Assembly: GCA_902778895.1 (NCBI GenBank)
Contig: CACYZF010000006.1
Coordinates: 207,154 to 271,153 of the forward strand
DNA: 64,000 bases
Direction of reading: 5' to 3'
Origin: an uncultured bacterium
Lineage (GTDB): Bacteria; Verrucomicrobiota; Lentisphaeria; Victivallales; UBA1829
Made by a program: the position numbers and the translations under genes. This document shows positions 1 through 64,000 of the stretch, piece by piece (the first letter of the stretch is position 1; each line of letters starts with the position of its first letter). Under the pieces are notes generated by a model that had not been told where the DNA came from, ran no database searches, and saw only the letters and a program-made list of their open reading frames with translations.

Positions 1-122
1 CGTTCGAGCAGCGAATGCAGATGCGCCGGGACACCGGATTCCGGGAGTATCTTTTCCGCGCCGGAGATATGCCGTCCGCCGCATGAAGCGCGCATTTTGA
101 GGGAGAAAAGGTCAGACGGCAT
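1..122 (-). CDS. bioW: 6-carboxyhexanoate--CoA ligase (pimeloyl-CoA synthetase), N-terminal fragment
   Basis: Only the first 40 codons lie in the window; the gene continues past the left edge. The reading begins MPSDLFSLKMRAS and continues through HISGAEKILPESG, which matches the conserved N-terminus of BioW proteins (YSVRMRAS, then HISGGERL.PE). BioW activates free pimelate with ATP and CoA to pimeloyl-CoA, the substrate for BioF. The ATG at 122 overlaps the end of bioA by 11 bases and has a GAGGTG Shine-Dalgarno about ten bases upstream; a later ATG at 95 would remove the conserved FSLKMRAS block. As the fourth gene of bioB-bioD-bioA it implies that the cell makes biotin from pimelate, with bioF probably following. 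The identification rests on a short stretch but the motif is distinctive. Confidence 0.8.
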   Translation of the reverse strand, partial: MPSDLFSLKMRASCGGRHISGAEKILPESGVPAHLHSLLE

Positions 123-1362
123 TTGCAAGGCACCTCATGGCGGACGCGATACGGTCCAGCGCGGTGTTGTCCGTGACGAACGGCGGCATGGTGTAGACGA
201 AGCGGTCGTACGGACGCAGCCAGACGCCTGTTTCCAGCACGATCCGCTGTGTTGTTTTGGGGGAGGGGATTCGGTTGACCTCCAGCACGCCGACAGCCCC
301 GAGGACGCGGACGTCCCGGACGTTCGGACAGTCGCGGCAGGGGGCGAGGGCCGCTTTCAGATGCCTTTCGATTCGGGCGACTTCGGATTCCCAGTCGTAA
401 GAATCAAGCACGTCGAGCGAAGCGCACGCGGCGGCGCAGGCGAGCGGATTAGCCATGAAGGTCGGACCGTGAAGAAATGTTTGAATCGGGGCGGCGACCC
501 GGTCGGACGCGGCTGCGATAGCGAGCGAGACCGTCCCGGCGGTCAGAGCTTTGCCGATGGTCATGATATCGGGCGTGACGCCCGCGTATTCCGAGGCGAA
601 CAGCCTGCCCGTGCGCCCGAATCCCGTGGCGATCTCGTCGAAGATCAGCAGAATGCCGCGTGCCGTGCATGCCGCGCGGAGTTTGCGGAGATATTCCGGA
701 TGATAGAACCACATCGCGTTCGCGCCCTGAAAAATGGGTTCGACGATGACTGCGGCGAGTTCGTCTTCATGCTCGTCCAGCATCGTTTCCATTGAGGCGA
801 AATCCGCGTCGTCCCAGTCGCCGTCGAACCGGCACGAGGGGCGTTCGGCGAAGAATTGTTGAGGGAGAATCCCGTGGAAGATGCGGTGCATGCCGCCGGG
901 GTCGCTGACCGCCATCGCGCCCACGGTGTCGCCATGGTAGCCGCCCTTCAGCGCGGCGATCCGGGAACGTTCCGGGTGTCCGGTCGCGGCCTGATACTGG
1001 ATCGCCATTTTCAGGGCGCATTCGACCGCGATGGAACCTGAATCAGCGTAGAAGTAATGATTGAGACCGCGCGGCATGAGCGCGTTGAGGCGTTCGGCGA
1101 GCTCCATGGCGGGACGATGCGTGAAGCCTGCGAACATCACATGCGGAAGATCCTGTGCCTGACGCCGGATCGCCTCCACGACTTCGGGACGGCTGTGTCC
1201 GTGCGCCGCGCACCACCACGAGGAAATACTGTCGATGAGACGTGTCCCGTCGTCGAGTGTGATATACGCGCCGTCCGAGGCGGACGCGCCCAGCACGGGC
1301 GGCGGCGCGACGGCGGATGCGTACGGATGCCAGAGATTTGCACGGTCAACGGTGTAATCCAT
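112..1362 (-). CDS. bioA: adenosylmethionine--8-amino-7-oxononanoate aminotransferase
   Basis: PLP-dependent aminotransferase that converts 7-keto-8-aminopelargonate to 7,8-diaminopelargonate with S-adenosylmethionine as amino donor. The 416-residue product starts MDYTVDRANLWHPYAS; the Trp-His-Pro-Tyr block is the typical BioA N-terminus. LIFDEIATGFGRTG holds the PLP-binding Asp and IMTIGKALTAGT the Schiff-base Lys, and the C-terminus has VWLRPYDRFVYTMPP as in BioA. A longer reading from 1437 is open, but the ATG at 1362 has a GGGAGG site six bases upstream and keeps only a 17-base overlap with bioD. Second-last visible gene of the biotin operon. Confidence 0.95.
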   Translation of the reverse strand: MDYTVDRANLWHPYASAVAPPPVLGASASDGAYITLDDGTRLIDSISSWWCAAHGHSRPEVVEAIRRQAQDLPHVMFAGFTHRPAMELAERLNALMPRGLNHYFYADSGSIAVECALKMAIQYQAATGHPERSRIAALKGGYHGDTVGAMAVSDPGGMHRIFHGILPQQFFAERPSCRFDGDWDDADFASMETMLDEHEDELAAVIVEPIFQGANAMWFYHPEYLRKLRAACTARGILLIFDEIATGFGRTGRLFASEYAGVTPDIMTIGKALTAGTVSLAIAAASDRVAAPIQTFLHGPTFMANPLACAAACASLDVLDSYDWESEVARIERHLKAALAPCRDCPNVRDVRVLGAVGVLEVNRIPSPKTTQRIVLETGVWLRPYDRFVYTMPPFVTDNTALDRIASAMRCLANAV

Positions 1363-2062
1363 GCAGCGCCTCCCGGAAAATGGGGAAGAAGTCCGGCTGA
1401 GCGGCATCGTCGGACGCGGCGGCGTCTCTTTTGCCAAGGCGGACGAGCTCGGGCGGATATCCGGACTGACGCATGGCGGATGCGATCATGCGAGGCGTAT
1501 CTTCATCGATGACCGGATCGGCTTCGGCGCAGTAATTGTAAACGACTCCGGCGAGGTCCATGTCACGGTGCTTCAGCGCCTCAATCGAGAGGAGTGCGTG
1601 GTTCAGAGCGCCGAGCTTGCCGGAACACACCAGGATGACCGGCCAGAGCTCTGCGGCGGCAAAGTCGATTGTCAGGTATGTTTCCGTGAGCGGTACGGCA
1701 AGTCCGCCCGCGCCTTCGACCAGCGTGACGTCGTACTTTGCGGAAACCTGCCGGACGCAGTCGGAGATGCGGTCCGTGTCGACGGCGCGGTGTTCGAGCT
1801 TGGCCGCCAGATGCGGCGAGGCGGGAAATTCGAAAATCTGCGGAGCGGTCAGCCCGGCGGCATCTTCCGGGAGCGGCGGGATGCCCATGATCGTACGGTG
1901 CATGTCGAGGTCCTCGGAGAAGCCGCGGCATCCGGTCTGGACCAGCTTGACCGTGGCGACTGAGAGGTGTTTGCCGAGCAGCCAGCGCGCCATGACCCCG
2001 GTCACGATGGTCTTGCCGACGCCGGTATCAATGCCGGAAACGAAGTAGATATAGTGTGACAT
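1346..2062 (-). CDS. bioD: dethiobiotin synthetase
   Basis: ATP-dependent carboxylase that closes the ureido ring to give dethiobiotin. The 238-residue protein has the P-loop GIDTGVGKTIVTG at residues 9-21, KLVQTG with the substrate-binding Lys, and VEGAGGLAVPL, all diagnostic of BioD. It starts one base after the bioB stop and overlaps bioA by 17 bases, so the three are translationally coupled. Length and motifs are normal for the family. Confidence 0.95.
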   Translation of the reverse strand: MSHYIYFVSGIDTGVGKTIVTGVMARWLLGKHLSVATVKLVQTGCRGFSEDLDMHRTIMGIPPLPEDAAGLTAPQIFEFPASPHLAAKLEHRAVDTDRISDCVRQVSAKYDVTLVEGAGGLAVPLTETYLTIDFAAAELWPVILVCSGKLGALNHALLSIEALKHRDMDLAGVVYNYCAEADPVIDEDTPRMIASAMRQSGYPPELVRLGKRDAAASDDAAQPDFFPIFREALHGLHR

Positions 2063-2063
2063 G

Positions 2064-3071
2064 TCACTCTTCTCCGCCGAAGCCGCCGAGCGCGCCGGCG
2101 AACTCGCGATCCTGCGTGATCTCCCGTCCGCGCGTGGTCAGATAGCCGCCCGTCATGAGGCTGTTCAGGCCGGAGAGCATCAGAAGCCCCTGGAAATCCT
2201 TCATGACCGTCTCGCGTCCGGCGCAGAATTTGAGCTCCTTCGTCGGATTGACGAGGCGGAACAGTGCGAATGTCTTCGCGGCGTCCGCGGGCGTTACGGG
2301 CGCATTGTGTTCGAGCGGAGTGCCGGGGATCGGCAGGAGGATGTTCAGCGGCGTGCCCTCCACGTCCAGCTCGCGGATCGCGAACGCCATGTCCACGCGG
2401 TCGGCCCAGGTCTCGCCCAGTCCGAAAATGCCGCCCGTGCAGTTCGTGATGCCGTACTTTTTCATCAGGCGGATCGTCTCGATCTTCTGCTCGATCGTGT
2501 GCGTGGTGGCGATGAGGTCGGCATAGCGCGCCGGACTGGTCTGCAGATTCATGTTGTAGCGCCATACATGGTGTTCCGCGAGGAGCTTCACACATTCCTC
2601 GGAGAGGATGCCGAGCGAGGCGCAGAGCCTCATGTCCGGGTAGTTCGCGTGCAGGAGATCGAGCGTGTCGAGGATGACCTGGAAGTCCCTGTCGGGTTTC
2701 TCCCAGCCTCGTCCGCTGGTCACGTAGCCGAACGTGCGGACGCCCTCGGCGTAGACTTTTCCGGCGGCTTCAAGCACGGCTTCCGGCGCGAGAATGGGAT
2801 AGGTGTCGATCCCGGTGCGGTGCGAGGCGCTCTGGGCGCAGAATTTGCAGTTCTCGCAGCATTTGCCGGACTTCGCGTTGATGATGGAACAGCTGTTGAC
2901 CTCGGGCGCGAATTTCAGCCGGACCTTGTTCGCGAGGGAGATCAAATCGAGCAGGTCGGCGCCGTGGATCGTTTCGGCGATGGCAAGCGCATCGGCGCGG
3001 GAGATGGAGTGACCGTCCAGGACGGAATACGCTTTGCGGATGAGCGGATGGATGAGGTTGTCGGGATTCAT
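2064..3071 (-). CDS. bioB: biotin synthase (radical SAM)
   Basis: Radical-SAM enzyme inserting sulfur into dethiobiotin. The 335-residue protein carries the CX3CX2C cluster motif (CCENCKFC near residue 55) followed by AQSASH, and the conserved YNMNLQTSP and GGIFGLGE blocks that bind SAM and line the barrel. The auxiliary [2Fe-2S] cluster region (CASLGIL, KYGITNCTGG) is also present. The ATG has an AGGAG site six bases upstream. It is the first gene of the leftward bio operon and faces the divergent LysR regulator across 167 bases. Confidence 0.96.
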   Translation of the reverse strand: MNPDNLIHPLIRKAYSVLDGHSISRADALAIAETIHGADLLDLISLANKVRLKFAPEVNSCSIINAKSGKCCENCKFCAQSASHRTGIDTYPILAPEAVLEAAGKVYAEGVRTFGYVTSGRGWEKPDRDFQVILDTLDLLHANYPDMRLCASLGILSEECVKLLAEHHVWRYNMNLQTSPARYADLIATTHTIEQKIETIRLMKKYGITNCTGGIFGLGETWADRVDMAFAIRELDVEGTPLNILLPIPGTPLEHNAPVTPADAAKTFALFRLVNPTKELKFCAGRETVMKDFQGLLMLSGLNSLMTGGYLTTRGREITQDREFAGALGGFGGEE

Positions 3072-3118
3072 ATGCGGCTCCTGAAAAAGGGTAGGGTGGT
3101 TTCAAAAAGTCAAATATA

Positions 3119-3170
3119 AATATAGCCCGTGTGTACCAAAACTGAAAATAATCAATCAGCATAGATTGAT
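3119..3170 (-). promoter_or_regulatory. bio operon promoter with palindromic LysR-type operator
   Basis: On the minus strand a good -10 (TATATT, 3124-3119) lies 17 bases from a poor -35 (TTTCAG, 3147-3142). Three bases further upstream is a perfect inverted repeat ATCAATC-N6-GATTGAT (3151-3170). A weak -35 with a dyad abutting it is the arrangement expected for a LysR-type activator site, and the LysR gene diverges from this region. Motifs are seen; the regulatory role is inferred. Confidence 0.6.
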
Positions 3171-3238
3171 AATGAAAAGTTATGGATGTATAGTATATAC
3201 GGTAAAAGATTCTATAAAACCACGATTTAGGGTGTGAT

Positions 3239-4153
3239 ATGATCGAACGAAGCCTGAAACTCTTCCGCACGGCGGCCGCTGTGTGCAATTTTACGGAGGT
3301 CGCCGCGATGAGCGGGATGACCCAGCCGAACGTCACGAAGCAGATCGCAAATCTGGAGCGGCGTCTCGGCGTGCAGCTCTTTCAGCGCACGGGGCGCACC
3401 GTGCGCCTCTCGCCCGCGGGCGAGATCCTGCGCGACGAGTGCGAACACCTGTTCGCCGTGGAGGCGGACATCCTGCGGAAACTGCGGAGCGCGAACGAAC
3501 GGAGCCGGTCGTATTTCGTTGGGGGGACGTCTACCGCCGGGAGTTTCCTGCTGATCGGCATGAACGCCGTGTACCAGAAGGAGCATCCGAACCGCGCGCT
3601 TCACCTGAAGATCGAACGTCCGGAGGTGCTTCACCGGATGCTTGCGGCGGGCGAACTCGTGCTGGCGCTGACCGATGCGCCGTACGACCGCGCCTATTTC
3701 CTGTCCGAACCGTACTGCATGGACCGGCTGACCCCGGTTTTCGCACCAGGTTACCTCAAACGGAAGACATTTTCACTGGGCGACTACATCCGCGGGGGTG
3801 GGACGTTCATCCTGGATGAATCGGGATCCGGTGGCCGTGCGGAGCTGGAACGGTTCGTGCGCGAACACGGCCTGCCGGAGATCGACCCAGCGAAGATCAC
3901 GGAGGTGTGTTCGCTCGATGCCGTGAAGATCCTGGTGCAGGCGGGCGGCGGCATCTCGGTGCTCTCGGAACTCGCCGTTGAGAATGAAGTGAAGGCGAGC
4001 GTGCTTCAGACCGGGGTGTTCGGCGAGGGGGATATCCTGCGTCGCGTGGACTTCATCTACACGGCGGACGGTGACCAGCGGTTCATCCACGAGTTCATCG
4101 GCTTCAGCCGGAAACATATCGGGCGTTCCCTGATCCGCGTCCCGGAGCGGTAG
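3239..4153 (+). CDS. LysR-family transcriptional regulator, probable biotin-operon regulator
   Basis: 304 residues. The N-terminal winged helix-turn-helix (residues 5-63) contains NFTEVAAMSGMTQPNVTKQIANLE and the typical wing LGVQLFQRTGRTVRLSPAGE. The rest is a LysR substrate-binding domain with no specific ligand signature that I recognise. It is transcribed divergently from bioBDAW, and a perfect dyad lies between them, so biotin synthesis is the obvious target. LysR-type control of biotin genes is uncommon compared with BirA, BioR and BioQ. The function is inferred from context only. Confidence 0.85.
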   Translation: MIERSLKLFRTAAAVCNFTEVAAMSGMTQPNVTKQIANLERRLGVQLFQRTGRTVRLSPAGEILRDECEHLFAVEADILRKLRSANERSRSYFVGGTSTAGSFLLIGMNAVYQKEHPNRALHLKIERPEVLHRMLAAGELVLALTDAPYDRAYFLSEPYCMDRLTPVFAPGYLKRKTFSLGDYIRGGGTFILDESGSGGRAELERFVREHGLPEIDPAKITEVCSLDAVKILVQAGGGISVLSELAVENEVKASVLQTGVFGEGDILRRVDFIYTADGDQRFIHEFIGFSRKHIGRSLIRVPER

Positions 4154-4181
4154 TTTTCGTCCGTTTTTTCTCCGGTGCAGG

Positions 4182-4210
4182 TTGACAAACGCGCGAATCC
4201 GTGGTATTGT
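4182..4210 (+). promoter_or_regulatory. sigma-70-type promoter for the TPR/DUF4037 pair
   Basis: A perfect -35 TTGACA (4182-4187), exact 17-base spacer and -10 TATTGT (4205-4210), with the start codon 40 bases downstream. Confidence 0.75.
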
Positions 4211-4221
4211 TTACCGAATCA

Positions 4222-4243
4222 TAGACTAGGAGTAGACTAGGAG
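4222..4243 (+). repeat. 11-bp tandem duplication containing the Shine-Dalgarno site
   Basis: TAGACTAGGAG occurs twice head to tail (4222-4232 and 4233-4243). Each copy carries an AGGAG, so the leader has two consecutive ribosome-binding cores; the second is correctly spaced (seven bases) from the ATG at 4251. Confidence 0.8.
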
Positions 4244-4250
4244 AGAGAAT

Positions 4251-5186
4251 ATGACGATCGACCCCGAAGATTATCTGGAGCCGCGATGCCCGCTGGAAGA
4301 GCCCTGCGGATGCAGGCATGAACACGCGCACGGCAGCGGCCCCGGCGCGGAATATTCGCACGGAAACGGCTGCGATTGCGGCCACGACCATGAGGATGAC
4401 TGCTGCTGCGACCATGCCCACGATGCGATGCCGCACCGGAACCAGCCGAGGCGCATCCCGATGCAGGAAGTCATTCAGGAGTGCGACCGGCTGTTCAATT
4501 CGGAGAAGATGGTCGAGCTCGGCGAACACCTCCGCAAGTGGCGCGAGGAGGCGCGGCGCATCGGCGACCGCGAGGCCGAACTCGGCATCCTGAGCGAGCT
4601 TATGGGTCATTACCGGATGACGGGCGACCGCGAACGCGGCCTGATGGCAGTGCGCGACGGATTCGCGCTGCTGGGGTATGTCGGAATCGCGGGGAGCGTT
4701 ACCGCCGGGACCATCCTCATCAACGGCGCGACCGCGCTGCAGGCGTTCGGCGACATCGACGGGGCGTTGAATTATTACAAAGAGGCGTTCCGGTGCTACG
4801 GTTCGTACCTCGACCCGAATGACTGGCGGTTCGCCGGACTGCTCAACAATATGGCGGCGGCGTACGCGGCGAAACACGACGTGAAGTACGCCGAGGCGTA
4901 TTACCGCAAGGCGCTGGACGTGCTGAAGGCGTGCGGAAACCTGATGGACGCGGCGGTTACGCACGTGAACCTGGCGCAGATGTACGCGGCGGAGGACCGT
5001 TCCGACCCGCGGGTCGCGTCCGAACTTGAGCTTGCCGTGGCGTGTTTCGACGACCCGGCGGCGGTTCACGACGGATATTACGCCCACACCTGCCGCAAAT
5101 GCGCCTCGGCGTTCGGTCCGCTCGGATTCCCGGAGGTCGAGGAAGAACTCAACTGGCGCGCGGATGAGTATTATGCGGGGAATTGA
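4251..5186 (+). CDS. His/Cys-rich N-terminus plus TPR-repeat protein
   Basis: 311 residues. Residues 1-65 are extremely rich in His, Cys, Asp and Gly (for example CGHDHEDDCCCDHAHD), which looks like a metal-binding tail. Residues 70-300 are helical and TPR-like, with NMAAAYAAKHDVKYAEAYYRKALDVLK and VNLAQMYAAEDR as the clearest repeats, and a final pair of cysteines in YAHTCRKCASAFG. It overlaps the next gene by 23 bases, so the two products probably act together. TPR-plus-DUF4037 pairs are familiar from anaerobe genomes, but their function is not known to me. A metal-carrier or metal-sensing role for the tail is inference. Confidence 0.75.
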   Translation: MTIDPEDYLEPRCPLEEPCGCRHEHAHGSGPGAEYSHGNGCDCGHDHEDDCCCDHAHDAMPHRNQPRRIPMQEVIQECDRLFNSEKMVELGEHLRKWREEARRIGDREAELGILSELMGHYRMTGDRERGLMAVRDGFALLGYVGIAGSVTAGTILINGATALQAFGDIDGALNYYKEAFRCYGSYLDPNDWRFAGLLNNMAAAYAAKHDVKYAEAYYRKALDVLKACGNLMDAAVTHVNLAQMYAAEDRSDPRVASELELAVACFDDPAAVHDGYYAHTCRKCASAFGPLGFPEVEEELNWRADEYYAGN

Positions 5187-6108
5187 CGCGGCGCGGCAGT
5201 GGTACGAGTCGGCGGGCGCGCCGATGCTGGAACGCGAGTTCGGCGATGTCGTCTCGCGGATCGCCGTCGGACGCGCCGGGCACGGCTCGGAGTGTTTCGG
5301 CTACGACGACGCGGTGTCGCGCGACCACGATTATTTCACCAGGTTTCAGCTCTGGATCACGGAGGAGGACGAACGCGAATTCGGGTTCCGGCTGGAACGC
5401 GCGTATGCACGATTGAAGAAGGATTTTCCGCCCGACGGGGAGGGGGCTGGTACAGGCAGCAGCGAGCTCGGCGACGCCGAGGATGGCGTGATCGTGATCG
5501 GCGATTTCTACCGGCGGCATCTGGGATTCCCCGGCGCGCCGCAGAACTGGCGCCAGTGGCTCTACACCCCGGACCATGCGTTCGCCGAAGCGGTCAACGG
5601 CGCGGTGTTCCGCGACGACCTCGGCGTCTTTTCCGGTATCCGCGACACGATCCTGAACGGCATGCCGGAGGACGTGAGGAGGAAGAAGATCGCCGCGCGG
5701 GCCGTCTTCATGGCGCAAAGCGGGCAGTACAACTACATGCGGTGCCTGCGGCACGGCGAACCCGGGGCTGCGGCGCTCGCACTGGACGAATTCGTGCGGA
5801 ACGCCGCGCAGATGGTGTTCCTGCTGAACTGCCGGTTTGCGCCATACTACAAATGGGTGTTCCGCGCGATGCGGGACCTGCCGAAGCTCGGCGGATTGTC
5901 CGGCAACTTGACGGCTCTGCTGACCGGACACGAAAGCGATTCGGTGAAGATGGAACGGATCGAGGCGTTCTGCGCCGAGATCGCGACCGAACTCCGCGCG
6001 CAGGGCTTGAGCGACAGTGAGGACGTCTATTTGGAGCCGCACGCGTTCGCCGTGCAGTCCGGCATCATCGACCAAGAGATCCGCGCCCTGCACATCATGG
6101 AAGGCTGA
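5164..6108 (+). CDS. DUF4037 domain protein, nucleotidyltransferase-fold
   Basis: 314 residues from the ATG at 5164 (a second in-frame ATG is at 5173); longer upstream readings are only the shadow of the TPR gene. Residues near 30-50 read GHGSECFGYDDAVSRDHDY, a Gly-Ser plus Asp-His-Asp arrangement reminiscent of the catalytic GS...DxD of polymerase-beta-like nucleotidyltransferases. The remainder is helical with a WRQWLYTPDHAF block typical of DUF4037. It is translationally coupled to the preceding TPR protein. Substrate unknown; antibiotic- or RNA-modifying nucleotidyl transfer are both possible. Confidence 0.75.
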   Translation: MSIMRGIDAARQWYESAGAPMLEREFGDVVSRIAVGRAGHGSECFGYDDAVSRDHDYFTRFQLWITEEDEREFGFRLERAYARLKKDFPPDGEGAGTGSSELGDAEDGVIVIGDFYRRHLGFPGAPQNWRQWLYTPDHAFAEAVNGAVFRDDLGVFSGIRDTILNGMPEDVRRKKIAARAVFMAQSGQYNYMRCLRHGEPGAAALALDEFVRNAAQMVFLLNCRFAPYYKWVFRAMRDLPKLGGLSGNLTALLTGHESDSVKMERIEAFCAEIATELRAQGLSDSEDVYLEPHAFAVQSGIIDQEIRALHIMEG

Positions 6109-6133
6109 AAGGGCGGTTCCGTTCCGTCCCGAC

Positions 6134-6162
6134 TTGTAAAACCTACCGCGACGGTGTATTTT
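6134..6162 (+). promoter_or_regulatory. promoter for the DMT transporter
   Basis: TTGTAA (6134-6139), 17-base spacer, TATTTT (6157-6162), about 57 bases before the chosen ATG. Confidence 0.6.
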
Positions 6163-6218
6163 ATTAGGATGCCCTGTTTGTTTTTTTGACAGGGGAAACG
6201 CCGAAAGAAAAACCGTCC

Positions 6219-7136
6219 ATGTTAGCCAGAGAAATCACGAAAAAAGCCCTGTTCACGGGATGCCTGTGTGCCGCCGGCGCGGAGATCCTGCACGGCATGA
6301 GCTATGCCTTCACCAAGCAGTCGACGAACATGGCGGGCGTCTTTTTCATCCTCGGCTGGCGGTTCCTGATCGCCGCCGCCGTGATGACGCTCTGCATCGC
6401 CGCCGGGCTCATTAAGGTCCGTTACAAGGGCAAGCCGCTGATGCCGCTCCTGCGCGTGATCCTGCTCTGCCCGTGCGTGTATTTCCTGGGGGAGACGCTC
6501 GGCATCAGCCGGACCACGTCCACGGAGTGCGGCATTTTTGTGGCGAGCATCCCGGTCGTCTCGCTGATCCTGTCCGCCGTGCTCCTGAAAAACCGCCCGT
6601 CGCGGATTCAGGTCGCGGGCATCGTGACCACGCTGATCGGCATGGTTACGTGCGTAACGGCGGTCGGCATGACGTCCAGCCTGTCCGTGCCGGGGTACCT
6701 CTTCATGTCGCTCGGCGTGATCTCCTATTCCCTGTATTTCATCTACGTCGAGAAGGCGTCCGTCTACACGAGCATGGAGCTGGCGTACGCCATGCAGATT
6801 TCCGGGGCGGCGCTGTTCACGGCGCTGGCGCTGCTCGAAGCGCTCCACGACGGGAACGTCGGGACGCTCGTCGCACTGCCGTTCCAGAATCGGGGTTTCC
6901 TGATTGCCGTGCTGTACCTCGGGATCGGGTGCTCCGTTTTCGCGTTCTGGCTCTCGAACGCCGCCATCGAAAAGCTCGGCGTGAACCGGGCGGCGTCGTT
7001 CATCGGCGTCGCCACGCTGGTGTCCGTGCTGACCGGCACGCTGATGCTCCGGGAACCCCTCACGCCCGTTCAGATCGTCGGCGCGGTCCTGATTGTGCTC
7101 GGCGTCTACATGGCGAACGCCGGTCGCGCGCGCTGA
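6219..7136 (+). CDS. EamA/DMT-superfamily transporter
   Basis: 305-residue integral membrane protein with about ten hydrophobic helices arranged as two EamA repeats (for example PLLRVILLCPCVYFLGETLG and the C-terminal TPVQIVGAVLIVLGVYM). This is the drug/metabolite transporter fold, exporting small metabolites or amino acids; the substrate cannot be told from sequence. An upstream TTG at 6186 is open, but the ATG at 6219 begins the hydrophilic MLAREITKKAL leader usual for this family. It stands alone between two promoters. Confidence 0.88.
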   Translation: MLAREITKKALFTGCLCAAGAEILHGMSYAFTKQSTNMAGVFFILGWRFLIAAAVMTLCIAAGLIKVRYKGKPLMPLLRVILLCPCVYFLGETLGISRTTSTECGIFVASIPVVSLILSAVLLKNRPSRIQVAGIVTTLIGMVTCVTAVGMTSSLSVPGYLFMSLGVISYSLYFIYVEKASVYTSMELAYAMQISGAALFTALALLEALHDGNVGTLVALPFQNRGFLIAVLYLGIGCSVFAFWLSNAAIEKLGVNRAASFIGVATLVSVLTGTLMLREPLTPVQIVGAVLIVLGVYMANAGRAR

Positions 7137-7219
7137 AGGAAGTCCGGTCGTAACGATTGTGTCATGGATTGAGTTTTTTCGATTGCTCATAAAAAAAAGA
7201 ATAAACATCTTTTTGGAAC

Positions 7220-7248
7220 TTGAAAAAACGAAAGATATGTGCTACCGT
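7220..7248 (+). promoter_or_regulatory. promoter for the SUKH/GNAT pair
   Basis: TTGAAA (7220-7225), 17-base spacer, TACCGT (7243-7248), 41 bases before the start codon of the SUKH gene. Confidence 0.5.
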
Positions 7249-7289
7249 ATTCGAGATCGTATCTTTCACGTTACCTTGGAGAAACTGAA

Positions 7290-8396
7290 ATGAACAGGGA
7301 AAAAATGATGGAATACACGCTGCGCTATCCGCCGACGCCGATCACGGACGAACAGATCGCGGCGTTCGAGGCGAAAGCGCATCTGCGGCTTCCTTCCGAC
7401 TTCAAGCGATTCCTCAAAAAATGGAACGGCGGTGATTTCGCGTGTCAGGATGAATTCCGCATTTCCGATTTCACCGATTCCCCTGACATAATGGATTTGG
7501 GCAAAGACGTTCTCGAATGGATCATTGACCACGAAGATTTCCCCGACGTCGACCCGGATTCGGTCGATGTTCTGTATTTCGGCGACGACGGCAGCGAGGG
7601 GTGGTTCTATCTGATGATCGACAAAAAGGACCCGGAGCGCTACTGGATGTTCGAGGCCAATGAGGGGGATCTGGCTATCTGCGTGGACAGCGTTTCGGCA
7701 TTTCTGGACAAGCGGCTCGTGAACGAGGATCTGGACGGCTACTATTTTGACATGAGAACGTGGAAACAGAAGCTCGCCGATTCGCTCTACGGGGAACGGC
7801 CGCGTTCCCTCGGCGGGCGGGTGATCCCGGACGATCCCTGCGGCGTGAAAGAACCCTCCGTACAGATCGCGGGGCATCTGGACGACGCACCCCCGGACGG
7901 CAGCCTCAAGAAGCTCGAAACCGGCACGCCGGCCTTTGGCGCCATTCTGCCGGGCGGCGAACTTCTCCCCATGACGCGTGTCCCGGCGGACGCCGACGGG
8001 AGCCGTCCGTTCTGGATCGGCTATTACCCGGTTACCAACGACCAGTTCGTGCCGCTGAACCGCCTCGACGACTCCATCACATCCGGAGCTGCCCCGGCCG
8101 AGGTGTCCGCGGAGGACGCCGGGCTGTTCTGCTCTATCCTGACCGACTTTTACGCGAAGAGCCTGCCGGACGGGTATGCTTTCGCGCTGCCGTCGGACGC
8201 CGAATATCAGCGGGCGCTGAAGCACGCGGAAAAGGTCGCCGAGAAGCCGAAAACCGGCATATTCAGCTCGATTCTGAAACTGTTTGTCCATCCGAATCCC
8301 GGCCCGGAACACCTGTCGAAGATTCTATTGCGCGACCTTGATTCCGGGCCGGAAAAAATGCCGTTCTACATCGTGCTGACTGCAAAACCGTCCTGA
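7290..8396 (+). CDS. SMI1/KNR4 (SUKH) domain protein with a degenerate FGE-sulfatase-like C-terminal domain
   Basis: 368 residues from the ATG at 7290, preceded by TTGGAG. Residues 10-150 form a SUKH domain: PPTPITDEQIAAFEAKAHLRLP, then FKRFLKKWNGGDF and the acidic DVLYFGDDGSEGWFYLM block. SUKH proteins are often immunity proteins of toxin systems. The C-terminal part (about residues 230-330) reads FWIGYYPVTNDQF, then AEDAGLFCSILTDFY and YAFALPSDAEYQRALKHAE. This follows the layout of formylglycine-generating-enzyme-like domains (f.ig..PVTn.qf, AlaFc.wL, yrLPTeAEWE.A), though the copper-binding cysteines are not evident. No toxin gene is adjacent. The fusion is seen; its purpose is unknown. 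Confidence 0.75.
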   Translation: MNREKMMEYTLRYPPTPITDEQIAAFEAKAHLRLPSDFKRFLKKWNGGDFACQDEFRISDFTDSPDIMDLGKDVLEWIIDHEDFPDVDPDSVDVLYFGDDGSEGWFYLMIDKKDPERYWMFEANEGDLAICVDSVSAFLDKRLVNEDLDGYYFDMRTWKQKLADSLYGERPRSLGGRVIPDDPCGVKEPSVQIAGHLDDAPPDGSLKKLETGTPAFGAILPGGELLPMTRVPADADGSRPFWIGYYPVTNDQFVPLNRLDDSITSGAAPAEVSAEDAGLFCSILTDFYAKSLPDGYAFALPSDAEYQRALKHAEKVAEKPKTGIFSSILKLFVHPNPGPEHLSKILLRDLDSGPEKMPFYIVLTAKPS

Positions 8397-8397
8397 C

Positions 8398-8850
8398 GTG
8401 AAAACCTTCCGATACATCGCCTTGCGGGAGCGCCCCGAGCTGAAACAGGCGGCGGCCGCATGGTTTCACGACAAATGGGGCGTGCCGGAGGACGCGTATC
8501 TGGCATGCATGGACGCGTATCTGAACGGGGAGACCGAATACGGCTGGTATCTGTGCCTGGACGGAGACCGGATCGTCGGCGGGATGGGCGTGATCGAAAA
8601 CGATTTCCACGAACGGAAAGACCTGTCGCCGAACGTCTGCGCGGTCTACACCGAACCGGACTGCCGCGGGCGCGGAATCGCCGGAACGCTCCTCAATTTT
8701 GCCGTGGACGATATGCGCGCGAAGGGGATTTCGCCGCTTTACCTCGTGACGGATCACGTCGGGTTTTACGAGCGGTACGGCTGGGAATTCCTGTGCATGG
8801 TCCGGTGCGAAGACAGGCCGGAGATGTCGCGGATGTATATTCACCGCTGA
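8398..8850 (+). CDS. GNAT-family N-acetyltransferase
   Basis: 150 residues, starting with GTG one base after the previous stop. The acetyl-CoA-binding motif A is clear: VYTEPDCRGRGIAGTLLNFAV with the RGRGIAG pyrophosphate loop, followed by LYLVTDHVGFYERYGWEFL (motif B). The acceptor substrate is not predictable. Close coupling to the SUKH/FGE-like gene suggests one transcript. Confidence 0.88.
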   Translation: MKTFRYIALRERPELKQAAAAWFHDKWGVPEDAYLACMDAYLNGETEYGWYLCLDGDRIVGGMGVIENDFHERKDLSPNVCAVYTEPDCRGRGIAGTLLNFAVDDMRAKGISPLYLVTDHVGFYERYGWEFLCMVRCEDRPEMSRMYIHR

Positions 8851-8896
8851 GGCCTTCCGTTCTCGCACAAAAAAACGTGTTTTTTCCGTCCGCAGC

Positions 8897-8925
8897 TTGT
8901 TTTCGCGCGCGAGGGGGATTATATT
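8897..8925 (+). promoter_or_regulatory. promoter for the TPM-domain gene
   Basis: TTGTTT (8897-8902), 17-base spacer, TATATT (8920-8925), giving a predicted leader of roughly 95 bases. Confidence 0.6.
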
Positions 8926-9026
8926 AGAGAATGCGGTCGGATATTCGATCTTTTTTTCGTCCATCCGCCGGAATAACCTCACTGTTTCCAGAATAATCCA
9001 ACCATATCCAATCTGCGCAGAATACC

Positions 9027-11027
9027 ATGGCTACCAAAACGACACCCGAACCCTCCGCCCCTGCAAAAAAAGCAATCGACCCCGTAGAGAAATACGAGGC
9101 TATCTTCGCCTCTCCGCCGAAACCGGGCGTGCGCCTACCGCGCATGGGCTGCCTCATGTGCGGCATCCTCCTCCTGCTCCTCGCCGGAGCGCTCGCGACG
9201 GGGTATTATCATTCCGTGGGCGAGGTCGCGACGACATTCGAGATCCCGGAGGGGGCCGTCACGATCTCCGACCCGGAAGGTGTTCTGGTTGAGGAGGACC
9301 AGACGAAGCTCGAATCGCTCGCGGGCGAGATCGCGAAGGTGGCCGACTGCGGCGTGGCGCTGATGTTCATCGACGAACGGTTCGCCGAGCCGAAAGACGT
9401 CTTCGAGCAGATCGCGGCGGACTGGGAGACCGCGAAGGGCGTGCTGTTCGTGCAGGACGTCCGCGGCACGTCGGCCCGGCTGGGCCTGATCGGCGACGGC
9501 TGGCGTCTGGCGGACTGGGACTATGACGCGGTCGACAAGGAAGCCGCCCAATATAAGACCCACGAACGCGGCGCGTGTGCGATCGCGCTGCTCGAACGCC
9601 TGAAACACTCGATCCTGACCGCGGCGAAGGTCCCCGCCGGGACGGAAGCTGCCGCACAGAACGCGCAGCAGGCGGGCACGGCTCCGGCGAAGAACCTCGC
9701 CAACCTGACCGACGAAGAGATCGAAAAGCAGATGGAGGCGGAGGAGAAGGCGGCGGCCGCCGAGCTCGACGCCGAATTCGAAGACGAGGATCCCGAAGAC
9801 GTATCCGTCGGAATGCTGGCGTATGCCGAAAAGAACAAGGATAAGAAACCGACCGGCATCCTGTATTCGGACGTCACGAGCCGCGGCGGCGAAGGCTCCG
9901 CGCGGAACTACGCGCTCACCTTCCTGGGGATCTGCGTCGCTATCGCATTCGTCTCGCTCAAAACCGGGAAGAGCCAGCGCAAGAGAGACCTGTCCAATGG
10001 CCCGAAAACAATCAAAGATTTCAAAAAGAAACGCGAGTCCAACAAGGCGCTGAAGCTGGTCGACATCAACGAATTCGACGGCAAAGGCATCCTTCGCAAC
10101 AAATTCCTGCGCGCCATCGCCGTCGTGCTCGGAATCCTCTTCGGAATCGGGTTCGTGTCGTCGACGCTGACGGAGCCCGTGGAAAAGGACGTCCCGCGCG
10201 CCGAAAACAGCCTGATCCCCGCCGCGCCGCTCGACGACTGGCGGATCGTCGACCAGGCCGAGGTGTTCGGCGAGGACGGCACGGCGAAGCTCGCCGCGGC
10301 CATCCGGCATCTGGAAGCGCAGACGGGCGGCGAGATGATGGTGCTGACGGTTCCGACCATCGGCTTGTCCTCCATTGAGGATTTCGGGCTTGAGACCGCC
10401 TCGAAGTGGAAGATCGGCAAGGCCGGCGTGGACAACGGCGCGCTGCTGGTGCTGGCGATCAACGACCACCGTTCGCGCCTGGAGATCGGCTATGGCTGGG
10501 AAGGGCCCGTGAACGATGGTCGTGCAGGCGATCTGCTCCGCGAGATCGTGCCGGAACTCCGCGCCGAGAAGTACGCCGAGGCCGCGATCAAGGTCGTGCA
10601 GGGCATCGAGTTCTATGTGACGGGCGTCCGTCCGGACGGCGTGACCGTGGAGCCCGGCCAGCCGGCCGCGAAGACCGCCTACGTGCCGGAGGTGCGCGAT
10701 TATCCGAAGCTCGCTTATGCTGCGCCGGAACACGATCCGCGCATCCTGAATCCGATGGATTCCATGTGGGGAGCGGTCGGCGTTTTCGGCTGCCTGATCG
10801 CCATCCTGCTGGCCTACTGGGGCCGCATCGTCGGGACATCCGTGCCGCGTCTGGTCATCGTCGACCCGACCGTGGTCCACTACACCTCCAGTTCCGGTAG
10901 CTCGTCCGGCTCGTCCCGTTCGTCGTCCCGTTCGTCGTCGCGCTCGTATTCCAGCCATTCCAGCTCGCACCGTTCGGGCGGCGGGGGCGGCTCCTTCGGC
11001 GGAGGCGGCGCGTCCGGCCGCTGGTAA
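9027..11027 (+). CDS. TPM-domain membrane protein with Ser/Gly-rich tail
   Basis: 666 residues. Four hydrophobic segments are visible, near residues 35-58, 290-310, 360-385 and 575-597. A first, divergent TPM-like domain (about 70-200) follows TM1; a clear TPM domain (about 400-530) reads VDQAEVFGEDGTAKLAAAI, GVDNGALLVLAINDHRSRLEIGYG and the PELRAEKYAEAAI helix. The protein ends in a long Ser/Arg run and GGGGGSFGGGGASGRW, the standard tail of the TPM/YgcG family. Family members are envelope proteins, some with phosphatase activity or roles in photosystem or respiratory repair. Two TPM domains in one chain is unusual. Monocistronic, with its own terminator. Confidence 0.82.
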   Translation: MATKTTPEPSAPAKKAIDPVEKYEAIFASPPKPGVRLPRMGCLMCGILLLLLAGALATGYYHSVGEVATTFEIPEGAVTISDPEGVLVEEDQTKLESLAGEIAKVADCGVALMFIDERFAEPKDVFEQIAADWETAKGVLFVQDVRGTSARLGLIGDGWRLADWDYDAVDKEAAQYKTHERGACAIALLERLKHSILTAAKVPAGTEAAAQNAQQAGTAPAKNLANLTDEEIEKQMEAEEKAAAAELDAEFEDEDPEDVSVGMLAYAEKNKDKKPTGILYSDVTSRGGEGSARNYALTFLGICVAIAFVSLKTGKSQRKRDLSNGPKTIKDFKKKRESNKALKLVDINEFDGKGILRNKFLRAIAVVLGILFGIGFVSSTLTEPVEKDVPRAENSLIPAAPLDDWRIVDQAEVFGEDGTAKLAAAIRHLEAQTGGEMMVLTVPTIGLSSIEDFGLETASKWKIGKAGVDNGALLVLAINDHRSRLEIGYGWEGPVNDGRAGDLLREIVPELRAEKYAEAAIKVVQGIEFYVTGVRPDGVTVEPGQPAAKTAYVPEVRDYPKLAYAAPEHDPRILNPMDSMWGAVGVFGCLIAILLAYWGRIVGTSVPRLVIVDPTVVHYTSSSGSSSGSSRSSSRSSSRSYSSHSSSHRSGGGGGSFGGGGASGRW

Positions 11028-11189
11028 GTTCAAAAGACACAATGTTGCGGATGGCTGTTCCCCACAACGGGCGTCCGCAATTCGGAAAACGTTCGTTCTC
11101 TCCGGGATGCGGCGGGCGTTTTGTATGTGCGCATTGCCGCACAGAGGACTTGTATTCCGTGCTCTCGCGTAGCAGAACACTGCCGCAGT

Positions 11190-11209
11190 GGAGGACTTGT
11201 CCTCCTTTT
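11190..11209 (+). terminator. intrinsic terminator after the TPM gene
   Basis: Perfect seven-base stem GGAGGAC / GTCCTCC with a two-base nominal loop (opens to four) followed by TTTT. The roughly 160 bases between the TPM stop and this site hold no gene. Confidence 0.6.
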
Positions 11210-11232
11210 CTGAAAAAAAGATCGTTCCGCAT

Positions 11233-11261
11233 TTGCTTTTTCGCACGGGACGGGGTATGTT
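11233..11261 (+). promoter_or_regulatory. promoter for the lipocalin gene
   Basis: TTGCTT (11233-11238), 17-base spacer, TATGTT (11256-11261), about 75 bases before the ATG. Confidence 0.6.
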
Positions 11262-11337
11262 ATAGCGAGGGCAGGGGGGAACAGCGTCCGACCGGACGCG
11301 GCTGCCGAACCACCAACCAGAATGAGGGAATATGACT

Positions 11338-11868
11338 ATGAAACGTTTTCTGATCACGGGGATCATCTCGTCGGTCGCGGCGGTGCTGACCGGATGCGAG
11401 ACGACGTCGGACATCGCGGCGGTGCGGAATTTCGAACCGGAGCGCTACATGGGCACGTGGTACGAGATCGCGCGCCTGCCGCAGTATTTCGAACGCGACC
11501 TGGACGAGGTGAAGGCGCAGTACACGCTGAACGACGACGGCACGGTCAAGGTCGTGAACAGCGGCGTGAAAAACGGCAAACCGACGTCCATCACGGGGAG
11601 AGCCAAGCTCAAACACCCGGACGCGAATCCGCAGACCGGCGAACTGCGCGTGTCGTTTTTCTGGCCGTTCTACTCCGACTACCGTGTGATCGAGCTTGCG
11701 CCGGATTACAGCTACGCGGTCGTGACAGCCGGAAGCCGGGATTATCTGTGGGTGCTCGCCCGCAATCCGACGATGCTGAAGGAGCAGCTCGACGGCATCC
11801 TGGAGCGCGCGCAAGCGCTCGGATTCGTGCTGGACGAACTGGAATACCCGACTCCGGTCAAACCGTAA
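11338..11868 (+). CDS. blc: outer-membrane lipocalin lipoprotein (Blc-like)
   Basis: 176 residues. The N-terminus MKRFLITGIISSVAAVLTGC is a lipoprotein signal peptide ending in a lipobox cysteine. The lipocalin motif follows at once: PERYMGTWYEIARLPQYFERDL, with the invariant GTWYEIAR, then YSDYRVIELAPDYSYAVVT and the final DYLWVLARNP. Bacterial Blc proteins bind lysophospholipids at the outer membrane under envelope stress. Two ATGs six bases apart are possible; the second (11338) is correctly spaced from GAGGGA, the first is only two bases from it. Confidence 0.93.
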   Translation: MKRFLITGIISSVAAVLTGCETTSDIAAVRNFEPERYMGTWYEIARLPQYFERDLDEVKAQYTLNDDGTVKVVNSGVKNGKPTSITGRAKLKHPDANPQTGELRVSFFWPFYSDYRVIELAPDYSYAVVTAGSRDYLWVLARNPTMLKEQLDGILERAQALGFVLDELEYPTPVKP

Positions 11869-11928
11869 AAGACGATTCGTTTTACCTTCCGATACCATTC
11901 AATCAACCACGAAAGGAATCCCCCCGAA

Positions 11929-12279
11929 ATGACGAAACAGGAACTCATCGAAACCGCAAAAGCCATGATCGCGGCGCCGTCGTGCTGCCAGGACCTCAAG
12001 ACCGCCGCGCAGGCATGGATCGACGCCGTCGGGACCGCCGGAGAAAAGGCCGCCGCGGACGTCCTGCTGGCCGAACTGAAGGAAGACGTCTGCACGATCG
12101 ACCAGGTGATCCCGTTCTTCGAGTCGCCTCGCGCCGTGCAGTATTTCGGTGAAGCGAAGGCGAAAGAACTCGCCGCGCTGGCGCACAAGGTGAAAGCGGA
12201 CGGCGGAAAATGGTGCTTCTGCGAAGCCTGCGCCGCCGGATCGAAACTGCTGGAAAATGCGGAGGCGTTCGCCTGCTGA
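11929..12279 (+). CDS. small conserved Cys-containing protein of unknown function
   Basis: 116 residues with Cys pairs at both ends: APSCCQDLKTAAQAW near residue 17 and WCFCEACAAGSKLLEN near residue 96. The rest is Ala/Lys/Glu-rich and helical. Similar short proteins occur in anaerobes and are sometimes labelled Hsp90-like by databases without evidence; I do not adopt that. The cysteine spacing (CX2C after a CC) suggests a metal site or redox role. It follows the lipocalin by 60 bases and may share its transcript. Confidence 0.7.
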   Translation: MTKQELIETAKAMIAAPSCCQDLKTAAQAWIDAVGTAGEKAAADVLLAELKEDVCTIDQVIPFFESPRAVQYFGEAKAKELAALAHKVKADGGKWCFCEACAAGSKLLENAEAFAC

Positions 12280-12317
12280 CAAGCTCGAAATATACGAACA
12301 TTTATCAGTGTTTTTTT

Positions 12318-12351
12318 CAGGGGAAACGGGCCGTGCCGTCCCCTGTTTTTT
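12318..12351 (+). terminator. intrinsic terminator after the small Cys protein
   Basis: CAGGGGA / TCCCCTG, seven paired bases, followed by six T residues. Confidence 0.8.
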
Positions 12352-12360
12352 GTGTAGACA

Positions 12361-12405
12361 CAAAAAAGCACACCCGGTTTGGTTTTCCGGATGTGCTCTT
12401 TTTTT
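12361..12405. terminator. bidirectional terminator between convergent genes
   Basis: Eleven-base stem with one mismatch (AGCACACCCGG at 12367 and CCGGATGTGCT ending 12397). It has six A residues before and seven T residues after, so it can stop transcription from both sides, including the SGNH gene. Confidence 0.8.
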
Positions 12406-12441
12406 GTCCGATTGAGGAGCGAATCGTTCCGGTATCGGAGG

Positions 12442-13215
12442 TTATTTGCAGTATTTTTCGAGGTAGGGACGGATGGCGTCTGCCCAGATCCGATAGCCTT
12501 TTTCGGTCGGATGCAGGAAGTCGGCCATGATGTCGCGTTCGAGGATGCCGGTCGGGGTCAGGAACTTCGGACCGAGGTCTTCGTAGAAGACGGTCTTGTT
12601 GTCGGCGAAGTCCTTGATGATCTCGTTCGTTGCGGCGATCTTCGGACGGTTCTGGTCGTTGGGCGTGTTGCCTGCCGGGAAGATGCCGAGGAGCAGGATT
12701 TTTGCGTTCGGGGCCTTTTCCTGGATCGCTTTGACGCAGAGGCGGATGCCTTCGGCGGTGGCGACGGGGCCGCCCTGGTTCCAGCCGAAGTTGTTCACGC
12801 CGATCAGGAGCATGACGAGCTGCGGGTCGATCTTGGAAAAGATGTCGGTCTTCTCGATCACGTACAGGCAGTTCTGGGTGCGGTCGCCGGCGAAACCGAG
12901 GTCAAGCGGATGATACTTTCCAAACTCGGCGTCCATGACGCTCTTTCCGGCCTGTTCCCAGAAGTGGGTGATGGAGTCGCCGACCATGACGAACTTGATG
13001 TCCTTGCCTTCGCGTTCGGCCTGTTGGGTCTTTTCCTGGATGCGCTGGATGTAGTTCCGGCTGAGTTCGGGCGTGGTCACGCGAGTGTAGCCGTAATCCT
13101 GTTCGGCGCCGGGCACGGGCGTGTTCAGCGTGGAGACGGTTTCGGGTTCGGTGGCGCAGGACGCGAGAAGCAGTGCGGCGGCCACGGCAGCGAAGAATGA
13201 GAGAATGTGTTTCAT
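12442..13215 (-). CDS. SGNH/GDSL-family hydrolase lipoprotein, copy 1
   Basis: 257 residues. Signal peptide with lipobox (ALLLASC, Cys20). SGNH blocks: I with FVMVGDSITHFWE (catalytic Ser), II with DLGFAGDRTQN (oxyanion Gly), III with LLIGVNNFGWN (Asn), V with DFLHPTEKGYRIWADAI (Asp and His). Related platelet-activating-factor acetylhydrolase-like SGNH esterases deacylate sugars or lipids. About 60% similar by eye to the next gene, with the same length and signal type, so this is a tandem duplication. Secreted lipoprotein anchored in the envelope. Confidence 0.92.
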   Translation of the reverse strand: MKHILSFFAAVAAALLLASCATEPETVSTLNTPVPGAEQDYGYTRVTTPELSRNYIQRIQEKTQQAEREGKDIKFVMVGDSITHFWEQAGKSVMDAEFGKYHPLDLGFAGDRTQNCLYVIEKTDIFSKIDPQLVMLLIGVNNFGWNQGGPVATAEGIRLCVKAIQEKAPNAKILLLGIFPAGNTPNDQNRPKIAATNEIIKDFADNKTVFYEDLGPKFLTPTGILERDIMADFLHPTEKGYRIWADAIRPYLEKYCK

Positions 13216-13230
13216 AGGATGGAGCCTTGT

Positions 13231-13255
13231 AAAAAATAGGACCTACAGGTCCTAT
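13231..13255 (-). terminator. terminator between the two SGNH genes
   Basis: On the minus strand a perfect nine-base stem ATAGGACCT / AGGTCCTAT is followed by TTTTT, directly downstream of the second copy. A further GTCCTATTT on the plus side offers an alternative pairing. Confidence 0.75.
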
Positions 13256-13300
13256 AAGTCCTATTTCTTTTGTGTGAAGTTGAGTGTGATCGAGGAAAAA

Positions 13301-14083
13301 TCACTTGATGTACTGGTCGGCGAACGACTTGATGGATTCGGCCCAGATCTGATAGCCTTTTTCCGCCGGGTGGAGACGGTCGAAGCCCATCACGCCCTGA
13401 ATGAGGTTGCCGTTTTCATCGGTGAACTTCGGGGTGAGGTCTTCGTAGAAGACGGTCTTGTTGTCGGCGAAGTCCTTGATGATCTCGTTGGTAGCGGCGC
13501 ACTTGTCTCCGAGGCCGTCGCCGCGCGGGAAGATGCCGTAGAGCAGGATCTTGGCGTTCGGGGCTTTTTCCTTGAGGGCGAGGACACAGAGACGGATGGC
13601 CTCGGCGGTCGCGACGGGCTCGGCCTCATGCATGCCGAAGTTGTTCGTGCCGATCATGAGCGTGACGACCTTCGGGTCGATGAGCTCGAAGATGCCCGTG
13701 TTCTTGATCACATGGAGGATGTTTTCGGTACGGTCGCCGGAGAATCCGAGGTTCAGCGGGGTGTACTTCGAGAGTTCCTTCTGATAGACGCCCTGTCCGC
13801 CGCCGCCGAAGAATCCGCCTTCCCAGAAGTGGGTGATGGAGTCGCCGACCAAGACGAGCTGGATGTTCTTGCCTTCGGTCTGCGCCTGATTCTTCTTCTC
13901 CGCGATGCGCTGGACGAAGTTCTGGCTCAGAGCGGGCGTGGTGACCTTCGCATATCCGGGGTCCTGATCCGCGCCGGGCACGGGTTCGTTGAGCTTGGAG
14001 TTGCAGGCATCGCCGGAGGATGCGCAGGCGGCGAGAACGGCAAGCACGGCCGCCGCGACGAACGAGGAAAGAATGCGTTTCAT
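13301..14083 (-). CDS. SGNH/GDSL-family hydrolase lipoprotein, copy 2
   Basis: 260 residues from the ATG that begins MKRILSSFVAAAV; the open frame extends further but lacks a signal peptide there. Lipobox VLAAC, then VLVGDSITHFWEGG, NLGFSGDRTEN, LMIGTNNFGMH and DRLHPAEKGYQIWAESI supply the catalytic Ser, oxyanion Gly, Asn and Asp/His. It carries a Gly-rich insert (GGFFGGGGQGVY) after block I that copy 1 lacks. Its own promoter and terminator make it a separate transcript. Probable sugar-ester or lipid-ester hydrolase. Confidence 0.92.
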   Translation of the reverse strand: MKRILSSFVAAAVLAVLAACASSGDACNSKLNEPVPGADQDPGYAKVTTPALSQNFVQRIAEKKNQAQTEGKNIQLVLVGDSITHFWEGGFFGGGGQGVYQKELSKYTPLNLGFSGDRTENILHVIKNTGIFELIDPKVVTLMIGTNNFGMHEAEPVATAEAIRLCVLALKEKAPNAKILLYGIFPRGDGLGDKCAATNEIIKDFADNKTVFYEDLTPKFTDENGNLIQGVMGFDRLHPAEKGYQIWAESIKSFADQYIK

Positions 14084-14156
14084 AGTGATTCGATTCCTGT
14101 TGGTTGATTGGTTGAAAGGTTGAAAATAGTTTGGTACTATCAACAATTCTTCTGTA

Positions 14157-14184
14157 AATATAGCGCGCATGGTGCGGAAATCAA
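14157..14184 (-). promoter_or_regulatory. promoter for SGNH copy 2
   Basis: Minus strand TTGATT (14184-14179), 16-base spacer, TATATT (14162-14157). Between it and the gene lies a run of three near-identical GGTTGAnn units (14102-14125, plus strand), purpose unknown. Confidence 0.6.
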
Positions 14185-14257
14185 TCCCGTCCGTCTCTTT
14201 TTTTCGTGTTTTGTTCGTGAATCTCTAAAACAGTTTCGATCCGGCGTGATTTGAGGC

Positions 14258-14294
14258 AAAAAAAACAGGCGGCGTCGGTTTTGCCGATGCCGCC
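14258..14294 (-). terminator. terminator of the trp operon
   Basis: Minus strand stem GGCGGCATCGG / CCGACGCCGCC (eleven bases, one mismatch) with a CAAAA loop and eight T residues, 29 bases after trpA. Confidence 0.9.
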
Positions 14295-14322
14295 CGTAGA
14301 GGGGATGTAGTTGAAAAGGCTG

Positions 14323-15087
14323 TTATTTGATCGCGTCGGCGAGCATGCGCACGAAATCTCCGGCTTCCTTCACGCCGGAGGCCAGGGCCTTTACGAAGCC
14401 GGACCCGGAGATCACGCCGTCGGCGTATTTGGCCGCCTCGGCGGCGGTTTCCGCGTCCGCGATGCCGAACCCGGAGGCCACGGGGAGCGAGGTCAGGCTC
14501 TTCACCTGTTCCATAAGCCGCGGATAATCGGCGGGGAGGCCGTGACGCGCCCCGGTCACGCCCGCGACGTTGATGTAATACACGAATCCGGTCATGCCGT
14601 CCACGATCGTGCGGATGCGTTCGGGCGGGGTCAGCGGCGACACCAGCGGGATCATGTGCAGGCCGTTCGCGCGGCACGGGCCGAGCAGTTCGTCGCGTTC
14701 CTCCAGCGGCAGGTCGACCGGGAGGATGCCGTCGACGCCGATGCGCGCGAGCTCGGCGCAGAGCGCGTCGTATCCGTAGTGAAGCATCGGGTTCATGTAG
14801 CTGAAGAGGATGATGCCGACGCGCGGATATTTCGCGCGGATGCGGCCTGCGAGCGCGAGCACGTTGCTGATGCTGTAGCCGCGTTCGGCGGTCTGCTGGG
14901 ATGCGGCGGCGATGACCGGGCCGTCCGCCATCGGGTCGGAGAACGGCACGCCGAGTTCGATGATGTCCGCGCCGTTTTCAATGGCTGCGGCGATGCCATC
15001 CTCGCTTCGGTCGGGGTCGGGATATCCGGCGGTCGTGAACACGACGAGCGGTTTTTTCGATGCGAAAATATCAGAGATTCTGTCCAT
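14323..15087 (-). CDS. trpA: tryptophan synthase alpha chain
   Basis: 254 residues. Cleaves indole-3-glycerol phosphate to indole and glyceraldehyde 3-phosphate. [12 protein letters not shown], then [20 protein letters not shown] with catalytic Glu and Asp, and the phosphate-binding SGSGFVKAL near the end. Last gene of the operon, overlapping trpB by 17 bases so the two subunits are made together. Confidence 0.97.
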
Positions 15088-16255
15088 GATTCACCTTGTA
15101 CTGTTTGATGTTGTCCATGTCTTTGTCGCCTCGGCCGGAGAGGTTGACGACGATGATTCCGTCCGGGCCGAGCGCGGGCGCGTCCTTCACCGCCTGCGCC
15201 ACGGCGTGCGAGCTTTCGAGCGCGGGGATGATGCCCTCCAGACGGCAGAGCATGTCGAACGCCGCCACGGCTTCTTCGTCAGTCACCACGGTGTAGTTCG
15301 CGCGTTTCGTGTCCGCGAGGAAGCAGTGTTCCGGGCCGACGCCGGAATAGTCCAGCCCGGCGGAAACCGAGTGCGTGTCCAGCATCTGGCCGTTTTTGTC
15401 CTGCAGGAAGTACGCCTTCATGCCGTGCAGGATGCCCACGCGGCCGCCGTTGATGCTCGCCGCGTGCATGCCGGATTCGATGCCGAGTCCGCCGGCCTCC
15501 GCGCCGACCAGCCGCACGCCCGGATCATCGAGGAATCCGGCGAACATGCCGATGGCGTTGCTTCCGCCGCCGACGCAGGCGACGACCTCGTCGGGGAGCC
15601 GTCCGAGGCGGTCGAGGCACTGGCGGCGCGTTTCCTTGCCGATGACGGACTGGAAATCCTTCACGATCATGGGGTAGGGGTAGGGGCCGGCGGCCGTGCC
15701 GATCAGGTAGAACGTCTCCTTGCTGGTGGCGGTCCATTCGCGGAGGGCGGCGTTCATGGCGTCTTTCAGCGTGCGCGATCCTTCCTTGATGGAACGCACC
15801 TTCGCGCCGAGCGCATGCATGCGGTCCACGTTCGGAGCCTGGCGCGCCACGTCGACCTCGCCCATGAAGACCTCGCACTCCATGCCGAAGAGCGCGGCGA
15901 CGGTGGCCGTGGCGACGCCGTGCATCCCGGCTCCGGTCTCCGCGATCAGGCGCTTCTTGCCCATGCGGCGGGCGAGCAGGGCCTGCCCGATGGTGTTGTT
16001 GACCTTGTGCGCGCCGGTATGGTTCAGATCCTCGCGTTTGAGGTAGATGCGCGCGCCGCCGCAATGCTCCGTGAGGCGTTTCGCGAAATACAGCGGAGAT
16101 TCGCGTCCGACGTAGTTTTCGAGCAGGTCGTCGAGTTCCGCCTGAAACGAGGGATCCTGTTTGGCGTCGAAATAGGCTTTCTCCAGTTCGCGGAGCGCCC
16201 CGGTCAGAGTCTCGGCGACGTACTGGCCGCCGTAGATGCCGTAGTGTGTGTTCAT
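15071..16255 (-). CDS. trpB: tryptophan synthase beta chain
   Basis: 394 residues. PLP-dependent condensation of indole with serine. [17 protein letters not shown] contains the PLP Lys, [15 protein letters not shown] the catalytic Glu, and [12 protein letters not shown] the phosphate cradle. [13 protein letters not shown] matches the COMM/C-terminal region of TrpB1. The ATG overlaps the trpF stop by four bases. Confidence 0.97.
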
Positions 16256-16839
16256 ATTTGAATCCTTTCAGCTAGTTTTTGAATGAGAAGATGGTTCTTG
16301 ATTCCCGGCACGGACTCCACGCCGCTCGAAACGTCGACCCCGGCGGGGTGAACCTGAGCGATCGCCTCGCGCACGTTGTCCGGCGTGATTCCTCCGCCGA
16401 GGAGTATGGGGCGGACGGATGCGAGGCGGGCGGCGAGGTCCCATCGGCAGGGACGCCCGGTGCCTCCGCCGGAATCCGCCACGACCATTGCGCAGGGAAA
16501 CGTTTTCGCTTCGGCGAGCGCGGCTTCCGAATTCAGATTGAACGCCTTCCAGACTTCCGTTCCGGTTACGCTCCGCGCGTAATCCGCGGATTCGTTTCCG
16601 TGGAGCTGGATGGCGTCAGGATGGAACTCCGCGATCAGCGCGTTGAGTTCATTGAGCAGCATATCGCGCACGACGAAGACCTTTTTGCAGCGGGCCGCCG
16701 CCAGGAGGACGGGGATGCGTTCGCGCGGGACGAAACGCGGCGTACCGGGCACCAGGATTATTCCCGTGTACTCGGCTCCGGCCTGTTCCGCCGCAGCCAT
16801 GTCCTCCGGCCGGGTGATCCCGCAGAGTTTCAGCAGCAT
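16252..16839 (-). CDS. trpF: phosphoribosylanthranilate isomerase
   Basis: 195 residues, a small TIM barrel. [11 protein letters not shown] carries the catalytic Cys, AIQLHGNES the first phosphate side, [17 protein letters not shown] the catalytic Asp and GLGI-type loop, and [11 protein letters not shown] the phosphate-binding turn. Overlaps trpC by ten bases and trpB by four. Confidence 0.95.
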
Positions 16840-17612
16840 TGGAGCAGCTCCTTCAGTTTCGCGCCGGGATCGGCCGCGCGCATCAGGGTCTCGCCGATCA
16901 GGAAGCCGGACGCGCCCGCGTTTTGGAGCATCTGGATGTCTTCATGCGTGCGGACGGCGCTTTCCGCAACGACCGGCTTTCCACAGGATTTGAGCTTTGC
17001 GATCAGCTCGGCGGAACGTTCCAGTGAGGTCGAAAAGGTTTTCAGGTCGCGGGCGTTCACGCCGACAAGATCGGCGGTCGACGCGACTTCCATTTCGGAT
17101 TCCGTGTGGGCCTCGCCGAGCACGGTCAGGCCGTGCTGATGCGCGAAGTCCAGCAGACGTTCGAACTCGTCGGCGGTCAGCATGGCGGCGATCAGCAGGA
17201 TCGCGGACGCGCCGAACGCTTTCGCCTCGAGAATCTGGTAGGTGTCAAAGATAAAGTCTTTCCGCAGAAGCGGAAGAGAGACCGCCTCCGAGGCCAGGCG
17301 GAGGTTCTCAAGTCCACCCTTGAAGTAGAACGGCTCCGTCAGCACGGAGAGCGCCGCGGCTCCGGCGTCCTTCAGCGATTTCGCCAGTACAGGCACGTCC
17401 AGATTTTCGCGGATCAGACCTTTCGACGGCGACGCCTTCTTCAGCTCGGCGATCACGTGGATGCCGGGACCCCGAAACGCGTCCGCGAAACTCGCGCGTT
17501 CCGGCGCGTCCGCCGCCATCGCCGCGACCGTTTCGAACGGCACGTCCTGTTTCTTCCGTTCCAGCGCCGGACGGTTCCGCTCCACGATCTCGTTCAGAAT
17601 GTCCCGTTTCAT
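16830..17612 (-). CDS. trpC: indole-3-glycerol phosphate synthase
   Basis: 260 residues from the ATG at 17612; the open frame upstream is trpD in another frame. HVIAELKKASPSKGLI holds the catalytic Glu/Lys/Ser cluster, LRKDFIFDTYQI the catalytic Lys, GVNARDLKTF and VVAESAVRTHEDI the phosphate side. The four-base ATGA overlap with trpD supports the start. Confidence 0.96.
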   Translation of the reverse strand: MKRDILNEIVERNRPALERKKQDVPFETVAAMAADAPERASFADAFRGPGIHVIAELKKASPSKGLIRENLDVPVLAKSLKDAGAAALSVLTEPFYFKGGLENLRLASEAVSLPLLRKDFIFDTYQILEAKAFGASAILLIAAMLTADEFERLLDFAHQHGLTVLGEAHTESEMEVASTADLVGVNARDLKTFSTSLERSAELIAKLKSCGKPVVAESAVRTHEDIQMLQNAGASGFLIGETLMRAADPGAKLKELLQCC

Positions 17613-18604
17613 GCGCTGATCCTTTTGAGTTTGTCCAGCGCCGCGCCGGAGTCGATGGATTGTTCCGCGAGCGGGATGCATGCCTTGATGGAGTCGCCCC
17701 GCCCGGCGGCGCAGATGATGGCGGCGGCGTTCAGAAGCACGGCTCCACGCTTCGCGGTGTGGTCGCGACCGGAAAGGATGTCAATGAGGATGCGGGCATT
17801 TTCCGTCTTGTCTCCGCCCGCGAGCGTGCCTTCGCACAGCGCGGGATCCTCCAGCAGTTCTTTCGGATCGATGACGATTTCTTTGATCCCGTCCGGGGTC
17901 AGCGCGGCGGCATGCGTGACGGCGAGGCTGGATATTTCGTCGAGTCCGTCCTCGCTGTGAACCACGAAGCCGTTCCGTACGCCCAGATTCCGCAGGACCT
18001 CCGCGAACGGCAGGACGAGGCGTTCGTGGTAGACGCCGACGACCATGTACACGGCTTTCGCGGGGTTCGCGAGCGGGCCGACGAGGTTGAAGACCGTGCG
18101 GATCCTGAGGTCGCGGCGCAGGGGGGCGACCTTCGCCATCACGGGGTGCAGGTTCCGCGCGAAGAGGAATGCGATGCCGTTTTCATGGATGCTCTGCGCC
18201 AGCGATTCGGATGTGTCGTTCAGCTTCACGCCGAGCTCTTCCAGCACGTCGGCCGCGCCGCATTTGCCGGAGACCGCGCGGTTGCCGTGTTTCGCCATGC
18301 GGACGCCCGCGCCCGCCGCAACAAAAGAAGCCGTTGTAGAGATGTTGAAAGAGCGTCCGCCGTCGCCTCCGGTTCCGACGATGTCAGCACAGTCGCCTGC
18401 GTCCACGCCGAGCATCCGGTCGCGCAGGAATCCGGTGGCTCCGGTCATTTCGGACACGCTTTCGCCGCGCAGGGAGAGGGCGGTGAGCAAACCGGCTGCC
18501 GCGGCCGGGTTTTCTCCGTTCGCGACGGCTTCGACCATTGCGGCGCTTTCGGACTCGGTCAGCACGCCGCCCGCCATGACTTTTTTCAGTGCTTCGTTCA
18601 GCAT
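17609..18604 (-). CDS. trpD: anthranilate phosphoribosyltransferase
   Basis: 331 residues. VGTGGDGGRSFNISTTASFVAA is the glycine-rich PRPP site, followed by KHGNRAVSGKCGAADVLE. These are the two signature loops of TrpD. Overlaps trpG by seven bases. Confidence 0.97.
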   Translation of the reverse strand: MLNEALKKVMAGGVLTESESAAMVEAVANGENPAAAAGLLTALSLRGESVSEMTGATGFLRDRMLGVDAGDCADIVGTGGDGGRSFNISTTASFVAAGAGVRMAKHGNRAVSGKCGAADVLEELGVKLNDTSESLAQSIHENGIAFLFARNLHPVMAKVAPLRRDLRIRTVFNLVGPLANPAKAVYMVVGVYHERLVLPFAEVLRNLGVRNGFVVHSEDGLDEISSLAVTHAAALTPDGIKEIVIDPKELLEDPALCEGTLAGGDKTENARILIDILSGRDHTAKRGAVLLNAAAIICAAGRGDSIKACIPLAEQSIDSGAALDKLKRISA

Positions 18605-19185
18605 AAGATTCCCGCCTCACGTAAGAAGTTGTTGATCTGTTTCAGTCCGAATTCGCTCATGATGGATTCGGGGTGGTACTGGATGCCCTCGATGACCGCG
18701 CCGCCTTCCGGCCGGACGCGGACGCCCATGATCTCACCGTCGTCCGTCTTCGCGCTCACGGTCATATTGTCCGGGATGCTCGACGCGAGGAGTGCGAGCG
18801 AATGATAGCGCACGGCGAGGAATCCCTGTGGCAGACCGTTGAAAAGGCCCTGCCCGTCGTGGCGGATCGCCGAGGTCTTGCCGTGCATGATGCTTTTCGC
18901 GTGGACGACCTCCGCGCCGAAATGCGCGCCGATCGCCTGATGGCCGAGGCAGACGCCCAGCATCGGGATCTTCCCGGCGGCCGCTGCGATCAGGTCCATC
19001 ATGCATCCGGCGGTCTGCGGACGCCCGGGGCCGGGCGACAGGATGATCGCCTGCGGGTTCATTTCTAGGACTTTGGCGGGTGTGACGTCGCGGTTTCGCT
19101 TCACGACGATCTGCTGGCCTGTCTTCGCGAGCATGTGCACCAGATTGTAGGTGAACGAATCGTAGTTGTCGAGCATGAAGATCAT
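18598..19185 (-). CDS. trpG: anthranilate synthase component II (glutamine amidotransferase)
   Basis: 195 residues. Starts MIFMLDNYDSFTYNLV, the standard TrpG/PabA opening; ILSPGPGRP is the oxyanion loop, MLGVCLGHQAIG holds the nucleophilic Cys, and YHPESIMSE the catalytic His/Glu. Its ATG overlaps the trpE TAA by one base. As the only such subunit here it could also serve folate synthesis. Confidence 0.96.
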   Translation of the reverse strand: MIFMLDNYDSFTYNLVHMLAKTGQQIVVKRNRDVTPAKVLEMNPQAIILSPGPGRPQTAGCMMDLIAAAAGKIPMLGVCLGHQAIGAHFGAEVVHAKSIMHGKTSAIRHDGQGLFNGLPQGFLAVRYHSLALLASSIPDNMTVSAKTDDGEIMGVRVRPEGGAVIEGIQYHPESIMSEFGLKQINNFLREAGILC

Positions 19186-20660
19186 TATTTGAAGCCTTTC
19201 TGCGCGAATTCCACGGCCTTGAAGAGTGCACGCGCCTTGTTCAGTGTTTCCTGATATTCCATCTCCGGCACGGAGTCCGCCACGATGCCGCATCCGGCCT
19301 GCACTTTCAGGCGGCTGCCGGACACCTCGATCGTGCGGATCGTGATCGCGAGGTCCATGTTCCCGTCACAGCTGAAATACCCGACGGCCCCGCCGTAGAA
19401 ACCGCGCGGTCCGGGTTCGAGCTCGTGGATGATCTCCATGGCGCGGATCTTCGGGGCTCCACTGAGCGTGCCGGCGGGGAACGCGGTCGAAACGAGGTCG
19501 AAGGCGTCGCGGTCGTCGCGGATCTGCCCCTCCACGCTGCTGACCAGATGCATCACGTGCGAATAGCGTTCCACATGCATGAAGTCGGCGACAAGCACGC
19601 TGCCCGGCTTCGCCGTGCGTCCGATGTCGTTGCGGCCGAGGTCGACCAGCATCAGGTGTTCCGCGCGTTCCTTTTCATCGCCGATGAGCGACTTCTCCAG
19701 CGCGATATCTTTTTCGGGAGTGGCGCCGCGCGGACGCGTCCCGGCGATCGGGCGCACCAGCGAAACGCCGTTTTCGAGCTTCACCAGCGTCTCCGGCGAG
19801 GAGCCGATCAGGATCTCGCCGCCGAGCTTCAGATAGAACATGTACGGCGAGGGATTGATGAGGCGCAGGGCGCGGTAGATGCTGAACGGCGGAATGTCGG
19901 ATTCGGCGGAGAACGCCTGCGAGGGCACGACCTGGATCACTTCGCCCTCCACGATGCAGTGTTTTGCCTTCTTCACCATTTCCAGAAACGCCTCGTGCGT
20001 CATTTCGGGCTTCAGTTCCACGTGCTCGTCGGAAACGTAATCGCGGTGCGACGCCGCCCGACGGCAGATCTTGTCGATGATGGCTGCGATCCGGTGCGTC
20101 GCGCTCGCGTAGGCTTCATCGGCCGAGGAGAAATGGTCCGGCTCGACGTTCACCACGACCTTGATCGTGTGCTGCTTGTTGTCGAACGCGATGATCTCGT
20201 TCGTGAGCATGAACGCGCAGACCGGGCCGCGGATGGCTTTCTTCGGCGCGGGGAGTTCCTCGAACAGACACGCGGCCTCGTAGTCCAGACGCCCGATGGC
20301 GCCGCCCGGCAGGGGCGGGAGCTCGGGGTCGTGTGCGACCTTCTTTCTGCCGATGATGCCGCGGAGGGCGTTCAGCGGATTGCCTTCGAACTCCAGCGCG
20401 CGGCGTTCGCCGTGCATTTCCAGATACGGCACGCCGTTCTCGACCGTGAAGATCCCGTACGGGTTCACGCCGAGGAACGAGTAGCGGCCGAGGTTTTCGC
20501 CGCCTTCCACGCTTTCCAGCAGCGCGACATAGTCGTCCTGCACGAAGCGTTCCAGCACGGACACCGGCGTATCCATGTCGCCGGGGATCTCTCGGCAGAC
20601 CGGCACGACTTCGCCGTGCGCCGCAAGCGTCCGGAATTCCTCCAGGGTTGTTTCTTTCAT
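19185..20660 (-). CDS. trpE: anthranilate synthase component I
   Basis: 491 residues. The feedback-inhibition motif ALLESVEG is near residue 50, implying allosteric tryptophan control. C-terminal chorismate-binding domain: IGSSPETLV, RPIAGTRPRG, EHLMLVDLGRNDIGR, FPAGTLSGAPKIRAMEII and QAGCGIVADSVPE. A strong AGGAG site lies seven bases before the ATG. First structural gene after the attenuator. Confidence 0.97.
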   Translation of the reverse strand: MKETTLEEFRTLAAHGEVVPVCREIPGDMDTPVSVLERFVQDDYVALLESVEGGENLGRYSFLGVNPYGIFTVENGVPYLEMHGERRALEFEGNPLNALRGIIGRKKVAHDPELPPLPGGAIGRLDYEAACLFEELPAPKKAIRGPVCAFMLTNEIIAFDNKQHTIKVVVNVEPDHFSSADEAYASATHRIAAIIDKICRRAASHRDYVSDEHVELKPEMTHEAFLEMVKKAKHCIVEGEVIQVVPSQAFSAESDIPPFSIYRALRLINPSPYMFYLKLGGEILIGSSPETLVKLENGVSLVRPIAGTRPRGATPEKDIALEKSLIGDEKERAEHLMLVDLGRNDIGRTAKPGSVLVADFMHVERYSHVMHLVSSVEGQIRDDRDAFDLVSTAFPAGTLSGAPKIRAMEIIHELEPGPRGFYGGAVGYFSCDGNMDLAITIRTIEVSGSRLKVQAGCGIVADSVPEMEYQETLNKARALFKAVEFAQKGFK

Positions 20661-20751
20661 GTTTTCTCCTGTGTTTGTTTTATTGCGTTATAGATAAGTT
20701 GAAATATGGTATCGGAAGGGAGTTTTCTGATTCGGTCCGGATGCGATAAAG

Positions 20752-20787
20752 AAAAACCGCCTCCGGCCTGCCAGGTCCGGATGCGGT
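20752..20787 (-). terminator. second intrinsic terminator in the trp leader
   Basis: Minus strand ACCGCATCCGG (20787-20777) and CCGGAGGCGGT (20766-20756), eleven paired positions with one mismatch, then TTTTTC. The 5' arm core recurs 40 bases further downstream (the 12-base GGTCCGGATGCG at 20774-20785 and 20734-20745 on the plus strand). The distal copy could compete for the 3' arm. Confidence 0.75.
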
Positions 20788-20793
20788 CTCAAG

Positions 20794-20883
20794 AAAAAGG
20801 CGGGTCAATCAGTTGATCGATCCGCCGTGCGATTCTGCTTTCGAGGTTGCAAACAATCCAGCCCTGGCGGAAATCACCACCAG
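20794..20883 (-). promoter_or_regulatory. trp attenuator (ribosome-mediated)
   Basis: Three mutually exclusive pairings are readable. Region 1 (CUGGUGG, 20883-20877, the last two Trp codons) pairs with region 2 (CCGCCAG, 20870-20864). Region 2 CCGCC can instead pair with region 3 GGCGG (20826-20822). Region 3 pairs with region 4 (CCGCC, 20803-20799) as part of a twelve-step stem with one mismatch and an AACU loop, followed by UUUUU. Stalling at the Trp codons would free region 2 to hold region 3 and let transcription continue. This is the E. coli-type logic; the structures are deduced by eye and not folded by software. Confidence 0.85.
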
Positions 20884-20927
20884 CGCCACCAAAAATTGAA
20901 AGAGGATTTGTTCGCGTAAGTTTTCAT
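20874..20927 (-). CDS. trpL: trp operon leader peptide
   Basis: Seventeen residues, MKTYANKSSFNFWWRWW then TGA. Four of the last five codons are Trp (WW-R-WW), which senses charged tRNA-Trp. It lies between a strong promoter and the attenuator, 213 bases before trpE. There is no Shine-Dalgarno, and the predicted transcription start leaves only about three bases before the ATG, so translation is probably leaderless. Confidence 0.9.
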   Translation of the reverse strand: MKTYANKSSFNFWWRWW

Positions 20928-20936
20928 AATGCTATT

Positions 20937-20965
20937 ACTTTACACCCGGTTCCCATAAAAGTCAA
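20937..20965 (-). promoter_or_regulatory. trp operon promoter
   Basis: Minus strand TTGACT (20965-20960), exact 17-base spacer, TAAAGT (20942-20937). Predicted start near 20930. No obvious TrpR operator dyad overlaps it. Confidence 0.8.
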
Positions 20966-21033
20966 CCGCGATTCTCGACTTTTTTCGAGTTTTTTGTCCC
21001 GATCGTTTTTGGAACGATGCTTTTTGAGGCGTT

Positions 21034-22119
21034 TTATCTGCCGGATCTGCCGGAGGACTTCTTCGGGGCGGATGCTGCTTTTCTGGCCTTTTGAGCGGGG
21101 GCGGACGCCTTGGCCGCGGCGGAATTTGCGACGCTGACGGGGTCCGGTTCCGCGGGGGCGTCCTTCGGCTGGTAGCGTTTCACGCCGCGGGGGTTCAGCG
21201 GATTGATGGCGCTGGGCGGATAGCCGAGTTTCTGGTGGAACTGCTTGGAAAAGAAGAACTGGTCCTTGTAGCCGAGGTTGAACGCCGTTTCCTTCACGCT
21301 CACGCCACGCATGAGCATGTTCACGGCCTCCTCCATGCGGCACTGAATCTGGTATTCGCCGATGTTGTGCCCCATCACGCGCATGAAATGCTGGCGCAGA
21401 GACGGATAACTGAGCGGGAGGTCCTTCAGAAGTTCGGGCAGGGAACGGTTGTCCGTGAGGTTTTCGAGGATGATCTTCTTGATCTCGGACGTGATGCGGT
21501 CGGAGAAATCCTCGCGGCGGCTCTTCAGGAGCTTGGTGATGAGTGCGAACATCTCCAGCGGTATCTTCGACTGGTTCGTTTCGTTGTTCATGAACGAGAT
21601 GAAGTCGAAACACTCGTTGAGGAGCGCGAGCGAGAGGTCGATGTCGCGCACGGGCGTCTGCGTATTGACGCAGAAGACGTGCTTGCACATGGCGTAAATC
21701 CACTTGTCGTCCTGCCCGGGCATGTTTTTCAGTTTCAGGTAGCCCTCGCGCTTCTCGTCCAGCTCCATGTGGTCGGGCGGCGGCTGTCCGCCGTAATCCG
21801 CCGCGTCCTCGCTCATGAAATGGCACGACATGTAGAACTCGAGCCAGCGGCTGTTGTCTTCGATGTACGTGGCATGTTTCCGGTGCGGGATGCGGAAGAA
21901 GAGTTTGCCGGGCATCAAGGGGTATTCCGTGCCGTCCTCATCGACGTACGTGCCGCGTCCGCGGAGCACGACCGAGACGGAGAAGAGCGGGAAGGATCCG
22001 CCGTTCCAGTCGATGGAAACGTTTTCTTTTTTGAGTATGCCGGTGGAAAAGACGTCGCGGCCGATGGTACGGAAGATACCGTTGTATTCCCGGTCGAATT
22101 TTTTTGGCAGTTCAAACAT
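21034..22119 (-). CDS. AraC-family transcriptional regulator
   Basis: 361 residues from the ATG at 22119; an in-frame ATG at 22203 is open but sits inside the perfect inverted repeat described below. The N-terminal part is an AraC-type cupin sensor (FPLFSVSVVLRGRGTYVDEDGTEYPLMPGKLFF). Residues about 220-330 are two HTH motifs: LPELLKDLPLSYPSLRQHFMRVMGHNIGEYQIQCRME, then MLMRGVSVKETAFNLGYKDQFFFSKQFHQKLGYPPSAI. The C-terminal 40 residues are Ala/Lys-rich and probably disordered. Such regulators commonly control polysaccharide-use genes; related half-sites upstream of two secreted esterase genes in this window fit that idea but are not proof. Confidence 0.9.
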   Translation of the reverse strand: MFELPKKFDREYNGIFRTIGRDVFSTGILKKENVSIDWNGGSFPLFSVSVVLRGRGTYVDEDGTEYPLMPGKLFFRIPHRKHATYIEDNSRWLEFYMSCHFMSEDAADYGGQPPPDHMELDEKREGYLKLKNMPGQDDKWIYAMCKHVFCVNTQTPVRDIDLSLALLNECFDFISFMNNETNQSKIPLEMFALITKLLKSRREDFSDRITSEIKKIILENLTDNRSLPELLKDLPLSYPSLRQHFMRVMGHNIGEYQIQCRMEEAVNMLMRGVSVKETAFNLGYKDQFFFSKQFHQKLGYPPSAINPLNPRGVKRYQPKDAPAEPDPVSVANSAAAKASAPAQKARKAASAPKKSSGRSGR

Positions 22120-22195
22120 AACAGAAGTACATGGATAATGGTTTGTTTCACAGAATGTTCCGCCGTTTTTTTGAACAGCCGCGGCGGTTCGTTCA

Positions 22196-22228
22196 GATTG
22201 CATGTTCTAACATAAAATACATGCAATC
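22196..22228. promoter_or_regulatory. perfect inverted repeat upstream of the AraC gene
   Basis: GATTGCATGT (22196-22205), 13-base spacer, ACATGCAATC (22219-22228). Ten paired bases with no mismatch at a two-turn spacing suggest a dimer-binding operator, most simply for autoregulation. Confidence 0.65.
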
Positions 22229-22597
22229 ATCCCAATGTCAAACGAAAAAACAGAAAAAAACAACGATAAAATGTTAAAAACTACATCTTTTGCCCTGCGC
22301 GGACACTTTTCGGGCGCGGATATGTACTTTTTTACAGCACTGCAAGGCAGTCCGATACAGTGCGCGGCTGCGCTCGCGCACGATGAAAAAACTCAAAAGG
22401 TCCTCCGCTTCCACCGATTGCGGAGGTAGTTGAAACGGTAGCAAAACACCAAGCGGCAGGCTTCATACCGTCAACCGTTTGCCCTCTTCCGGAACTTTTA
22501 TTGTCGCTTCCGGAAATCAAGGAGCTGCGAACCGGTTGGGCTCCGAGGGCGATTCTAGTATAATCAAAAACAGACAGAAGTCAAACCCAATTCTGCG
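22229..22597. other. non-coding interval between the AraC promoter region and the hyp-operon terminator
   Basis: No credible gene. It holds the 14-mer ATATGTACTTTTTT (22320-22333), also found upstream of the esterase gene that starts at 43540, and one copy of a GC-rich palindromic element (22360-22381). It also holds an inverted repeat CCTCCGC...GCGGAGG (about 22400-22428) and two TTCCGGAA palindromes (near 22492 and 22509). A 62-codon frame across it shows no recognisable protein. Confidence 0.5.
22360..22381. repeat. REP-like palindromic element, copy 1
   Basis: GTGCGCG, eight-base spacer GCTGCGCT, CGCGCAC. A second copy in inverted orientation is at 22654-22675. Confidence 0.6.
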
Positions 22598-22639
22598 AAA
22601 AAAAAGTAACCCGCCGGAAATCAATGTGCTTCCGACGGG
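22598..22639 (-). terminator. terminator of the nif-like/hyp operon
   Basis: Minus strand CCCGTCGGAA (22639-22630) and TTCCGGCGGG (22619-22610), ten pairs with one G-U wobble, then TTAC and eight T residues. It is 58 bases after the hypE stop. Confidence 0.85.
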
Positions 22640-22653
22640 ATGAGAGATGTTTT

Positions 22654-22675
22654 GTGCGCGAGCGGAGCCGCGCAC
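22654..22675. repeat. REP-like palindromic element, copy 2
   Basis: GTGCGCG, spacer AGCGGAGC, CGCGCAC; the spacer is the reverse complement of copy 1 with one change. It lies between hypE and its terminator. Confidence 0.6.
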
Positions 22676-22696
22676 TACCGCGGCACACTCAGTGTG

Positions 22697-23716
22697 TTAG
22701 CAGATGCGAGGCAGGAGCTCTCCGCCGGGCTGGGGCAGGAGCGACTGCGCGCCGATCTCGGTGGTCATGACGACCTTGCCGGGGTGGTCGGCGACAACTT
22801 CGCCGATGATGGCTGCGTTGGCGGAGTAGGGGCCCTTGCGGAGCGCTTCGAGGATGGCAGGAGCTTCGGATTTCGGCGCGAAGACGACGAGGCGTCCCTC
22901 GCAGGCGAGGTAAAGCGGTTCGAGTCCGAGCATGCCGCAGACACCGCGGACTTCGGGCGCGACCGGGACGTCGGCGGAATTGAGGCGGATGCCGACTTTG
23001 CTCTGGTCGGCGATCTCGTACAGGACGGTGCCAACGCCGCCGCGCGTGGCGTCGCGGATCACATGGATGTCGTGCGAGGCGTCGATCATGCTCTTCACCG
23101 TGCCCCAGAGCGGGGCGCAGTCGCTGGTGACGTCGGCGTCGATCTCGAATTCGTTGCGGGCGAGCAGGATGGTGCAGCCGTGGCGGCCCACGTCGCCGGT
23201 CACGATCACGGCGTCGCCGGGTTTCGCGAATGCGCCGGAGGTGCGGACGCCCTCGGTGAGCTGTCCGACGCCGGTCGTGGTGATGAAGACGTGGTCGACC
23301 TGGCCTTTTCCTGCGACCTTGGTGTCGCCCGCCACGATGCGGACTCCGGCTTCGTCGGCGGTCTTCTTCATGGCGGCGGCGATCTCTTCGAGCTTGGCGA
23401 GGGGGAATCCCTCCTCGATCACGAACGCACAGGAGAGATAGAGCGGTTTCGCGCCCATGCACGCGAGGTCGTTGACCGTGCCGCAGATGCTGAGCTTGCC
23501 TATGTTGCCGCCGGGGAACTCGAACGGAGACACGATGAAACCGTCGGTGGTGAACGCGATCTTTCCGGCGTCCACGGGCAGGACTGCGGCGTCATCGCCG
23601 GTGAAATCGGGGTTGGAGAAATGCGCCTTGAAGACGCGGTCGATGAGTTCGGCGGTCTGCTTCCCGCCCGCGCCGTGGGCGAGCGTGACGAAATCGTTTG
23701 CGTTCATATTATCCAT
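22697..23716 (-). CDS. hypE: hydrogenase maturation protein HypE (carbamoyl dehydratase)
   Basis: 339 residues. PurM/ThiL-like ATP-binding fold with TLAHGAGGK, GDDAAVLPV, FTTDGFIVSPFEFPGGNIG, SICGTVNDLACMGAKPLYLS and VAGDTKV. It ends LPRIC, the C-terminal Pro-Arg-Ile-Cys whose cysteine is carbamoylated by HypF and dehydrated to thiocyanate as the cyanide donor. All key elements are intact. Last gene of the 12-gene operon, overlapping hypD by eight bases. Confidence 0.96.
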   Translation of the reverse strand: MDNMNANDFVTLAHGAGGKQTAELIDRVFKAHFSNPDFTGDDAAVLPVDAGKIAFTTDGFIVSPFEFPGGNIGKLSICGTVNDLACMGAKPLYLSCAFVIEEGFPLAKLEEIAAAMKKTADEAGVRIVAGDTKVAGKGQVDHVFITTTGVGQLTEGVRTSGAFAKPGDAVIVTGDVGRHGCTILLARNEFEIDADVTSDCAPLWGTVKSMIDASHDIHVIRDATRGGVGTVLYEIADQSKVGIRLNSADVPVAPEVRGVCGMLGLEPLYLACEGRLVVFAPKSEAPAILEALRKGPYSANAAIIGEVVADHPGKVVMTTEIGAQSLLPQPGGELLPRIC

Positions 23717-24752
23717 TCAGAATATCTCCGTATTGGTAGTAGGCGGAACACGCCCCTTCGTTGGAGACCATGCACGCCCCGACCGGATGGAGCGGGGTGC
23801 ACGCGGTCCCGAAAAGTTTGCAGTCGGTGGATTTGCACTTGCCCTGAAGCACTTCGCCGCAGCGGCAGGAGGGATTGCTCCGGCCAGTGACGGGCGGCAG
23901 ATTGAACTTCAACCGGGCGTCGTACGCGGCGAACGCCGGGCGGAGCTTCAGGCCGGACATCGGGATCACGCCGAGGCCGCGCCACTCCGCGTCGCACGGC
24001 TCCATGACCGCGTCCATCAGTTTCAGCGCGGCGGGCGATCCTTCGGGACGTACCACGCGCGGATAACAGTTGCGGAAGAACGGTTCGCCGGAGGCGGACA
24101 GCCGGACGATGACCGCGAGCGCGGTGAGGATCTCGTCGGCGGTGAATCCAGCGACGACGCCGGAGACGCCGAGTTTCACGAGGTCTTCGCAGACGGCTGT
24201 GCCCGTGATGGCGTTCACATGGCCGGGGTATAGGAACGCGTCCGCGCTGCCGTTCAGCGCCTTGTACGCGTTCGGCATGGTCTTGTTCGCGCCGAGGATC
24301 GAGAAGTTCGCGAGCCCTTCGGCGGCGGCCTTCTTCACCGCCAGGCACGCCGCGGGGACCGTCGTCTCGAACCCGACCGCCAGGAACACGACCTGTTTGT
24401 CCGGGTTCTCGCGCGCGAAATCGACCGCGTCCAGCGGCGAATAGACGGTCTTCACCGCCGCGCCCTTGGAACGCGCCCCGGCGAGGCTCATTTCCGAGCC
24501 GGGAACGCGGATCAGGTCGCCGAACGTGCAGATGACCGCGCCGTGTTCGAGCGCGAGCATCACGGCCTCGTCGATGTACCCGGCGGGCGTCACGCAGACG
24601 GGGCACCCGGGGCCGGAGATGAGTTCGATCTGCGGCGGCAGGATCTTGCGGATGCCGAGGCGGAATATCTCGTGTGTGTGGGTGCCGCAGACCTCCATGA
24701 CGCGGAGTTTGCGCCCGTTGTAAGATTCAATGATCTGCTTAGCCGATTCCAT
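23709..24752 (-). CDS. hypD: hydrogenase maturation protein HypD
   Basis: 347 residues from the ATG beginning MESAKQIIESYNG; upstream reading is hypC/hypF shadow. EVCGTHTHEIFRLGI and SGPGCPVCVTP give the redox cysteines at the Fe(CN)2CO assembly site; CRCGEVLQGKC, DCKLFGTACTPLHPVGACMVSNEGAC supplies the [4Fe-4S] ligands. HypD with HypC carries the iron that receives CN and CO. Overlaps hypC by 14 bases. Confidence 0.96.
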   Translation of the reverse strand: MESAKQIIESYNGRKLRVMEVCGTHTHEIFRLGIRKILPPQIELISGPGCPVCVTPAGYIDEAVMLALEHGAVICTFGDLIRVPGSEMSLAGARSKGAAVKTVYSPLDAVDFARENPDKQVVFLAVGFETTVPAACLAVKKAAAEGLANFSILGANKTMPNAYKALNGSADAFLYPGHVNAITGTAVCEDLVKLGVSGVVAGFTADEILTALAVIVRLSASGEPFFRNCYPRVVRPEGSPAALKLMDAVMEPCDAEWRGLGVIPMSGLKLRPAFAAYDARLKFNLPPVTGRSNPSCRCGEVLQGKCKSTDCKLFGTACTPLHPVGACMVSNEGACSAYYQYGDILNG

Positions 24753-24957
24753 CGAGCGACTCCATGATCTTGCGGGATTCGTCCGCATCCGTATCGGTGA
24801 TCTTCGCGATGGCGACGCCGGCGTGGACCATGACATAGTCGCCGGGTTCCAGATCGTCGATGAGGTCCGCCGAAACCTTGCGTTTCGCGCCGGACGCGTC
24901 GATGAGGGCGGTGCCATCCTCAATGCTGACAACTCTTGCGGAAAGACCTACACACAT
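24739..24957 (-). CDS. hypC: hydrogenase assembly chaperone HypC/HybG
   Basis: 72 residues. Begins MCVGLSARVV with the essential Cys2 that binds iron after Met removal; GDYVMVHAGVAIAKI is the conserved OB-fold segment. Normal length for the family. Sits between hypF and hypD with overlaps at both ends. Confidence 0.95.
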   Translation of the reverse strand: MCVGLSARVVSIEDGTALIDASGAKRKVSADLIDDLEPGDYVMVHAGVAIAKITDTDADESRKIMESLDGIG

Positions 24958-27329
24958 AAGCCGTCTCCTTCTTTTGGTATGGATGAATGTGATATGGATG
25001 AATGTTTTTCAGGGTGGTTCAGGTGGTACATGGCGGCGAACGCCTGGCCCGCGCCGATGCCGCCGTCGTTGGGCGGGATCATGCCGTGGAGCAGCACGCG
25101 GAATCCGGAGGCGCGCAGCAGTCCGGCGCAGAGCGTCGTGAGCAGGCGGTTCTGGAAGACGCCTCCGGTCAGCGCACAGGTGTTCAAGCCGGATTCCTCG
25201 CGGATGGCTTCGCACGTCTTCGCGATCATGCCGGCGAGCGATGTGTGGAATAAGGCGGCGAGCATGTTGGAGTCCGCGCCGTCGAGCCGTGCGAGCACGA
25301 GTCCTTTCACAAGAGCATCCGTCGGCAGGACGATCGCGCCGGAGGCGTCGCGGCCGAACGATGCCGGGCAGGGCGGGACGTTTTCTTCCTGTCCGGGATG
25401 CGTCCCGTTCCACGCTTCCGCGGCGAACTGGAGCGCCATGGACGCCTCGCCCTCGAATGTGGAGGATTTGCGGATGCCGAGGATCGCGCTGACGGCATCG
25501 AAGAGACGCCCCACGCTGGTCGAGACCACGCAGTTCAGTTTCCGGTCCAGCATGTTCTTCTGGAACTTGTAGACGCCTGGTGCGCAGAGGTCGAGCGAAG
25601 CGACAAGTTTTTCCGCCTCATCGGAGGGGAACAAGCCCGCGATCATCGAAACTGCGATGCGCCAGCCTTCGCGCGCGGAGGCGTCGCCGCCCGCCTGCAA
25701 AAAAGGTTTGATGTACCCGGCGCGGATGAATCCGTCCGGAGAGGAAACGAGGAATTCCCCGCCCCAGATCGTGCCGTCCGTGCCGTATCCGGTGCCGTCG
25801 AACGACACGCCGATGACCTCGTCCGTATAGTCGTTTTCGACCATGCAGGAGAGCACGTGCGCGTAGTGGTGCTGGATCTTCAGGACGGGGATGCCGAGTT
25901 CGCCCGCGACGACGGACGAATTGTATTTCGGGTGCAGGTCGCAGCAGACGATCTGCGGCTTCATTTCGAGCAGTTCGGACATCCGCGCGACCGATTCGCG
26001 CAGGGCGCGGACCGTGCGCAGGTCCTCCATGTCGCCGATGTAGGGCGAGGGGTAGAACAGGCCGCCGTTTGCGAGGCAGAACGTGTTTTTGAGCTCGCCG
26101 CCGATGCCGAGCACCTGGCCGCGGAAATCGCCGGAGACGAAGAACGGCAGCGGGGCATAGCCGCGCGACCGGCGGATCATGTACGGACGACTGTCCAGCC
26201 AGTCCATGACCGAATCGTCCGCGCGGAGGCGGATTCTGCGGTTGTGGGACAGGATCACATCGCAGAATCCGGCGATCTCGGCGAGCGCATCCTCGTCGCT
26301 GCGGCAGATGGGCGCCCCGGACACGTTGCCGCTGGTCATGACGAGGCAGTCTGGCATGGTCAGGTCGTCGTTGAAGTGGAACAGGAGCATCTGGACTGGC
26401 GCGTACGGCAGCATCACGCCGAGGGTCGGATTGCCGGGCGCGAGGACGTCGGGAAGCGTGCTTTCCTGGCGTTTTTCGAGCAGGATGATCGGTTTCTGGT
26501 GGCCGTCCAGGATCTCTTCCTGACCGGGCAGGACTACGCATTCGCGGCGGACGGTTTCCAGCGAATCCATCATCACGGCGAACGGCTTCATGGGACGGTG
26601 CTTGAGTTCGCGCAGACGCGCCACGGCCTGAGCATCGCGCGCGTTGCAGCACAGATGAAATCCGCCGATGCCCTTGATCGCGACGATCTTTCCGTCGAGG
26701 ATGGCGCGGCGGGCGGCGGTGATGGCTTTTTCATTGCGTTCGGAGCGTCCGATGAGGTAGACTTCCGGGCCGCAGTCGTGACAGCAGACCGGCTGGGCGT
26801 CGTAACGGCGGGATTCCGGCGAGGTGAACTCGGTCTCGCACTGCGGACACATCAGGAAATACCCCATGCTGGTGCGTTCGCGGTCATACGGCATGGCATC
26901 GAGGATGGTCAGGCGCGGGCCGCACGCGGTGCAGTTGATGAAGGGATGCAGGTAACGGCGGTTGGCCGGATCGAACAGCTCCTGTTTGCACTGGTCGCAC
27001 GTGGCGATGTCCGGCGAGACGAAGATGTCCCCTGTCTCGTGTTCGCTCTCGATGATCTCGAACGTCGGATACGGCGGCTCCATGCGGACGCGCGAATCGA
27101 TCTTCAGAATCGCGGAACGCGGCGGAGCCTCATGTTCGAGCGCGACGCGGAAGTCTTTCATCTCTTCCGGGTCGCCCTGCGCGTGGACTTCCACATAGGA
27201 CCCCTTGTTCGCGACGCTTCCGGTCAGTCCGGCGCGGACGGCGATCCGGCTGACGAACGGACGGAAGCCGACGCCCTGGACGACGCCATAGATGCGGAAG
27301 ACCGTGGTGGAAACGCTGGCCGTGTTCAT
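24948..27329 (-). CDS. hypF: carbamoyltransferase HypF
   Basis: 793 residues, full length. Acylphosphatase domain (residues 10-95, FRIYGVVQGVGFRPFVSRIA). Two zinc-finger modules follow (CDQCKQELF, CTACGPR, CPQCETEF, CHDCGPE), then a YrdC-like domain (AITAARRAILDGKIVAIKGIGGFHL) and a Kae1-like domain with HHYAHVLSCMVEN, GVSFDGTGYGTDG and LTGGVFQNRLL. Makes the carbamoyl group for HypE from carbamoyl phosphate and ATP. One base separates its start from the upstream nitrogenase-like gene, so it belongs to the same transcript. Confidence 0.97.
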   Translation of the reverse strand: MNTASVSTTVFRIYGVVQGVGFRPFVSRIAVRAGLTGSVANKGSYVEVHAQGDPEEMKDFRVALEHEAPPRSAILKIDSRVRMEPPYPTFEIIESEHETGDIFVSPDIATCDQCKQELFDPANRRYLHPFINCTACGPRLTILDAMPYDRERTSMGYFLMCPQCETEFTSPESRRYDAQPVCCHDCGPEVYLIGRSERNEKAITAARRAILDGKIVAIKGIGGFHLCCNARDAQAVARLRELKHRPMKPFAVMMDSLETVRRECVVLPGQEEILDGHQKPIILLEKRQESTLPDVLAPGNPTLGVMLPYAPVQMLLFHFNDDLTMPDCLVMTSGNVSGAPICRSDEDALAEIAGFCDVILSHNRRIRLRADDSVMDWLDSRPYMIRRSRGYAPLPFFVSGDFRGQVLGIGGELKNTFCLANGGLFYPSPYIGDMEDLRTVRALRESVARMSELLEMKPQIVCCDLHPKYNSSVVAGELGIPVLKIQHHYAHVLSCMVENDYTDEVIGVSFDGTGYGTDGTIWGGEFLVSSPDGFIRAGYIKPFLQAGGDASAREGWRIAVSMIAGLFPSDEAEKLVASLDLCAPGVYKFQKNMLDRKLNCVVSTSVGRLFDAVSAILGIRKSSTFEGEASMALQFAAEAWNGTHPGQEENVPPCPASFGRDASGAIVLPTDALVKGLVLARLDGADSNMLAALFHTSLAGMIAKTCEAIREESGLNTCALTGGVFQNRLLTTLCAGLLRASGFRVLLHGMIPPNDGGIGAGQAFAAMYHLNHPEKHSSISHSSIPKEGDGLCV

Positions 27330-27330
27330 G

Positions 27331-28392
27331 TTATTTCACCTCGTCGAGCAGCCGCCCGGAGACGGCGAAATGCGGGAAGTCGATGATGTTGAAACTCTGC
27401 GTCCGGGGCAGGGCGACGCGCAGACGGCTGTCACAGACGACTGCGTCATAACCGCCGTTCGCGACCGATTCGATGAACGCTTCTTCGCTCTCGATATGGA
27501 AATCGTTTTCGCGCATGAACTCCGGCTCCATCCTGAACCATGACGCGACCGTGACCCGCGAGGCGGCGTCATGCTTCAGGATCGCGTCGCGGACGGCGTT
27601 CGCGGCGAACTGCTGATGGACCACGAGCGTCCTTTTCCCGGCGAACGAGGGCAGGGCGTCGAGCAGCTGTTGCGGCAGCCACGGACACCGTACTTCATAC
27701 GGCGTGTCGAACGTCTTCTGCAGGTACTTCGCGGCTGCGAGCCCGGCGGGCGAAACGACGATGTTTTTCGCGGCGGCGGAAGCGGCGCGGACATCATCGA
27801 GTCCTGCGCCCATCCCGTAGCATTTTACCGTTTTCCAGCCGTCTTTTCTCAGCGCGGCGGACAGGAAGTTTCCGGCATCGAGAGCCGGGAAATCCAGCGG
27901 CGAAGCGCCGAGGACGCCGACCGTGCCGGGATCAACAGAAAGTTTTTCGATCGCAAACGTTTTGAACAGTTCCAGCCAGGCGTCGGACGCCCCCAGGTCG
28001 TAGTGGCGCGTGCCGGTCGTCGGGACCGTGATCGCGGGCAGTCCGGTGCGTTTCTCCGCCATGCGTTTCAGCGCCTTGAAATCGGTCGCGATGATCGCGG
28101 GGACGGGGGTGCCGATGATGGCGGAGAATTTGAGGCCGGAGCCGTCCATAGCGGACTGGAGCTTGGAGACAAGCTTGTCGTCGCGGCCGAGGATGGCGTC
28201 CATGTCGCGGAGTCCGGCGCTGAAGACCGCGCTCCTGCGGATGAACCAGCGCGGTTCGTCGAAGCCGCAGATGTTTCCGGTGCAGCCGCCGGCGTCGCAG
28301 ATCACGATGAGCCCGCCGAAGTCGAAGAGCGCGGAGACGGCCCCGGACTGGTCGGGCGCGAATGGCGAAAGATGTTTCAGAAGGCTTTTCAT
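27331..28392 (-). CDS. nitrogenase component 1-like protein, NifK/N-type (set 1)
   Basis: 353 residues from the ATG at 28392, which overlaps the previous stop by four bases (ATGA). Belongs to the oxidoreductase/nitrogenase component 1 fold. Near the N-terminus SGAVSALFDFGGLIVICDAGGCTGNICGFDEPRW aligns by eye with NifK around its Cys70 and Cys95 ligands. The second Cys (GGC) is kept, but the first is replaced by Val and the later Cys153 position (IIGTPVPAIIATDF) is not Cys. It shares FDEPRW and DAILG.D.KL with the set 2 paralogue. Much shorter than true NifK (about 520). Probably pairs with the preceding D-like protein. Substrate unknown. Confidence 0.8.
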   Translation of the reverse strand: MKSLLKHLSPFAPDQSGAVSALFDFGGLIVICDAGGCTGNICGFDEPRWFIRRSAVFSAGLRDMDAILGRDDKLVSKLQSAMDGSGLKFSAIIGTPVPAIIATDFKALKRMAEKRTGLPAITVPTTGTRHYDLGASDAWLELFKTFAIEKLSVDPGTVGVLGASPLDFPALDAGNFLSAALRKDGWKTVKCYGMGAGLDDVRAASAAAKNIVVSPAGLAAAKYLQKTFDTPYEVRCPWLPQQLLDALPSFAGKRTLVVHQQFAANAVRDAILKHDAASRVTVASWFRMEPEFMRENDFHIESEEAFIESVANGGYDAVVCDSRLRVALPRTQSFNIIDFPHFAVSGRLLDEVK

Positions 28393-29690
28393 CGTGCCGC
28401 CTCCTTTCCCGACAGCGCTTTGCCGAGCGCATCGAAGAGCGCGGCGACTCCGGCGTACCCGAAAGGCTGCCGTTCCTCGTTCCACGGTACGCCGGGCAGT
28501 GCCGGATGATAATACATGGCGTCGCGTCCGATGACCGTGTCGCACTGTGAATCCGCGCCATCGTAGAACATCATGGAGGGGGAGAGGTTGGAGTAAATCT
28601 TCGTGGCGGGGCTGAGCGCGGCGATCTTCTTCACATAGACGAAGTTCGAGCCGCCGACTGTGCCGAATATCTCGGAGACGGCGAACCCGTTGCGGATCAG
28701 CGACAGCGAAAGTTCGAACGGATCGGCGTTCAGCCATTCGCCCACGGCGAACGTACGGTGTCCGCATTTGCTGAGGAAGTCATGGATCGCCTGTTCGGCA
28801 CGTTCGCGGTACGGCGCATCGTCGAACTCCGCGCCGACAGCCTGTCCGAGCAACTTGTACTGGTTTGCGATCTTGTCCGTCTGGTAAAGACGGGCGAGCT
28901 CGACGGACGGGATGCCGAGGCGTTTCTGAAGGTCGGCGGCGGCGTGGCGGGCCTCCTGATTGAGCACGAGATTGAAATTCGCCTCGGCCATCGCCTGATA
29001 TTCTTCGAACATGGCGCAGCGGGAGATCTCGCGGACCGCGCGGACTCCGGCGGACCGCAGGAGCGAGTACAGCTCGGTATCGTCGCGCAGGGGCGAGAAG
29101 AAGCCGAGGATGTTGACGGAGGTCGGGACTTTTTCGCGCGGCTGGAGCAGGGAGTAGACCGAACGCCGCACGGAGACCATCGGCGGCAGACGGCCTTCGC
29201 GGGTCAGCGCGTACATATAGCACGGCACGACCGGGACGCCCGCGTAGTCCGAAGCCTTTCGGCAGACACGTTCCATGTCCGTGCCGAGCAGGGCGTCCAC
29301 GCAGGTGATGCAGATCATGACCGCGGACGGGCGCGTCTCGCAGGAATCGCAGACTTCCTTCACCGCCTCCGGGATGCGCGCCAGATGCCGCCCCGTCACG
29401 ATGTCCGTATCGTCCTGCATGAGGTAGAAGAACCGTTCGGCGAGGGACGCCTCGCAGCCGAGCGCGGAGGTGTTGCGTCCGCAGCAGGCGGGTGCGACCA
29501 GCAGCATGACCGAACCGGGCACGGCGAGACCGGCGCGTTTCACGCCGAATCCCTGCGCGCCGGGCGAGTTGAACGCCAGCGTGGCCGGGGAGCTGTAGAT
29601 GAGATGGGCGGAGGAGAGCAGTTCGGGCGGGATGTCGTCCTTGCCGCGCGCTGCGAGTTCGGCCGCCGTGATGGAGTACGCGTGGTTCAT
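28389..29690 (-). CDS. nitrogenase component 1-like protein, NifD/E-type (set 1)
   Basis: 433 residues. Conserved landmarks relative to NifD, aligned by eye: [13 protein letters not shown] at the Cys88 region, and [18 protein letters not shown] at the Cys154 region. At the NifD Cys62 position the sequence is [10 protein letters not shown], without Cys. Near the C-terminus [14 protein letters not shown] corresponds to the NifD GFDG helix. Cysteine-rich for the family (CCG, CDSC, CITC, VPCYMY). Four-base overlaps on both sides with the NifH-like and K-like genes indicate a stoichiometric complex. Confidence 0.8.
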
Positions 29691-30451
29691 TCGGAAGCTT
29701 TCTCCTCGTTGAGAAGGAGTTGCGCGAGCGCGAGGAATCTCTTGCTCACGTCGAGTTCGGGATCGCCTTCGACGACCGTTTTTCCCATGTCCTCATAATG
29801 GATGATGTCGTCGCTGCGCGGGATGTCCGCCACGATCGGAAGGTCGTTCGCGTCTGCGAAGGCGCGCACTTTCTCCTCCTCGCGGTCGACGCTCCGGCGG
29901 TTCAGTACGATGCCGCGCACGGCGGCGTAGCCGCGGTCCTCGAAATTGTGCACGGCGCTGTTGATGTTGTTCGCCGCGTAGAGCGCCATTTTCTCGCCGG
30001 AGGTCACGATCAGGACCTGCGAGGCGTACCCTTCACGGATTGGGGCGGCGAATCCGCCGCACACCACGTCGCCCAGCACGTCGTACAGCACCACGTCGGG
30101 CTTGTATGATTCAAACAGTTTCAGGTCGGCGAGCAGGCTGAACGTGGTGATGATGCCGCGTCCTGCGCAGCCGAGGCCGGGGGTCGGGCCGCCGGTCTCG
30201 ATGCACAGCACGCCGCCGAATCCGGTCTTTGCGATCTCTTCGATGCGTTCGGGTTCGCGGTCGTGTTCGCGCAGGAAGTTCATGACGGGGATCACGGGAT
30301 CGCCGCCGAGCAGATTGATGGTGGAGTCGGCCTTCGGGTCGCAGCCGATCTGGATCACTTTCTTGCCGAGGCGCGCGAACGCCGCCGCGAGGTTGGATGT
30401 CACAGTCGATTTGCCGATGCCGCCTTTGCCGTATATCGCGAGTTTCAGCAT
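29687..30451 (-). CDS. NifH/BchL/CfbC-like ATPase iron-sulfur reductase (set 1)
   Basis: 254 residues. P-loop [14 protein letters not shown] at residue 7, GCDPKADST switch-I-like segment, [16 protein letters not shown] with the first [4Fe-4S] Cys and the Arg of the NifH docking loop, and [17 protein letters not shown] with the second cluster Cys and switch II. Both cluster ligands are intact, so this should form a homodimeric ATP-driven electron donor to the adjacent D/K-like pair. About equally similar to nitrogenase reductase, BchL and CfbC; the neighbours do not match any of those pathways. Confidence 0.93.
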
Positions 30452-30452
30452 G

Positions 30453-31598
30453 TTAAAACCTCCAGGGAAGGGGACGGTCGATCAGGTTCAGGGATTCTTT
30501 GCGGAAGCATCTGCCGGAGAACGCCTCGTGCGGGAGCCGGTGGAACGGGATGTCCGGCGGGCAGACGGGCGCGTACATCGGGTCGGCGATCACGCCGGAC
30601 GATGCGGCGAACGCTTCCGCGGCGGCGGCCTCGTCGAAGATGCGCAGGTCGCCGGGCGCGAGCAGACGGTCCTCCGCCTCCAGCGGACACAGCACGCGAC
30701 AGGGTGCGCCGAGTTCGGATTCGATCGCGGCGGCGAGCGAGCCGGAGAAGACCGTTTCGCCGGGAATGACGAGTTTTTTTCCGGGCGCGGAGGCGTCGCG
30801 TGCCGCGCAGGGCAGGGCGCATTCGCCGGTCTTCACCGCGTTCTTCAGAGCGGACGCGAGCTTGCCGGAGAAATTCTTCCCGACCGGGACGCCCGCGACC
30901 CACGGCGTGCCGAAGCGTTGCCGGAGGAGTTCGGCGGTCGCGATCCCGCAGGAGGAGACGACAAGATTGACGTGTGCGGCGGATACCCGGCGGATTTCGT
31001 CGAGCGTGCTGCCCATCGCCATGCAGGAGACAAGTTCGAAACCTGATTGATTCAGCCATCCGGTCATGGATTCAACCGTGCCGCTGATGGAGAAATCCAG
31101 CGGGGTCGCGCCGATGATGTTCGCGGAAGGCGCGTCCGTGCGCGGCAGGCGGTCGGTGCAGAATCGCGATACGACGGCCTCCAGCGCCTCGGAGGCTCCG
31201 GTCAGATAGGAGTGCATGCCGCTGGTGTGGAGCCCGAACGCCGGGATGCCGATGCGGGATTCGACTTCGGCGGCGATGGCGGGGAAATCGGTTCCCGCAA
31301 GGAGCGGGACGGGCGCGCCGCAAAGCGCGATGAAGCGCGGCGACAGGTCCTTCGCAGCGGACACGACGTCGCCGATGAGTTTTTCGTCGTTGCCGAGGAT
31401 CGCGTCGGTCTCCGTGAGGGCGGAAATGTAGATCATGCTGTCCTGACGGTACCAGCGGGGTTCGTCGTGTGTGGAGTAGGTGGAATTGCAGCCGGAGGCG
31501 TCGTGGACGACGACCATGCCGCCGAGTTCGTACAGCATGGAGCACACGCCGGAGGTGTCGGCCGCGTGGATGGAGATGATTCTGGCGGTCTGTCTCAT
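30453..31598 (-). CDS. nitrogenase component 1-like protein, NifK/N-type (set 2)
   Basis: 381 residues from the ATG at 31598 (ATGA overlap with the previous stop, AGGAG seven bases upstream). [22 protein letters not shown] aligns with NifK Cys70 and Cys95, both kept here; [15 protein letters not shown] carries a Cys close to the Cys153 position. [12 protein letters not shown] and [10 protein letters not shown] are shared with the set 1 K-like protein, so they are paralogues. Set 2 retains the cluster ligands that set 1 has lost. Expected partner of the next gene upstream. Function unknown. Confidence 0.8.
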
Positions 31599-32929
31599 AA
31601 GCAGCTCCTGCATCCGAGGCCCTTGTGCTGGATCACGATCTCGGTGTCCTGTTCGTGCGTTGCGGCTTCGATCATGCGCTGCGCGAGCCGCGCGACGCCG
31701 TCGAATCCGTACATGCCGCCGCCGGAAACGATGTTCACGAAGTGTTTCGTGCCGCTGAAATACGCGGCTTTCTGACCGATCGCGAGCACGTCACCGGATT
31801 CGTGGACACCTTTGCCCGCGAACCTCATTTTCACGTTGACCGTGGCGGTCAGCAGCAGGTCCGGCGCGAGCGCGCGGAGACGTTCGAAGGCGGGGCGTTC
31901 CTCCTCGATCATGGCGTCGGTGTAGACGCGCGTGACGCGGAAACCGTGCTCGGTGAGGAGCAGGGCGAGTCCGGCGGGGCGCGGCGTGGCGGTGTAGTCG
32001 ATCTCGACCGGGGTGTCGCCGACAACGGTCTTCGCCTGTTCGAGCGCGCGGAGGGCGTTCCGTTTCGCCTCGGTCCAGTCGGGCGCGGCGATCCCGAGCG
32101 CGTCGGCGAGACAGTTCAGATTGCGTTCGATCTCGTCGAAATCGTAGGAGAGCGGCAAATAAAGATGTTTCCGTCCGAGACGTTTTTCGAGCGCATCGCC
32201 GGAGGCCGCCGCGGTCGGCAGATAGGTAATGTTCAACGCGCTTTTCGCCATGCGCATGTATGCCTCGTAGGTCCTGCACAGCGTGATGTCGCGGAGCTCG
32301 CGTCCGGCGTTTCTGATGAGCCGGACGAGCTCGCTGGATTCGTCGGTCGGACGGTCGTTTCCGATGAGGTTCACTGCGTTTTTGTCGGCGGGGCAAGGAC
32401 GGAACGGCGCGTAGAGCTGGCGGCGCATGAGCTGGTCGGGCGTGAGGCCGCTTTTCCGCATGGTCGGGTTCATGTAACAGTCGATGAAGTCGATGTCCGG
32501 GAACATCGTGCGGAGTTCGTTCAGCATGACCTCGAAATCGCATCCTGCGAAAAGATGCACGCAGCTGATGAAGAGCAGGACCGCGCGCGGCTTCTTCGGC
32601 AGTTTGCGGATGATCTCCGCCGTGCCGTCCACGATGTTGCGTTCCAGCGAGCCGTCGAACAGGTCGTTCTGGTCCACAGAGATCCAGGACATGCGGTCCA
32701 TGGCGATCATTTCGGCGGCGGTCAGGATCACGCCGCGGAGGCAGCCCTGCGCGCAGGCGAACACCTGATGCGATTCGGGGACCAGCATGCCCGTGTGGAC
32801 GATGTTCCACGGTCCGCGGGCAGGGGCGTTGTATTCCAAGCCGGAGACGAACGGTACGGGGAACGCGGCGTCGCGGATCGCGACCTCCGCCCCGGTCATG
32901 TCGTCTTTGCCGTTCAGACGTTTCAGCAT
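31595..32929 (-). CDS. nitrogenase component 1-like protein, NifD/E-type (set 2)
   Basis: 444 residues from the ATG at 32929; the longer frame upstream is a shadow of the NifH-like gene. [13 protein letters not shown] fits the NifD Cys88 region and [16 protein letters not shown] the Cys154 region. The Cys62 position reads YNAPARGPW, without Cys. [18 protein letters not shown] matches the NifD C-terminal GPYHGFDG helix, but the position of the FeMo-cofactor histidine is Val by eye alignment. The protein ends GLGCRSCL, a CX2C that may bind metal. Overlaps its NifH-like partner by seven bases. Confidence 0.8.
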
Positions 32930-33693
32930 GGCGCGTCTCCTTTCCGGGCGGCGGCGAGCACGGCGTCCGCGAGCGCGCGGTACTGCGCGGCCATCGGACT
33001 CTCCGGGAACGCGTGGACGACGGTCTTCCCGAGCTGTTCCGCCTGCTGGACGGTCTCGCTCCAGTCGAGCGCGCCGACGACCGCGGCGTCGAAATCCGAC
33101 GCCAGTTTCGCGGCCTTCGCGTCCTCGTCCGGCACGTTCCGGCGGTTCAGAACGAATCCGCCGAGCGAGGCGTAGCCGCGCCCCCTGAAATTCTTCACCG
33201 CCATGGCGATGTTCGCTGCGGCGTAGATGGACATAGTCTCGCCGGAGGTGAGGATGAACACGCGGTCGGCATAGCCTTTGCGCATCGGCATGGAGAATCC
33301 GCCGCAGACCACGTCGCCTAGCACGTCGTACAGCACCACGTCCGGCTTGTACACGTCGTACGCGCCCTTCTCCTGAAGCTTCTCCAGCGCGGTGATGATG
33401 CCGCGTCCGGCGCAGCCGAGTCCGGGCGTCGGGCCGCCCGCCTCCACACAGATCACGCCGCCGTCGCCCTCGCGGACCATCTCGTCGAGCGAGAAATCGT
33501 TGTTGCGTTCGCGGACGAGGTCGAGGATGGAACGGAAACGTGCGCCGCCGTGCAGGGACGCGGTGGAATCGGCCTTCGGGTCGCACCCGATCTGCATGAC
33601 CTTGAGTCCGTTCGCGGCGAAAGCCGAGGCGAGGTTCGACACAGTCGTGGATTTCCCGATGCCGCCTTTTCCGTAGAATGCGAGTTTCAGCAT
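32923..33693 (-). CDS. NifH/BchL/CfbC-like ATPase iron-sulfur reductase (set 2)
   Basis: 256 residues. P-loop [40 protein letters not shown] and [17 protein letters not shown], so both cluster cysteines are present. Close paralogue of the set 1 protein, but the C-terminal helices differ ([20 protein letters not shown]). Presumably serves the set 2 D/K pair. Overlaps hydE by seven bases. Confidence 0.93.
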
Positions 33694-34754
33694 GACGTTT
33701 CTCCGTAATCCCCGCGGGTGACCTTGATCGTGTAGCCGATCTTTCGCAGGCGCGCCTGCAGATCGGACGTCGTGATGTGCGTGTCCACGTCGACCGCGGT
33801 TTTATTGTTGTAAAGCATGTATTTGGCGCGGACCTGTTCCGGCGACAGGTTCGGCATGATGACGTTTGCCCCGGCGAGCACGCCTTTTTCGCGGCCGGCC
33901 GGGTCCAGGGAACCGAGCGCGGTCGTGGCGGGCAACAGCACGTCCGGGAGGAGGATGCGGCACAGGCTGAGCAGGAACAGCGTGAGGTCCACGCTGCCGG
34001 CTGGCTGATCTTTGAAGGGCGTGTCGCAGTGGGGGATGAAGGGGCCGATGCCGATCATGGCGGGCCGGAACTCCGTGATGAACTCCATGTCCTTTGCAAG
34101 CGTTCCCGGCATCTGGTACGGCGAACCGACCATGAATCCGCATCCGGTCTGGAATCCGATCTCCTTCAGGTCGCGCAGACACTGCATGCGGCGTTCCCAT
34201 CTCTGATCCGGCATGTGGAGTTTCGCGTAGTGCTCCGGATCGGCGGTCTCGTGCCGCAGGAGATAGCGGTCCGCGCCCGCGTCGAACAGCAGTTGATATT
34301 CATTGCGCTCCAGCTCGCCGACGGACAGTGTCACGGCGCAGTCCGGGTGCTTCGATTTGAGCGTGCGGACTAGTTCGGCGAGGCGTTGCGGCGGCCAGGT
34401 GGCGTCCTCCCCGCTCTGCAGCACGAACGTGCGGAACCCGTATTGATATCCGGCGTCGCAGCACTCGACGATCTCCGCCTCGGTCAGACGGTACCGCTCG
34501 AAGTTCAGATTGGACTTGCGGATGCCGCAGTACAGACAGTCGTTGCGGCAGACGTTGGAGAACTCCACGATGCCGCGCACGAAAACATTGTGTCCGAACC
34601 GTGCCGTCGCGAGTTCGCGGGCGATTCCGGCGGCGTATTCGCGGTCGGAACCGTCCCACGTGGAGAGCAGCGCCGTCCACTCCTTGTGTGGGAGGCGTTT
34701 CTCTTTGTTCAGTCGGTCGATCCTGAGTTCATTCTGTCGTTTCTGTGCGTTCAT
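33687..34754 (-). CDS. hydE: [FeFe]-hydrogenase maturase HydE-like radical SAM protein
   Basis: 355 residues from the ATG beginning [50 protein letters not shown] is the HydE radical-SAM signature (CX3CX2C, then GIR..N), and [25 protein letters not shown] and [22 protein letters not shown] are conserved HydE barrel blocks. Classical HydE works on an Fe(CO)2CN-cysteine synthon during H-cluster assembly. HydF, HydG and a hydrogenase are not in the window. PylB and other HydE-like enzymes share the fold, so the exact substrate is open. Follows the TM1266-like gene after 260 bases and overlaps the NifH-like gene. Confidence 0.88.
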
Positions 34755-35014
34755 GACGCGCTTTTTCCTGCGGTTTCCGCCGCTGTTCCTCGTCCGGTTT
34801 CCGCCGGAAAAAGAAACAGCCGCGATCCCCTGATGAAGGATCCGGCCGTGTATGCTTGATCGGATGGAGTGCATGGACCGCGCATATCACACGGTTCCCG
34901 CAGTCCGGTCCGATGCTGCACGCTCGGTCTTCCGCCTCAATCACGATTTCGGCGTCAGGGGAGAGTTTGTTATCTGATCGGATGAATCCGGTCCCAGCTA
35001 TGCCGGGCGCGGAC
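34755..35014 (-). other. gap between the TM1266-like gene and hydE
   Basis: No certain gene. On the minus strand GGACCG and CGGTCC can pair across about 25 bases, and CATCCGATCA occurs twice, 118 bases apart. A 71-codon frame from a GTG at 34944 carries three cysteines (RACSIGPDCGNRVICAVHAL), but its C-terminal half is low-quality and runs into hydE. It has no recognisable family. Could be a leader RNA or a small unrecognised gene. Confidence 0.4.
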
Positions 35015-35272
35015 TCAGTGAGCTGTTATGAGGTTGGAGTATACGGCTTTCGCCGTGACTCCTTCGATGCGTCCGAGTTTTCCGGCCAGGGCGTTGATCT
35101 TGTCCGGCGGCGCATCGATCACGATGCTGATGACGTTGACGTTCCTTTCGCGGTAGGGCAGGCCCATGCGGCCTACGATGTACGGGCCGAAATCGTGCAG
35201 GAGCGTGTTGATCTGCTCCGCGGAGTCGAAACTCTCCGCGAGGATCGCCAATACCGCCACACGTGTTTCCAT
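35015..35272 (-). CDS. TM1266-family putative [FeFe]-hydrogenase system regulator
   Basis: 85 residues from the ATG beginning METRVAVLAILAESFD; the upstream ATG would add an unconserved leader. ACT-like small domain with FGPYIVGRMGLPYRERNVNVISIVIDAPPDKINALAGKLGRIEGVTAKAVYSN conserved end to end in the TM1266 family, which is associated with HydEFG clusters. It is the first gene of the operon, 38 bases after the predicted transcription start. May bind a ligand and act as sensor; its mechanism is not known to me. Confidence 0.88.
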   Translation of the reverse strand: METRVAVLAILAESFDSAEQINTLLHDFGPYIVGRMGLPYRERNVNVISIVIDAPPDKINALAGKLGRIEGVTAKAVYSNLITAH

Positions 35273-35316
35273 TGCGATTCCGTTCCGTTCTGTTGTGGTT
35301 GAAAAAATTACCATCT

Positions 35317-35345
35317 AATATATCCCGTGTGCGCGCATAATGCAA
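35317..35345 (-). promoter_or_regulatory. promoter of the TM1266-hydE-nif-like-hyp operon
   Basis: Minus strand TTGCAT (35345-35340), exact 17-base spacer, TATATT (35322-35317). Its quality, and the near absence of intergenic gaps downstream, suggest it drives all 12 genes. Confidence 0.75.
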
Positions 35346-35527
35346 GCGCCGGGAGGGAAAAAGATTGGAAAAGACGGGAACAGGCTGGAGAATTGTTTCG
35401 TTTGGCGTACGATGCGGACAGTTGAATATTGGACTTTGCTAAATAATCCAAATTTCCAAAAAGAGAATTAAAAACTCTTCTTTTTAGAGAATAATCAATA
35501 AAGCCGACATTTTTGCGTGAATTAACC

Positions 35528-35556
35528 TTGACTTTTGTTCGGAAGGATGGTATACT
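35528..35556 (+). promoter_or_regulatory. promoter of the CE15-like esterase gene
   Basis: TTGACT (35528-35533), 17-base spacer, TATACT (35551-35556). The roughly 105-base leader contains a GCTGTT/AACAGC hairpin near 35577-35591. Confidence 0.75.
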
Positions 35557-35668
35557 ATCGGTGAAATGCACTTTTTGCTGTTAAAAACAGCTCAAAAATG
35601 TGTTTGCGTTCATCAAAAAACAGTCAACCTCTCCTCATTTATCAACCCCCAAACATAATGGAGTTTTT

Positions 35669-37621
35669 ATGAAACGTTATGTCCAATCGGCGGTCGTCTC
35701 CTGCTCGGTTCTCGCAGGGGCGCTCTTCCTCGCAACTTCACTTTCGGCACAGGCTCCGGCCGGCGGCGCTGCTCCCGGCGGTGCTGCTCCCGGCGGCGCG
35801 CCCGCAATGGGCGGCTTCGGCGGCGGCATGGGCGGCTTCGGCGGCGCACCTGCCGGCGGTCCCGGCGCAGGCGGACAGAGACCCGCAGGCGGACCCGGCG
35901 CAGGCGCCGGTGCTCCCGCTGGCGGCGGTATGGGCATGGGCGGCTTCGGCGGCGGCATGGGCGGCTTCGGCGGCGGTATGGGCATGGGCGGCTTCGGCGG
36001 CGGCATGGGCGGCTTCGGCGGCGGCATGGGTGGAATGGGCATGGGCGGCGCCGGTGGAAACCAGGCTCCGGCCGTTGATATGGCCACGCTCCCCGGCGGC
36101 ATCCGCAGCGAAGAAGCCGAAAAGGCCGACGACAGCGGTTTCCCGATGGTCAAGGACCTGAAGGCCTCCGACAAGTATCCGGAAATCATGAAGTTCCGCG
36201 ACGGCACCGAAGTGACCAAGGACAACTGGCCCAAGCGCGCCGAAGAAATCAAGAAACTCTATGAATACTACATGTATGGCGTGTGGCACGACGGCTCCGA
36301 AGTCGATGTCACCTACAAGATGAACGAAGGCGACAACAACGGCCGCAAGTCCATGACCGTGACCGTCACCCGCAAGAGCACCGGCAAGTCCGGCACGTTC
36401 GACGTCAACATCACGCTCCCGACCGCCAGCGACGAAGTCAAGATGCCGGAAGGCGGTTGGCCCGTCGTCCTCGGTATGCACGGCGCGCAGGAAGCGGTCG
36501 CGGCCTCCCGCGGCTATGCTTCCATGACCTTCGGCGGAGGCGGCGGTTTCATGGGCGGCGTCACCAATATCGCCGCTGACAACAACCGTCACACCGGCCT
36601 CTTCTACGATCTGTATCCCTACGGCGAAGACTGGAAGGAACAGACCGGCGAACTGCTCGCCTGGAGCTGGGGCATCTCCCGTATCATCGACGCCCTCGAA
36701 AAGGGCGCGGGCAAGGAACTCAACATCAACCCGAAGAACACCATCGTGACCGGCGTCTCCCGTTACGGCAAGGCCGCCATGGTCTGCGGCGCGTTCGAGC
36801 CCCGCATCAAGATGTGCGCTCCGTCCTGCTCCGGCGCGGGCGGCGTCGCGATGTACCGCTACGTCTCCGAAGGCAAGACCTACGACTTCTCCAGTAAGAA
36901 CGATTCCAAGGAATACAAGTACGGCCGGAATGAACCGATCGACAGCCTCCAGGCCACCGGCGAACAGGGCTGGTTCAACAACAAGTTCATGTGCTTCAAG
37001 GATCCGAAGACCCTGCCTGTCGACCAGCACATGCTCGCCATGCTCTGCGCCGATCCGAACCGCTACCTCTTCATCATCGGCTCCTGCACGGGTGAAGACT
37101 GGGTGAATGCCCCGGCCATGTGGCTTACGTTCCGCGCGGCGAAGGCTTCCTATGAGAAGCTCGGCCTCGGCGACCACATCGTGGCGAACATCCACAAGTC
37201 CGGCCACGCTGTCACGGCCGAAGACATGAACTATATGATCGACTACTTCAACGAGAAAGTCTACGGCATCAAGTCCAAGACCGATCTCACCTGCCTCACG
37301 ACCTCCGCGTTCGAACTCCCGGTCAACAAGGATCCGCTGTTCGACTCCTTCGGCGGCACGGTTCCTCCGCAGCCCAAGCCGGATCCGGCTCCCGCGGCTA
37401 ACGCCAACGGCGGCCAGCGTCCCGGCGGCGGCATGGGCGGTTTCGGCGGCGGCATGGGCGGCTTCGGCGGCGGCATGGGCGGCGCTCCCAGACCTGCCGG
37501 TGCTCCCGGTGCCGCGGGCGGCGCTCCCAGACCGGCCGGCGCTCCCGGTGCCGCGGGCGGCGCTCCCAGACCGGCCGGCGCTCCCGGCGCTGGTGCTCCC
37601 GCTGCGGGCGGCCCTCGCTGA
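35669..37621 (+). CDS. secreted CE15-type glucuronoyl esterase-like protein with Gly-rich termini
   Basis: 650 residues from the ATG at 35669 (TGGAG upstream). Signal peptide to about residue 28 (LFLATSLSAQA). Residues 29-140 are low complexity, built of Ala-Pro-Gly and GGMGGFGGG units; the last 65 residues repeat this plus APRPAGAPGAAGG. Between them is a CE15-like alpha/beta hydrolase: WPVVLGMHG, WSWGISRIIDALEK, VTGVSRYGKAAMVCGAFEPRI with the nucleophilic Ser in GVSRYGK, SCSGAGGVAMYR, TGEDWVNAP (possible acid) and HKSGHAVT with the catalytic His. CE15 enzymes cleave ester links between lignin and glucuronoxylan. Monocistronic. Confidence 0.85.
   Translation: MKRYVQSAVVSCSVLAGALFLATSLSAQAPAGGAAPGGAAPGGAPAMGGFGGGMGGFGGAPAGGPGAGGQRPAGGPGAGAGAPAGGGMGMGGFGGGMGGFGGGMGMGGFGGGMGGFGGGMGGMGMGGAGGNQAPAVDMATLPGGIRSEEAEKADDSGFPMVKDLKASDKYPEIMKFRDGTEVTKDNWPKRAEEIKKLYEYYMYGVWHDGSEVDVTYKMNEGDNNGRKSMTVTVTRKSTGKSGTFDVNITLPTASDEVKMPEGGWPVVLGMHGAQEAVAASRGYASMTFGGGGGFMGGVTNIAADNNRHTGLFYDLYPYGEDWKEQTGELLAWSWGISRIIDALEKGAGKELNINPKNTIVTGVSRYGKAAMVCGAFEPRIKMCAPSCSGAGGVAMYRYVSEGKTYDFSSKNDSKEYKYGRNEPIDSLQATGEQGWFNNKFMCFKDPKTLPVDQHMLAMLCADPNRYLFIIGSCTGEDWVNAPAMWLTFRAAKASYEKLGLGDHIVANIHKSGHAVTAEDMNYMIDYFNEKVYGIKSKTDLTCLTTSAFELPVNKDPLFDSFGGTVPPQPKPDPAPAANANGGQRPGGGMGGFGGGMGGFGGGMGGAPRPAGAPGAAGGAPRPAGAPGAAGGAPRPAGAPGAGAPAAGGPR
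37511..37588 (+). repeat. two 39-bp tandem repeats inside the esterase gene
   Basis: Unit starts GCCGCGGGCGGCGCTCCCAG at 37511 and again at 37550; it encodes the 13-residue AAGGAPRPAGAPG period. Confidence 0.75.
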
Positions 37622-37641
37622 CCCTCGTTCTCTGATCCTTC

Positions 37642-37671
37642 GGGAAGCGGTTCGTCCGCTTCCCGTTTTTT
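37642..37671 (+). terminator. terminator after the CE15-like gene
   Basis: Perfect nine-base stem GGGAAGCGG / CCGCTTCCC, TTCGT loop, then G and six T residues. Confidence 0.9.
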
Positions 37672-37684
37672 ACGGAATTAAACT

Positions 37685-37720
37685 AAAATACATGGTTTTT
37701 TTGAAAAGTACATGCAATAA
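37685..37720 (+). promoter_or_regulatory. candidate AraC-type site upstream of the second esterase
   Basis: ACATG occurs at 37690 and 37710, twenty bases apart. The second is part of TACATGCAATAAT, near-identical to TACATGCAATCAT in the AraC operator arm at 22218. A weak -10 (TATCGT, 37732-37737) lies downstream with no good -35, consistent with activator dependence. Confidence 0.4.
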
Positions 37721-37817
37721 TGTTTGTTCCGGTATCGTTAAATAACATGTAAGCAAATAAACTCGTCCCGCAACACATAAACAACCAATCCAACAAAAAT
37801 CATACAAGGAGATTCGT

Positions 37818-39500
37818 ATGAAACACATGTTCAACAAGATGCTGGCTTCCGGCGCGTTCATCGCCGGTACCATGCTGATCGCGTCCGTGCTCTCCGCTCA
37901 GGCTCCGGCCGGCGGTGCTGCTCCGGCCGGTGCACCCGGCGCTGCTCCCGGCGGCGCGCCCGCAATGGGCGGCTTCGGCGGCGGCGCTCCCGCGGGCGGC
38001 ATGCCCATGGGCGGCGGCTTCCAGATGCCTGCAGGCGGCTTCGGCGGCGGCCAGGGCGGTATGCCCCCGATGGGCGGCTTCGGCGGCGGCATGCCTCCGA
38101 TGGGCGAAGGCGGCCAGATGCCTGATTTCAGCGCCATGTTCGGCGGCCAGATGCCCGATTTCGGCGCCATGTTCGGCGGCCAGGGCGGTATGCCCCCGAT
38201 GGGCGGCTTCGGCGGCGGCATGCCTCCGATGGGCGGCGGTGAAGGCGGCGGCATGCCCCCGATGGGCGGCGGCATGGGCGGCTTCCCGATGATGGGCGGC
38301 TTCGGCGGCGGCATGGGCGGCTTCCCCGGAATGGGCGGCGCTCCCGGCGGCCAACAGCAGGAAGCCAAGCCGGACAAAGGCAGCCAGCTTCCGAAAGGAT
38401 ACAATGCCGACGGCCCGACCTATGTGAAGGTCGACCTCTGCACCGCGGACAAGAAGTGCCCGATCTGCTCCCTCTGGGATTCCGCCAAGAAGGAATGGAA
38501 GGACATCGAGCCCCCGAAGAAGACCGGTGGCGGCGGCATGGGCATGTTCGGCATGATGGGCGGCTTCGGCGGCGGTGGCGGCGGCGTCATGACCAATAAC
38601 GGCCAGCCGATCGGCGTCAAGCAGATGGCCGACATCAAGTTCGCGGCCGACGGCTCCAGCTCCCAGTACATGGACGGCTATCTCCCCGAGATCAAGGCGG
38701 GCGAGAAGGCTCCGGCCATCCTCTACATCCACGGCGGCGCATGGATGGGCGGCAGCGCCCGCGGCTGCAACGCCGGTTTCTTCGATCGCCTGGTGAAGGC
38801 CGGCTATGCCGTCTTCTCCCTGAACTATCGTCTCTCCAGTGAAGCCGCGTTCCCGCGTCCGATGAACGACGCCAAGGCCGCCGTCCGCTGGATCCGCGCC
38901 CACGCGAAGGAACTCAACCTTGACGCCGACCACATCGGCACCATCGGCGACTCCTCCGGCGGACACATGGCCGGCTTCCTCGGTACCACCAGCAATCTGA
39001 AGGGCCTCATGATGGGCGATATCGGCGACAATGCCGAATACTCCTCCTCCGTCCAGGCCGTCGTCGACCTCTTCGGCCCGATGAACGTCCTCACCATGGA
39101 CCAGCAGGCCGCGGAAGGCGCCGGCTCCATGATGGGCCGTCACGACGCTGATGGCGGACCGTACAGCAACTACGTCGGCGTCGGCATCGCCAGCATCCGC
39201 AACACCGATCCCGCCCCCGCACAGCGCGCCGATCCGGGCATGTATGCCCATACGCTCGATCCCAAGACCGCTCCGGCCTTCCTGATCCAGCACGGCACCG
39301 CTGACAACGTCGTTCCGATCGGTTCCTCCAAGGAATTCGCCGAGACCGTCGCCAAGTACATCGGCAAGGACAAAGTGATTTTCGAAGGTGCCGGATTCTT
39401 TGACGGTGCTGCTCACGAAGACGGCCGCTTCTTCGACGAGAAGAACTCCAAGCGCGTCATCGAATTCCTTGACAAGTACCTGAAGCCCGCGAAGAAGTGA
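37818..39500 (+). CDS. secreted alpha/beta hydrolase (BD-FAE/acetyl-xylan-esterase-like) with Gly/Met-rich N-terminus
   Basis: 560 residues. Signal peptide to about residue 28 ending VLSAQA, nearly identical to the preceding gene around SAQAPAGGAAP. Residues 30-185 are low complexity (GGFGGG, GMPPMGGG, MPDFSAMFGGQ). Catalytic domain: ILYIHGGAWMGGSARG (oxyanion HGG), YRLSSEAAFPRPMNDAKAAVRWIR, IGDSSGGHMAGFLG (nucleophile Ser in GDSSGG), HGTADNVVPI (Asp) and the distal His in GAAHEDG. A CTADKKCPICSLWD segment precedes the domain. The family deacetylates or deferuloylates hemicellulose. Confidence 0.85.
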   Translation: MKHMFNKMLASGAFIAGTMLIASVLSAQAPAGGAAPAGAPGAAPGGAPAMGGFGGGAPAGGMPMGGGFQMPAGGFGGGQGGMPPMGGFGGGMPPMGEGGQMPDFSAMFGGQMPDFGAMFGGQGGMPPMGGFGGGMPPMGGGEGGGMPPMGGGMGGFPMMGGFGGGMGGFPGMGGAPGGQQQEAKPDKGSQLPKGYNADGPTYVKVDLCTADKKCPICSLWDSAKKEWKDIEPPKKTGGGGMGMFGMMGGFGGGGGGVMTNNGQPIGVKQMADIKFAADGSSSQYMDGYLPEIKAGEKAPAILYIHGGAWMGGSARGCNAGFFDRLVKAGYAVFSLNYRLSSEAAFPRPMNDAKAAVRWIRAHAKELNLDADHIGTIGDSSGGHMAGFLGTTSNLKGLMMGDIGDNAEYSSSVQAVVDLFGPMNVLTMDQQAAEGAGSMMGRHDADGGPYSNYVGVGIASIRNTDPAPAQRADPGMYAHTLDPKTAPAFLIQHGTADNVVPIGSSKEFAETVAKYIGKDKVIFEGAGFFDGAAHEDGRFFDEKNSKRVIEFLDKYLKPAKK

Positions 39501-39571
39501 TTCCTCCCGTCTTCTGATACTCCGCCCGGCCGGAACCTCAAACTCCGGCTGGACGTCAGGAAAGACACTCG

Positions 39572-39603
39572 GCACCCCGGACTCCGGTCCGGGGTGCTTT
39601 TTT
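39572..39603 (+). terminator. terminator after the second esterase gene
   Basis: Perfect eleven-base stem GCACCCCGGAC / GTCCGGGGTGC, TCCG loop, six T residues. Confidence 0.95.
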
Positions 39604-39616
39604 ATGAACTGCCTGC

Positions 39617-39644
39617 TTGCTTTTTTCGGAAACAACCGTATAGT
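39617..39644 (+). promoter_or_regulatory. promoter of the Sel1-repeat gene
   Basis: TTGCTT (39617-39622), 16-base spacer, TATAGT (39639-39644). Confidence 0.6.
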
Positions 39645-39700
39645 ATTTACATGCGATACTTGTTTTGTGTGAATCGTAATCAAAAAAATGAGGCGAGAAG

Positions 39701-41146
39701 ATGAAACTCCTGAATGCGATCTGGGATTTTATCAAAACCTTGATCTGTTGCGTGGTTGTCCTCGCCTTATATTTCGGCGTGGGATCGTATATTTGTTACC
39801 GTCTGTTCCTCGACAATCCGCAGGGAATCATCGGATACATCATCGGGGCGGCGATCCTTGTCATGATGCTGTTCCATGTGTTCTGTCTCATCATCTACGC
39901 GGGAATCTGTCTCATCAAAGACGCATGGGACGGGCGGAGGAAAAAGAAGGAAGGGGAAGACGAGATGTCGCGGGAGGATATCGAAGAACCGTCCCAACCT
40001 GAACCGAACCGCTCGCCGGATCCGAACCATCCTTTGTCGGCGGACGAGCTTGCATCGTTCTCCGTGCCCGATGCGCAAGAGTCTTCCTGCGAAAAGGCGA
40101 AGGATGGACCTGCGGAAAAAGAAGAAAGAACACATCACCATCATTCCGGCTGTACGGTCGTGATCGGCGTGCTTCTGATTATCGCGGGCGCGTTTGTCGA
40201 TGTCTATGGTACATGGTCGGAACGGTCGAATCTAATTAAGAAGGGCGTAGCGGCGTACGAAGCAGGGGATTATGGAAACGCGGTGCAGTGCCTCTCGCAA
40301 ACCACGGGGTATGCGCGTGCGTGTTATCTCCTCGGAATCTGCTATTATGAGGGGAAGGGCGTGGAAAAAGACTGGGACAAGGCGTTCCACTGGTTCCATG
40401 AGGGCGCGAAGATGGAGGACAATCCGGCGCATGATGCTGTGCGCGACGCCCAGTACATGCTCGGGCTGTGCTTCGAACAGGCCATCGGCACGGAACGGGA
40501 CATGGGAAAGGCGCTCATCTGCTGGGGAAAAGCCGCGAAACTCGGACATGCCGAGGCGCAGTACCGGGTCGGGCAGACTGCGATCCTTGAATTTCAGGAG
40601 TTCGATGATGGCGTGAAATATCTTAGGCAGTCCGCAGAACAGGGCAATCCGTTTGCCATGCGTTTCCTCGGGTTTGCCTACGAGGGAAAAAACAAAGCGG
40701 AATCGGATGACTGGTACACGAAAGCCGCCGCGGCGTTGTACAAGGCGGCGAAACAGGGGGATCCGCGCGCGATGCACGATCTGGCGGGGCTCTACCGCGA
40801 CGGCAAGGGCGTGGCAAATGATCCCGCCGAGGCGGAAAAGTGGTTCGAACAGGCCGCGAAAACGTATCTTGCGCTCGCCGAACAGGGCGACCCGGACGCG
40901 CAGTGCATGATCGGCGGATTCTATGCCAGGGGCATCGGCGTAAAACAGGACGCGGCGGAGGGCGTGAAATGGTTCCGGAAAGCCGCCGAACAAGGCTGCA
41001 TGAAAGGAAAGGCTCTGCTGGGACTGGCGTATTTCGAGGGCAGGGGCGTAAAACAGGACGCGGCGGAGGGCGTGAAATGGCTCCGTGCCGCCGCCGAACA
41101 GGGCGACGAAACATCCGAAGAATTCCTCTCCGAACACGGGAATTGA
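39701..41146 (+). CDS. membrane-anchored Sel1-repeat protein
   Basis: 481 residues. Two hydrophobic helices at residues 8-32 and 42-70, a charged linker with a His run, then a third helix (VVIGVLLIIAGAFVDVYG, about 150-168). From residue 185 at least seven Sel1-type repeats follow, for example ARACYLLGICYYEGKGVEKDWDKAFHWF and DAQCMIGGFYARGIGVKQDAAEGVKWFRKAAEQG. Sel1 repeats form a solenoid for protein binding, often in envelope signalling or protein-fate complexes. No enzyme domain. Monocistronic. Confidence 0.85.
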   Translation: MKLLNAIWDFIKTLICCVVVLALYFGVGSYICYRLFLDNPQGIIGYIIGAAILVMMLFHVFCLIIYAGICLIKDAWDGRRKKKEGEDEMSREDIEEPSQPEPNRSPDPNHPLSADELASFSVPDAQESSCEKAKDGPAEKEERTHHHHSGCTVVIGVLLIIAGAFVDVYGTWSERSNLIKKGVAAYEAGDYGNAVQCLSQTTGYARACYLLGICYYEGKGVEKDWDKAFHWFHEGAKMEDNPAHDAVRDAQYMLGLCFEQAIGTERDMGKALICWGKAAKLGHAEAQYRVGQTAILEFQEFDDGVKYLRQSAEQGNPFAMRFLGFAYEGKNKAESDDWYTKAAAALYKAAKQGDPRAMHDLAGLYRDGKGVANDPAEAEKWFEQAAKTYLALAEQGDPDAQCMIGGFYARGIGVKQDAAEGVKWFRKAAEQGCMKGKALLGLAYFEGRGVKQDAAEGVKWLRAAAEQGDETSEEFLSEHGN

Positions 41147-41177
41147 CCGGACCGTTTTCCCTCCCGCAAAACAAAAA

Positions 41178-41203
41178 AGACCGAATCCGCGAGGAGACGG
41201 TCT
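41178..41203. terminator. bidirectional terminator between convergent genes
   Basis: Six-base stem AGACCG / CGGTCT with six A before and TATTTT after, between the Sel1 gene and the next leftward gene. Confidence 0.6.
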
Positions 41204-41228
41204 ATTTTGAACCAGTTGTGTACGGGGA

Positions 41229-41732
41229 TCAGAATCTTCGGAAGCCGTTTCCGAAATCGTCGCCGTAACCGTTCGCGCCGAATCCGTCAAAATCGGGATT
41301 CCGGGAACCGCCGAAATCGTCGTTTCCGATCCCGCCCTCGAACCCGTGTCCGCCTCTCATCCGGCCGTATGCGATGTTCGGGAGCACCGGCGGCATCGGA
41401 ATCGGCATCATGCCGGGAGCGGGAATCTCCTCGAATCCGAACGCCCCGTCATCCTCGCTGAACTCGGACGGCTCGCCATGCGCAGCGAACCATCTGTCGG
41501 AGTCTTCGAGGCTCCGCTGTTCCTTCTCCTGCGCCTGTTTGATCGCGCGTTTTTCCCTGCGTGCTTCCTCGCGTTCGGCGCGGCGTTCCTTCGCCTCGAT
41601 GCGCCTGGCCTCGGTTTCGCTGATGACAGGTTCGTCGGAAACGGGTTGATTCTTCACCGGGCACACTTTGATGAGGACGATGAGGGCGGCGGGAACGAGG
41701 AAGACGAGGAGGATGGAGGAAGATTTCAGCAT
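41229..41732 (-). CDS. small anchored protein with coiled coil and Gly/Phe/Asp-rich tail
   Basis: 167 residues, no recognised family. N-terminal hydrophobic helix (ILLVFLVPAALIVLIKV). A highly charged helix of Glu/Ala/Arg at residues 38-75 (ARRIEAKERRAEREEARREK) looks like a coiled coil. The proline-rich PGMMPIPMPPVLP follows, then a C-terminal 50 residues of Gly, Phe, Asp and Asn (GGIGNDDFGGSRNPDFDGF). Composition and length suggest an envelope-anchored structural protein. Own promoter. Confidence 0.6.
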   Translation of the reverse strand: MLKSSSILLVFLVPAALIVLIKVCPVKNQPVSDEPVISETEARRIEAKERRAEREEARREKRAIKQAQEKEQRSLEDSDRWFAAHGEPSEFSEDDGAFGFEEIPAPGMMPIPMPPVLPNIAYGRMRGGHGFEGGIGNDDFGGSRNPDFDGFGANGYGDDFGNGFRRF

Positions 41733-41788
41733 GGCAGGACTCCGCGGTTTGTGTTGATTTCGGTTTTAGATTATTTTGGTTTTAAAGA

Positions 41789-41816
41789 AATATACACCTC
41801 GTTTTTGAAAAGTCAA
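41789..41816 (-). promoter_or_regulatory. promoter of the small anchored protein
   Basis: Minus strand TTGACT (41816-41811), 16-base spacer, TATATT (41794-41789). Confidence 0.7.
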
Positions 41817-41877
41817 CCGTGTTTTATTTCGATTTTAAAGTTTTTTTGGCAAAAAACGAAGAAAAAACGGAAAAGCG

Positions 41878-41917
41878 ATAAAAAAGTCAACCGGACCGTG
41901 TTGCGATCCGGTTGACT
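41878..41917 (-). terminator. terminator after the third esterase gene
   Basis: Perfect eleven-base stem AGTCAACCGGA / TCCGGTTGACT (41885-41917) followed on the minus strand by six or more T residues. Confidence 0.95.
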
Positions 41918-41950
41918 CGATTGTCTTATGTCGGGATATCCCGATTCAGC

Positions 41951-43540
41951 TTACTTGGACTCTTCCTTGGAGTCGGTGAGCTTCTTCTGGAGATCGCGCA
42001 TTTTCTCGCGATAAGCAGCGGGATCTTTCTGACGGAGTTCCTGAGCAGCCTTGTATTCGGCCGGGAACTTTTCCTGGATCTCGCTCACGGTACTGACAGT
42101 GGCGCCGCCGCCCTGGCCGCCCATGCCGGGACCCATGCCGCCGGGCATGCCGCCGCCGAAGCCGCCCATGCCGCCGCCGAAGCCGCCCATGCCGCCGCCG
42201 AAGCCGCCCATGCCGCCGCCGAAGCCGCCCATGCCGCCGCCGGGGAATCCACCCTGGCCGTTACCGGGACGCTGGCCGCCCTGGCCCTGGGGACGCTGGC
42301 CTTGCGGACGCTGGCCGCCCTGGCCGCCCTGACCGAATCCGGGGAATCCGCCCTGGCCGCCGGGAGCAGCACCGGGAGCACCGCCGGGGGCGCCGCCCTG
42401 ACCGAATCCGGGGAATCCGCCCTGGCCGCCCATCGGAGGCATGCCGCCCTGACCGAATCCGGGGAATCCACCCTGGCCGCCCATCGGGGGCATCTGCCCG
42501 CCCTGGCCGCCCATCGGAGGCATGCCGCCGCCGAAGTTGGGCATGCCGCCCTGGCCGCCGCCCATCGGGGGCATACCGCCGCCGAAGTTGGGCATACCGC
42601 CGCCCATGCCGCCGCCGAACGGGAATCCGCCGCCGCCACGCTGTTTGGCCGCGTTGATCTCTTCTTCGGTGAAGACTTTGCCTTTGGCCTTCTTGCCTTC
42701 TTCGGTGCGCTTCTGCGCGAAGAGCCACTTGAAGGTCTCAGGATCGGCATACGCCTTTTCCCAGGAGTTGTGCTCGACGCCTTCGTAGACGGTGAGTTTC
42801 ACGTTCTTGTTGCCGGCATCCTGGAGCGCCTTGTACATCTCGCGGGAGAGGTTGGTCGGCACGAGGTTGTCGCGGTCGCCGTGGAAGATGCTGATCGCCA
42901 TGTTCTTCAGGACAGGGGCCTGCGCCGGGTCGGCGCCGCCGCAGATCGGAATCGCCGCAGCGAAGAGGTCCGGACGGCGGGAGATGGTGTCCCAGGTGCC
43001 GTAGCCGCCCATGGAGAGGCCGGTGATGTAGACGCGATCGGGATCGGCGTCAAATTCTTTGATCTTCGCTTCGATCATGTCCGGGATGAGGCCGGTGGAC
43101 TTGGAGGGCAGGGGCTGGAGAGCAGCCTGCGCGCCGCCGCGATGCAGCGGAGCCCAGAGCTCGGAGGACGGGCACTGGCAGGTGATGAGCACGACCTTCT
43201 GCTTCTGGTCGCGGATGTTCTTCACGATGTCGGACACGCCGAGTTCGTTCTGGGCGAGGTTGTTGTCGCCGCGTTCGCCGATGCCGTGCAGGAAGACGAG
43301 GATCGCCGGCTTGCCGGGCTGTTCCTTGTTGTACAGGTGCTGGCAGATGTTCAGCTTGTCTTCACCTTTCGTGAAGGGCTTCTGTTCCAGTTCGGTTTCC
43401 TTGAGGATCTTCTGCCATTTTTCGGTCTGGCTCTGCTGCTGGTTGCCCTGCGGAGCACCGCCGCCCGGGAACTGGGCGTAGGCCTGGCTTGCCGCGATGG
43501 CGCAAACCGCGATCGCGATCATTCTGACGGAGCATTTCAT
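41951..43540 (-). CDS. secreted CE1/prolyl-oligopeptidase-like esterase with Gly-rich C-terminus
   Basis: 529 residues. Signal peptide ending SQAYAQ (residue 22). Esterase domain residues 50-280: PAILVFLHGIGERGDNN (oxyanion), VYITGLSMGGYGTWDT (nucleophile in GLSMGG), ICGGADPAQAP, ISIFHGDRDNLVP (Asp) and YEGVEHNSWEKAY (His), as in feruloyl-esterase-like and PHB-depolymerase-like CE1 proteins. Residues 300-480 are low complexity (GGGMPPMGGQGG, GFPGFGQGG, RPQGQ, MGGFGGG), ending with a charged helical tail of 50 residues (FPAEYKAAQELRQKDPAAY). Same architecture theme as the two esterases to the left, but with the Gly-rich part at the C-terminal end. Confidence 0.85.
   Translation of the reverse strand: MKCSVRMIAIAVCAIAASQAYAQFPGGGAPQGNQQQSQTEKWQKILKETELEQKPFTKGEDKLNICQHLYNKEQPGKPAILVFLHGIGERGDNNLAQNELGVSDIVKNIRDQKQKVVLITCQCPSSELWAPLHRGGAQAALQPLPSKSTGLIPDMIEAKIKEFDADPDRVYITGLSMGGYGTWDTISRRPDLFAAAIPICGGADPAQAPVLKNMAISIFHGDRDNLVPTNLSREMYKALQDAGNKNVKLTVYEGVEHNSWEKAYADPETFKWLFAQKRTEEGKKAKGKVFTEEEINAAKQRGGGGFPFGGGMGGGMPNFGGGMPPMGGGQGGMPNFGGGMPPMGGQGGQMPPMGGQGGFPGFGQGGMPPMGGQGGFPGFGQGGAPGGAPGAAPGGQGGFPGFGQGGQGGQRPQGQRPQGQGGQRPGNGQGGFPGGGMGGFGGGMGGFGGGMGGFGGGMGGFGGGMPGGMGPGMGGQGGGATVSTVSEIQEKFPAEYKAAQELRQKDPAAYREKMRDLQKKLTDSKEESK
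42147..42230 (-). repeat. four perfect 21-bp tandem repeats coding for MGGFGGG units
   Basis: Plus-strand unit ATGCCGCCGCCGAAGCCGCC(C), four exact copies then a partial one. Period is seven codons, so copy number can change by slippage without shifting the frame. Confidence 0.9.
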
Positions 43541-44179
43541 TTTGTTGTTCTCCTGTTTGTGTTGTTTGGGGTGTTGGTTTGGTTATGATGGTGAAAGGAA
43601 CATCGTTTTTGTCGTGGAGCCGTGCGGCATGCGCGCACACAAATCCATTCTTCAATTAATATAACGTGAAAAGTGCAGGATTGTATATGTACTTTTTTGT
43701 ATGAAAGATGTATTTTTTATCTTAATTGGTTTAAAATCGAAGCAAAGTCCCGCTTTTTTCGCATTTTTATCCGAAACGACACAATAATCCCTGCACGCCA
43801 CGCCGGATTGCGGACGCGAAGGGAAAACGAGAAAACGCGTCACGCGGTAAGATAATCTGTCGAGCGCAAGCGAGCTTTCCGAGGCGGCGCAGCCGCCCCC
43901 AGCGAAGCGGGAGGCGGAGCCTCTACAGCACAGTTGTACGCGGTTTGCATTCGTACACATCAAAGGTGGTACTGCTGCCGTGCTCTGCTTTATACAAGAG
44001 CCTTTCCTTATTATTTAAGACGCTTTCGCGTCCGAGGGTCGCTCCGCTCCTCGGTAGCCTCATTTTCACTCGGCAATCTTTTCTCTTCTCTTAACGCGAG
44101 CCGCGCAGATAAGGGTGACTTCCCATTCTTATCTTTACTTGCGAAAAACTTATGTTCCAGGAACTAGATACAATAGATT
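43541..44179. other. long non-coding interval between the esterase and the defence-like genes
   Basis: No credible gene. A TATATT -10 for the leftward esterase is at 43663-43658 with no proper -35; the 14-mer ATATGTACTTTTTT (43685-43698) sits beside that position. From about 43858 to 44060 the DNA is a run of GC-rich inverted repeats (for example GGCGGC/GCCGCC, GACGC/GCGTC, CGAGG/CCTCG), possibly repetitive extragenic elements at the border of an acquired segment. No tRNA was seen. Confidence 0.5.
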
Positions 44180-45076
44180 TTATATGTTTTGGAAGAAATT
44201 CTCGTCTATTTCATAGTCTTTTATCTCTTTTAGACCAATTTCATACTCGGCGAGTTTATTCATAAATTCTTCTCCATTTATTAAATCTATTTGTTGCTTC
44301 CCTATGATAGAGGCCTCTTCTATGGCCGCTTTTGTGAATGATCCAGTAGTAAAGAATATTGCTTTTTCGATATCAGTTGTCAAAGCCCCTCGAAAGTCTC
44401 GAATTTCAGAAGCACCGACTGCCCCCGAGTATCTTTTGCATTGAAAAGCTGCTTTGAAGCTAAGAATCCCATTGATTGTTAGTTTTCCAAGTCCGTCAAT
44501 TCCTCCATCTCCTGACTTTTTTGTTACGATGACTTGAGAAAAACCACACTCCCGGAGTAATCGTTGTGAAAGACGTTCAAAAGCATATGGGTTCATTGCC
44601 CTTAAAACTTCAGAAAGATGTTTCCTCCAAGGTCTTATTTCATCCGATTCAACACCAGAATCTTCGGGTGATTGTCCTAAAGAATGTGTATTGGTTACAT
44701 CTTCTATTTTCTTTTCTTCTTGTCCGCCAATTCGATTGTTGTTTCTAACAGTCTTATCTATCTCTTTGGGGTCAAGAGATTCTGGGGCCACAGACATAAA
44801 ACGAGGTTCTATGGACCAAACTGATCTTGCACTATTCGATATGGCACCGTATTTCTTTAAGTATGTTTTTGCCCATGCAAGCTGATAATCGAATTCCGAT
44901 TGATTGCTGTCTTTGTGTATTTCGTTCAGAACATCATCAGAAAGATTCAATGTATTGACTATTGCATCATGTATTTCTTCATTTGTTCCTGAACCCCCCA
45001 TTTCCTTCAAGGCACGAAAAGTTGGAACAAGCAGTTCTGTGTAACGAGGGCTTTTGTGGATGCGTTTTCTTGCCAT
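44180..45076 (-). CDS. mrr: Mrr-like type IV restriction endonuclease
   Basis: 298 residues. N-terminal winged helix (Mrr_N-like): ELLVPTFRALKEMGGSGTNEEIHDAI. C-terminal PD-(D/E)XK Mrr domain: AMNPYAFERLSQRLLRECGF, TKKSGDGGIDGLG (catalytic Asp), AAFQCKRYSGAVGASEIRDFRGAL (QxK) and AIFFTTGSFTKAAIEEA. Mrr enzymes cut methylated foreign DNA. AT-rich, unlike its neighbours, with different codon use, so probably acquired. Follows the SIR2-like gene after 20 bases. Confidence 0.92.
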   Translation of the reverse strand: MARKRIHKSPRYTELLVPTFRALKEMGGSGTNEEIHDAIVNTLNLSDDVLNEIHKDSNQSEFDYQLAWAKTYLKKYGAISNSARSVWSIEPRFMSVAPESLDPKEIDKTVRNNNRIGGQEEKKIEDVTNTHSLGQSPEDSGVESDEIRPWRKHLSEVLRAMNPYAFERLSQRLLRECGFSQVIVTKKSGDGGIDGLGKLTINGILSFKAAFQCKRYSGAVGASEIRDFRGALTTDIEKAIFFTTGSFTKAAIEEASIIGKQQIDLINGEEFMNKLAEYEIGLKEIKDYEIDENFFQNI

Positions 45077-45096
45077 GTTTGATGCCTTTTCGTTTT

Positions 45097-46119
45097 TTAT
45101 TGGGGGGTATTACCCCAAATGTTGGCTGTTTTTGAGTCAAATATACGGATTTTTTCTGGGGGAAGCTGAATTCTTGGACATAATCGCAAAAAATGTTGCC
45201 GATCCTTTTCTGTATAATATCCAATAAATAAACTGCATAAAGATTTTTTAGTGGCGGCACGATTGATAGCATCTATGATATGTGTGTCATACTCGCCAAA
45301 ATTGAACCCGATCACAATCAAAGAGCCTCTAATGTTTTCTAAATTGTCATAGCAAAAACTGAGATAACGATTGTTTGAAATGACTTTCATTTTTTCTTCA
45401 GCTGTTCCTCCTGTTACAAAAAGAGGATATTGGTCTTTAGCAATCCTATCCTTAATGTTTTGAAGTAAATAATGCTGATGGTCGTATTTCTCCTTGATAG
45501 TTGAGTACCCTGTGCTAAAGAGAGGAAGGGATCCATGTAGATAATAAATGTTTTGTTTCCCAGAATTCCAAGTTAAATCCTCATTATTTCCAAGAGAAAA
45601 ACCATCAAGAATTCCATATTTGTTTTTAAGGGAATTAGACTCTCGCATTAATATCCAGTATAGAAGCAAGTCATAATTTGTAGAAAAAATAGCGCCGCCA
45701 CTTTCTAAATAGTCTTTTAAGAAAAGGGCACAGGCTTTGCTGTTCGAGTCTAATATTTTAAATACATGGTCAGGATGAAGCTTTGTAATTGCATCAATAA
45801 GACTAGTTTTGAGTTTGTTTTTTGCCGACAATATGATTTCTTCAAGTTTTGGGTTTGGATCAAATTCTTTTTCAAATTTGATAAATAAATCAAGCTCTCG
45901 CATGATCAATTCAAAATTGGTTGAATCAACAATCCGAAAGAGTTTTAGTATTGTCTGATCCTTACAGCTTTTTATAAAATTGCTGAGAGCATTGTATGAA
46001 AAAATCGTTGGATCAAAAGCCATGCTGAAACCATTGCCAACAAGAAGATTGATCTTCCTTTTTTTCTCTTTAAGATAATTAATGACTTCCTGATATGTTT
46101 TGAAGCTTTCGTCTGCCAT
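45097..46119 (-). CDS. SIR2-like DUF4917-family protein
   Basis: 340 residues, AT-rich. INLLVGNGFSMAFDP near residue 24 is the nucleotide-binding VGNGFS, SGGAIFSTNYDLLLYW the second signature, YYLHGSLPLF the conserved His-Gly, and SLIVIGFNFGEYDTHII the last strand. This is the SIR2-like/DUF4917 pattern. SIR2-like proteins in defence systems hydrolyse NAD+ to stop phage growth; that role here is inferred from family and from the neighbouring Mrr gene. Confidence 0.8.
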   Translation of the reverse strand: MADESFKTYQEVINYLKEKKRKINLLVGNGFSMAFDPTIFSYNALSNFIKSCKDQTILKLFRIVDSTNFELIMRELDLFIKFEKEFDPNPKLEEIILSAKNKLKTSLIDAITKLHPDHVFKILDSNSKACALFLKDYLESGGAIFSTNYDLLLYWILMRESNSLKNKYGILDGFSLGNNEDLTWNSGKQNIYYLHGSLPLFSTGYSTIKEKYDHQHYLLQNIKDRIAKDQYPLFVTGGTAEEKMKVISNNRYLSFCYDNLENIRGSLIVIGFNFGEYDTHIIDAINRAATKKSLCSLFIGYYTEKDRQHFLRLCPRIQLPPEKIRIFDSKTANIWGNTPQ

Positions 46120-46172
46120 TGTTCTTTTTCTCTTTATCTAGATTTGCCTTTGAAGAATAATTCATTCCTTGG

Positions 46173-47087
46173 TCAGAATGTGAGGGCGTTCAGGTAACGG
46201 CAGGCGGCGAGGGCGGCGGTCGCTCCGTCGCCGACGGCGGTCGCGACCTGGCGGACGCCCTTCGTGCGGCAGTCGCCCGCAACGAACACGCCGGGCGTCT
46301 TCGTGAGGCAGGCTTCGTCCGACGCGATGAAACCGCCCTTGTCGAGGTCGCAGACGTCCTGGAAGGGCTTGTTGTCGGGCATCTGCCCGATGGCGACGAA
46401 CACGCCGTCGAGGTCGAGGACGGATTCCTTGTCCTCAGCTGTGTTTTTCACTCTGATCCCGGTCAGTTCCGGTTCGCCGAGGAGCTCGTTTACGACCGTG
46501 TTGTAAATGATCTTCACGTTCGGGCGCGACTTGAGGATCTGTGCGAGGCTGACCTCGCCCGTGAGCTTGGGCAGGTTCTGGACGATCGTGACGGTCTTCG
46601 CGGTCTCGGAGAGCAGCACGGCGTCCTGAAGCGCGGTGTTGCCGCCGCCGATGACCGCGATGTTCTTGTCCTTGTAGAAATCGCCGTCGCAGAGCGCGCA
46701 GTAGGAGATGCCGTGCCCGACGAGTTCCTCCTCGCGGGGGAGCCCGAGCGGCCTGTGGCGGGACCCGGCGGCGACGATGACGGACTTGCAGAGGTACTGC
46801 GTCCGCGAGGTGATGACGGACTTGATCTTGCCGTTGTCGTGGATGGCAGTGACTTCATCAAGCTCCAGCTCGGCGCCGTGGTGGAGCGCCTGGTCGACGA
46901 GCTTCTCGCCGATCTCGCTGCCGGACAGCGCGAGGTAGCCGGGGAAGTTCTCGACCTTGGGCGAATACACGATCTGGCCGCCGAAGGATTCGCGTTCCAG
47001 GATCAGGACCGAACGGCCCGCGCGCCGCGCATAGACGGCGGCGGTGAGGCCGGCAGGACCCGCTCCGACGATGATGATGTCAATCAT
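46173..47087 (-). CDS. trxB: thioredoxin reductase
   Basis: 304 residues. FAD-binding IVGAGPAGLTAAVYARRAG, the redox pair YCALCDGDFY (CX2C), NADPH-binding VIGGGNTALQDAVLLSE, and C-terminal FVAGDCRTKGVRQVATAVGDGATAA. Reduces thioredoxin-type proteins with NADPH. Lies 21 bases after nrdD, whose C-terminal redoxin domain is its probable partner. Confidence 0.95.
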   Translation of the reverse strand: MIDIIIVGAGPAGLTAAVYARRAGRSVLILERESFGGQIVYSPKVENFPGYLALSGSEIGEKLVDQALHHGAELELDEVTAIHDNGKIKSVITSRTQYLCKSVIVAAGSRHRPLGLPREEELVGHGISYCALCDGDFYKDKNIAVIGGGNTALQDAVLLSETAKTVTIVQNLPKLTGEVSLAQILKSRPNVKIIYNTVVNELLGEPELTGIRVKNTAEDKESVLDLDGVFVAIGQMPDNKPFQDVCDLDKGGFIASDEACLTKTPGVFVAGDCRTKGVRQVATAVGDGATAALAACRYLNALTF

Positions 47088-47108
47088 ACCGGAAACCGCT
47101 CCTTTCCG

Positions 47109-49520
47109 TCAGACTGCCACGGCGGCGGATTCTTCGATGAAGCGGCGGATGTTGGAGACGTTTTCGAACTTCTCCATCTTGCCGCCGCGGATGACGACGA
47201 GCGTGGGCGCCTGACGGATGCCGTAGAGGTCGGCGGCGGCGATGTCCTCGTTTGCGAGAATCACGTCGTAGGCGATGCCGGCCTGGTCGAGGAAGCGTTT
47301 TGCCATCTTGCAGTTCGGGCAGGTGCTGGTGGCGAATAGGATCACGCGGTCGGACGCGCCTGCCGCGGCGGGCGCGGGCTTCTCGACGGGGTGCTCGGTG
47401 GATTCATGGGCAGGGGCGTCATGGTGAACGGGCTTATGGCTCATTGATTTGCCGATGTCGTATGTCTTGCGGTCCTTGTACTCCTGCGATTTGCCGTCGT
47501 TCCAGTTCTGAACGGGGCGGTAGTAGCCGGTGATGCGGCTGTAGACCTCGGTCTTCTCGCCGCACTTGGAGCAGGTGTTCTTCTCGCCGGAGATGTAGCC
47601 GTGGTTCTTGCAGACGGAATAGGTCGGGGAGAGCGTGTAGTACGGGAGACGGTAGTTCTCGGCGATCTTGCGGACGAGGGTCGCGGCGCTCTTCCAGTCC
47701 GGGAGCTTCTCGCCGAGGAAGGCGTGGAAGACGGTGCCGGAGGTGTAGAGGGTCTGGAGCTTGTCCTGGATGTCGAGCGCGGAGAAGATGTCGTCCGTGT
47801 AGCCGACGGGCAGGTGGGAGCTGTTCGTGTAGTACGGGGTGTCGTCGTCGCCCTTGGAGGCCGTGATGATCTCGGGGAAGCGCTTGCGGTCGTGCTTGGC
47901 GAGGCGGTACGCGGTGGATTCGGCGGGCGTGGCTTCGAGGTTGTACAGGTCGCCGTACTTCTCCTGGTAGTCGGAGAGGCGTTCGCGCATGTGGTTGAGG
48001 ACGGCGGCGGTGAAGTCCTGCGCGGCGGAGTCGGTGAGGTCGCGGCGGATCCACTTCGCGTTGAGGCACGCCTCGTTCATGCCGACGAGCCCGATGGTGG
48101 AGAAGTGGTTGTCGAATTTGCCGAGGTAGCGCTTCGTGTACGGATAGAGCCCTTCGTCGAGGAGGCGCGTGATGACCTCGCGCTTGATCTTCAGCGAACG
48201 CGCCGCGATGTCCATCATGTGGTCGAGGCGCTTGTAGAAGTCCTCCTCGTCCGTGGCAAGGTAGGCGATGCGCGGCATGTTGATGGTCACGACGCCGATG
48301 CTGCCGGTGCTTTCGCCGCTGCCGAAGAAGCCGCCGGATTTCTTGCGGAGCTCGCGGAGGTCGAGGCGGAGACGGCAGCACATGCTTCGGATGTCGCTCG
48401 GCTCCATGTCGCTGTTCACGTAGTTGGAGAAATACGGCGTGCCGTACTTGGAGGTCATTTCGAAGAGCAGGCGGTTGTTCTCGGTCTCGCTCCAGTCGAA
48501 GTCGCGCGTGATGGAGTAGGTCGGGATCGGGTACTGGAAGCCGCGTCCGTTGGCGTCGCCCTCGATCATGGTCTCGATGAACGCCTTGTTGATGAGGTCC
48601 ATCTCGGCCTTGCAGTCCTTGTACTTGAACGGCATTTCCTTGCCGCCGACGATCGCGGGCAGTTCGGCGAGGTCGTTCGGCACGGTCCAGTCGAGCGTGA
48701 TGTTGGAGAACGGCGCCTGCGTGCCCCAGCGGGATGGAGTGTTCACGCCGAAGATGAAGGACTCGATGCACTTCTTGACCTGGTCGTAATTGAGGTTGTC
48801 GACCTTCACGAACGGCGCGAGGTAGGTGTCGAAGGAGGAGAACGCCTGCGCGCCCGCCCATTCGTTCTGCATGATGCCGAGGAAGTTGACCATCTGGTTG
48901 CAGAGGGTGGCGAGGTGGGACGCGGGGGCGCTGGTGATCTTGCCGGGGACGCCGCCGAGGCCTTCCTGGATGAGCTGCTTGAGGGACCAGCCGGCGCAGT
49001 AGCCGGTGAGCATGGAGAGGTCGTGCAGGTGGAGGTCGGCGTTGCGGTGCGCGTTCGCGATCTCGTCGTCGTAGATCTCGGAGAGCCAGTAGTTGGCGGT
49101 GAGCGCGCCGGAGTTGGAGAGGATGAGGCCGCCGACGGAGTAGGTGACGGTCGAGTTTTCCTTCACGCGCCAGTCGTTGATCTTCAGGTAGTCGTCGATG
49201 GTGGTCTTGAAGTCGATGATCGTGTTGGCGGTGTTGCGGAGTTTCTCGCGCTGGCGGCGGTAGAGGATGTAGGCTTTCGCGACGTCGGCGTAGCCTGCCT
49301 GCACGAGCACGGACTCCACACTGTCCTGAATGTCCTCAACGGCGATCAGACCTTCCTTGATCTTCGGCTCGAATTCGGCGGTGACCTTCAGCGCGAGGAA
49401 GTCGATGACCGAGGGATGATAGTTCTTTTCCTGCGCCTCGAACGCCATCTTGATCGCGTCGGAGATCTTCGTGATGTCGAAGTCAATGACTTTGCCGTTG
49501 CGTTTCTGGACCTGATACAT
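47109..49520 (-). CDS. nrdD: anaerobic ribonucleoside-triphosphate reductase with fused C-terminal redoxin
   Basis: 803 residues from the ATG beginning MYQVQKRNGKVIDFD; the 190-codon upstream frame is a shadow of nrdG. ATP-cone (residues 1-95), the class III barrel (LTGYCAGWSLKQLIQEG, FIFGVNTPSRWGTQAPFSN), then the zinc site (SVCKNHGYISGE, CSKCGEKTEVYSR) and the glycyl-radical region ITGYYRPVQNWNDGK. After a 50-residue linker a redoxin domain follows (RVILFATSTCPNCKMAKRFLDQ, QAPTLVVIRGGK) with a CPNC active site. Class III enzymes normally use formate or a separate redoxin; here the reductant is built in. Confidence 0.95.
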   Translation of the reverse strand: MYQVQKRNGKVIDFDITKISDAIKMAFEAQEKNYHPSVIDFLALKVTAEFEPKIKEGLIAVEDIQDSVESVLVQAGYADVAKAYILYRRQREKLRNTANTIIDFKTTIDDYLKINDWRVKENSTVTYSVGGLILSNSGALTANYWLSEIYDDEIANAHRNADLHLHDLSMLTGYCAGWSLKQLIQEGLGGVPGKITSAPASHLATLCNQMVNFLGIMQNEWAGAQAFSSFDTYLAPFVKVDNLNYDQVKKCIESFIFGVNTPSRWGTQAPFSNITLDWTVPNDLAELPAIVGGKEMPFKYKDCKAEMDLINKAFIETMIEGDANGRGFQYPIPTYSITRDFDWSETENNRLLFEMTSKYGTPYFSNYVNSDMEPSDIRSMCCRLRLDLRELRKKSGGFFGSGESTGSIGVVTINMPRIAYLATDEEDFYKRLDHMMDIAARSLKIKREVITRLLDEGLYPYTKRYLGKFDNHFSTIGLVGMNEACLNAKWIRRDLTDSAAQDFTAAVLNHMRERLSDYQEKYGDLYNLEATPAESTAYRLAKHDRKRFPEIITASKGDDDTPYYTNSSHLPVGYTDDIFSALDIQDKLQTLYTSGTVFHAFLGEKLPDWKSAATLVRKIAENYRLPYYTLSPTYSVCKNHGYISGEKNTCSKCGEKTEVYSRITGYYRPVQNWNDGKSQEYKDRKTYDIGKSMSHKPVHHDAPAHESTEHPVEKPAPAAAGASDRVILFATSTCPNCKMAKRFLDQAGIAYDVILANEDIAAADLYGIRQAPTLVVIRGGKMEKFENVSNIRRFIEESAAVAV

Positions 49521-49573
49521 GATTTTTGTTGCTCCTGTCTTGAAAATGTTATTGTTGAAAATTGGAAAAAATG

Positions 49574-50299
49574 TCAGGACTCCGGTTCGGACGTGTCGAC
49601 GCCGCGCAGCTGCGCGTTCGGGATGAACTCCCGGACGGCTTCCAGCGCGCGCACCATTTCGTCGTCCGGCATCGCGCTCAGCCCTGCGCCGAGCAGATCG
49701 CCGGAATCCTTGAATTTCTGAAGAAAGTAATGCTCGACGCCGGCGTGCTCGCGGGCGAGCGCGGCCAAGTCGTCGACCGTATGGAACTGACGGACGACCG
49801 TCGTGCGGAGTTCGTAGTAGTCGAGCGGGGCGGTCTTGAGGTAGGCGGCGCTCTCCGCGACGCGTTCCGCCATGCCGGTCACCCCGGTCGTCTCGTCGTA
49901 CCTGGCGTAGGTGTTCTTCACGTCCATCGCCACGGCGTCCACGAGACGGCGCTCCACGAGCTCCTGCAGCCGTTCCGGGAACGAGCCGTTCGTGTCGAGC
50001 TTGATGAGGAGGCGGTAGGAACGCAGCAGCTCCAGCAGCTCGGCGAGGTCGGGACGCATCACGGGTTCGCCGCCCGTGATGCACGCGCCGTCCAGAATCT
50101 TTCCCCGCTTCGACAGGTAATCTTTCAGCTCATCGAGCGTGATCATGGCCGAATCCTCCTGCGGGACCACGACGAGCGAGGCGTTGTGGCAGAACGGGCA
50201 GCGGAAGTTGCATCCGTGCAGGAAAATGGTGCAGGCGACCCTGCCGGGGTAATCCAGCAACGTGAGTTTCTGCAGTCCAAAACGGGAGTCGGCGTTCAT
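49574..50299 (-). CDS. nrdG: anaerobic ribonucleotide reductase activating enzyme (radical SAM)
   Basis: 241 residues from the ATG beginning MNADSRFGLQKLT. TIFLHGCNFRCPFCHNASLVV is the CX3CX2C cluster motif, DGACITGGEPVMRPDL the GGE SAM-binding block, and LIKLDTNGSFPERLQEL the TNG strand. Installs the glycyl radical on NrdD. First gene of nrdG-nrdD-trxB. Confidence 0.95.
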   Translation of the reverse strand: MNADSRFGLQKLTLLDYPGRVACTIFLHGCNFRCPFCHNASLVVVPQEDSAMITLDELKDYLSKRGKILDGACITGGEPVMRPDLAELLELLRSYRLLIKLDTNGSFPERLQELVERRLVDAVAMDVKNTYARYDETTGVTGMAERVAESAAYLKTAPLDYYELRTTVVRQFHTVDDLAALAREHAGVEHYFLQKFKDSGDLLGAGLSAMPDDEMVRALEAVREFIPNAQLRGVDTSEPES

Positions 50300-50341
50300 T
50301 TGAGCAAGGGAATGTGGATGGTGGTGGTAAAACGAAAGAAA

Positions 50342-50359
50342 ACCACAACATCTTGTGGT
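50342..50359. promoter_or_regulatory. palindromic operator at the nrdG transcription start
   Basis: ACCACAA, four-base centre, TTGTGGT, placed a few bases downstream of the predicted start of nrdG. Position suits a repressor; similarity to the NrdR box (CACAA...TTGTG arms) is partial. Confidence 0.5.
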
Positions 50360-50369
50360 GTTCCGGTAT

Positions 50370-50397
50370 AATATAATCAATCCCTTGATAAATGCAA
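50370..50397 (-). promoter_or_regulatory. promoter of nrdG-nrdD-trxB
   Basis: Minus strand TTGCAT (50397-50392), 16-base spacer, TATATT (50375-50370). Confidence 0.6.
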
Positions 50398-50640
50398 TGC
50401 CAAAACGCAAAATTTTTCTCAAAAAAATATACGATATTTACTTGAATTTTTCAATGTGCCGGAATGATACAAAACAGACAAGTTTTTGATAAGACAAAAG
50501 TTGTTGACAATCAGAAAGATCTAGATTGCCTTTGTGCCAAAGATAATTTTTCTGCAAAAAAACGGAAAATGGACTTGAAAAATCAACAGGGCGCGTTAGG
50601 ACGGAAAAAGGGGGCGGCCGGCGTATCAGAACGTTGCGCG

Positions 50641-51867
50641 TCAGCCTTCCGGGACGCCGCGGGATGCGAGGTTCTTGTGTCGGGGCAGATACCCGAACTT
50701 GTAGTACAGGAGGCAGCCGAGCATGAGCGCGGGGAAGAACGCTGCCGCGAGGAGCCCGGCCTTGAGGTCGTCGCCGCAGAACGAAGCGATCCTGCCGACG
50801 TACACGGGGCCGAGCCCGCAGCCGAAGTCGCCGGGCAGGGCGAGCAGCGCGAACATGGCGGTTCCGCCGAGGGGGATGGCGAGGGAGGCCGTGCTGAAAA
50901 CGCCCGCCCAGAGGATGCCCGCCGCCCAGCCGCAGAGGGCGCAGCCGGCGAGCGCGAGGGCGGGCCAGGGCGCGAAGACCGCGGTGAGGTAGGCGGCGAT
51001 GCTGAGCGCGCAGCTCACGATGAGGCAGTTGATGAGGTTGAGGCGCGTGCTGAACGCCGCATAGAGCGTACGGGAAAGCCCCATGAGGAGCGCGAAGAGG
51101 CACGGCCCGGCGAGGTCGCCGACCTCCTTCTTTACGCCCAGTGCGGATTCCGCGAACGACGACGCCCACTGGTTCATGCAGTGTTCGGACGCGCCCGCGC
51201 AGAGCATCATCACGGCCATGAGCCAGAAGACGGGGAGCTTGAAGAGGCCGAGGATGCCGAGGCCCTTTTTTCCTTCGTCGATCAGCGGACGCATAGGCAC
51301 GAACATGAAGTAGAAGCCGTCGAGGAGCGGGACGGCAGCCCAGACGAGTGCGAGCCAGCGCCAGTTGTCGAGCCCGATGCAGTGGAAGAACAGCGTCGAT
51401 CCGAGCACGACGATCATCTGTCCCCAGCAGTAGAACGAATGCACGAGGCTCATCGCGGCTGCCTTGCGTTTGAACGGGCACGCCTCGACGACCGGGCTGG
51501 TGACCGCCTCCACCACGCCGCCCCCGACCGCGTACAGCGCGACCGAGCAGATCAGTCCGGCGAGGGGATCCGGCATGAGGTCCGGCAGCACGGTCATGAG
51601 CACAAGTCCGGCGGCGGAACAGAACTGTCCGATGACGAGCGTGAGTCGGTAGGATATCCTGTCGGCGAGCTTGGCGCAGGCGAACGCCACGCACATCTGA
51701 AGCCAGAAATTCCCGATGAGGAGATAGGTGAGCTGGCTCAGCTTCAGGTCGTAGGCGCGCATGAACCACAGGAAAAGCAGCGGCGCGAAGTCGTTGACGA
51801 TGGCCTGGGTGACATAGCTGATGTTGCAGGCGTGGAGCGTATGGACGTAGCTTTCGCGGATGCTCAT
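50641..51867 (-). CDS. major facilitator superfamily transporter
   Basis: 408 residues from the ATG beginning MSIRESYVHTLHACN; a GTG 27 bases earlier is also possible and no clear Shine-Dalgarno distinguishes them. Twelve hydrophobic segments. Between TM2 and TM3 lies the MFS motif region (KLADRISYRLTLVIGQFC), and EAVTSPVVEACPFKRKAAAMSLVHSFYCWGQ is conserved in a group of gut-bacterial MFS proteins. Substrate unknown; sugar transport is plausible. The 218 bases to the right edge of nrdG's control region show no further gene. Confidence 0.85.
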   Translation of the reverse strand: MSIRESYVHTLHACNISYVTQAIVNDFAPLLFLWFMRAYDLKLSQLTYLLIGNFWLQMCVAFACAKLADRISYRLTLVIGQFCSAAGLVLMTVLPDLMPDPLAGLICSVALYAVGGGVVEAVTSPVVEACPFKRKAAAMSLVHSFYCWGQMIVVLGSTLFFHCIGLDNWRWLALVWAAVPLLDGFYFMFVPMRPLIDEGKKGLGILGLFKLPVFWLMAVMMLCAGASEHCMNQWASSFAESALGVKKEVGDLAGPCLFALLMGLSRTLYAAFSTRLNLINCLIVSCALSIAAYLTAVFAPWPALALAGCALCGWAAGILWAGVFSTASLAIPLGGTAMFALLALPGDFGCGLGPVYVGRIASFCGDDLKAGLLAAAFFPALMLGCLLYYKFGYLPRHKNLASRGVPEG

Positions 51868-51911
51868 GTTGAAGTCGGATGTTAGGCGGTTCACGGATTT
51901 TTTACCCTAAT

Positions 51912-51940
51912 AAGATACCCTCCCGCACGGACGATTTCAA
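51912..51940 (-). promoter_or_regulatory. promoter of the MFS gene
   Basis: Minus strand TTGAAA (51940-51935), 17-base spacer, TATCTT (51917-51912), giving a short leader. Confidence 0.6.
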
Positions 51941-51960
51941 ACGCAAAAACGGAATCGGGC

Positions 51961-51989
51961 TTGATTTTTGCGCGGACATGTGCGATATT
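51961..51989 (+). promoter_or_regulatory. promoter of the glycosyltransferase gene
   Basis: TTGATT (51961-51966), 17-base spacer, GATATT (51984-51989), about 30 bases before the ATG. Confidence 0.5.
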
Positions 51990-52020
51990 ATCAGATAAAA
52001 CATTTACACAAAAGGCGAAC

Positions 52021-52746
52021 ATGTTTCTCTCCATCGTTACCGTTACCAAAAACGCCGCGGATACCGTGGTGAGCGCGGCGGAATCCCTTGGCCGGCCGTT
52101 GCCGGACGGCGTCGAATACATCCTGAAGGACGCCGGATCGTCGGACGGGACCTGCGAGGCCGTCCGCGGGATCCAGCCGGACGCGGTCGTCGTGCAGTCG
52201 CCCGACCGCGGCATCTACGACGCCATGAACCAGGGCTGGGCGCGTGCGTGTGGAGAATATGTGATGTTCCTGAACGCGGACGACCGGTATCTGCCGGGTG
52301 CTTTAGAGACGGTGATCCGCGAATTGCGCGCGAATTCCGACGCGGACATCCTGTATGGATGCATCCGCGTGAACGGGCGGAAGTTCAGCCCGGCGCAGGG
52401 TGTTTCGTCATTTCACGGAGCGCGGATCTTTCATCCGGCGTCGGCGATCCGGCGTTCCCTGCTGGAGCGTCTGGGCGGATTCGATTCCCAATGGAAGATT
52501 TGCGCCGACCTCGACTTTTTCCTGCGTGCGAAGGAAACCGGCGCGGTGTTCCGGTTCGTCGACCGGGAGATCACGGATTTCGCGCTGGGCGGCGTGAGCA
52601 CGGTCCGGCGGCAGGAAACCGCGTCCGAGGTGCGGCGGATTCTGCTGAATCGTGGATTCGGGCGAGTTTTCGCGGACGGATATTATCTTGCCGCCCGTCT
52701 GAGAGCGTGCGCGGCCTTTACGGTCAAACAGCTGAAAGGCTTCTGA
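52021..52746 (+). CDS. family 2 glycosyltransferase
   Basis: 241 residues. GT-A fold: FLSIVTVTKNAADTV opening, ILKDAGSSDGT (nucleotide-sugar Asp), SPDRGIYDAMNQGWARA and EYVMFLNADDRYLPG (DxD-type metal site), then HPASAIRRSLLERLGGFD. Resembles WcaE-like transferases of capsule or O-antigen assembly. Isolated from other polysaccharide genes here. Its last 23 bases overlap the end of the convergent ketosynthase-like gene. Confidence 0.88.
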   Translation: MFLSIVTVTKNAADTVVSAAESLGRPLPDGVEYILKDAGSSDGTCEAVRGIQPDAVVVQSPDRGIYDAMNQGWARACGEYVMFLNADDRYLPGALETVIRELRANSDADILYGCIRVNGRKFSPAQGVSSFHGARIFHPASAIRRSLLERLGGFDSQWKICADLDFFLRAKETGAVFRFVDREITDFALGGVSTVRRQETASEVRRILLNRGFGRVFADGYYLAARLRACAAFTVKQLKGF

Positions 52747-53335
52747 TCCACTGGAAGTAATCAAGCTCAGGCGGCAGGCGGAACGCTTCGCCGTCTTCTT
52801 TCGCGCGTTCCAGCAGGAAGACCGCGGCGAATTCCATCGGTTCGAAACCGTGCAGCCGCATCGCGCGGTCGGCGAAGGTTGAACGTTCCTCCGTCAGGAC
52901 TACGAGCGCGCGTTCGGCGTCTCCCGCGGACAGGACAGCGTCGGCGAGCTGAAGTACGCGGTCGGGGAGGCGGTCGAATCCGGCAAGCGAGAAGATTGGG
53001 ACCTTCATGCCGAAGCGGATGGCGGCGGCGCCGGGAACGGCGTTGTGGACGGAACACGAGAACGACACCGGGCCGATCTGGTCTTCCGGGAAGTCGATCA
53101 GATCGTTCTGGAGCGCCGTGATGCGGCTCTGCACGCCGAGCATGCTGCCGAACAGGAGCGGAATATCGTCGGGACGGCCTTCGAGACGGTCGAGCGCGGA
53201 AAGGACCGCCGCCGTCATACGGTCGGAACGCCGTCCCAGTCCGAGGCGGGCGCGTTCGGCGCGAAGGAAATCGTCGTCCCAGCGCAGATCCGTGCCGGGG
53301 GCGGTGAACGAGGCTGCGATCAGGTGAAGCGCCAT
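52724..53335 (-). CDS. ketoacyl synthase-like protein (PF13723 type), aryl-polyene cluster
   Basis: 203 residues. Only the N-terminal half of a ketosynthase fold is present: DIPLLFGSMLGVQSRITALQNDL, PVSFSCSVHNAVPGAAAIRFGMKVPIFSLAGFD, and ERALVVLTEE. There is no catalytic Cys in the ketosynthase context. Such short proteins pair with a full ketosynthase in aryl-polyene clusters and probably act as a chain-length factor. Three bases downstream of the full-length ketosynthase gene. Confidence 0.75.
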   Translation of the reverse strand: MALHLIAASFTAPGTDLRWDDDFLRAERARLGLGRRSDRMTAAVLSALDRLEGRPDDIPLLFGSMLGVQSRITALQNDLIDFPEDQIGPVSFSCSVHNAVPGAAAIRFGMKVPIFSLAGFDRLPDRVLQLADAVLSAGDAERALVVLTEERSTFADRAMRLHGFEPMEFAAVFLLERAKEDGEAFRLPPELDYFQWIRSLSAV

Positions 53336-53338
53336 GGT

Positions 53339-54550
53339 TCAGCCCAGCCTTTCAGCGATGAGGACGGCGTCCGTGCCGCCGAATGCAAGTGAGGAGGAGG
53401 CCGCGAAATGCGTTTCCGTGGGGAGTCTCAGCGGCGAGGTCAAAGGCGCGCATGCGAGCGCGGTGTCGGGCGTCTTGCAGCCCGGACTTGCCGGGACGAA
53501 ACCGTCGCGCAGCATGAGCATGGTGAAGATGAGTTCGAGCGTGCCTGCCGCGCCGAGCGTGTGCCCTGTGAAGCGCTTTGTGGAGAGGAAGGGCGGGGTG
53601 GAAACGCCGGCTTCTTCCGCCAATCCGGCGAACGCCGCGGCCTCGCACTGGTCGTTCAGGACGGTGCCCGTACCATGTGCGTTGATGAACGCGATGTCGC
53701 CGAGTACGAGCCCGGCGCGGGCCAGGGCGTTACGGAACGCGCGTTTCATGCCGCCTCCGGTCGCGTCCGGGGCTGTGATGTGCGAGGCGTCGCAGGACAT
53801 GCCGAATCCGCGCAGGGCGAATTCCGGTTTGAGGCCTCGTTTGCGCGCGCATTCGGGCGTTTCGAGGATCACGACCCCCGCGCCTTCGCCGAGGTTCAGT
53901 CCGGCGCGCGCGGAGTCGAACGGCCGGCACGGGAAGGGCGAAGTCACGCCGAGCACGTGGAATCCGGCGACCGGGGTACGGTGGAGTTCGTCCGCCCCGG
54001 CCACGATCATGCGTTCGCACTGGCCGGAGAGCAGGCAGAGCGCGGCGATGGAAACGGCGTCCGCGCCGGAGGAACACGCGTTCGAGACCGTGTGGATCGG
54101 CCCGTTCAGTCCGTATTTGCGGGCGATCGCCTCCGCCGGATTGGAATTCAGGAAGCGTTCGACGGGGCCGTTTTCCTCCGAGTCTGGATTCTCACGCAGC
54201 AATGCATAATAGGCCGTGTCCGTGAACTGGTGGGCGATGGTCGTGCCGACGACGCATCCGGTCACGGAATCCCGAATTGCCTCCGGCGTAAGTCCGGCGG
54301 CATCCAACGCCCGTGCCACGACGGAACGGATCATTGCGAGCGTGCGCGGCTCGTCCGGCGTGTTCAGGAAGGAGTCCAGATAAAACACCGGGTCGCTGAT
54401 CGACGAGTCGATCACGTCGCGGGCGGGACGCGGCGCGGCGGACGGGCGTTCACCATGGAACAGCGCCAGTGCCTCGGCGTCGTTCGATCCGACGCAGGAG
54501 AGATGGGCGAAACCCGTCACGACGGGATCAAACGGCATTCGACGGATCAT
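53339..54550 (-). CDS. beta-ketoacyl-ACP synthase (aryl-polyene type), second copy
   Basis: 403 residues. Catalytic Cys in IHTVSNACSSGADAVSIA, His in FINAHGTGTVLND, second His in FTGHTLGAAGTLE, and FGGTDAVL at the end: a complete Cys-His-His triad. Elongates the polyene chain with malonyl-ACP. Four-base overlap with the acyltransferase gene. Confidence 0.93.
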   Translation of the reverse strand: MIRRMPFDPVVTGFAHLSCVGSNDAEALALFHGERPSAAPRPARDVIDSSISDPVFYLDSFLNTPDEPRTLAMIRSVVARALDAAGLTPEAIRDSVTGCVVGTTIAHQFTDTAYYALLRENPDSEENGPVERFLNSNPAEAIARKYGLNGPIHTVSNACSSGADAVSIAALCLLSGQCERMIVAGADELHRTPVAGFHVLGVTSPFPCRPFDSARAGLNLGEGAGVVILETPECARKRGLKPEFALRGFGMSCDASHITAPDATGGGMKRAFRNALARAGLVLGDIAFINAHGTGTVLNDQCEAAAFAGLAEEAGVSTPPFLSTKRFTGHTLGAAGTLELIFTMLMLRDGFVPASPGCKTPDTALACAPLTSPLRLPTETHFAASSSLAFGGTDAVLIAERLG

Positions 54551-55461
54551 GCGCGGTCCTCCCAGACGTTTTCAAACAGGAAGCAGTCGTACGGATGCTC
54601 CGCCGCCATGCGTTCAAGGTCGGCGGCGTAGGACTGGACGTCCTCCTGAAACTTGATGCCGGATGCGCCGCGCGCGAGACGTTTCGGGCGTGCGATCGTC
54701 CCGAATTCGAGCTGGAGCTCATGATAGGATTTCCCACGCGTGAGGAAGAACGGAACGACCGGGGTATGCGCTTTCGCCGCCAGAAAGAACGCCGCAGCGG
54801 GGAACCGCGCGGTCCCGCCGAAGAACCGAACCGGCACGGAATCGGTCTCCAGACAGCGGTCGCCCATGAGCCCGACGGCTCCGCCGGCGTCCAGCACCTC
54901 GAACGCCTCCAGCAGACCGCCGAACGCGCCTGCGGTGTCGATGATGTGCATCGGGGCCGCGTCGCCGCCGTTGAACGCCCGGCTCTTGTCGACGTCGGCG
55001 TTCCGGTCCGGTTTCGCGACGAACGCCACCTCGCGGTTTCCGGCGTTCACGCAGTGCATGGCCGCCTGCCACGCGCCGAAATGCGAACAGAGAAAGACAA
55101 GCCCGCCGGGGGCGTTCCGAACGGGGTCGAAGACTTCCGGATTGCGTTCGCGCACTTTCGCCTGACCGTTGGCAAGCGCCAGCGCCATGATGAGCGCCTC
55201 GCCCTGCGCCGTGAAGAGGCGCCAGACATGGCGTTTCATGCGGAGCCCGCGGGCATCGGGGAAACGGTGCTTCAGATAGGGCAGGGCGCGCTGTTCGGCC
55301 TGTTTGTCCGTGAGCGCATAGACGAGCGCGATGAATTTGACGAGAAAGCACGCCGCGGCCGGGCCGAAGACGGACAGGATCCGGCGGAGGATCGCAGTCC
55401 CGAGCTTGTTTTTGCGCGTGTCGCTCAGGTTCGCGGCGGGCTGTGCGGATTCGCGGCTCAT
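54547..55461 (-). CDS. lysophospholipid/lipid A-type acyltransferase (LpxL/HtrB family)
   Basis: 304 residues from the ATG beginning MSRESAQPAANL. Hydrophobic anchor at residues 32-50; LVFLCSHFGAWQAAMHCVN carries the HX4(D/E)-type site as HFGAWQ, typical of aryl-polyene members; AVGLMGDRCLETD is the second block. Probably transfers the polyene acyl chain to a lipid or glycan acceptor in the inner membrane. The ATG overlaps the preceding stop by four bases. Confidence 0.85.
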   Translation of the reverse strand: MSRESAQPAANLSDTRKNKLGTAILRRILSVFGPAAACFLVKFIALVYALTDKQAEQRALPYLKHRFPDARGLRMKRHVWRLFTAQGEALIMALALANGQAKVRERNPEVFDPVRNAPGGLVFLCSHFGAWQAAMHCVNAGNREVAFVAKPDRNADVDKSRAFNGGDAAPMHIIDTAGAFGGLLEAFEVLDAGGAVGLMGDRCLETDSVPVRFFGGTARFPAAAFFLAAKAHTPVVPFFLTRGKSYHELQLEFGTIARPKRLARGASGIKFQEDVQSYAADLERMAAEHPYDCFLFENVWEDRA

Positions 55462-56624
55462 GTACGGGCGCTCCTTCCTCGGATGACCGCGCGGCAGAGT
55501 TCGGCGGCAAAAAACACGATGACGGCGAGGATCAGGGCGAAGACCGGGGCGAGGATGACGCTGCCGAGGAGCCATTCGAACCAGCGCAGATGGATCTCGC
55601 GGATCGTGCTGTGGAAATTGAGGTCCTCCGGGAGCAGGAATTTCCCGTGCCGCAGGTAGTATCCGAGCTCGATGCAGACGACCGGGCAGAACGGCGGCAT
55701 GAACGGATTCTGCGCCATGACCGCCATGGCTTTGTTGAGGTGGAGCCGGGTTGCGACGTAGAGGATCAGGATCGTGCAGAACCCGTATGTCGGATACACG
55801 GCGAGGAGCGCGCCGACGAACGCCGAAAAGGCGAGCCCGAGCGAGGACGTGTTTTCCTTGACGAGCCACGCCCAGAGTTCCTTCGGTTTCCACAGGCGCG
55901 GATATTCGCGCGGCGTCTGCCGGAGCTTTTTGACGCCGAACGGGATGATGCGACAGAACACCAGGCGCGTATGCAGCAGGGTCATGCGGAGATTGTCGCG
56001 GAACGGATGGAAATGCGAGACGCGTTCGCCGGGCGGGTCGTAGTGCGTGGAGATCGGGACTTCGGTGAGGTCGAGCCCGGCCCACATGCAACGCGTGAGG
56101 AGTTCGGTCTCGAACGTGTAGTGAAGGGAGGAACACTTGATCCGCGAGATGTATTTGAGCGGGTATGCGCGGAATCCGCTCTGCGAGTCCGATATCTTTT
56201 TGCCTGTTTCGACGAGGAACCAGAAGTTGGAGAACATGCGTCCGAACTTGCTGCGGCCGGGTACGTTCGGCACGGAGAAATCGCGGACCCCGGCGACGAG
56301 CGTCCAGTCGTTCTTTTCCAGAATGGGCAGGAAACGCGGGATGTCCTCCGGATCGTGCTGGGCATCGGCGTCGAGCGTAATCATGAAGTCGTAACCGCGC
56401 GGGGCGAGCGTGCGGACGGCGGTGAGGAGCGCCGCACCCTTGCCCAGATTGCGCGGATGCCGGATGACCTCGATGTCAGTTCCGGCGTAATAGTCCGCCA
56501 GATTGATGTCCTCCGAACCGTCGTCGATCACGAGGACGTCGGGCATGACTGCGCGCGTGCGCTCGATCACGGCGGGGGCCGTGGAGGCATGGTTGAAAAC
56601 GGGGATCACGCAGCAGCAGCGCAT
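55458..56624 (-). CDS. family 2 glycosyltransferase fused to DUF2062
   Basis: 388 residues from the ATG at 56624, with AAGGGGA eight bases upstream; a TTG six codons earlier is also open. N-terminal DPM1-like GT-A domain (CVIPVFNHAST, LVIDDGSED, HPRNLGKGAALLTAV, FMITLDADAQHDPEDI). The C-terminal DUF2062 domain has two membrane helices (LGLAFSAFVGALLAVYPTYGF, PFMPPFCPVVCIELGYYLR) and a final anchor. This fusion is characteristic of aryl-polyene clusters, where it modifies the lipid carrier. Confidence 0.9.
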   Translation of the reverse strand: MRCCCVIPVFNHASTAPAVIERTRAVMPDVLVIDDGSEDINLADYYAGTDIEVIRHPRNLGKGAALLTAVRTLAPRGYDFMITLDADAQHDPEDIPRFLPILEKNDWTLVAGVRDFSVPNVPGRSKFGRMFSNFWFLVETGKKISDSQSGFRAYPLKYISRIKCSSLHYTFETELLTRCMWAGLDLTEVPISTHYDPPGERVSHFHPFRDNLRMTLLHTRLVFCRIIPFGVKKLRQTPREYPRLWKPKELWAWLVKENTSSLGLAFSAFVGALLAVYPTYGFCTILILYVATRLHLNKAMAVMAQNPFMPPFCPVVCIELGYYLRHGKFLLPEDLNFHSTIREIHLRWFEWLLGSVILAPVFALILAVIVFFAAELCRAVIRGRSART

Positions 56625-56643
56625 GAAGTCGTCCCCTTTCAAG

Positions 56644-57273
56644 TCATTCCGCGCTGAAAATGCGCCGGACGAGGGTTTCCGGATCGGAGTCGTCCGGGAT
56701 TTCGAGCATGCCGCCGGGTTCCGCCAGCAGGACGGTCAGCTTGTCCGAATCGTAATGGCAGATCATCACGCGCCGGATGCCCGGCATCTCGAAGAAGTTC
56801 GTGACCTCGTCCCAGAGGACGGGCCAGCGTCCGAGCGAATCCATGTAGAAACACGGTCCGGTGAGCTTGAGCGAGATCGCGGCTTCGCACGGCGGCGTAG
56901 TCGGGAGCGTTCCGACGAAAAGGTGTCCGCGCCCGAGGTGGCGTCCATGCTCACGGTAGTCGTTGAAATAGTTCAGGTTCTGTTCGTGGCAGCCCTGCCG
57001 TCCGAAGTCGGCGATGGCGGTTTCGCGGACGGAATCGACCTCGGCGTCGCGGTGCGCGAGGACGGCGGCGAGGATGTACGTGCGGACCTTTGCGTCGCCG
57101 CGCCGGAAATTGTCGAGCCCGTAGACATGCGGGAAGTCGTCCTGCGCCGCGGAGACTTTCGCCTTGGCGTCCTGCGTGTCCTCCGCCGTGCAGACGAAGC
57201 CGCGCCGCCAGGTGCGGAAGGAAAGGCCGTCGGCAGTGACGCCGCCGATGATATGCCAGGGATATGCGCTCAT
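56644..57273 (-). CDS. ketoacyl synthase-like protein (PF13723 type), paired with upstream ketosynthase
   Basis: 209 residues from the ATG beginning MSAYPWHIIGG, overlapping the previous stop by four bases. The segment GRGHLFVGTLPTTPPCEAAISLKLTGPCFYMDS is the conserved block of short ketosynthase-like proteins, without the catalytic Cys setting. Likely a chain-length factor for the adjacent ketosynthase. Second such pair in the cluster. Confidence 0.7.
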   Translation of the reverse strand: MSAYPWHIIGGVTADGLSFRTWRRGFVCTAEDTQDAKAKVSAAQDDFPHVYGLDNFRRGDAKVRTYILAAVLAHRDAEVDSVRETAIADFGRQGCHEQNLNYFNDYREHGRHLGRGHLFVGTLPTTPPCEAAISLKLTGPCFYMDSLGRWPVLWDEVTNFFEMPGIRRVMICHYDSDKLTVLLAEPGGMLEIPDDSDPETLVRRIFSAE

Positions 57274-58379
57274 GATACGGCCTCCAGGATGATGACGGCG
57301 TTCAGGCCTCCGAATCCGGAGTTCATGCACAGAACGCGCGGTTTTTCGAGTTTGCGGATCTCGGTCGAGACATAGCGGGCGGCCTCCGGTTCAGGCGTGA
57401 CAAGCGACGTCTGAGGCGGGATCAGCCCCGTTTCCAGCATGCGGACGCCGACCACGGCTTCCACGAGGCCCGCTCCGGCGAGCGTATGCCCGCAGGCGCC
57501 CTTCACGGAGAGCATCGGCACGGAGCGTTCGCCGAACACGCGGCGGATCGCCTGAAGCTCCATATCGTCGTTGTAGCGCGTCCCGGTGCCGTGTCCGATG
57601 ACCGCGCCGATGTCGTCCGGGGTGAGCCCGGCTTCGTTCAGTGCGTGGATGATGGCTTCGGAGAGCGCTTCGCCGTGGGGCATGGGGGCGGTGATGTGGA
57701 CCGCGTCGCAGCTCATTCCGCCGGACGCGAGGACCGCGCGCGGCTTGAGACCGAGTTCGGCGGCCTTCTTCGCGGAGCAGATGTTGATGATGGACGCGGC
57801 GTCGCCGAGCAGAAGCCCGTCGCGGTTGCGGTCGTACGGACGCGCGATGGTGCGTGCGAGGGCGCGGAGCGTGGCGAAGCCGGAGAAGATGAACTCGCTG
57901 ACGTAGTCCGTGCCGATCACGACCGCGGAGTCGAGGCGGCCGCTGCGGATGTGGCGGTTCAGCGAGACGAACGCGGAGTTCGAGGAGGCGCAGGCGGCGG
58001 AAACGATGCGTCCGCGGTCCTTTTCGCAGACCTTCAGGGCACGTTCCAGCAGCATGTCGCAGGTGCAGCGGCGTTCGGGATTGTCGATGTATTCGATCTC
58101 GCCGACGGTGCTGGCGAGGAAGAGTTCGGCGTCGCGCGGCATCTTCTTCGCCGTCGCGGAGAGATAGTCAAGGAAGAATCCGGGGATCTCCTGCGTGCCG
58201 TTCACGTCCGCGCCGGGGGCCATGGCCGCGAGGGCGGTGGAGAATTTGTCGTTGTGGAAACGGGAGCAGTCGGAGAACGCGGCATGATTGTTCAGGAGCC
58301 CGTTCCAGCAGGCTTCCACGCCGGGGCCGAACGCGGTGTACAGGTCGCAGTCGACGATCACGGGGGTGCGGTCATCCAT
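57270..58379 (-). CDS. beta-ketoacyl-ACP synthase (aryl-polyene type), first copy
   Basis: 369 residues. Triad: RIVSAACASSNSAFVSL (Cys), VIGHGTGTRYNDD (His), KGACGHTLAGAGLVEAVVG (His), then NSGFGGLNAV. Shorter than the other ketosynthase. Probably initiates or elongates the aryl polyene with its small partner downstream. Overlaps the thioesterase gene by eight bases. Confidence 0.93.
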   Translation of the reverse strand: MDDRTPVIVDCDLYTAFGPGVEACWNGLLNNHAAFSDCSRFHNDKFSTALAAMAPGADVNGTQEIPGFFLDYLSATAKKMPRDAELFLASTVGEIEYIDNPERRCTCDMLLERALKVCEKDRGRIVSAACASSNSAFVSLNRHIRSGRLDSAVVIGTDYVSEFIFSGFATLRALARTIARPYDRNRDGLLLGDAASIINICSAKKAAELGLKPRAVLASGGMSCDAVHITAPMPHGEALSEAIIHALNEAGLTPDDIGAVIGHGTGTRYNDDMELQAIRRVFGERSVPMLSVKGACGHTLAGAGLVEAVVGVRMLETGLIPPQTSLVTPEPEAARYVSTEIRKLEKPRVLCMNSGFGGLNAVIILEAVS

Positions 58380-58854
58380 GATGGTACGCTCCTTCCTTCC
58401 AGCGGTTCAGAAACTCTTCCCAGAACGCCGGGATATGCCACAGCGGCGTGAAGTCGCGGGCGTCGATGAAGACCTGCGTGGTGCAGCCGGTCGCGGCGAT
58501 GCGGCCGTCCTCCAAACGCACAGCGTACTCGATGTTGATGCGCGGGGCGTCGGTCCAGATGAGCGCGGCCGAGGTGTGGAACACCGCATCGCAGGGGAGC
58601 GGGATGCGGTAGTCGTATTCGTCGTGGTAGAAGAGCGCGGAGACGTGCTCCTCCTCCAGACGGTCGTTGTCGAATCCGAAGCTGTGCGAAAGCTCGGTAT
58701 AGGCTGCCTCGAAGAACTTCGCGTAGTTGCCGTGCCAGGCGATCTTCAGCGGGTCGGATTCGCTGAACTGAAGCCGGCGCGTGACGCTGACTTCGAGCGG
58801 CGGAGGGCCGCCGGGGATGCGTTCAAAATATTGCTTGAACTCAGGATGTCTCAT
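58372..58854 (-). CDS. hotdog-fold acyl-CoA/ACP thioesterase
   Basis: 160 residues from the ATG beginning MRHPEFKQYFERI. RRLQFSESDPLKIAWHGNYAKFFEAAYTEL is the 4-hydroxybenzoyl-CoA thioesterase signature (Asp near W-H-x-N-Y-x-x-x-F-E). Family members hydrolyse aryl or acyl thioesters, fitting release or editing of the polyene acyl chain. Confidence 0.88.
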   Translation of the reverse strand: MRHPEFKQYFERIPGGPPPLEVSVTRRLQFSESDPLKIAWHGNYAKFFEAAYTELSHSFGFDNDRLEEEHVSALFYHDEYDYRIPLPCDAVFHTSAALIWTDAPRINIEYAVRLEDGRIAATGCTTQVFIDARDFTPLWHIPAFWEEFLNRWKEGAYHHG

Positions 58855-59234
58855 ATCGCGCTTTCTTTGGGGGCGAAGATCAGTTTTGCCGCGGAGACGC
58901 GTCCTCCTTCGCCGTTCACGAACGAGGCGTTCGCGTCCCATGTGCCTTCGGTCTCGCCCGGTTCAAGCGTCAGCGCGAGCGTGACCGGCATGTCCGGCGT
59001 GATCAGGCGCAGATACTTGATGCGGCGGACGCCTGCGAGGCGGAGCGGACGCGCGAGACGGCGTTCGGCCAGGCGGCGGATAAAGGAAAGCTGGACGATT
59101 CCGGGCAGGATCGGATTGCCGGGGAAGTGTCCGCGGTAGCCGGAGAACGTGCCGGGGACGGAGAACGTGCAGGTGCCTTCGCCGTTTTCGCCGGCCTGAT
59201 TGTAGATCGTGTCGATTTCATCCCAGATGGTCAT
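58851..59234 (-). CDS. FabZ-like 3-hydroxyacyl-ACP dehydratase
   Basis: 127 residues, hotdog fold. GHFPGNPILPGIVQLSFI holds the catalytic His of the FabZ/FabA family and IKYLRLITPDMPVTLAL the next strand. Introduces the double bond after each ketoreduction. Four-base overlaps at both ends. Confidence 0.88.
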   Translation of the reverse strand: MTIWDEIDTIYNQAGENGEGTCTFSVPGTFSGYRGHFPGNPILPGIVQLSFIRRLAERRLARPLRLAGVRRIKYLRLITPDMPVTLALTLEPGETEGTWDANASFVNGEGGRVSAAKLIFAPKESAI

Positions 59235-62200
59235 GGTTCGCTGTCCTCAAAAAGATCCGATACCGTCAGAATCAGACGATATCCGTGTTTATAATTGTCG
59301 TATACGATAATTTCAGGAAAAATAGTCGCATCATTTACGATATACCTAAAGTACCAGGATTGCCAGTCGATAGTTTCGTTTTTAAAGTAACTTTTTCCCA
59401 TAACGGGCAATTTCGTTCCCCAAAACTCGCTGACAAGCTCCTCTTTGCCGTCTCCATCGCCGTTTTCGACAGGTTCCCGGCGGATGATTATGCTGTCGTC
59501 TTTTACGTTTTCTGTCGCGCCGGATTTGACGCCGCGCCACGGTTCCAGACCGCCGAAGATGTGGAAGAAATCTTCCAAAATGAATCCGGCGGCCTCTTCC
59601 TCGTGTCCGTCCAGGAAGTCGATCGGCATGAACCAGTGGTCCGCGAGGGCGTCCGCCGTGCCCGCCAGCTCGAAGATCTTGCCGCCGGACGGGGAGAACG
59701 CCGCCACGCGCAGTTCGCCGGATTCGTCGTAGGAGACGGCGCACAGCGTGGCCTGTTTGAAGAATTTGTATTCGAAGGTAACTTTGCCTTGGAATGCGAA
59801 CGGTTTCATGGGAGCGGCGGGCGGCTGGACGGCGTCGCGGTAAAGCGGCCAGTCGGTCTCCGCGAGGGGCGGGATCGGATCGTATTCGTAGGGCAGGGAA
59901 TGGCAGGCGGAGGAGAGGAGAAGGAAAGAGGGGGCGAGAACGTAGAGAATGGTCTTGTGCGTTTTTGCGACGGGTTTGTTTTGCTTTGCGAATCCGCGCC
60001 GGATGGACGGCAGGAGCAGGGTGGCTGCGCCCCAGGCGGCGAGCACGCCGGGAACCAGGGCGAATCCGGCTTCGTGCAGGAGCGGATGCCCCGCGAACGC
60101 GATGGTGAGGCCGCCGGCGGCGGTCGTGAGCGCGGAGGCGGAGATCGCGCGGAAAACGTACGGATTCGCGGCGGAGCGTTCGCTGCCGATCACGAAGACG
60201 CCGTAGTCGATGGCGAGGCCGGAGAGCAGGACCAGCGAAATCTCGGCGGCGAGGTTCAGCGGCTTGCCGAGGATCGCGTACACGGCGCAGACAGTCAGGA
60301 GCGCCATCGCCACCGGGATCATCGCGCAGAGGCTGTCGCGGACGTTGCGGAAGAAGAGAAATGCGATCGCGAAGACCGAGTATACGGCGAAGATCACGGG
60401 AACCGCCGCGGCGGATTTCATGTCGGACACGATCTGGGCAGGGATTTGCGAACGGGAGATCGGGACGGTCTCGAATTCGGGCGGGAAATACGCGGCGGTG
60501 GAGAGGACCGACTGCGGTAGGAAGACCGCCGCGTACCAGCCGTTGCCGTCCGCCGCGGGACGCAGGATCCGGTTCAGGACGGGCGCGATGACTTCGGGAT
60601 AGGGATCGAGGCCGGACGATTCGAGGCCGCGTTCGAGTGAGGCTAGGTAGGGATCGAAGGCATCCGGCTCGAAACCTTCCTCTTCCGCGGCGGCGCGGAG
60701 CGACTTTTCGAAGGCATCGTAATCGAAGTTTTCGCGCCAGGAAGCGAGATTCTTTTCGCGTTCAGCTTTCGCCGGGATCAGGAAAGACGGGGAGAATATT
60801 TTATCATCGAGCCCGGGTTTCATTTTGGAAAACACATCGAAAATCCATCTGGCGCGCATCAGCGCCTCGTCGGCGTCCGTGCCGTGAATGGCCAGAACGC
60901 CCTGCGCCGGGCCGTCGAGGAAGAGGCGTTCCACCGCGTCCGCTGTTTCGCCGAGCTTTTCCTGCGCGGCGTCGAACTGGCGGAGGTCGGTGCGGACATT
61001 GAGGCGCAGAACCGCGAGGATGGCGAACAGTGCCATTAGCCCGAAACAGATGCCGCAGGCAAGCTTCGGCGAGAATGTCTTCAGCGGGCGCGGTTTCGGC
61101 AGAGGCTTTTTTGTGCGGATCAGGATGGACGGGAACAGCAGAAGCGTGAGCAGAAGACTGGCGAGCAGGCTGATCCCGATGAACGCGCCGAACTGCCGCA
61201 CGCCGGGGATCGGCGTCAGCGCGAGCAAAAGGAACACGGCGGCCGAGGTCGCCGCGCCCGTCAGCAGGGACGGCGCAATGCGGATCAGACGCCGCACGGG
61301 GCAGGGCGTCTGCATGGTCATGTAGACATGCACGCCGTAGTCGACGGCCAGCCCGATCACGAGCCCGCCGGTGGCCGTCACGAAGAGCAGGACGGGTTCG
61401 CGGGGGATCGCGAGGAGTCCGACGGCGGCGAGCGAGACGACCGCCGGGAAGACCGGGATCGCCAGCGCGCGCAGGTCGCGGCGGAAGAGCAACAGGATCG
61501 CCGGCAGGAAGAAGAGGATCGAGAGGATGCACGCGAGCTTCACGTCCGACTTGATGACGCGTTCGTTTTCGATGGAGTGCGCGTGTGCGAGCAGAAGGTC
61601 GGCGCGGATGCCGGACATCGGGTGTTTCGCAAGCACGCTTTCAAGGTCGTCCATGAGCCGCCGTCCGCCTTCGGTATCCGCCGCGGAAACGTCCGTTTCG
61701 AGCAGGAGCAACCGGTATAGACCGTCCGGGGAAACGATGGCTGTTTCGCCGTCCTTCAGGTGAAACGACGAGGCGGAACGGAATTGTTCGAGCGTGGCGA
61801 GTTTCGATGCGGCGAATCCGGTCGGGTCGGCGAGCACGAGCGAAGCGAAGCCACCAAGCAATATTTTGCGCTTGACCGAGGCGGCGATCCCGGCGGGATC
61901 GAGCGGTTCATAGGGCTGAAACTGCGGGATCCATTCCTGGAAGGATGCGAGGGTGGCGGGAAGGTCGTCCGGCAGAAAGCGGTTGTCGACGCGCGAGACG
62001 CCGGGGACGGACGTGATCTCGTCTGCGATGCGGTCGATCTCGGAGGAAGCGGCATCGAGCTGTTCCTCCGTGTCCGCGGTGAACAGGACGGCGGACTGGT
62101 TGAACAGGCCGGAATTCAGGAGCACGGCGCAGGCTCGTTCGGATCTGCTGCCGGTCGGGAGCATGCGCGTGATGTCGGCGCTGAACGACGCGGCGAGGAG

Positions 62201-62299
62201 GGGAAGGGCGGAGAGGACGAGCGCGAGCAGCGACAGGACCGCCGCGAGGACCGGGCGCCGCAGACCGAACAGAATCACGCGCCTCAGAAAGTGTTTCAT
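59231..62299 (-). CDS. MMPL/RND-family exporter fused to a DUF3261 lipoprotein-like domain
   Basis: 1022 residues. Residues 1-770 are an MMPL exporter with about twelve membrane helices in two halves and two large periplasmic loops (GGLVIGLAVDYGVHVYMTMQ, VLLSGLAIDYGVFVIGSE). At about residue 785 a hydrophobic stretch with a lipobox-like end (LLLSSACHSLP) leads into a 220-residue soluble domain (QGKVTFEYKFFKQATLCAVSYDESGELRVAAFSPSGGKIFELAG) that matches DUF3261. DUF3261 is normally a separate lipoprotein in aryl-polyene clusters. No stop or start codon occurs at the junction, so this is a true fusion. Likely transfers the finished lipid towards the outer membrane. Confidence 0.88.
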   Translation of the reverse strand: MKHFLRRVILFGLRRPVLAAVLSLLALVLSALPLLAASFSADITRMLPTGSRSERACAVLLNSGLFNQSAVLFTADTEEQLDAASSEIDRIADEITSVPGVSRVDNRFLPDDLPATLASFQEWIPQFQPYEPLDPAGIAASVKRKILLGGFASLVLADPTGFAASKLATLEQFRSASSFHLKDGETAIVSPDGLYRLLLLETDVSAADTEGGRRLMDDLESVLAKHPMSGIRADLLLAHAHSIENERVIKSDVKLACILSILFFLPAILLLFRRDLRALAIPVFPAVVSLAAVGLLAIPREPVLLFVTATGGLVIGLAVDYGVHVYMTMQTPCPVRRLIRIAPSLLTGAATSAAVFLLLALTPIPGVRQFGAFIGISLLASLLLTLLLFPSILIRTKKPLPKPRPLKTFSPKLACGICFGLMALFAILAVLRLNVRTDLRQFDAAQEKLGETADAVERLFLDGPAQGVLAIHGTDADEALMRARWIFDVFSKMKPGLDDKIFSPSFLIPAKAEREKNLASWRENFDYDAFEKSLRAAAEEEGFEPDAFDPYLASLERGLESSGLDPYPEVIAPVLNRILRPAADGNGWYAAVFLPQSVLSTAAYFPPEFETVPISRSQIPAQIVSDMKSAAAVPVIFAVYSVFAIAFLFFRNVRDSLCAMIPVAMALLTVCAVYAILGKPLNLAAEISLVLLSGLAIDYGVFVIGSERSAANPYVFRAISASALTTAAGGLTIAFAGHPLLHEAGFALVPGVLAAWGAATLLLPSIRRGFAKQNKPVAKTHKTILYVLAPSFLLLSSACHSLPYEYDPIPPLAETDWPLYRDAVQPPAAPMKPFAFQGKVTFEYKFFKQATLCAVSYDESGELRVAAFSPSGGKIFELAGTADALADHWFMPIDFLDGHEEEAAGFILEDFFHIFGGLEPWRGVKSGATENVKDDSIIIRREPVENGDGDGKEELVSEFWGTKLPVMGKSYFKNETIDWQSWYFRYIVNDATIFPEIIVYDNYKHGYRLILTVSDLFEDSEP

Positions 62300-62985
62300 T
62301 TTTTCTGTTTCGCCTGCCAGAGTGCGTCCGGGATATCGGAATCGAACACGGAATCAGAATAAACGAGCTCGGTCACGTCGCCGTTCTTCTCGGAAGCGCG
62401 GACCTTCACGATCTTCGTTTTGGAATCGTCAAGCGTGAGCTCGACTTCTGTGATGAGCGAGGCGGCGAAGCGTTCGGAACGCGGTTTCAGCACGACCGTG
62501 CCGTCCTTGCCCGCGGCCGCCTCGAAATCCTTCTCCAGCGCCTTCACGTCGCCGGACGCGAACGCCGTCATGGCGTCGGAGAGCATTTCGAGCATCGGGT
62601 ATTTGGAGAACGGCGCGGAGACGGTCTTGTCGGAATCGGCGTCCCACTGCGTGAGCTTGCCATTCGCGATGATGCAGGAGTACCGGAGCGGTTTTTCGAC
62701 GTGCCAGGCGAAGCGTTTGCCGGGACGGTCGAGGCAGAGCTCGCCGTTCAGGACCATCGGCTTTTTGAATGCCTTCAGGTGCTTCGTCTGGACGAATTTC
62801 GTGCGGAGCGTCCTGAAATTCGCGATGTTGGCGAGCAACTCCGCGGTGTCGGGTTCAGCTGCCCTGGCTTCCTCTTCCTGCGTCTTCGGTTTGGTCTGCG
62901 CGGCATCCTCCCCCGCGAAGGCGAAGGGTGCGCAGACGGACAGAAAAACCGCCGTCAGGATGCGGAGCGCCGGCCCGAACGTCAT
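62296..62985 (-). CDS. LolA-like outer-membrane lipoprotein carrier
   Basis: 229 residues from the ATG beginning MTFGPALRIL. Signal peptide ending PFAFA. LANIANFRTLRTKFVQTKHLKAFKKPMVLNGELCLDRPGKRFAWHVEKPLRYSCI is the LolA-type half-barrel pattern. Cluster-specific LolA proteins carry the aryl-polyene lipid across the periplasm, handing over from the MMPL exporter encoded next. Confidence 0.88.
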   Translation of the reverse strand: MTFGPALRILTAVFLSVCAPFAFAGEDAAQTKPKTQEEEARAAEPDTAELLANIANFRTLRTKFVQTKHLKAFKKPMVLNGELCLDRPGKRFAWHVEKPLRYSCIIANGKLTQWDADSDKTVSAPFSKYPMLEMLSDAMTAFASGDVKALEKDFEAAAGKDGTVVLKPRSERFAASLITEVELTLDDSKTKIVKVRASEKNGDVTELVYSDSVFDSDIPDALWQAKQKK

Positions 62986-63467
62986 TTTTTCTCTTCGTAG
63001 TTGGTCAGGAAGAGTTTCAGCGTGCCCTTCGCCGCGGGCTTGCCGTTGACGGACGCCTCGTAGCCGATGCCGCGCCATTTGCCGAGGTCGTACTGGACGT
63101 TGATGATGATGTCCACGGTGTCGCCGACGTGCGGGATGGCGGAGTATTCGGAGTCGACGACTTCGACCAGGAGTCCGCCGAAGGACTTGTCCTGACGCTG
63201 GTAGGCGTCGAGCACGGCTGCTGTCTGCGCGGCGTATTCGATGAACGTTTCCGCGCCGGTGGAGCCGTCGGCGGCCGCCAGCGGATGGTCGGGATGCACC
63301 ACGGAGGACGTCTTGCCGCCCTGGTCCCATTCCTCGATGATCGTGTCGATCAGCGCGAAGGGCTCGCCGTGCGGAAGCAGTCCGGCGGCGGGGTAGGGCA
63401 GTTTGGCGCGCAGTTCCTCGTGATTGAGGACGGGCTTGTTGGATTTCGGAGTTTCTGATTCGGCCAT
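62982..63467 (-). CDS. ApeP-type 3-hydroxyacyl-ACP dehydratase
   Basis: 161 residues. Hotdog fold of the ApeI/ApeP type: AGLLPHGEPFALIDTIIEEW (catalytic His in LPHxxPF), GAETFIEYAAQTAAVLDAY (catalytic Glu) and SEYSAIPHVGDTVDII. Dehydratase of polyene assembly. Starts after an AAGGAATT leader. Confidence 0.85.
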   Translation of the reverse strand: MAESETPKSNKPVLNHEELRAKLPYPAAGLLPHGEPFALIDTIIEEWDQGGKTSSVVHPDHPLAAADGSTGAETFIEYAAQTAAVLDAYQRQDKSFGGLLVEVVDSEYSAIPHVGDTVDIIINVQYDLGKWRGIGYEASVNGKPAAKGTLKLFLTNYEEKK

Positions 63468-63503
63468 GATGAGTGAATTCCTTCTGAAACGGTATGTGAA
63501 TGT

Positions 63504-64000
63504 TTAAGCTGATTTTGCGGAAATGAGGCAGAACGGATAGCGCCGCTCCTGTTTCCACGCGTCGATCTCGCGGTCGAGCGCGGCGGTTTCCTCTTCGAGG
63601 ATGCGGTGGACTTCCCGCTGGATGCGGAAATGCGGCTCGGATGCGATGCGTTCCTGGGGGATCGGCTTCAGCACGCGCATGATGACGCGGCTCGGACGCA
63701 TGCGGAACGAACGGTCCGGGCTGGCTTCGTTTCCCGCGATGGCGACCGGGATCAGCGGCGCGCCGAGTTCCTTCGCGGCACGGAAGAACGCGCTGTGGAA
63801 GGGCGCCATGGTGCGGGAGCCGGACCGCGTGCCCTCCGGGAAGACGTAGATGGTGCCGGAATTGCTCAGGGCGCGGCGGGTCTGCTCCACGATCTCCTCG
63901 TAGGTGAGGTTGTTCACGTCGATGAAGCCGCCCATGCGCGCGAAGACGCCGAAGAACGGCATGTGAAGCGCCCAGCCCTTCGCGGCGGCCATGGCGGCTC
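63504..64000 (-). CDS. 1-acyl-glycerol-3-phosphate acyltransferase-like (PlsC), C-terminal part
   Basis: The frame is open to the right edge, so the N-terminus and the HX4D motif are outside the window. Visible: KGWALHMPFFGVFARMGGFIDVN, IYVFPEGTRSGS (motif III, substrate phosphate binding) and APLIPVAIAGNE (motif IV). One of two acyltransferases of the aryl-polyene cluster. The region to the right should contain the remaining cluster genes (ACPs, ketoreductase, aryl-CoA ligase). Confidence 0.88.
   Translation of the reverse strand, partial: AAMAAAKGWALHMPFFGVFARMGGFIDVNNLTYEEIVEQTRRALSNSGTIYVFPEGTRSGSRTMAPFHSAFFRAAKELGAPLIPVAIAGNEASPDRSFRMRPSRVIMRVLKPIPQERIASEPHFRIQREVHRILEEETAALDREIDAWKQERRYPFCLISAKSA

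Follow-up and report, generated by a model that had tools for sequence, protein, structure and literature searches.

A nitrogenase-like operon with HydE and HypCDEF as a predicted HydG-independent route to the H-cluster

Related maturation systems and nitrogenase-like enzymes

In the parts of the literature available to us, the CO and the CN of the H-cluster are both attributed to HydG (PMC9431212), and a C. thermocellum strain without hydG and the [NiFe] ech genes gave no detectable H2 (PMC4355364). The same parts record that HydG is missing from C. ljungdahlii and its kin, which carry HypCDEF without HypAB, a point left unexplained (PMC9431212), and that heliobacteria possess hydA and no hydEFG (PMC9147875). 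A link of nitrogenase-like genes or of HypCDEF to H-cluster assembly was not found in this literature; because most subscription journals and bioRxiv lay outside its scope, the absence of such a pathway from print is not proven, and an earlier publication may exist.

The operon described here lies in a stretch of 64,000 nucleotides (the window) and contains two nitrogenase-like units, H1-D1-K1 (module A) and H2-D2-K2 (module B). With the HydEFG system, the set of genes that it represents shares HydE, HydF, TM1266 and sometimes aspartate ammonia-lyase (AspA), and the likely target, HydA, is identical; it differs in that HydG, which yields CO and CN by cleaving tyrosine, was not found in 47 of the 50 carrier genomes surveyed, two nitrogenase-like units and HypCDEF standing in its place. 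With [NiFe]-hydrogenase maturation it has in common the four proteins HypCDEF and their characteristic cysteine ends, but here they share one operon with HydE and the H-D-K units. NifH-NifEN likewise combines an ATP-dependent Fe protein with a heterodimeric scaffold. The best sequence matches include NifE, and the best fold matches are NifEN or MoFe chains; the operon subunits nevertheless stay below the NifD/E/K/N cut-offs and lack the cofactor cysteine, and no PF00148 protein was found in the window's genome outside the operon. For this last reason we rejected the reading of the operon, with its four PF00148 proteins, as a nif remnant. CfbCD, BchLNB/BchXYZ and methylthio-alkane reductase belong to the same superfamily without fixing nitrogen, but all have other operon partners. 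The nitrogenase paralog of Elusimicrobia is also a nitrogenase-like cluster known from its genes; its links, as Meheust reportedly described in 2020, are with other radical SAM genes and not with hyd or hyp.

The operon and its nitrogenase-like subunits

Twelve minus-strand genes were called from 35314 to 22697 in the order TM1266-HydE-H1-D1-K1-H2-D2-K2-HypF-HypC-HypD-HypE (Table 1), with intergenic gaps, from TM1266 to HypE, of 260, -7, -7, -19, 1, -4, -4, 1, -10, -14 and -8 bases. A previous sequence-only reading had described a 12-gene operon in this order, with overlaps or one-base gaps and a single gap of 260 bases, and both descriptions, together with the gene identities (by HMM matches), were borne out. 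Because all ten close loci (L011-L020) keep the order up to each contig's end, D2 being split by a frame change in L013, we take the arrangement to be more than chance. The signals proposed for the two ends fared less evenly. The promoter-like sequence is indeed present, but TTGCAT matches only three of the six -35 positions and the promoter scan did not list it; its TATATT -10 box is touched by the TM1266 start at 35314, and from the sequence the ATG at 35272 is probably the better start. Similarly, the proposed terminator corresponds to a hairpin directly 3' of HypE with the longest stem among 13 terminator-like sites in the 15-kb region, but the number of such sites is about that expected by chance (12.7). 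No Rfam match at the gathering threshold was found within the window.

Table 1. Minus-strand features of the operon and its borders, in window positions
Feature	Position	Strand	Evidence
Weak promoter-like TTGCAT-17-TATATT	35317..35345	-	read from the sequence; absent from the scan listing
TM1266-family regulator	35015..35314 (probable start 35272)	-	TIGR03959 104 bits (cut-off 60.8), PF21699
HydE, radical SAM H-cluster maturase	33687..34754	-	TIGR03956 502 bits (cut-off 254.6); CX3CX2C at residue 69
H1, NifH-like ATP-dependent reductase, module A	32923..33693	-	PF00142 (Fer4_NifH) 285 bits
D1, nitrogenase component-1-like subunit, module A	31595..32929	-	PF00148 60 bits
K1, partner subunit, module A	30453..31613	-	PF00148 107 bits
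H2, NifH-like reductase, module B	29687..30451	-	PF00142 290 bits; Cys conserved
D2, component-1-like subunit, module B	28389..29690	-	PF00148 99 bits
K2, partner subunit, module B	27331..28392	-	PF00148 59 bits
HypF carbamoyltransferase	24948..27329	-	TIGR00143 714 bits (cut-off 466)
HypC, N-terminal MC	24739..24957	-	TIGR00074 66 bits (cut-off 48)
HypD, CGTH and GPGCPVC motifs	23709..24752	-	PF01924 447 bits
HypE, ends in PRIC	22697..23716	-	both AIRS domains (AIRS/AIRS_C)
Intrinsic terminator-like hairpin	22610..22639	-	11-pair stem then TTACTTTTTT (terminator scan)

None of the H/D/K proteins reaches a curated cut-off for a Nif, Bch or Cfb family (best bits/cut-off: nifH 297/394, nifD ≤33/654, nifK ≤17/427, CfbC 297/402, BchL 206/345, BchB 57/490), with H1 itself under those of NifH, CfbC, BchL and BchX, and PF00148 is the sole Pfam match of D1, K1, D2 and K2 (59-107 bits). 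The sequence-only reading had proposed a tree with Nif, Bch, Cfb, Mar and Nfl groups; in our small tree, whose reference groups were Nif and Bch with few sequences each, the proteins form branches of their own. Judged by sequence, the D and K labels of the subunits are arbitrary, because NifE/NifD are the top-scoring matches of K1 and K2, which also group with these in the same midpoint-rooted tree (in which the K of a divergent importer cluster joins K2 and not K1).

Cys 94 and Cys 130 of H1, which we take to be the NifH cluster pair, are conserved, the NifH-type pair C94 and C130 occurring in 24/24 sequences. Invariant cysteines are likewise found in D1 (C58, C62, C122, C217 and C439; 20/20 sequences), D2 (C69, C70, C127, C130 and C143; 17/17) and K2 (C37 and C42; 17/17), and C42 of K1, kept as Cys in 23/23, falls on the GC motif when K1 is aligned to the NifN half of 9i0g. 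The position that presumably corresponds to the cofactor-binding Cys of NifD/NifE is, however, not Cys in the alignments of D1 (a weak one, E 0.0015), D2, K1 or K2. The AF2 model of D1 (pLDDT 82.6) has NifEN 9onk_B as its top Foldseek match and that of D2 (pLDDT 84.9) matches NifK/NifEN; 9fmg and 9d9u, considered for methylthio-alkane reductase, are among the many fold matches. As for the Hyp proteins, HypF has an acylphosphatase and two zinc-finger motifs, and the HypE PRIC end, whose C-terminal Cys is presumably the cyanide carrier, and the HypC MC end recur across relatives (31/33 and 35/35, respectively).

Hydrogenases, maturases and linked genes in carriers

The genome of the window, a draft of 20 contigs that is 94% complete, encodes four Fe_hyd_lg_C ([FeFe]-hydrogenase-type) genes, two of them with intact H-cluster motifs (TSCCPxW, MPCxxKxxE and ExMACxGGC). 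Neither HydF nor any HydG over the cut-off was found in this draft (the best HydG score, 58 bits, belongs to the operon's own HydE), and there was no match to PF00374, the [NiFe] large subunit. We then counted these families in 50 carrier genomes, namely 49 that we chose from 80 loci plus the window's own, the other 31 loci lying outside the genome-wide counts. HydA was present in 50/50, HydF in 48/50 (G039 being the second genome in which it went undetected), PF00374 in 12/50 and HydG in 3/50, namely C. drakei and two I. bartlettii. HydG went undetected in C. ljungdahlii and R. albus, as in many bacteria of the gut and rumen, although they possess [FeFe]-hydrogenases. A hidden HydG was rejected: matches of 171-228 bits reach no further than about position 383 of 470, and two tested representatives of those near 200 bits are ThiH (495 and 505 bits, cut-off 380).

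Among 147 genomes of the Clostridia class, to which R. albus belongs, 136 encode HydA; HydG is found in 94/125 of those without D1 as against 3/11 with D1 (Fisher p 0.002), or 0/7 where D1 scores at least 470 bits (Fisher p 1e-4). However, 31 of the 136 have neither HydG nor D1, and therefore the absence of HydG alone is no proof of replacement by this system.

HypD occurs in all 31 carriers with D2 and in one of the 19 without it, and the single HypD of C. ljungdahlii adjoins D2. HypCDEF is canonical by motif, as it would be if it were an ordinary [NiFe]-hydrogenase set beside unrelated genes, but we rejected that explanation as highly improbable given that PF00374 is unmatched in the window's genome and in 20 of the 31 genomes with D2. 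Moreover, a second HypD match occurs in eight carriers, all of which have PF00374 matches, as if there were one Hyp set per job.

Among the 80 loci, HydE is found in 52, HydF in 31, at least one of HydE, HydF, TM1266 and HydA in 70, and HydG in none. Relatives carry HydF, AspA or HydA inside the same operon: L025 reads TM1266-HydF-AspA-HydE-H1D1K1-H2D2K2-HypFCDE, and L111 begins with HydA, continues with H2D2K2-HypFCDE-TM1266-D1K1 and closes with HydF-HydE. The linkage is conserved in Lentisphaerota, Bacillota and one Spirochaetaceae assembly, which supports the earlier proposal that nitrogenase-type proteins, HypCDEF and HydE together make iron-CO/CN units. The companion expectation that nif-like and hyp genes stay linked agrees with the distribution of HypD, but not with L047, where HypF is not followed by HypCDE even with another 2.8 kb of contig beyond it, nor with a second architecture (type II), in which an iron-type ABC importer replaces H2-D2-K2-HypFCDE. 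All 50 genomes have either D2 or an importer linked to the D1 locus, never both, with five changes between the two on the D1 tree.

A predicted pathway and its alternatives

We consider it very probable, arguing from the genes and their distribution, that the operon encodes a HydG-independent H-cluster assembly pathway in which HypCDEF would supply CN and CO and NifEN-like complexes would process the unit. First, HypF and HypE would make cyanide from carbamoyl phosphate, and HypC-HypD would mount it with CO on iron. HypCDEF make Fe(CN)2CO and not Fe(CO)2CN, which counts against the pathway as such; because each iron of the H-cluster precursor bears two CO and one CN, D2-K2, reduced by H2 with ATP, is predicted to be a NifEN-like scaffold on which the iron unit is received and its ligand set altered, perhaps through gain of another CO or loss of one cyanide. 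Second, H1-D1-K1, a duplicate of the H2-D2-K2 type of unit, would carry out another reduction, one that the two architectures share, and hand its product to HydE, after which HydE, HydF and ammonia from AspA would complete the [2Fe] subcluster by the established route. Also weighing against the pathway are the three carriers that have HydG, the two in which HydF was not found (the window's draft among them), the D2-less genomes with neither HydG nor HypD, and the divergent H-D-K-importer clusters without linked hyd genes.

The sequence-only reading had favored an undescribed cofactor. The fact that carriers so uniformly hold HydA and HydF and so rarely HydG makes the known H-cluster precursor the likelier product. 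A new Fe-CO/CN cofactor residing in D1-K1 or D2-K2, themselves acting as enzymes, with HydE recruited and the H-cluster made otherwise, would account for the retention of two whole H-D-K units whose D and K subunits match no curated family over cut-off, and the 31 HydA-encoding genomes without HydG and D1 mean that another H-cluster route may exist. We nonetheless judge it improbable in view of the near absence of HydG from carriers, the operons that HydF, AspA, TM1266 and HydA share with these genes in relatives, and the missing cofactor cysteine.

The exchange of the D2 module for an importer hints at an importable intermediate. Type II bacteria mostly lack HydG and Hyp genes (16 of the 19 D2-less genomes have neither HydG nor HypD), and therefore module A would operate there without a known cyanide source unless one were imported. 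It is possible, if doubtful, that the iron-CO/CN complex is free and transportable, being made by type I bacteria with HypCDEF and H2-D2-K2 and imported by type II bacteria through a siderophore-type transporter. Alternatively, H1-D1-K1, with the importer, could serve to import iron compounds (heme, a tetrapyrrole or a siderophore, for instance) and to open them by reduction, with hyd genes adjoining only because [FeFe]-hydrogenase requires iron. Type II loci do encode PF01497, FecCD and ABC proteins, their binding proteins are similar to SstD or IsdE, though far below cut-off, the related BchLNB and CfbCD act on tetrapyrroles, and divergent H-D-K-importer clusters exist without linked hyd genes (also L119), three of the four genomes that carry them in the class sample having HydG. 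Yet the repeated exchange of importer and H2-D2-K2-HypFCDE is hard to explain by iron only, and TM1266 domains are fused to the importer ATPase in L026 and L052, so that we regard iron uptake as an unlikely purpose.

Collectively, the predicted H-cluster pathway makes this operon a concrete candidate for filling the HydG gap that the part of the acetogen literature available to us notes (PMC9431212). If true, it would give the nitrogenase superfamily a new function, unite elements of [NiFe] and [FeFe] maturation, two separate systems, in one pathway, and provide a new gene set for heterologous hydrogenase production; should precursor import also prove true, communities of the gut and rumen would share the cofactor precursors of [FeFe]-hydrogenases as a common good. 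Because carriers of [FeFe]-hydrogenases along with this system mostly have no detectable HydG, we argue that there is likely a second, previously undescribed route to one of biology's strangest metal cofactors.

The operon and its proteins

The sequence-only reading had placed twelve same-strand genes in one operon; they lie on the minus strand, and their order, their overlaps, the single 260-base gap and the terminator are all borne out by the sequence; the promoter it had proposed is weak, with a -35 element matching at 3 of 6 positions, and is unlisted by a promoter scan. Profile searches of the window gave firm family matches for TM1266, HydE, HypF, HypC and HypD, and both AIRS domains were found in HypE. 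The two NifH-like proteins (H1, H2) nevertheless score below all the curated cut-offs listed (NifH, CfbC, BchL, BchX), and the nitrogenase component-1-like subunits (D1, K1, D2, K2) match the broad family PF00148 only.

Coordinates of the operon, its neighbours and features of related loci
Sequence	Positions	Strand	Feature
Window	35314-22697	-	operon TM1266, HydE, H1, D1, K1, H2, D2, K2, HypF, HypC, HypD, HypE
Window	35600-39500	+	two neighbouring putative exported proteins rich in GGMGGFGGG-type repeats, beside esterase-like domains (by eye)
Window	19185-20660 and 21034-22203	-	genes downstream of the operon resembling anthranilate synthase component I and an AraC-type regulator (by eye)
L048, Ruminococcus albus	6250-8108		HydF and HydE separated by three small open frames of 177-231 aa; two searched against Pfam, no family matched
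L119, Treponema saccharophilum plasmid	9001-15297		divergent H-D-K-importer cluster similar to that of L105-L108

D1 and D2 (hhalign E 4.5e-39), like K1 and K2 (E 3e-73), are homologous across most of their length, and H1 and H2 form sister clades separate from two NifH and one BchL in the tree; the whole H-D-K unit was thus probably duplicated. Both cluster cysteines are kept in 24 of 24 H proteins, and further cysteines are kept in D1 (C58, C62, C122), K1 (C42), D2 (C69, C70, C127, C130) and K2 (C37, C42). Since the alignment pairs C42 of K1 with the GC in the NifN portion of 9i0g, a NifEN-like Fe-S cluster at the interface is plausible. The models of D1 (pLDDT 82.6) and D2 (pLDDT 84.9) find their best matches in NifEN and MoFe chains. 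Unlike in NifD and NifE, the position that we take to be that of the cofactor cysteine is not Cys in the aligned D1, K1, D2 or K2. HypE retains its C-terminal PRIC in 31/33 and HypC its N-terminal MC in 35/35, so the cyanide chemistry of the Hyp proteins is likely intact. In L021, L022 and P0190 (Clostridiaceae BL-3 and an uncultured Clostridium), H1 and D1 share one open frame of about 700 aa, a joining that supports the two as a working pair.

Distribution and two architectures

A profile search of genome contigs with a 20-row D1 alignment gave at least 506 confirmed stretches, the best 80 of which were kept as loci. In these 80, many of which end at contig edges, D1 and K1 were counted in all, H1 in 79, TM1266 in 63, HydE in 52, H2 in 46, D2 in 44, K2 in 43, HypF in 40, HypC, HypD and HypE in 35 each, HydF in 31, AspA in two, HydA (the [FeFe]-hydrogenase) in one and HydG, the usual CO/CN source for its H-cluster, in none. 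At least one of HydE, HydF, TM1266 and HydA occurs in 70 of the best 80; of the other ten, six belong to Clostridium species and four (L029, L053, L082, L087) are short contigs. The window's gene order is repeated in 10/10 close loci, and the nearest relatives of its D1 (89-94% identity) include Victivallales/Lentisphaeria assemblies, most of the records mentioning rumen.

Locus L025 (Spirochaetaceae) reads TM1266-HydF-AspA-HydE-H1-D1-K1-H2-D2-K2-HypF-C-D-E, and L111 reads HydA-H2-D2-K2-HypF-C-D-E-TM1266-D1-K1-HydF-HydE with one NifH-like gene. AspA is described in PMC11736057 as a known partner in hyd operons that can supply ammonia for the dithiomethylamine bridge. Both loci are hyd operons without HydG, whose place is occupied by the H-D-K units plus Hyp. 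Within the stretch read, the L109-L111 subgroup has a single NifH-like gene for both D-K pairs.

Two architectures surround H1-D1-K1. Type I carries module B (H2-D2-K2-HypFCDE); type II is without it and encodes an importer consisting of a binding protein (PF01497), a permease (FecCD) and an ABC ATPase; in L026 and L052, but not in L036, the ATPase ends in a TM1266 domain. Among the best 80 loci, genes of module B without those of the importer occur in 46 and the reverse in 30, both sets in none and neither in four; two of these four (L055, L066) have module B on a separate contig, and two (L015, L073) are short. In 50 genomes searched whole (the window's and 49 from the 80 loci), D2 was found in 31, none of whose D1 loci contains importer genes, while a binding-protein gene lies in the D1 locus of all 19 genomes without D2. 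HypD is present in 31/31 genomes with D2, mostly directly behind it, as against 1/19 without D2, the sole one being on the same contig as that genome's match to PF00374, the [NiFe] large subunit. L047 departs from this: its HypD is on a different contig, though the contig of the locus extends 2.8 kb beyond HypF. On a quick tree built from 81 D1 rows (49 of type I, L055 and L066 set to I among them, 30 of type II and 2 unlabelled), the label requires 5 changes, at least 3 of them forced by well-supported branches. This repeated replacement of one by the other suggests that module B and the importer provide H1-D1-K1 with one and the same thing. A divergent H-D-K-binding protein-FecCD-ABC cluster without linked hyd genes occurs in L105-L108 (D 28-35% identical to D1); three of these four genomes have HydG.

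Hydrogenase genes in carrier genomes

The window's genome, a 3.24-Mb draft in 20 contigs (94.4% complete), has four Fe_hyd_lg_C genes, two of them with what we take to be the three H-cluster motifs. It gave no HydG over the 312-bit cut-off, the matches being 58 bits (the operon's own HydE) and 51 bits, and no match to PF00374. HydF was not found in it either; since all 8 close relatives searched (G013-G020) carry HydF, this is likely an assembly gap. Across the 50 carrier genomes, HydA is above cut-off in all, HydF in 48 (it was not found in the window's or G039), HydG in three (C. drakei and two I. bartlettii) and PF00374 in 12, where five matches are long (Clostridium) and seven span model positions 1 to 68-70 only. 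HydA and HydF occur without HydG in named isolates such as C. ljungdahlii, which is close kin of C. autoethanogenum, as well as C. ragsdalei, C. carboxidivorans, C. muellerianum, C. luticellarii, R. bicirculans and R. albus AR67. According to PMC6288185, C. autoethanogenum (outside the 50 genomes) yielded an active complex of [FeFe]-hydrogenase and formate dehydrogenase, and R. albus, perhaps another strain, forms H2 with an electron-bifurcating [FeFe]-hydrogenase.

In 147 genomes from the class to which R. albus belongs, sampled with a requested completeness filter of 90%, HydA (E<=1e-30) was found in 136, HydG (E<=1e-90, all above cut-off) in 99 and D1 (E<=1e-30) in 11; two had HydG without HydA. 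Among the HydA-bearing genomes, HydG is present in 94/125 without D1 versus 3/11 with D1 (Fisher p 0.002, kinship ignored), and in 0/7 whose D1 match reaches 470 bits (p 1e-4, kinship ignored), or 0/6 leaving out the seed genome. Neither HydG nor D1 occurs in 31 HydA-bearing genomes, some below 1 Mb, others normal-sized with 3-4 HydA matches. This is a real gap, left unexplained by this gene system, and may reflect another H-cluster route or incomplete assemblies.

A published acetogen comparison (PMC9431212, available in part) left HydG undetected in C. ljungdahlii, C. carboxidivorans, C. ragsdalei, C. coskatii and strain AWRP, assigned it in C. autoethanogenum, C. drakei and C. scatologenes, and discussed atypical candidates. 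It reports that the C. ljungdahlii group has HypCDEF and no HypAB and that HypCDE is duplicated in C. carboxidivorans; in that part, the explanations put forward are hypotheses only, and nitrogenase appears in the reference list only. In our data, the only HypD of C. ljungdahlii adjoins D2, as does one of the two in C. carboxidivorans.

A proposed route to the H-cluster

By analogy with known Hyp chemistry, ligands would be built in the steps HypF-E-C-D; we infer roles and a hand-over order for the two H-D-K units, and likewise a step that exchanges ligands to turn Fe(CN)2CO into Fe(CO)2CN. The sequence-only reading, which had proposed an undescribed iron-CO/CN cofactor on a nitrogenase-type scaffold, had the chemistry right and missed the target enzyme. 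The gene system is widespread, no description of it was found in the literature searched, and on the basis of genome content it is most likely a HydG-independent pathway to the H-cluster of [FeFe]-hydrogenase.
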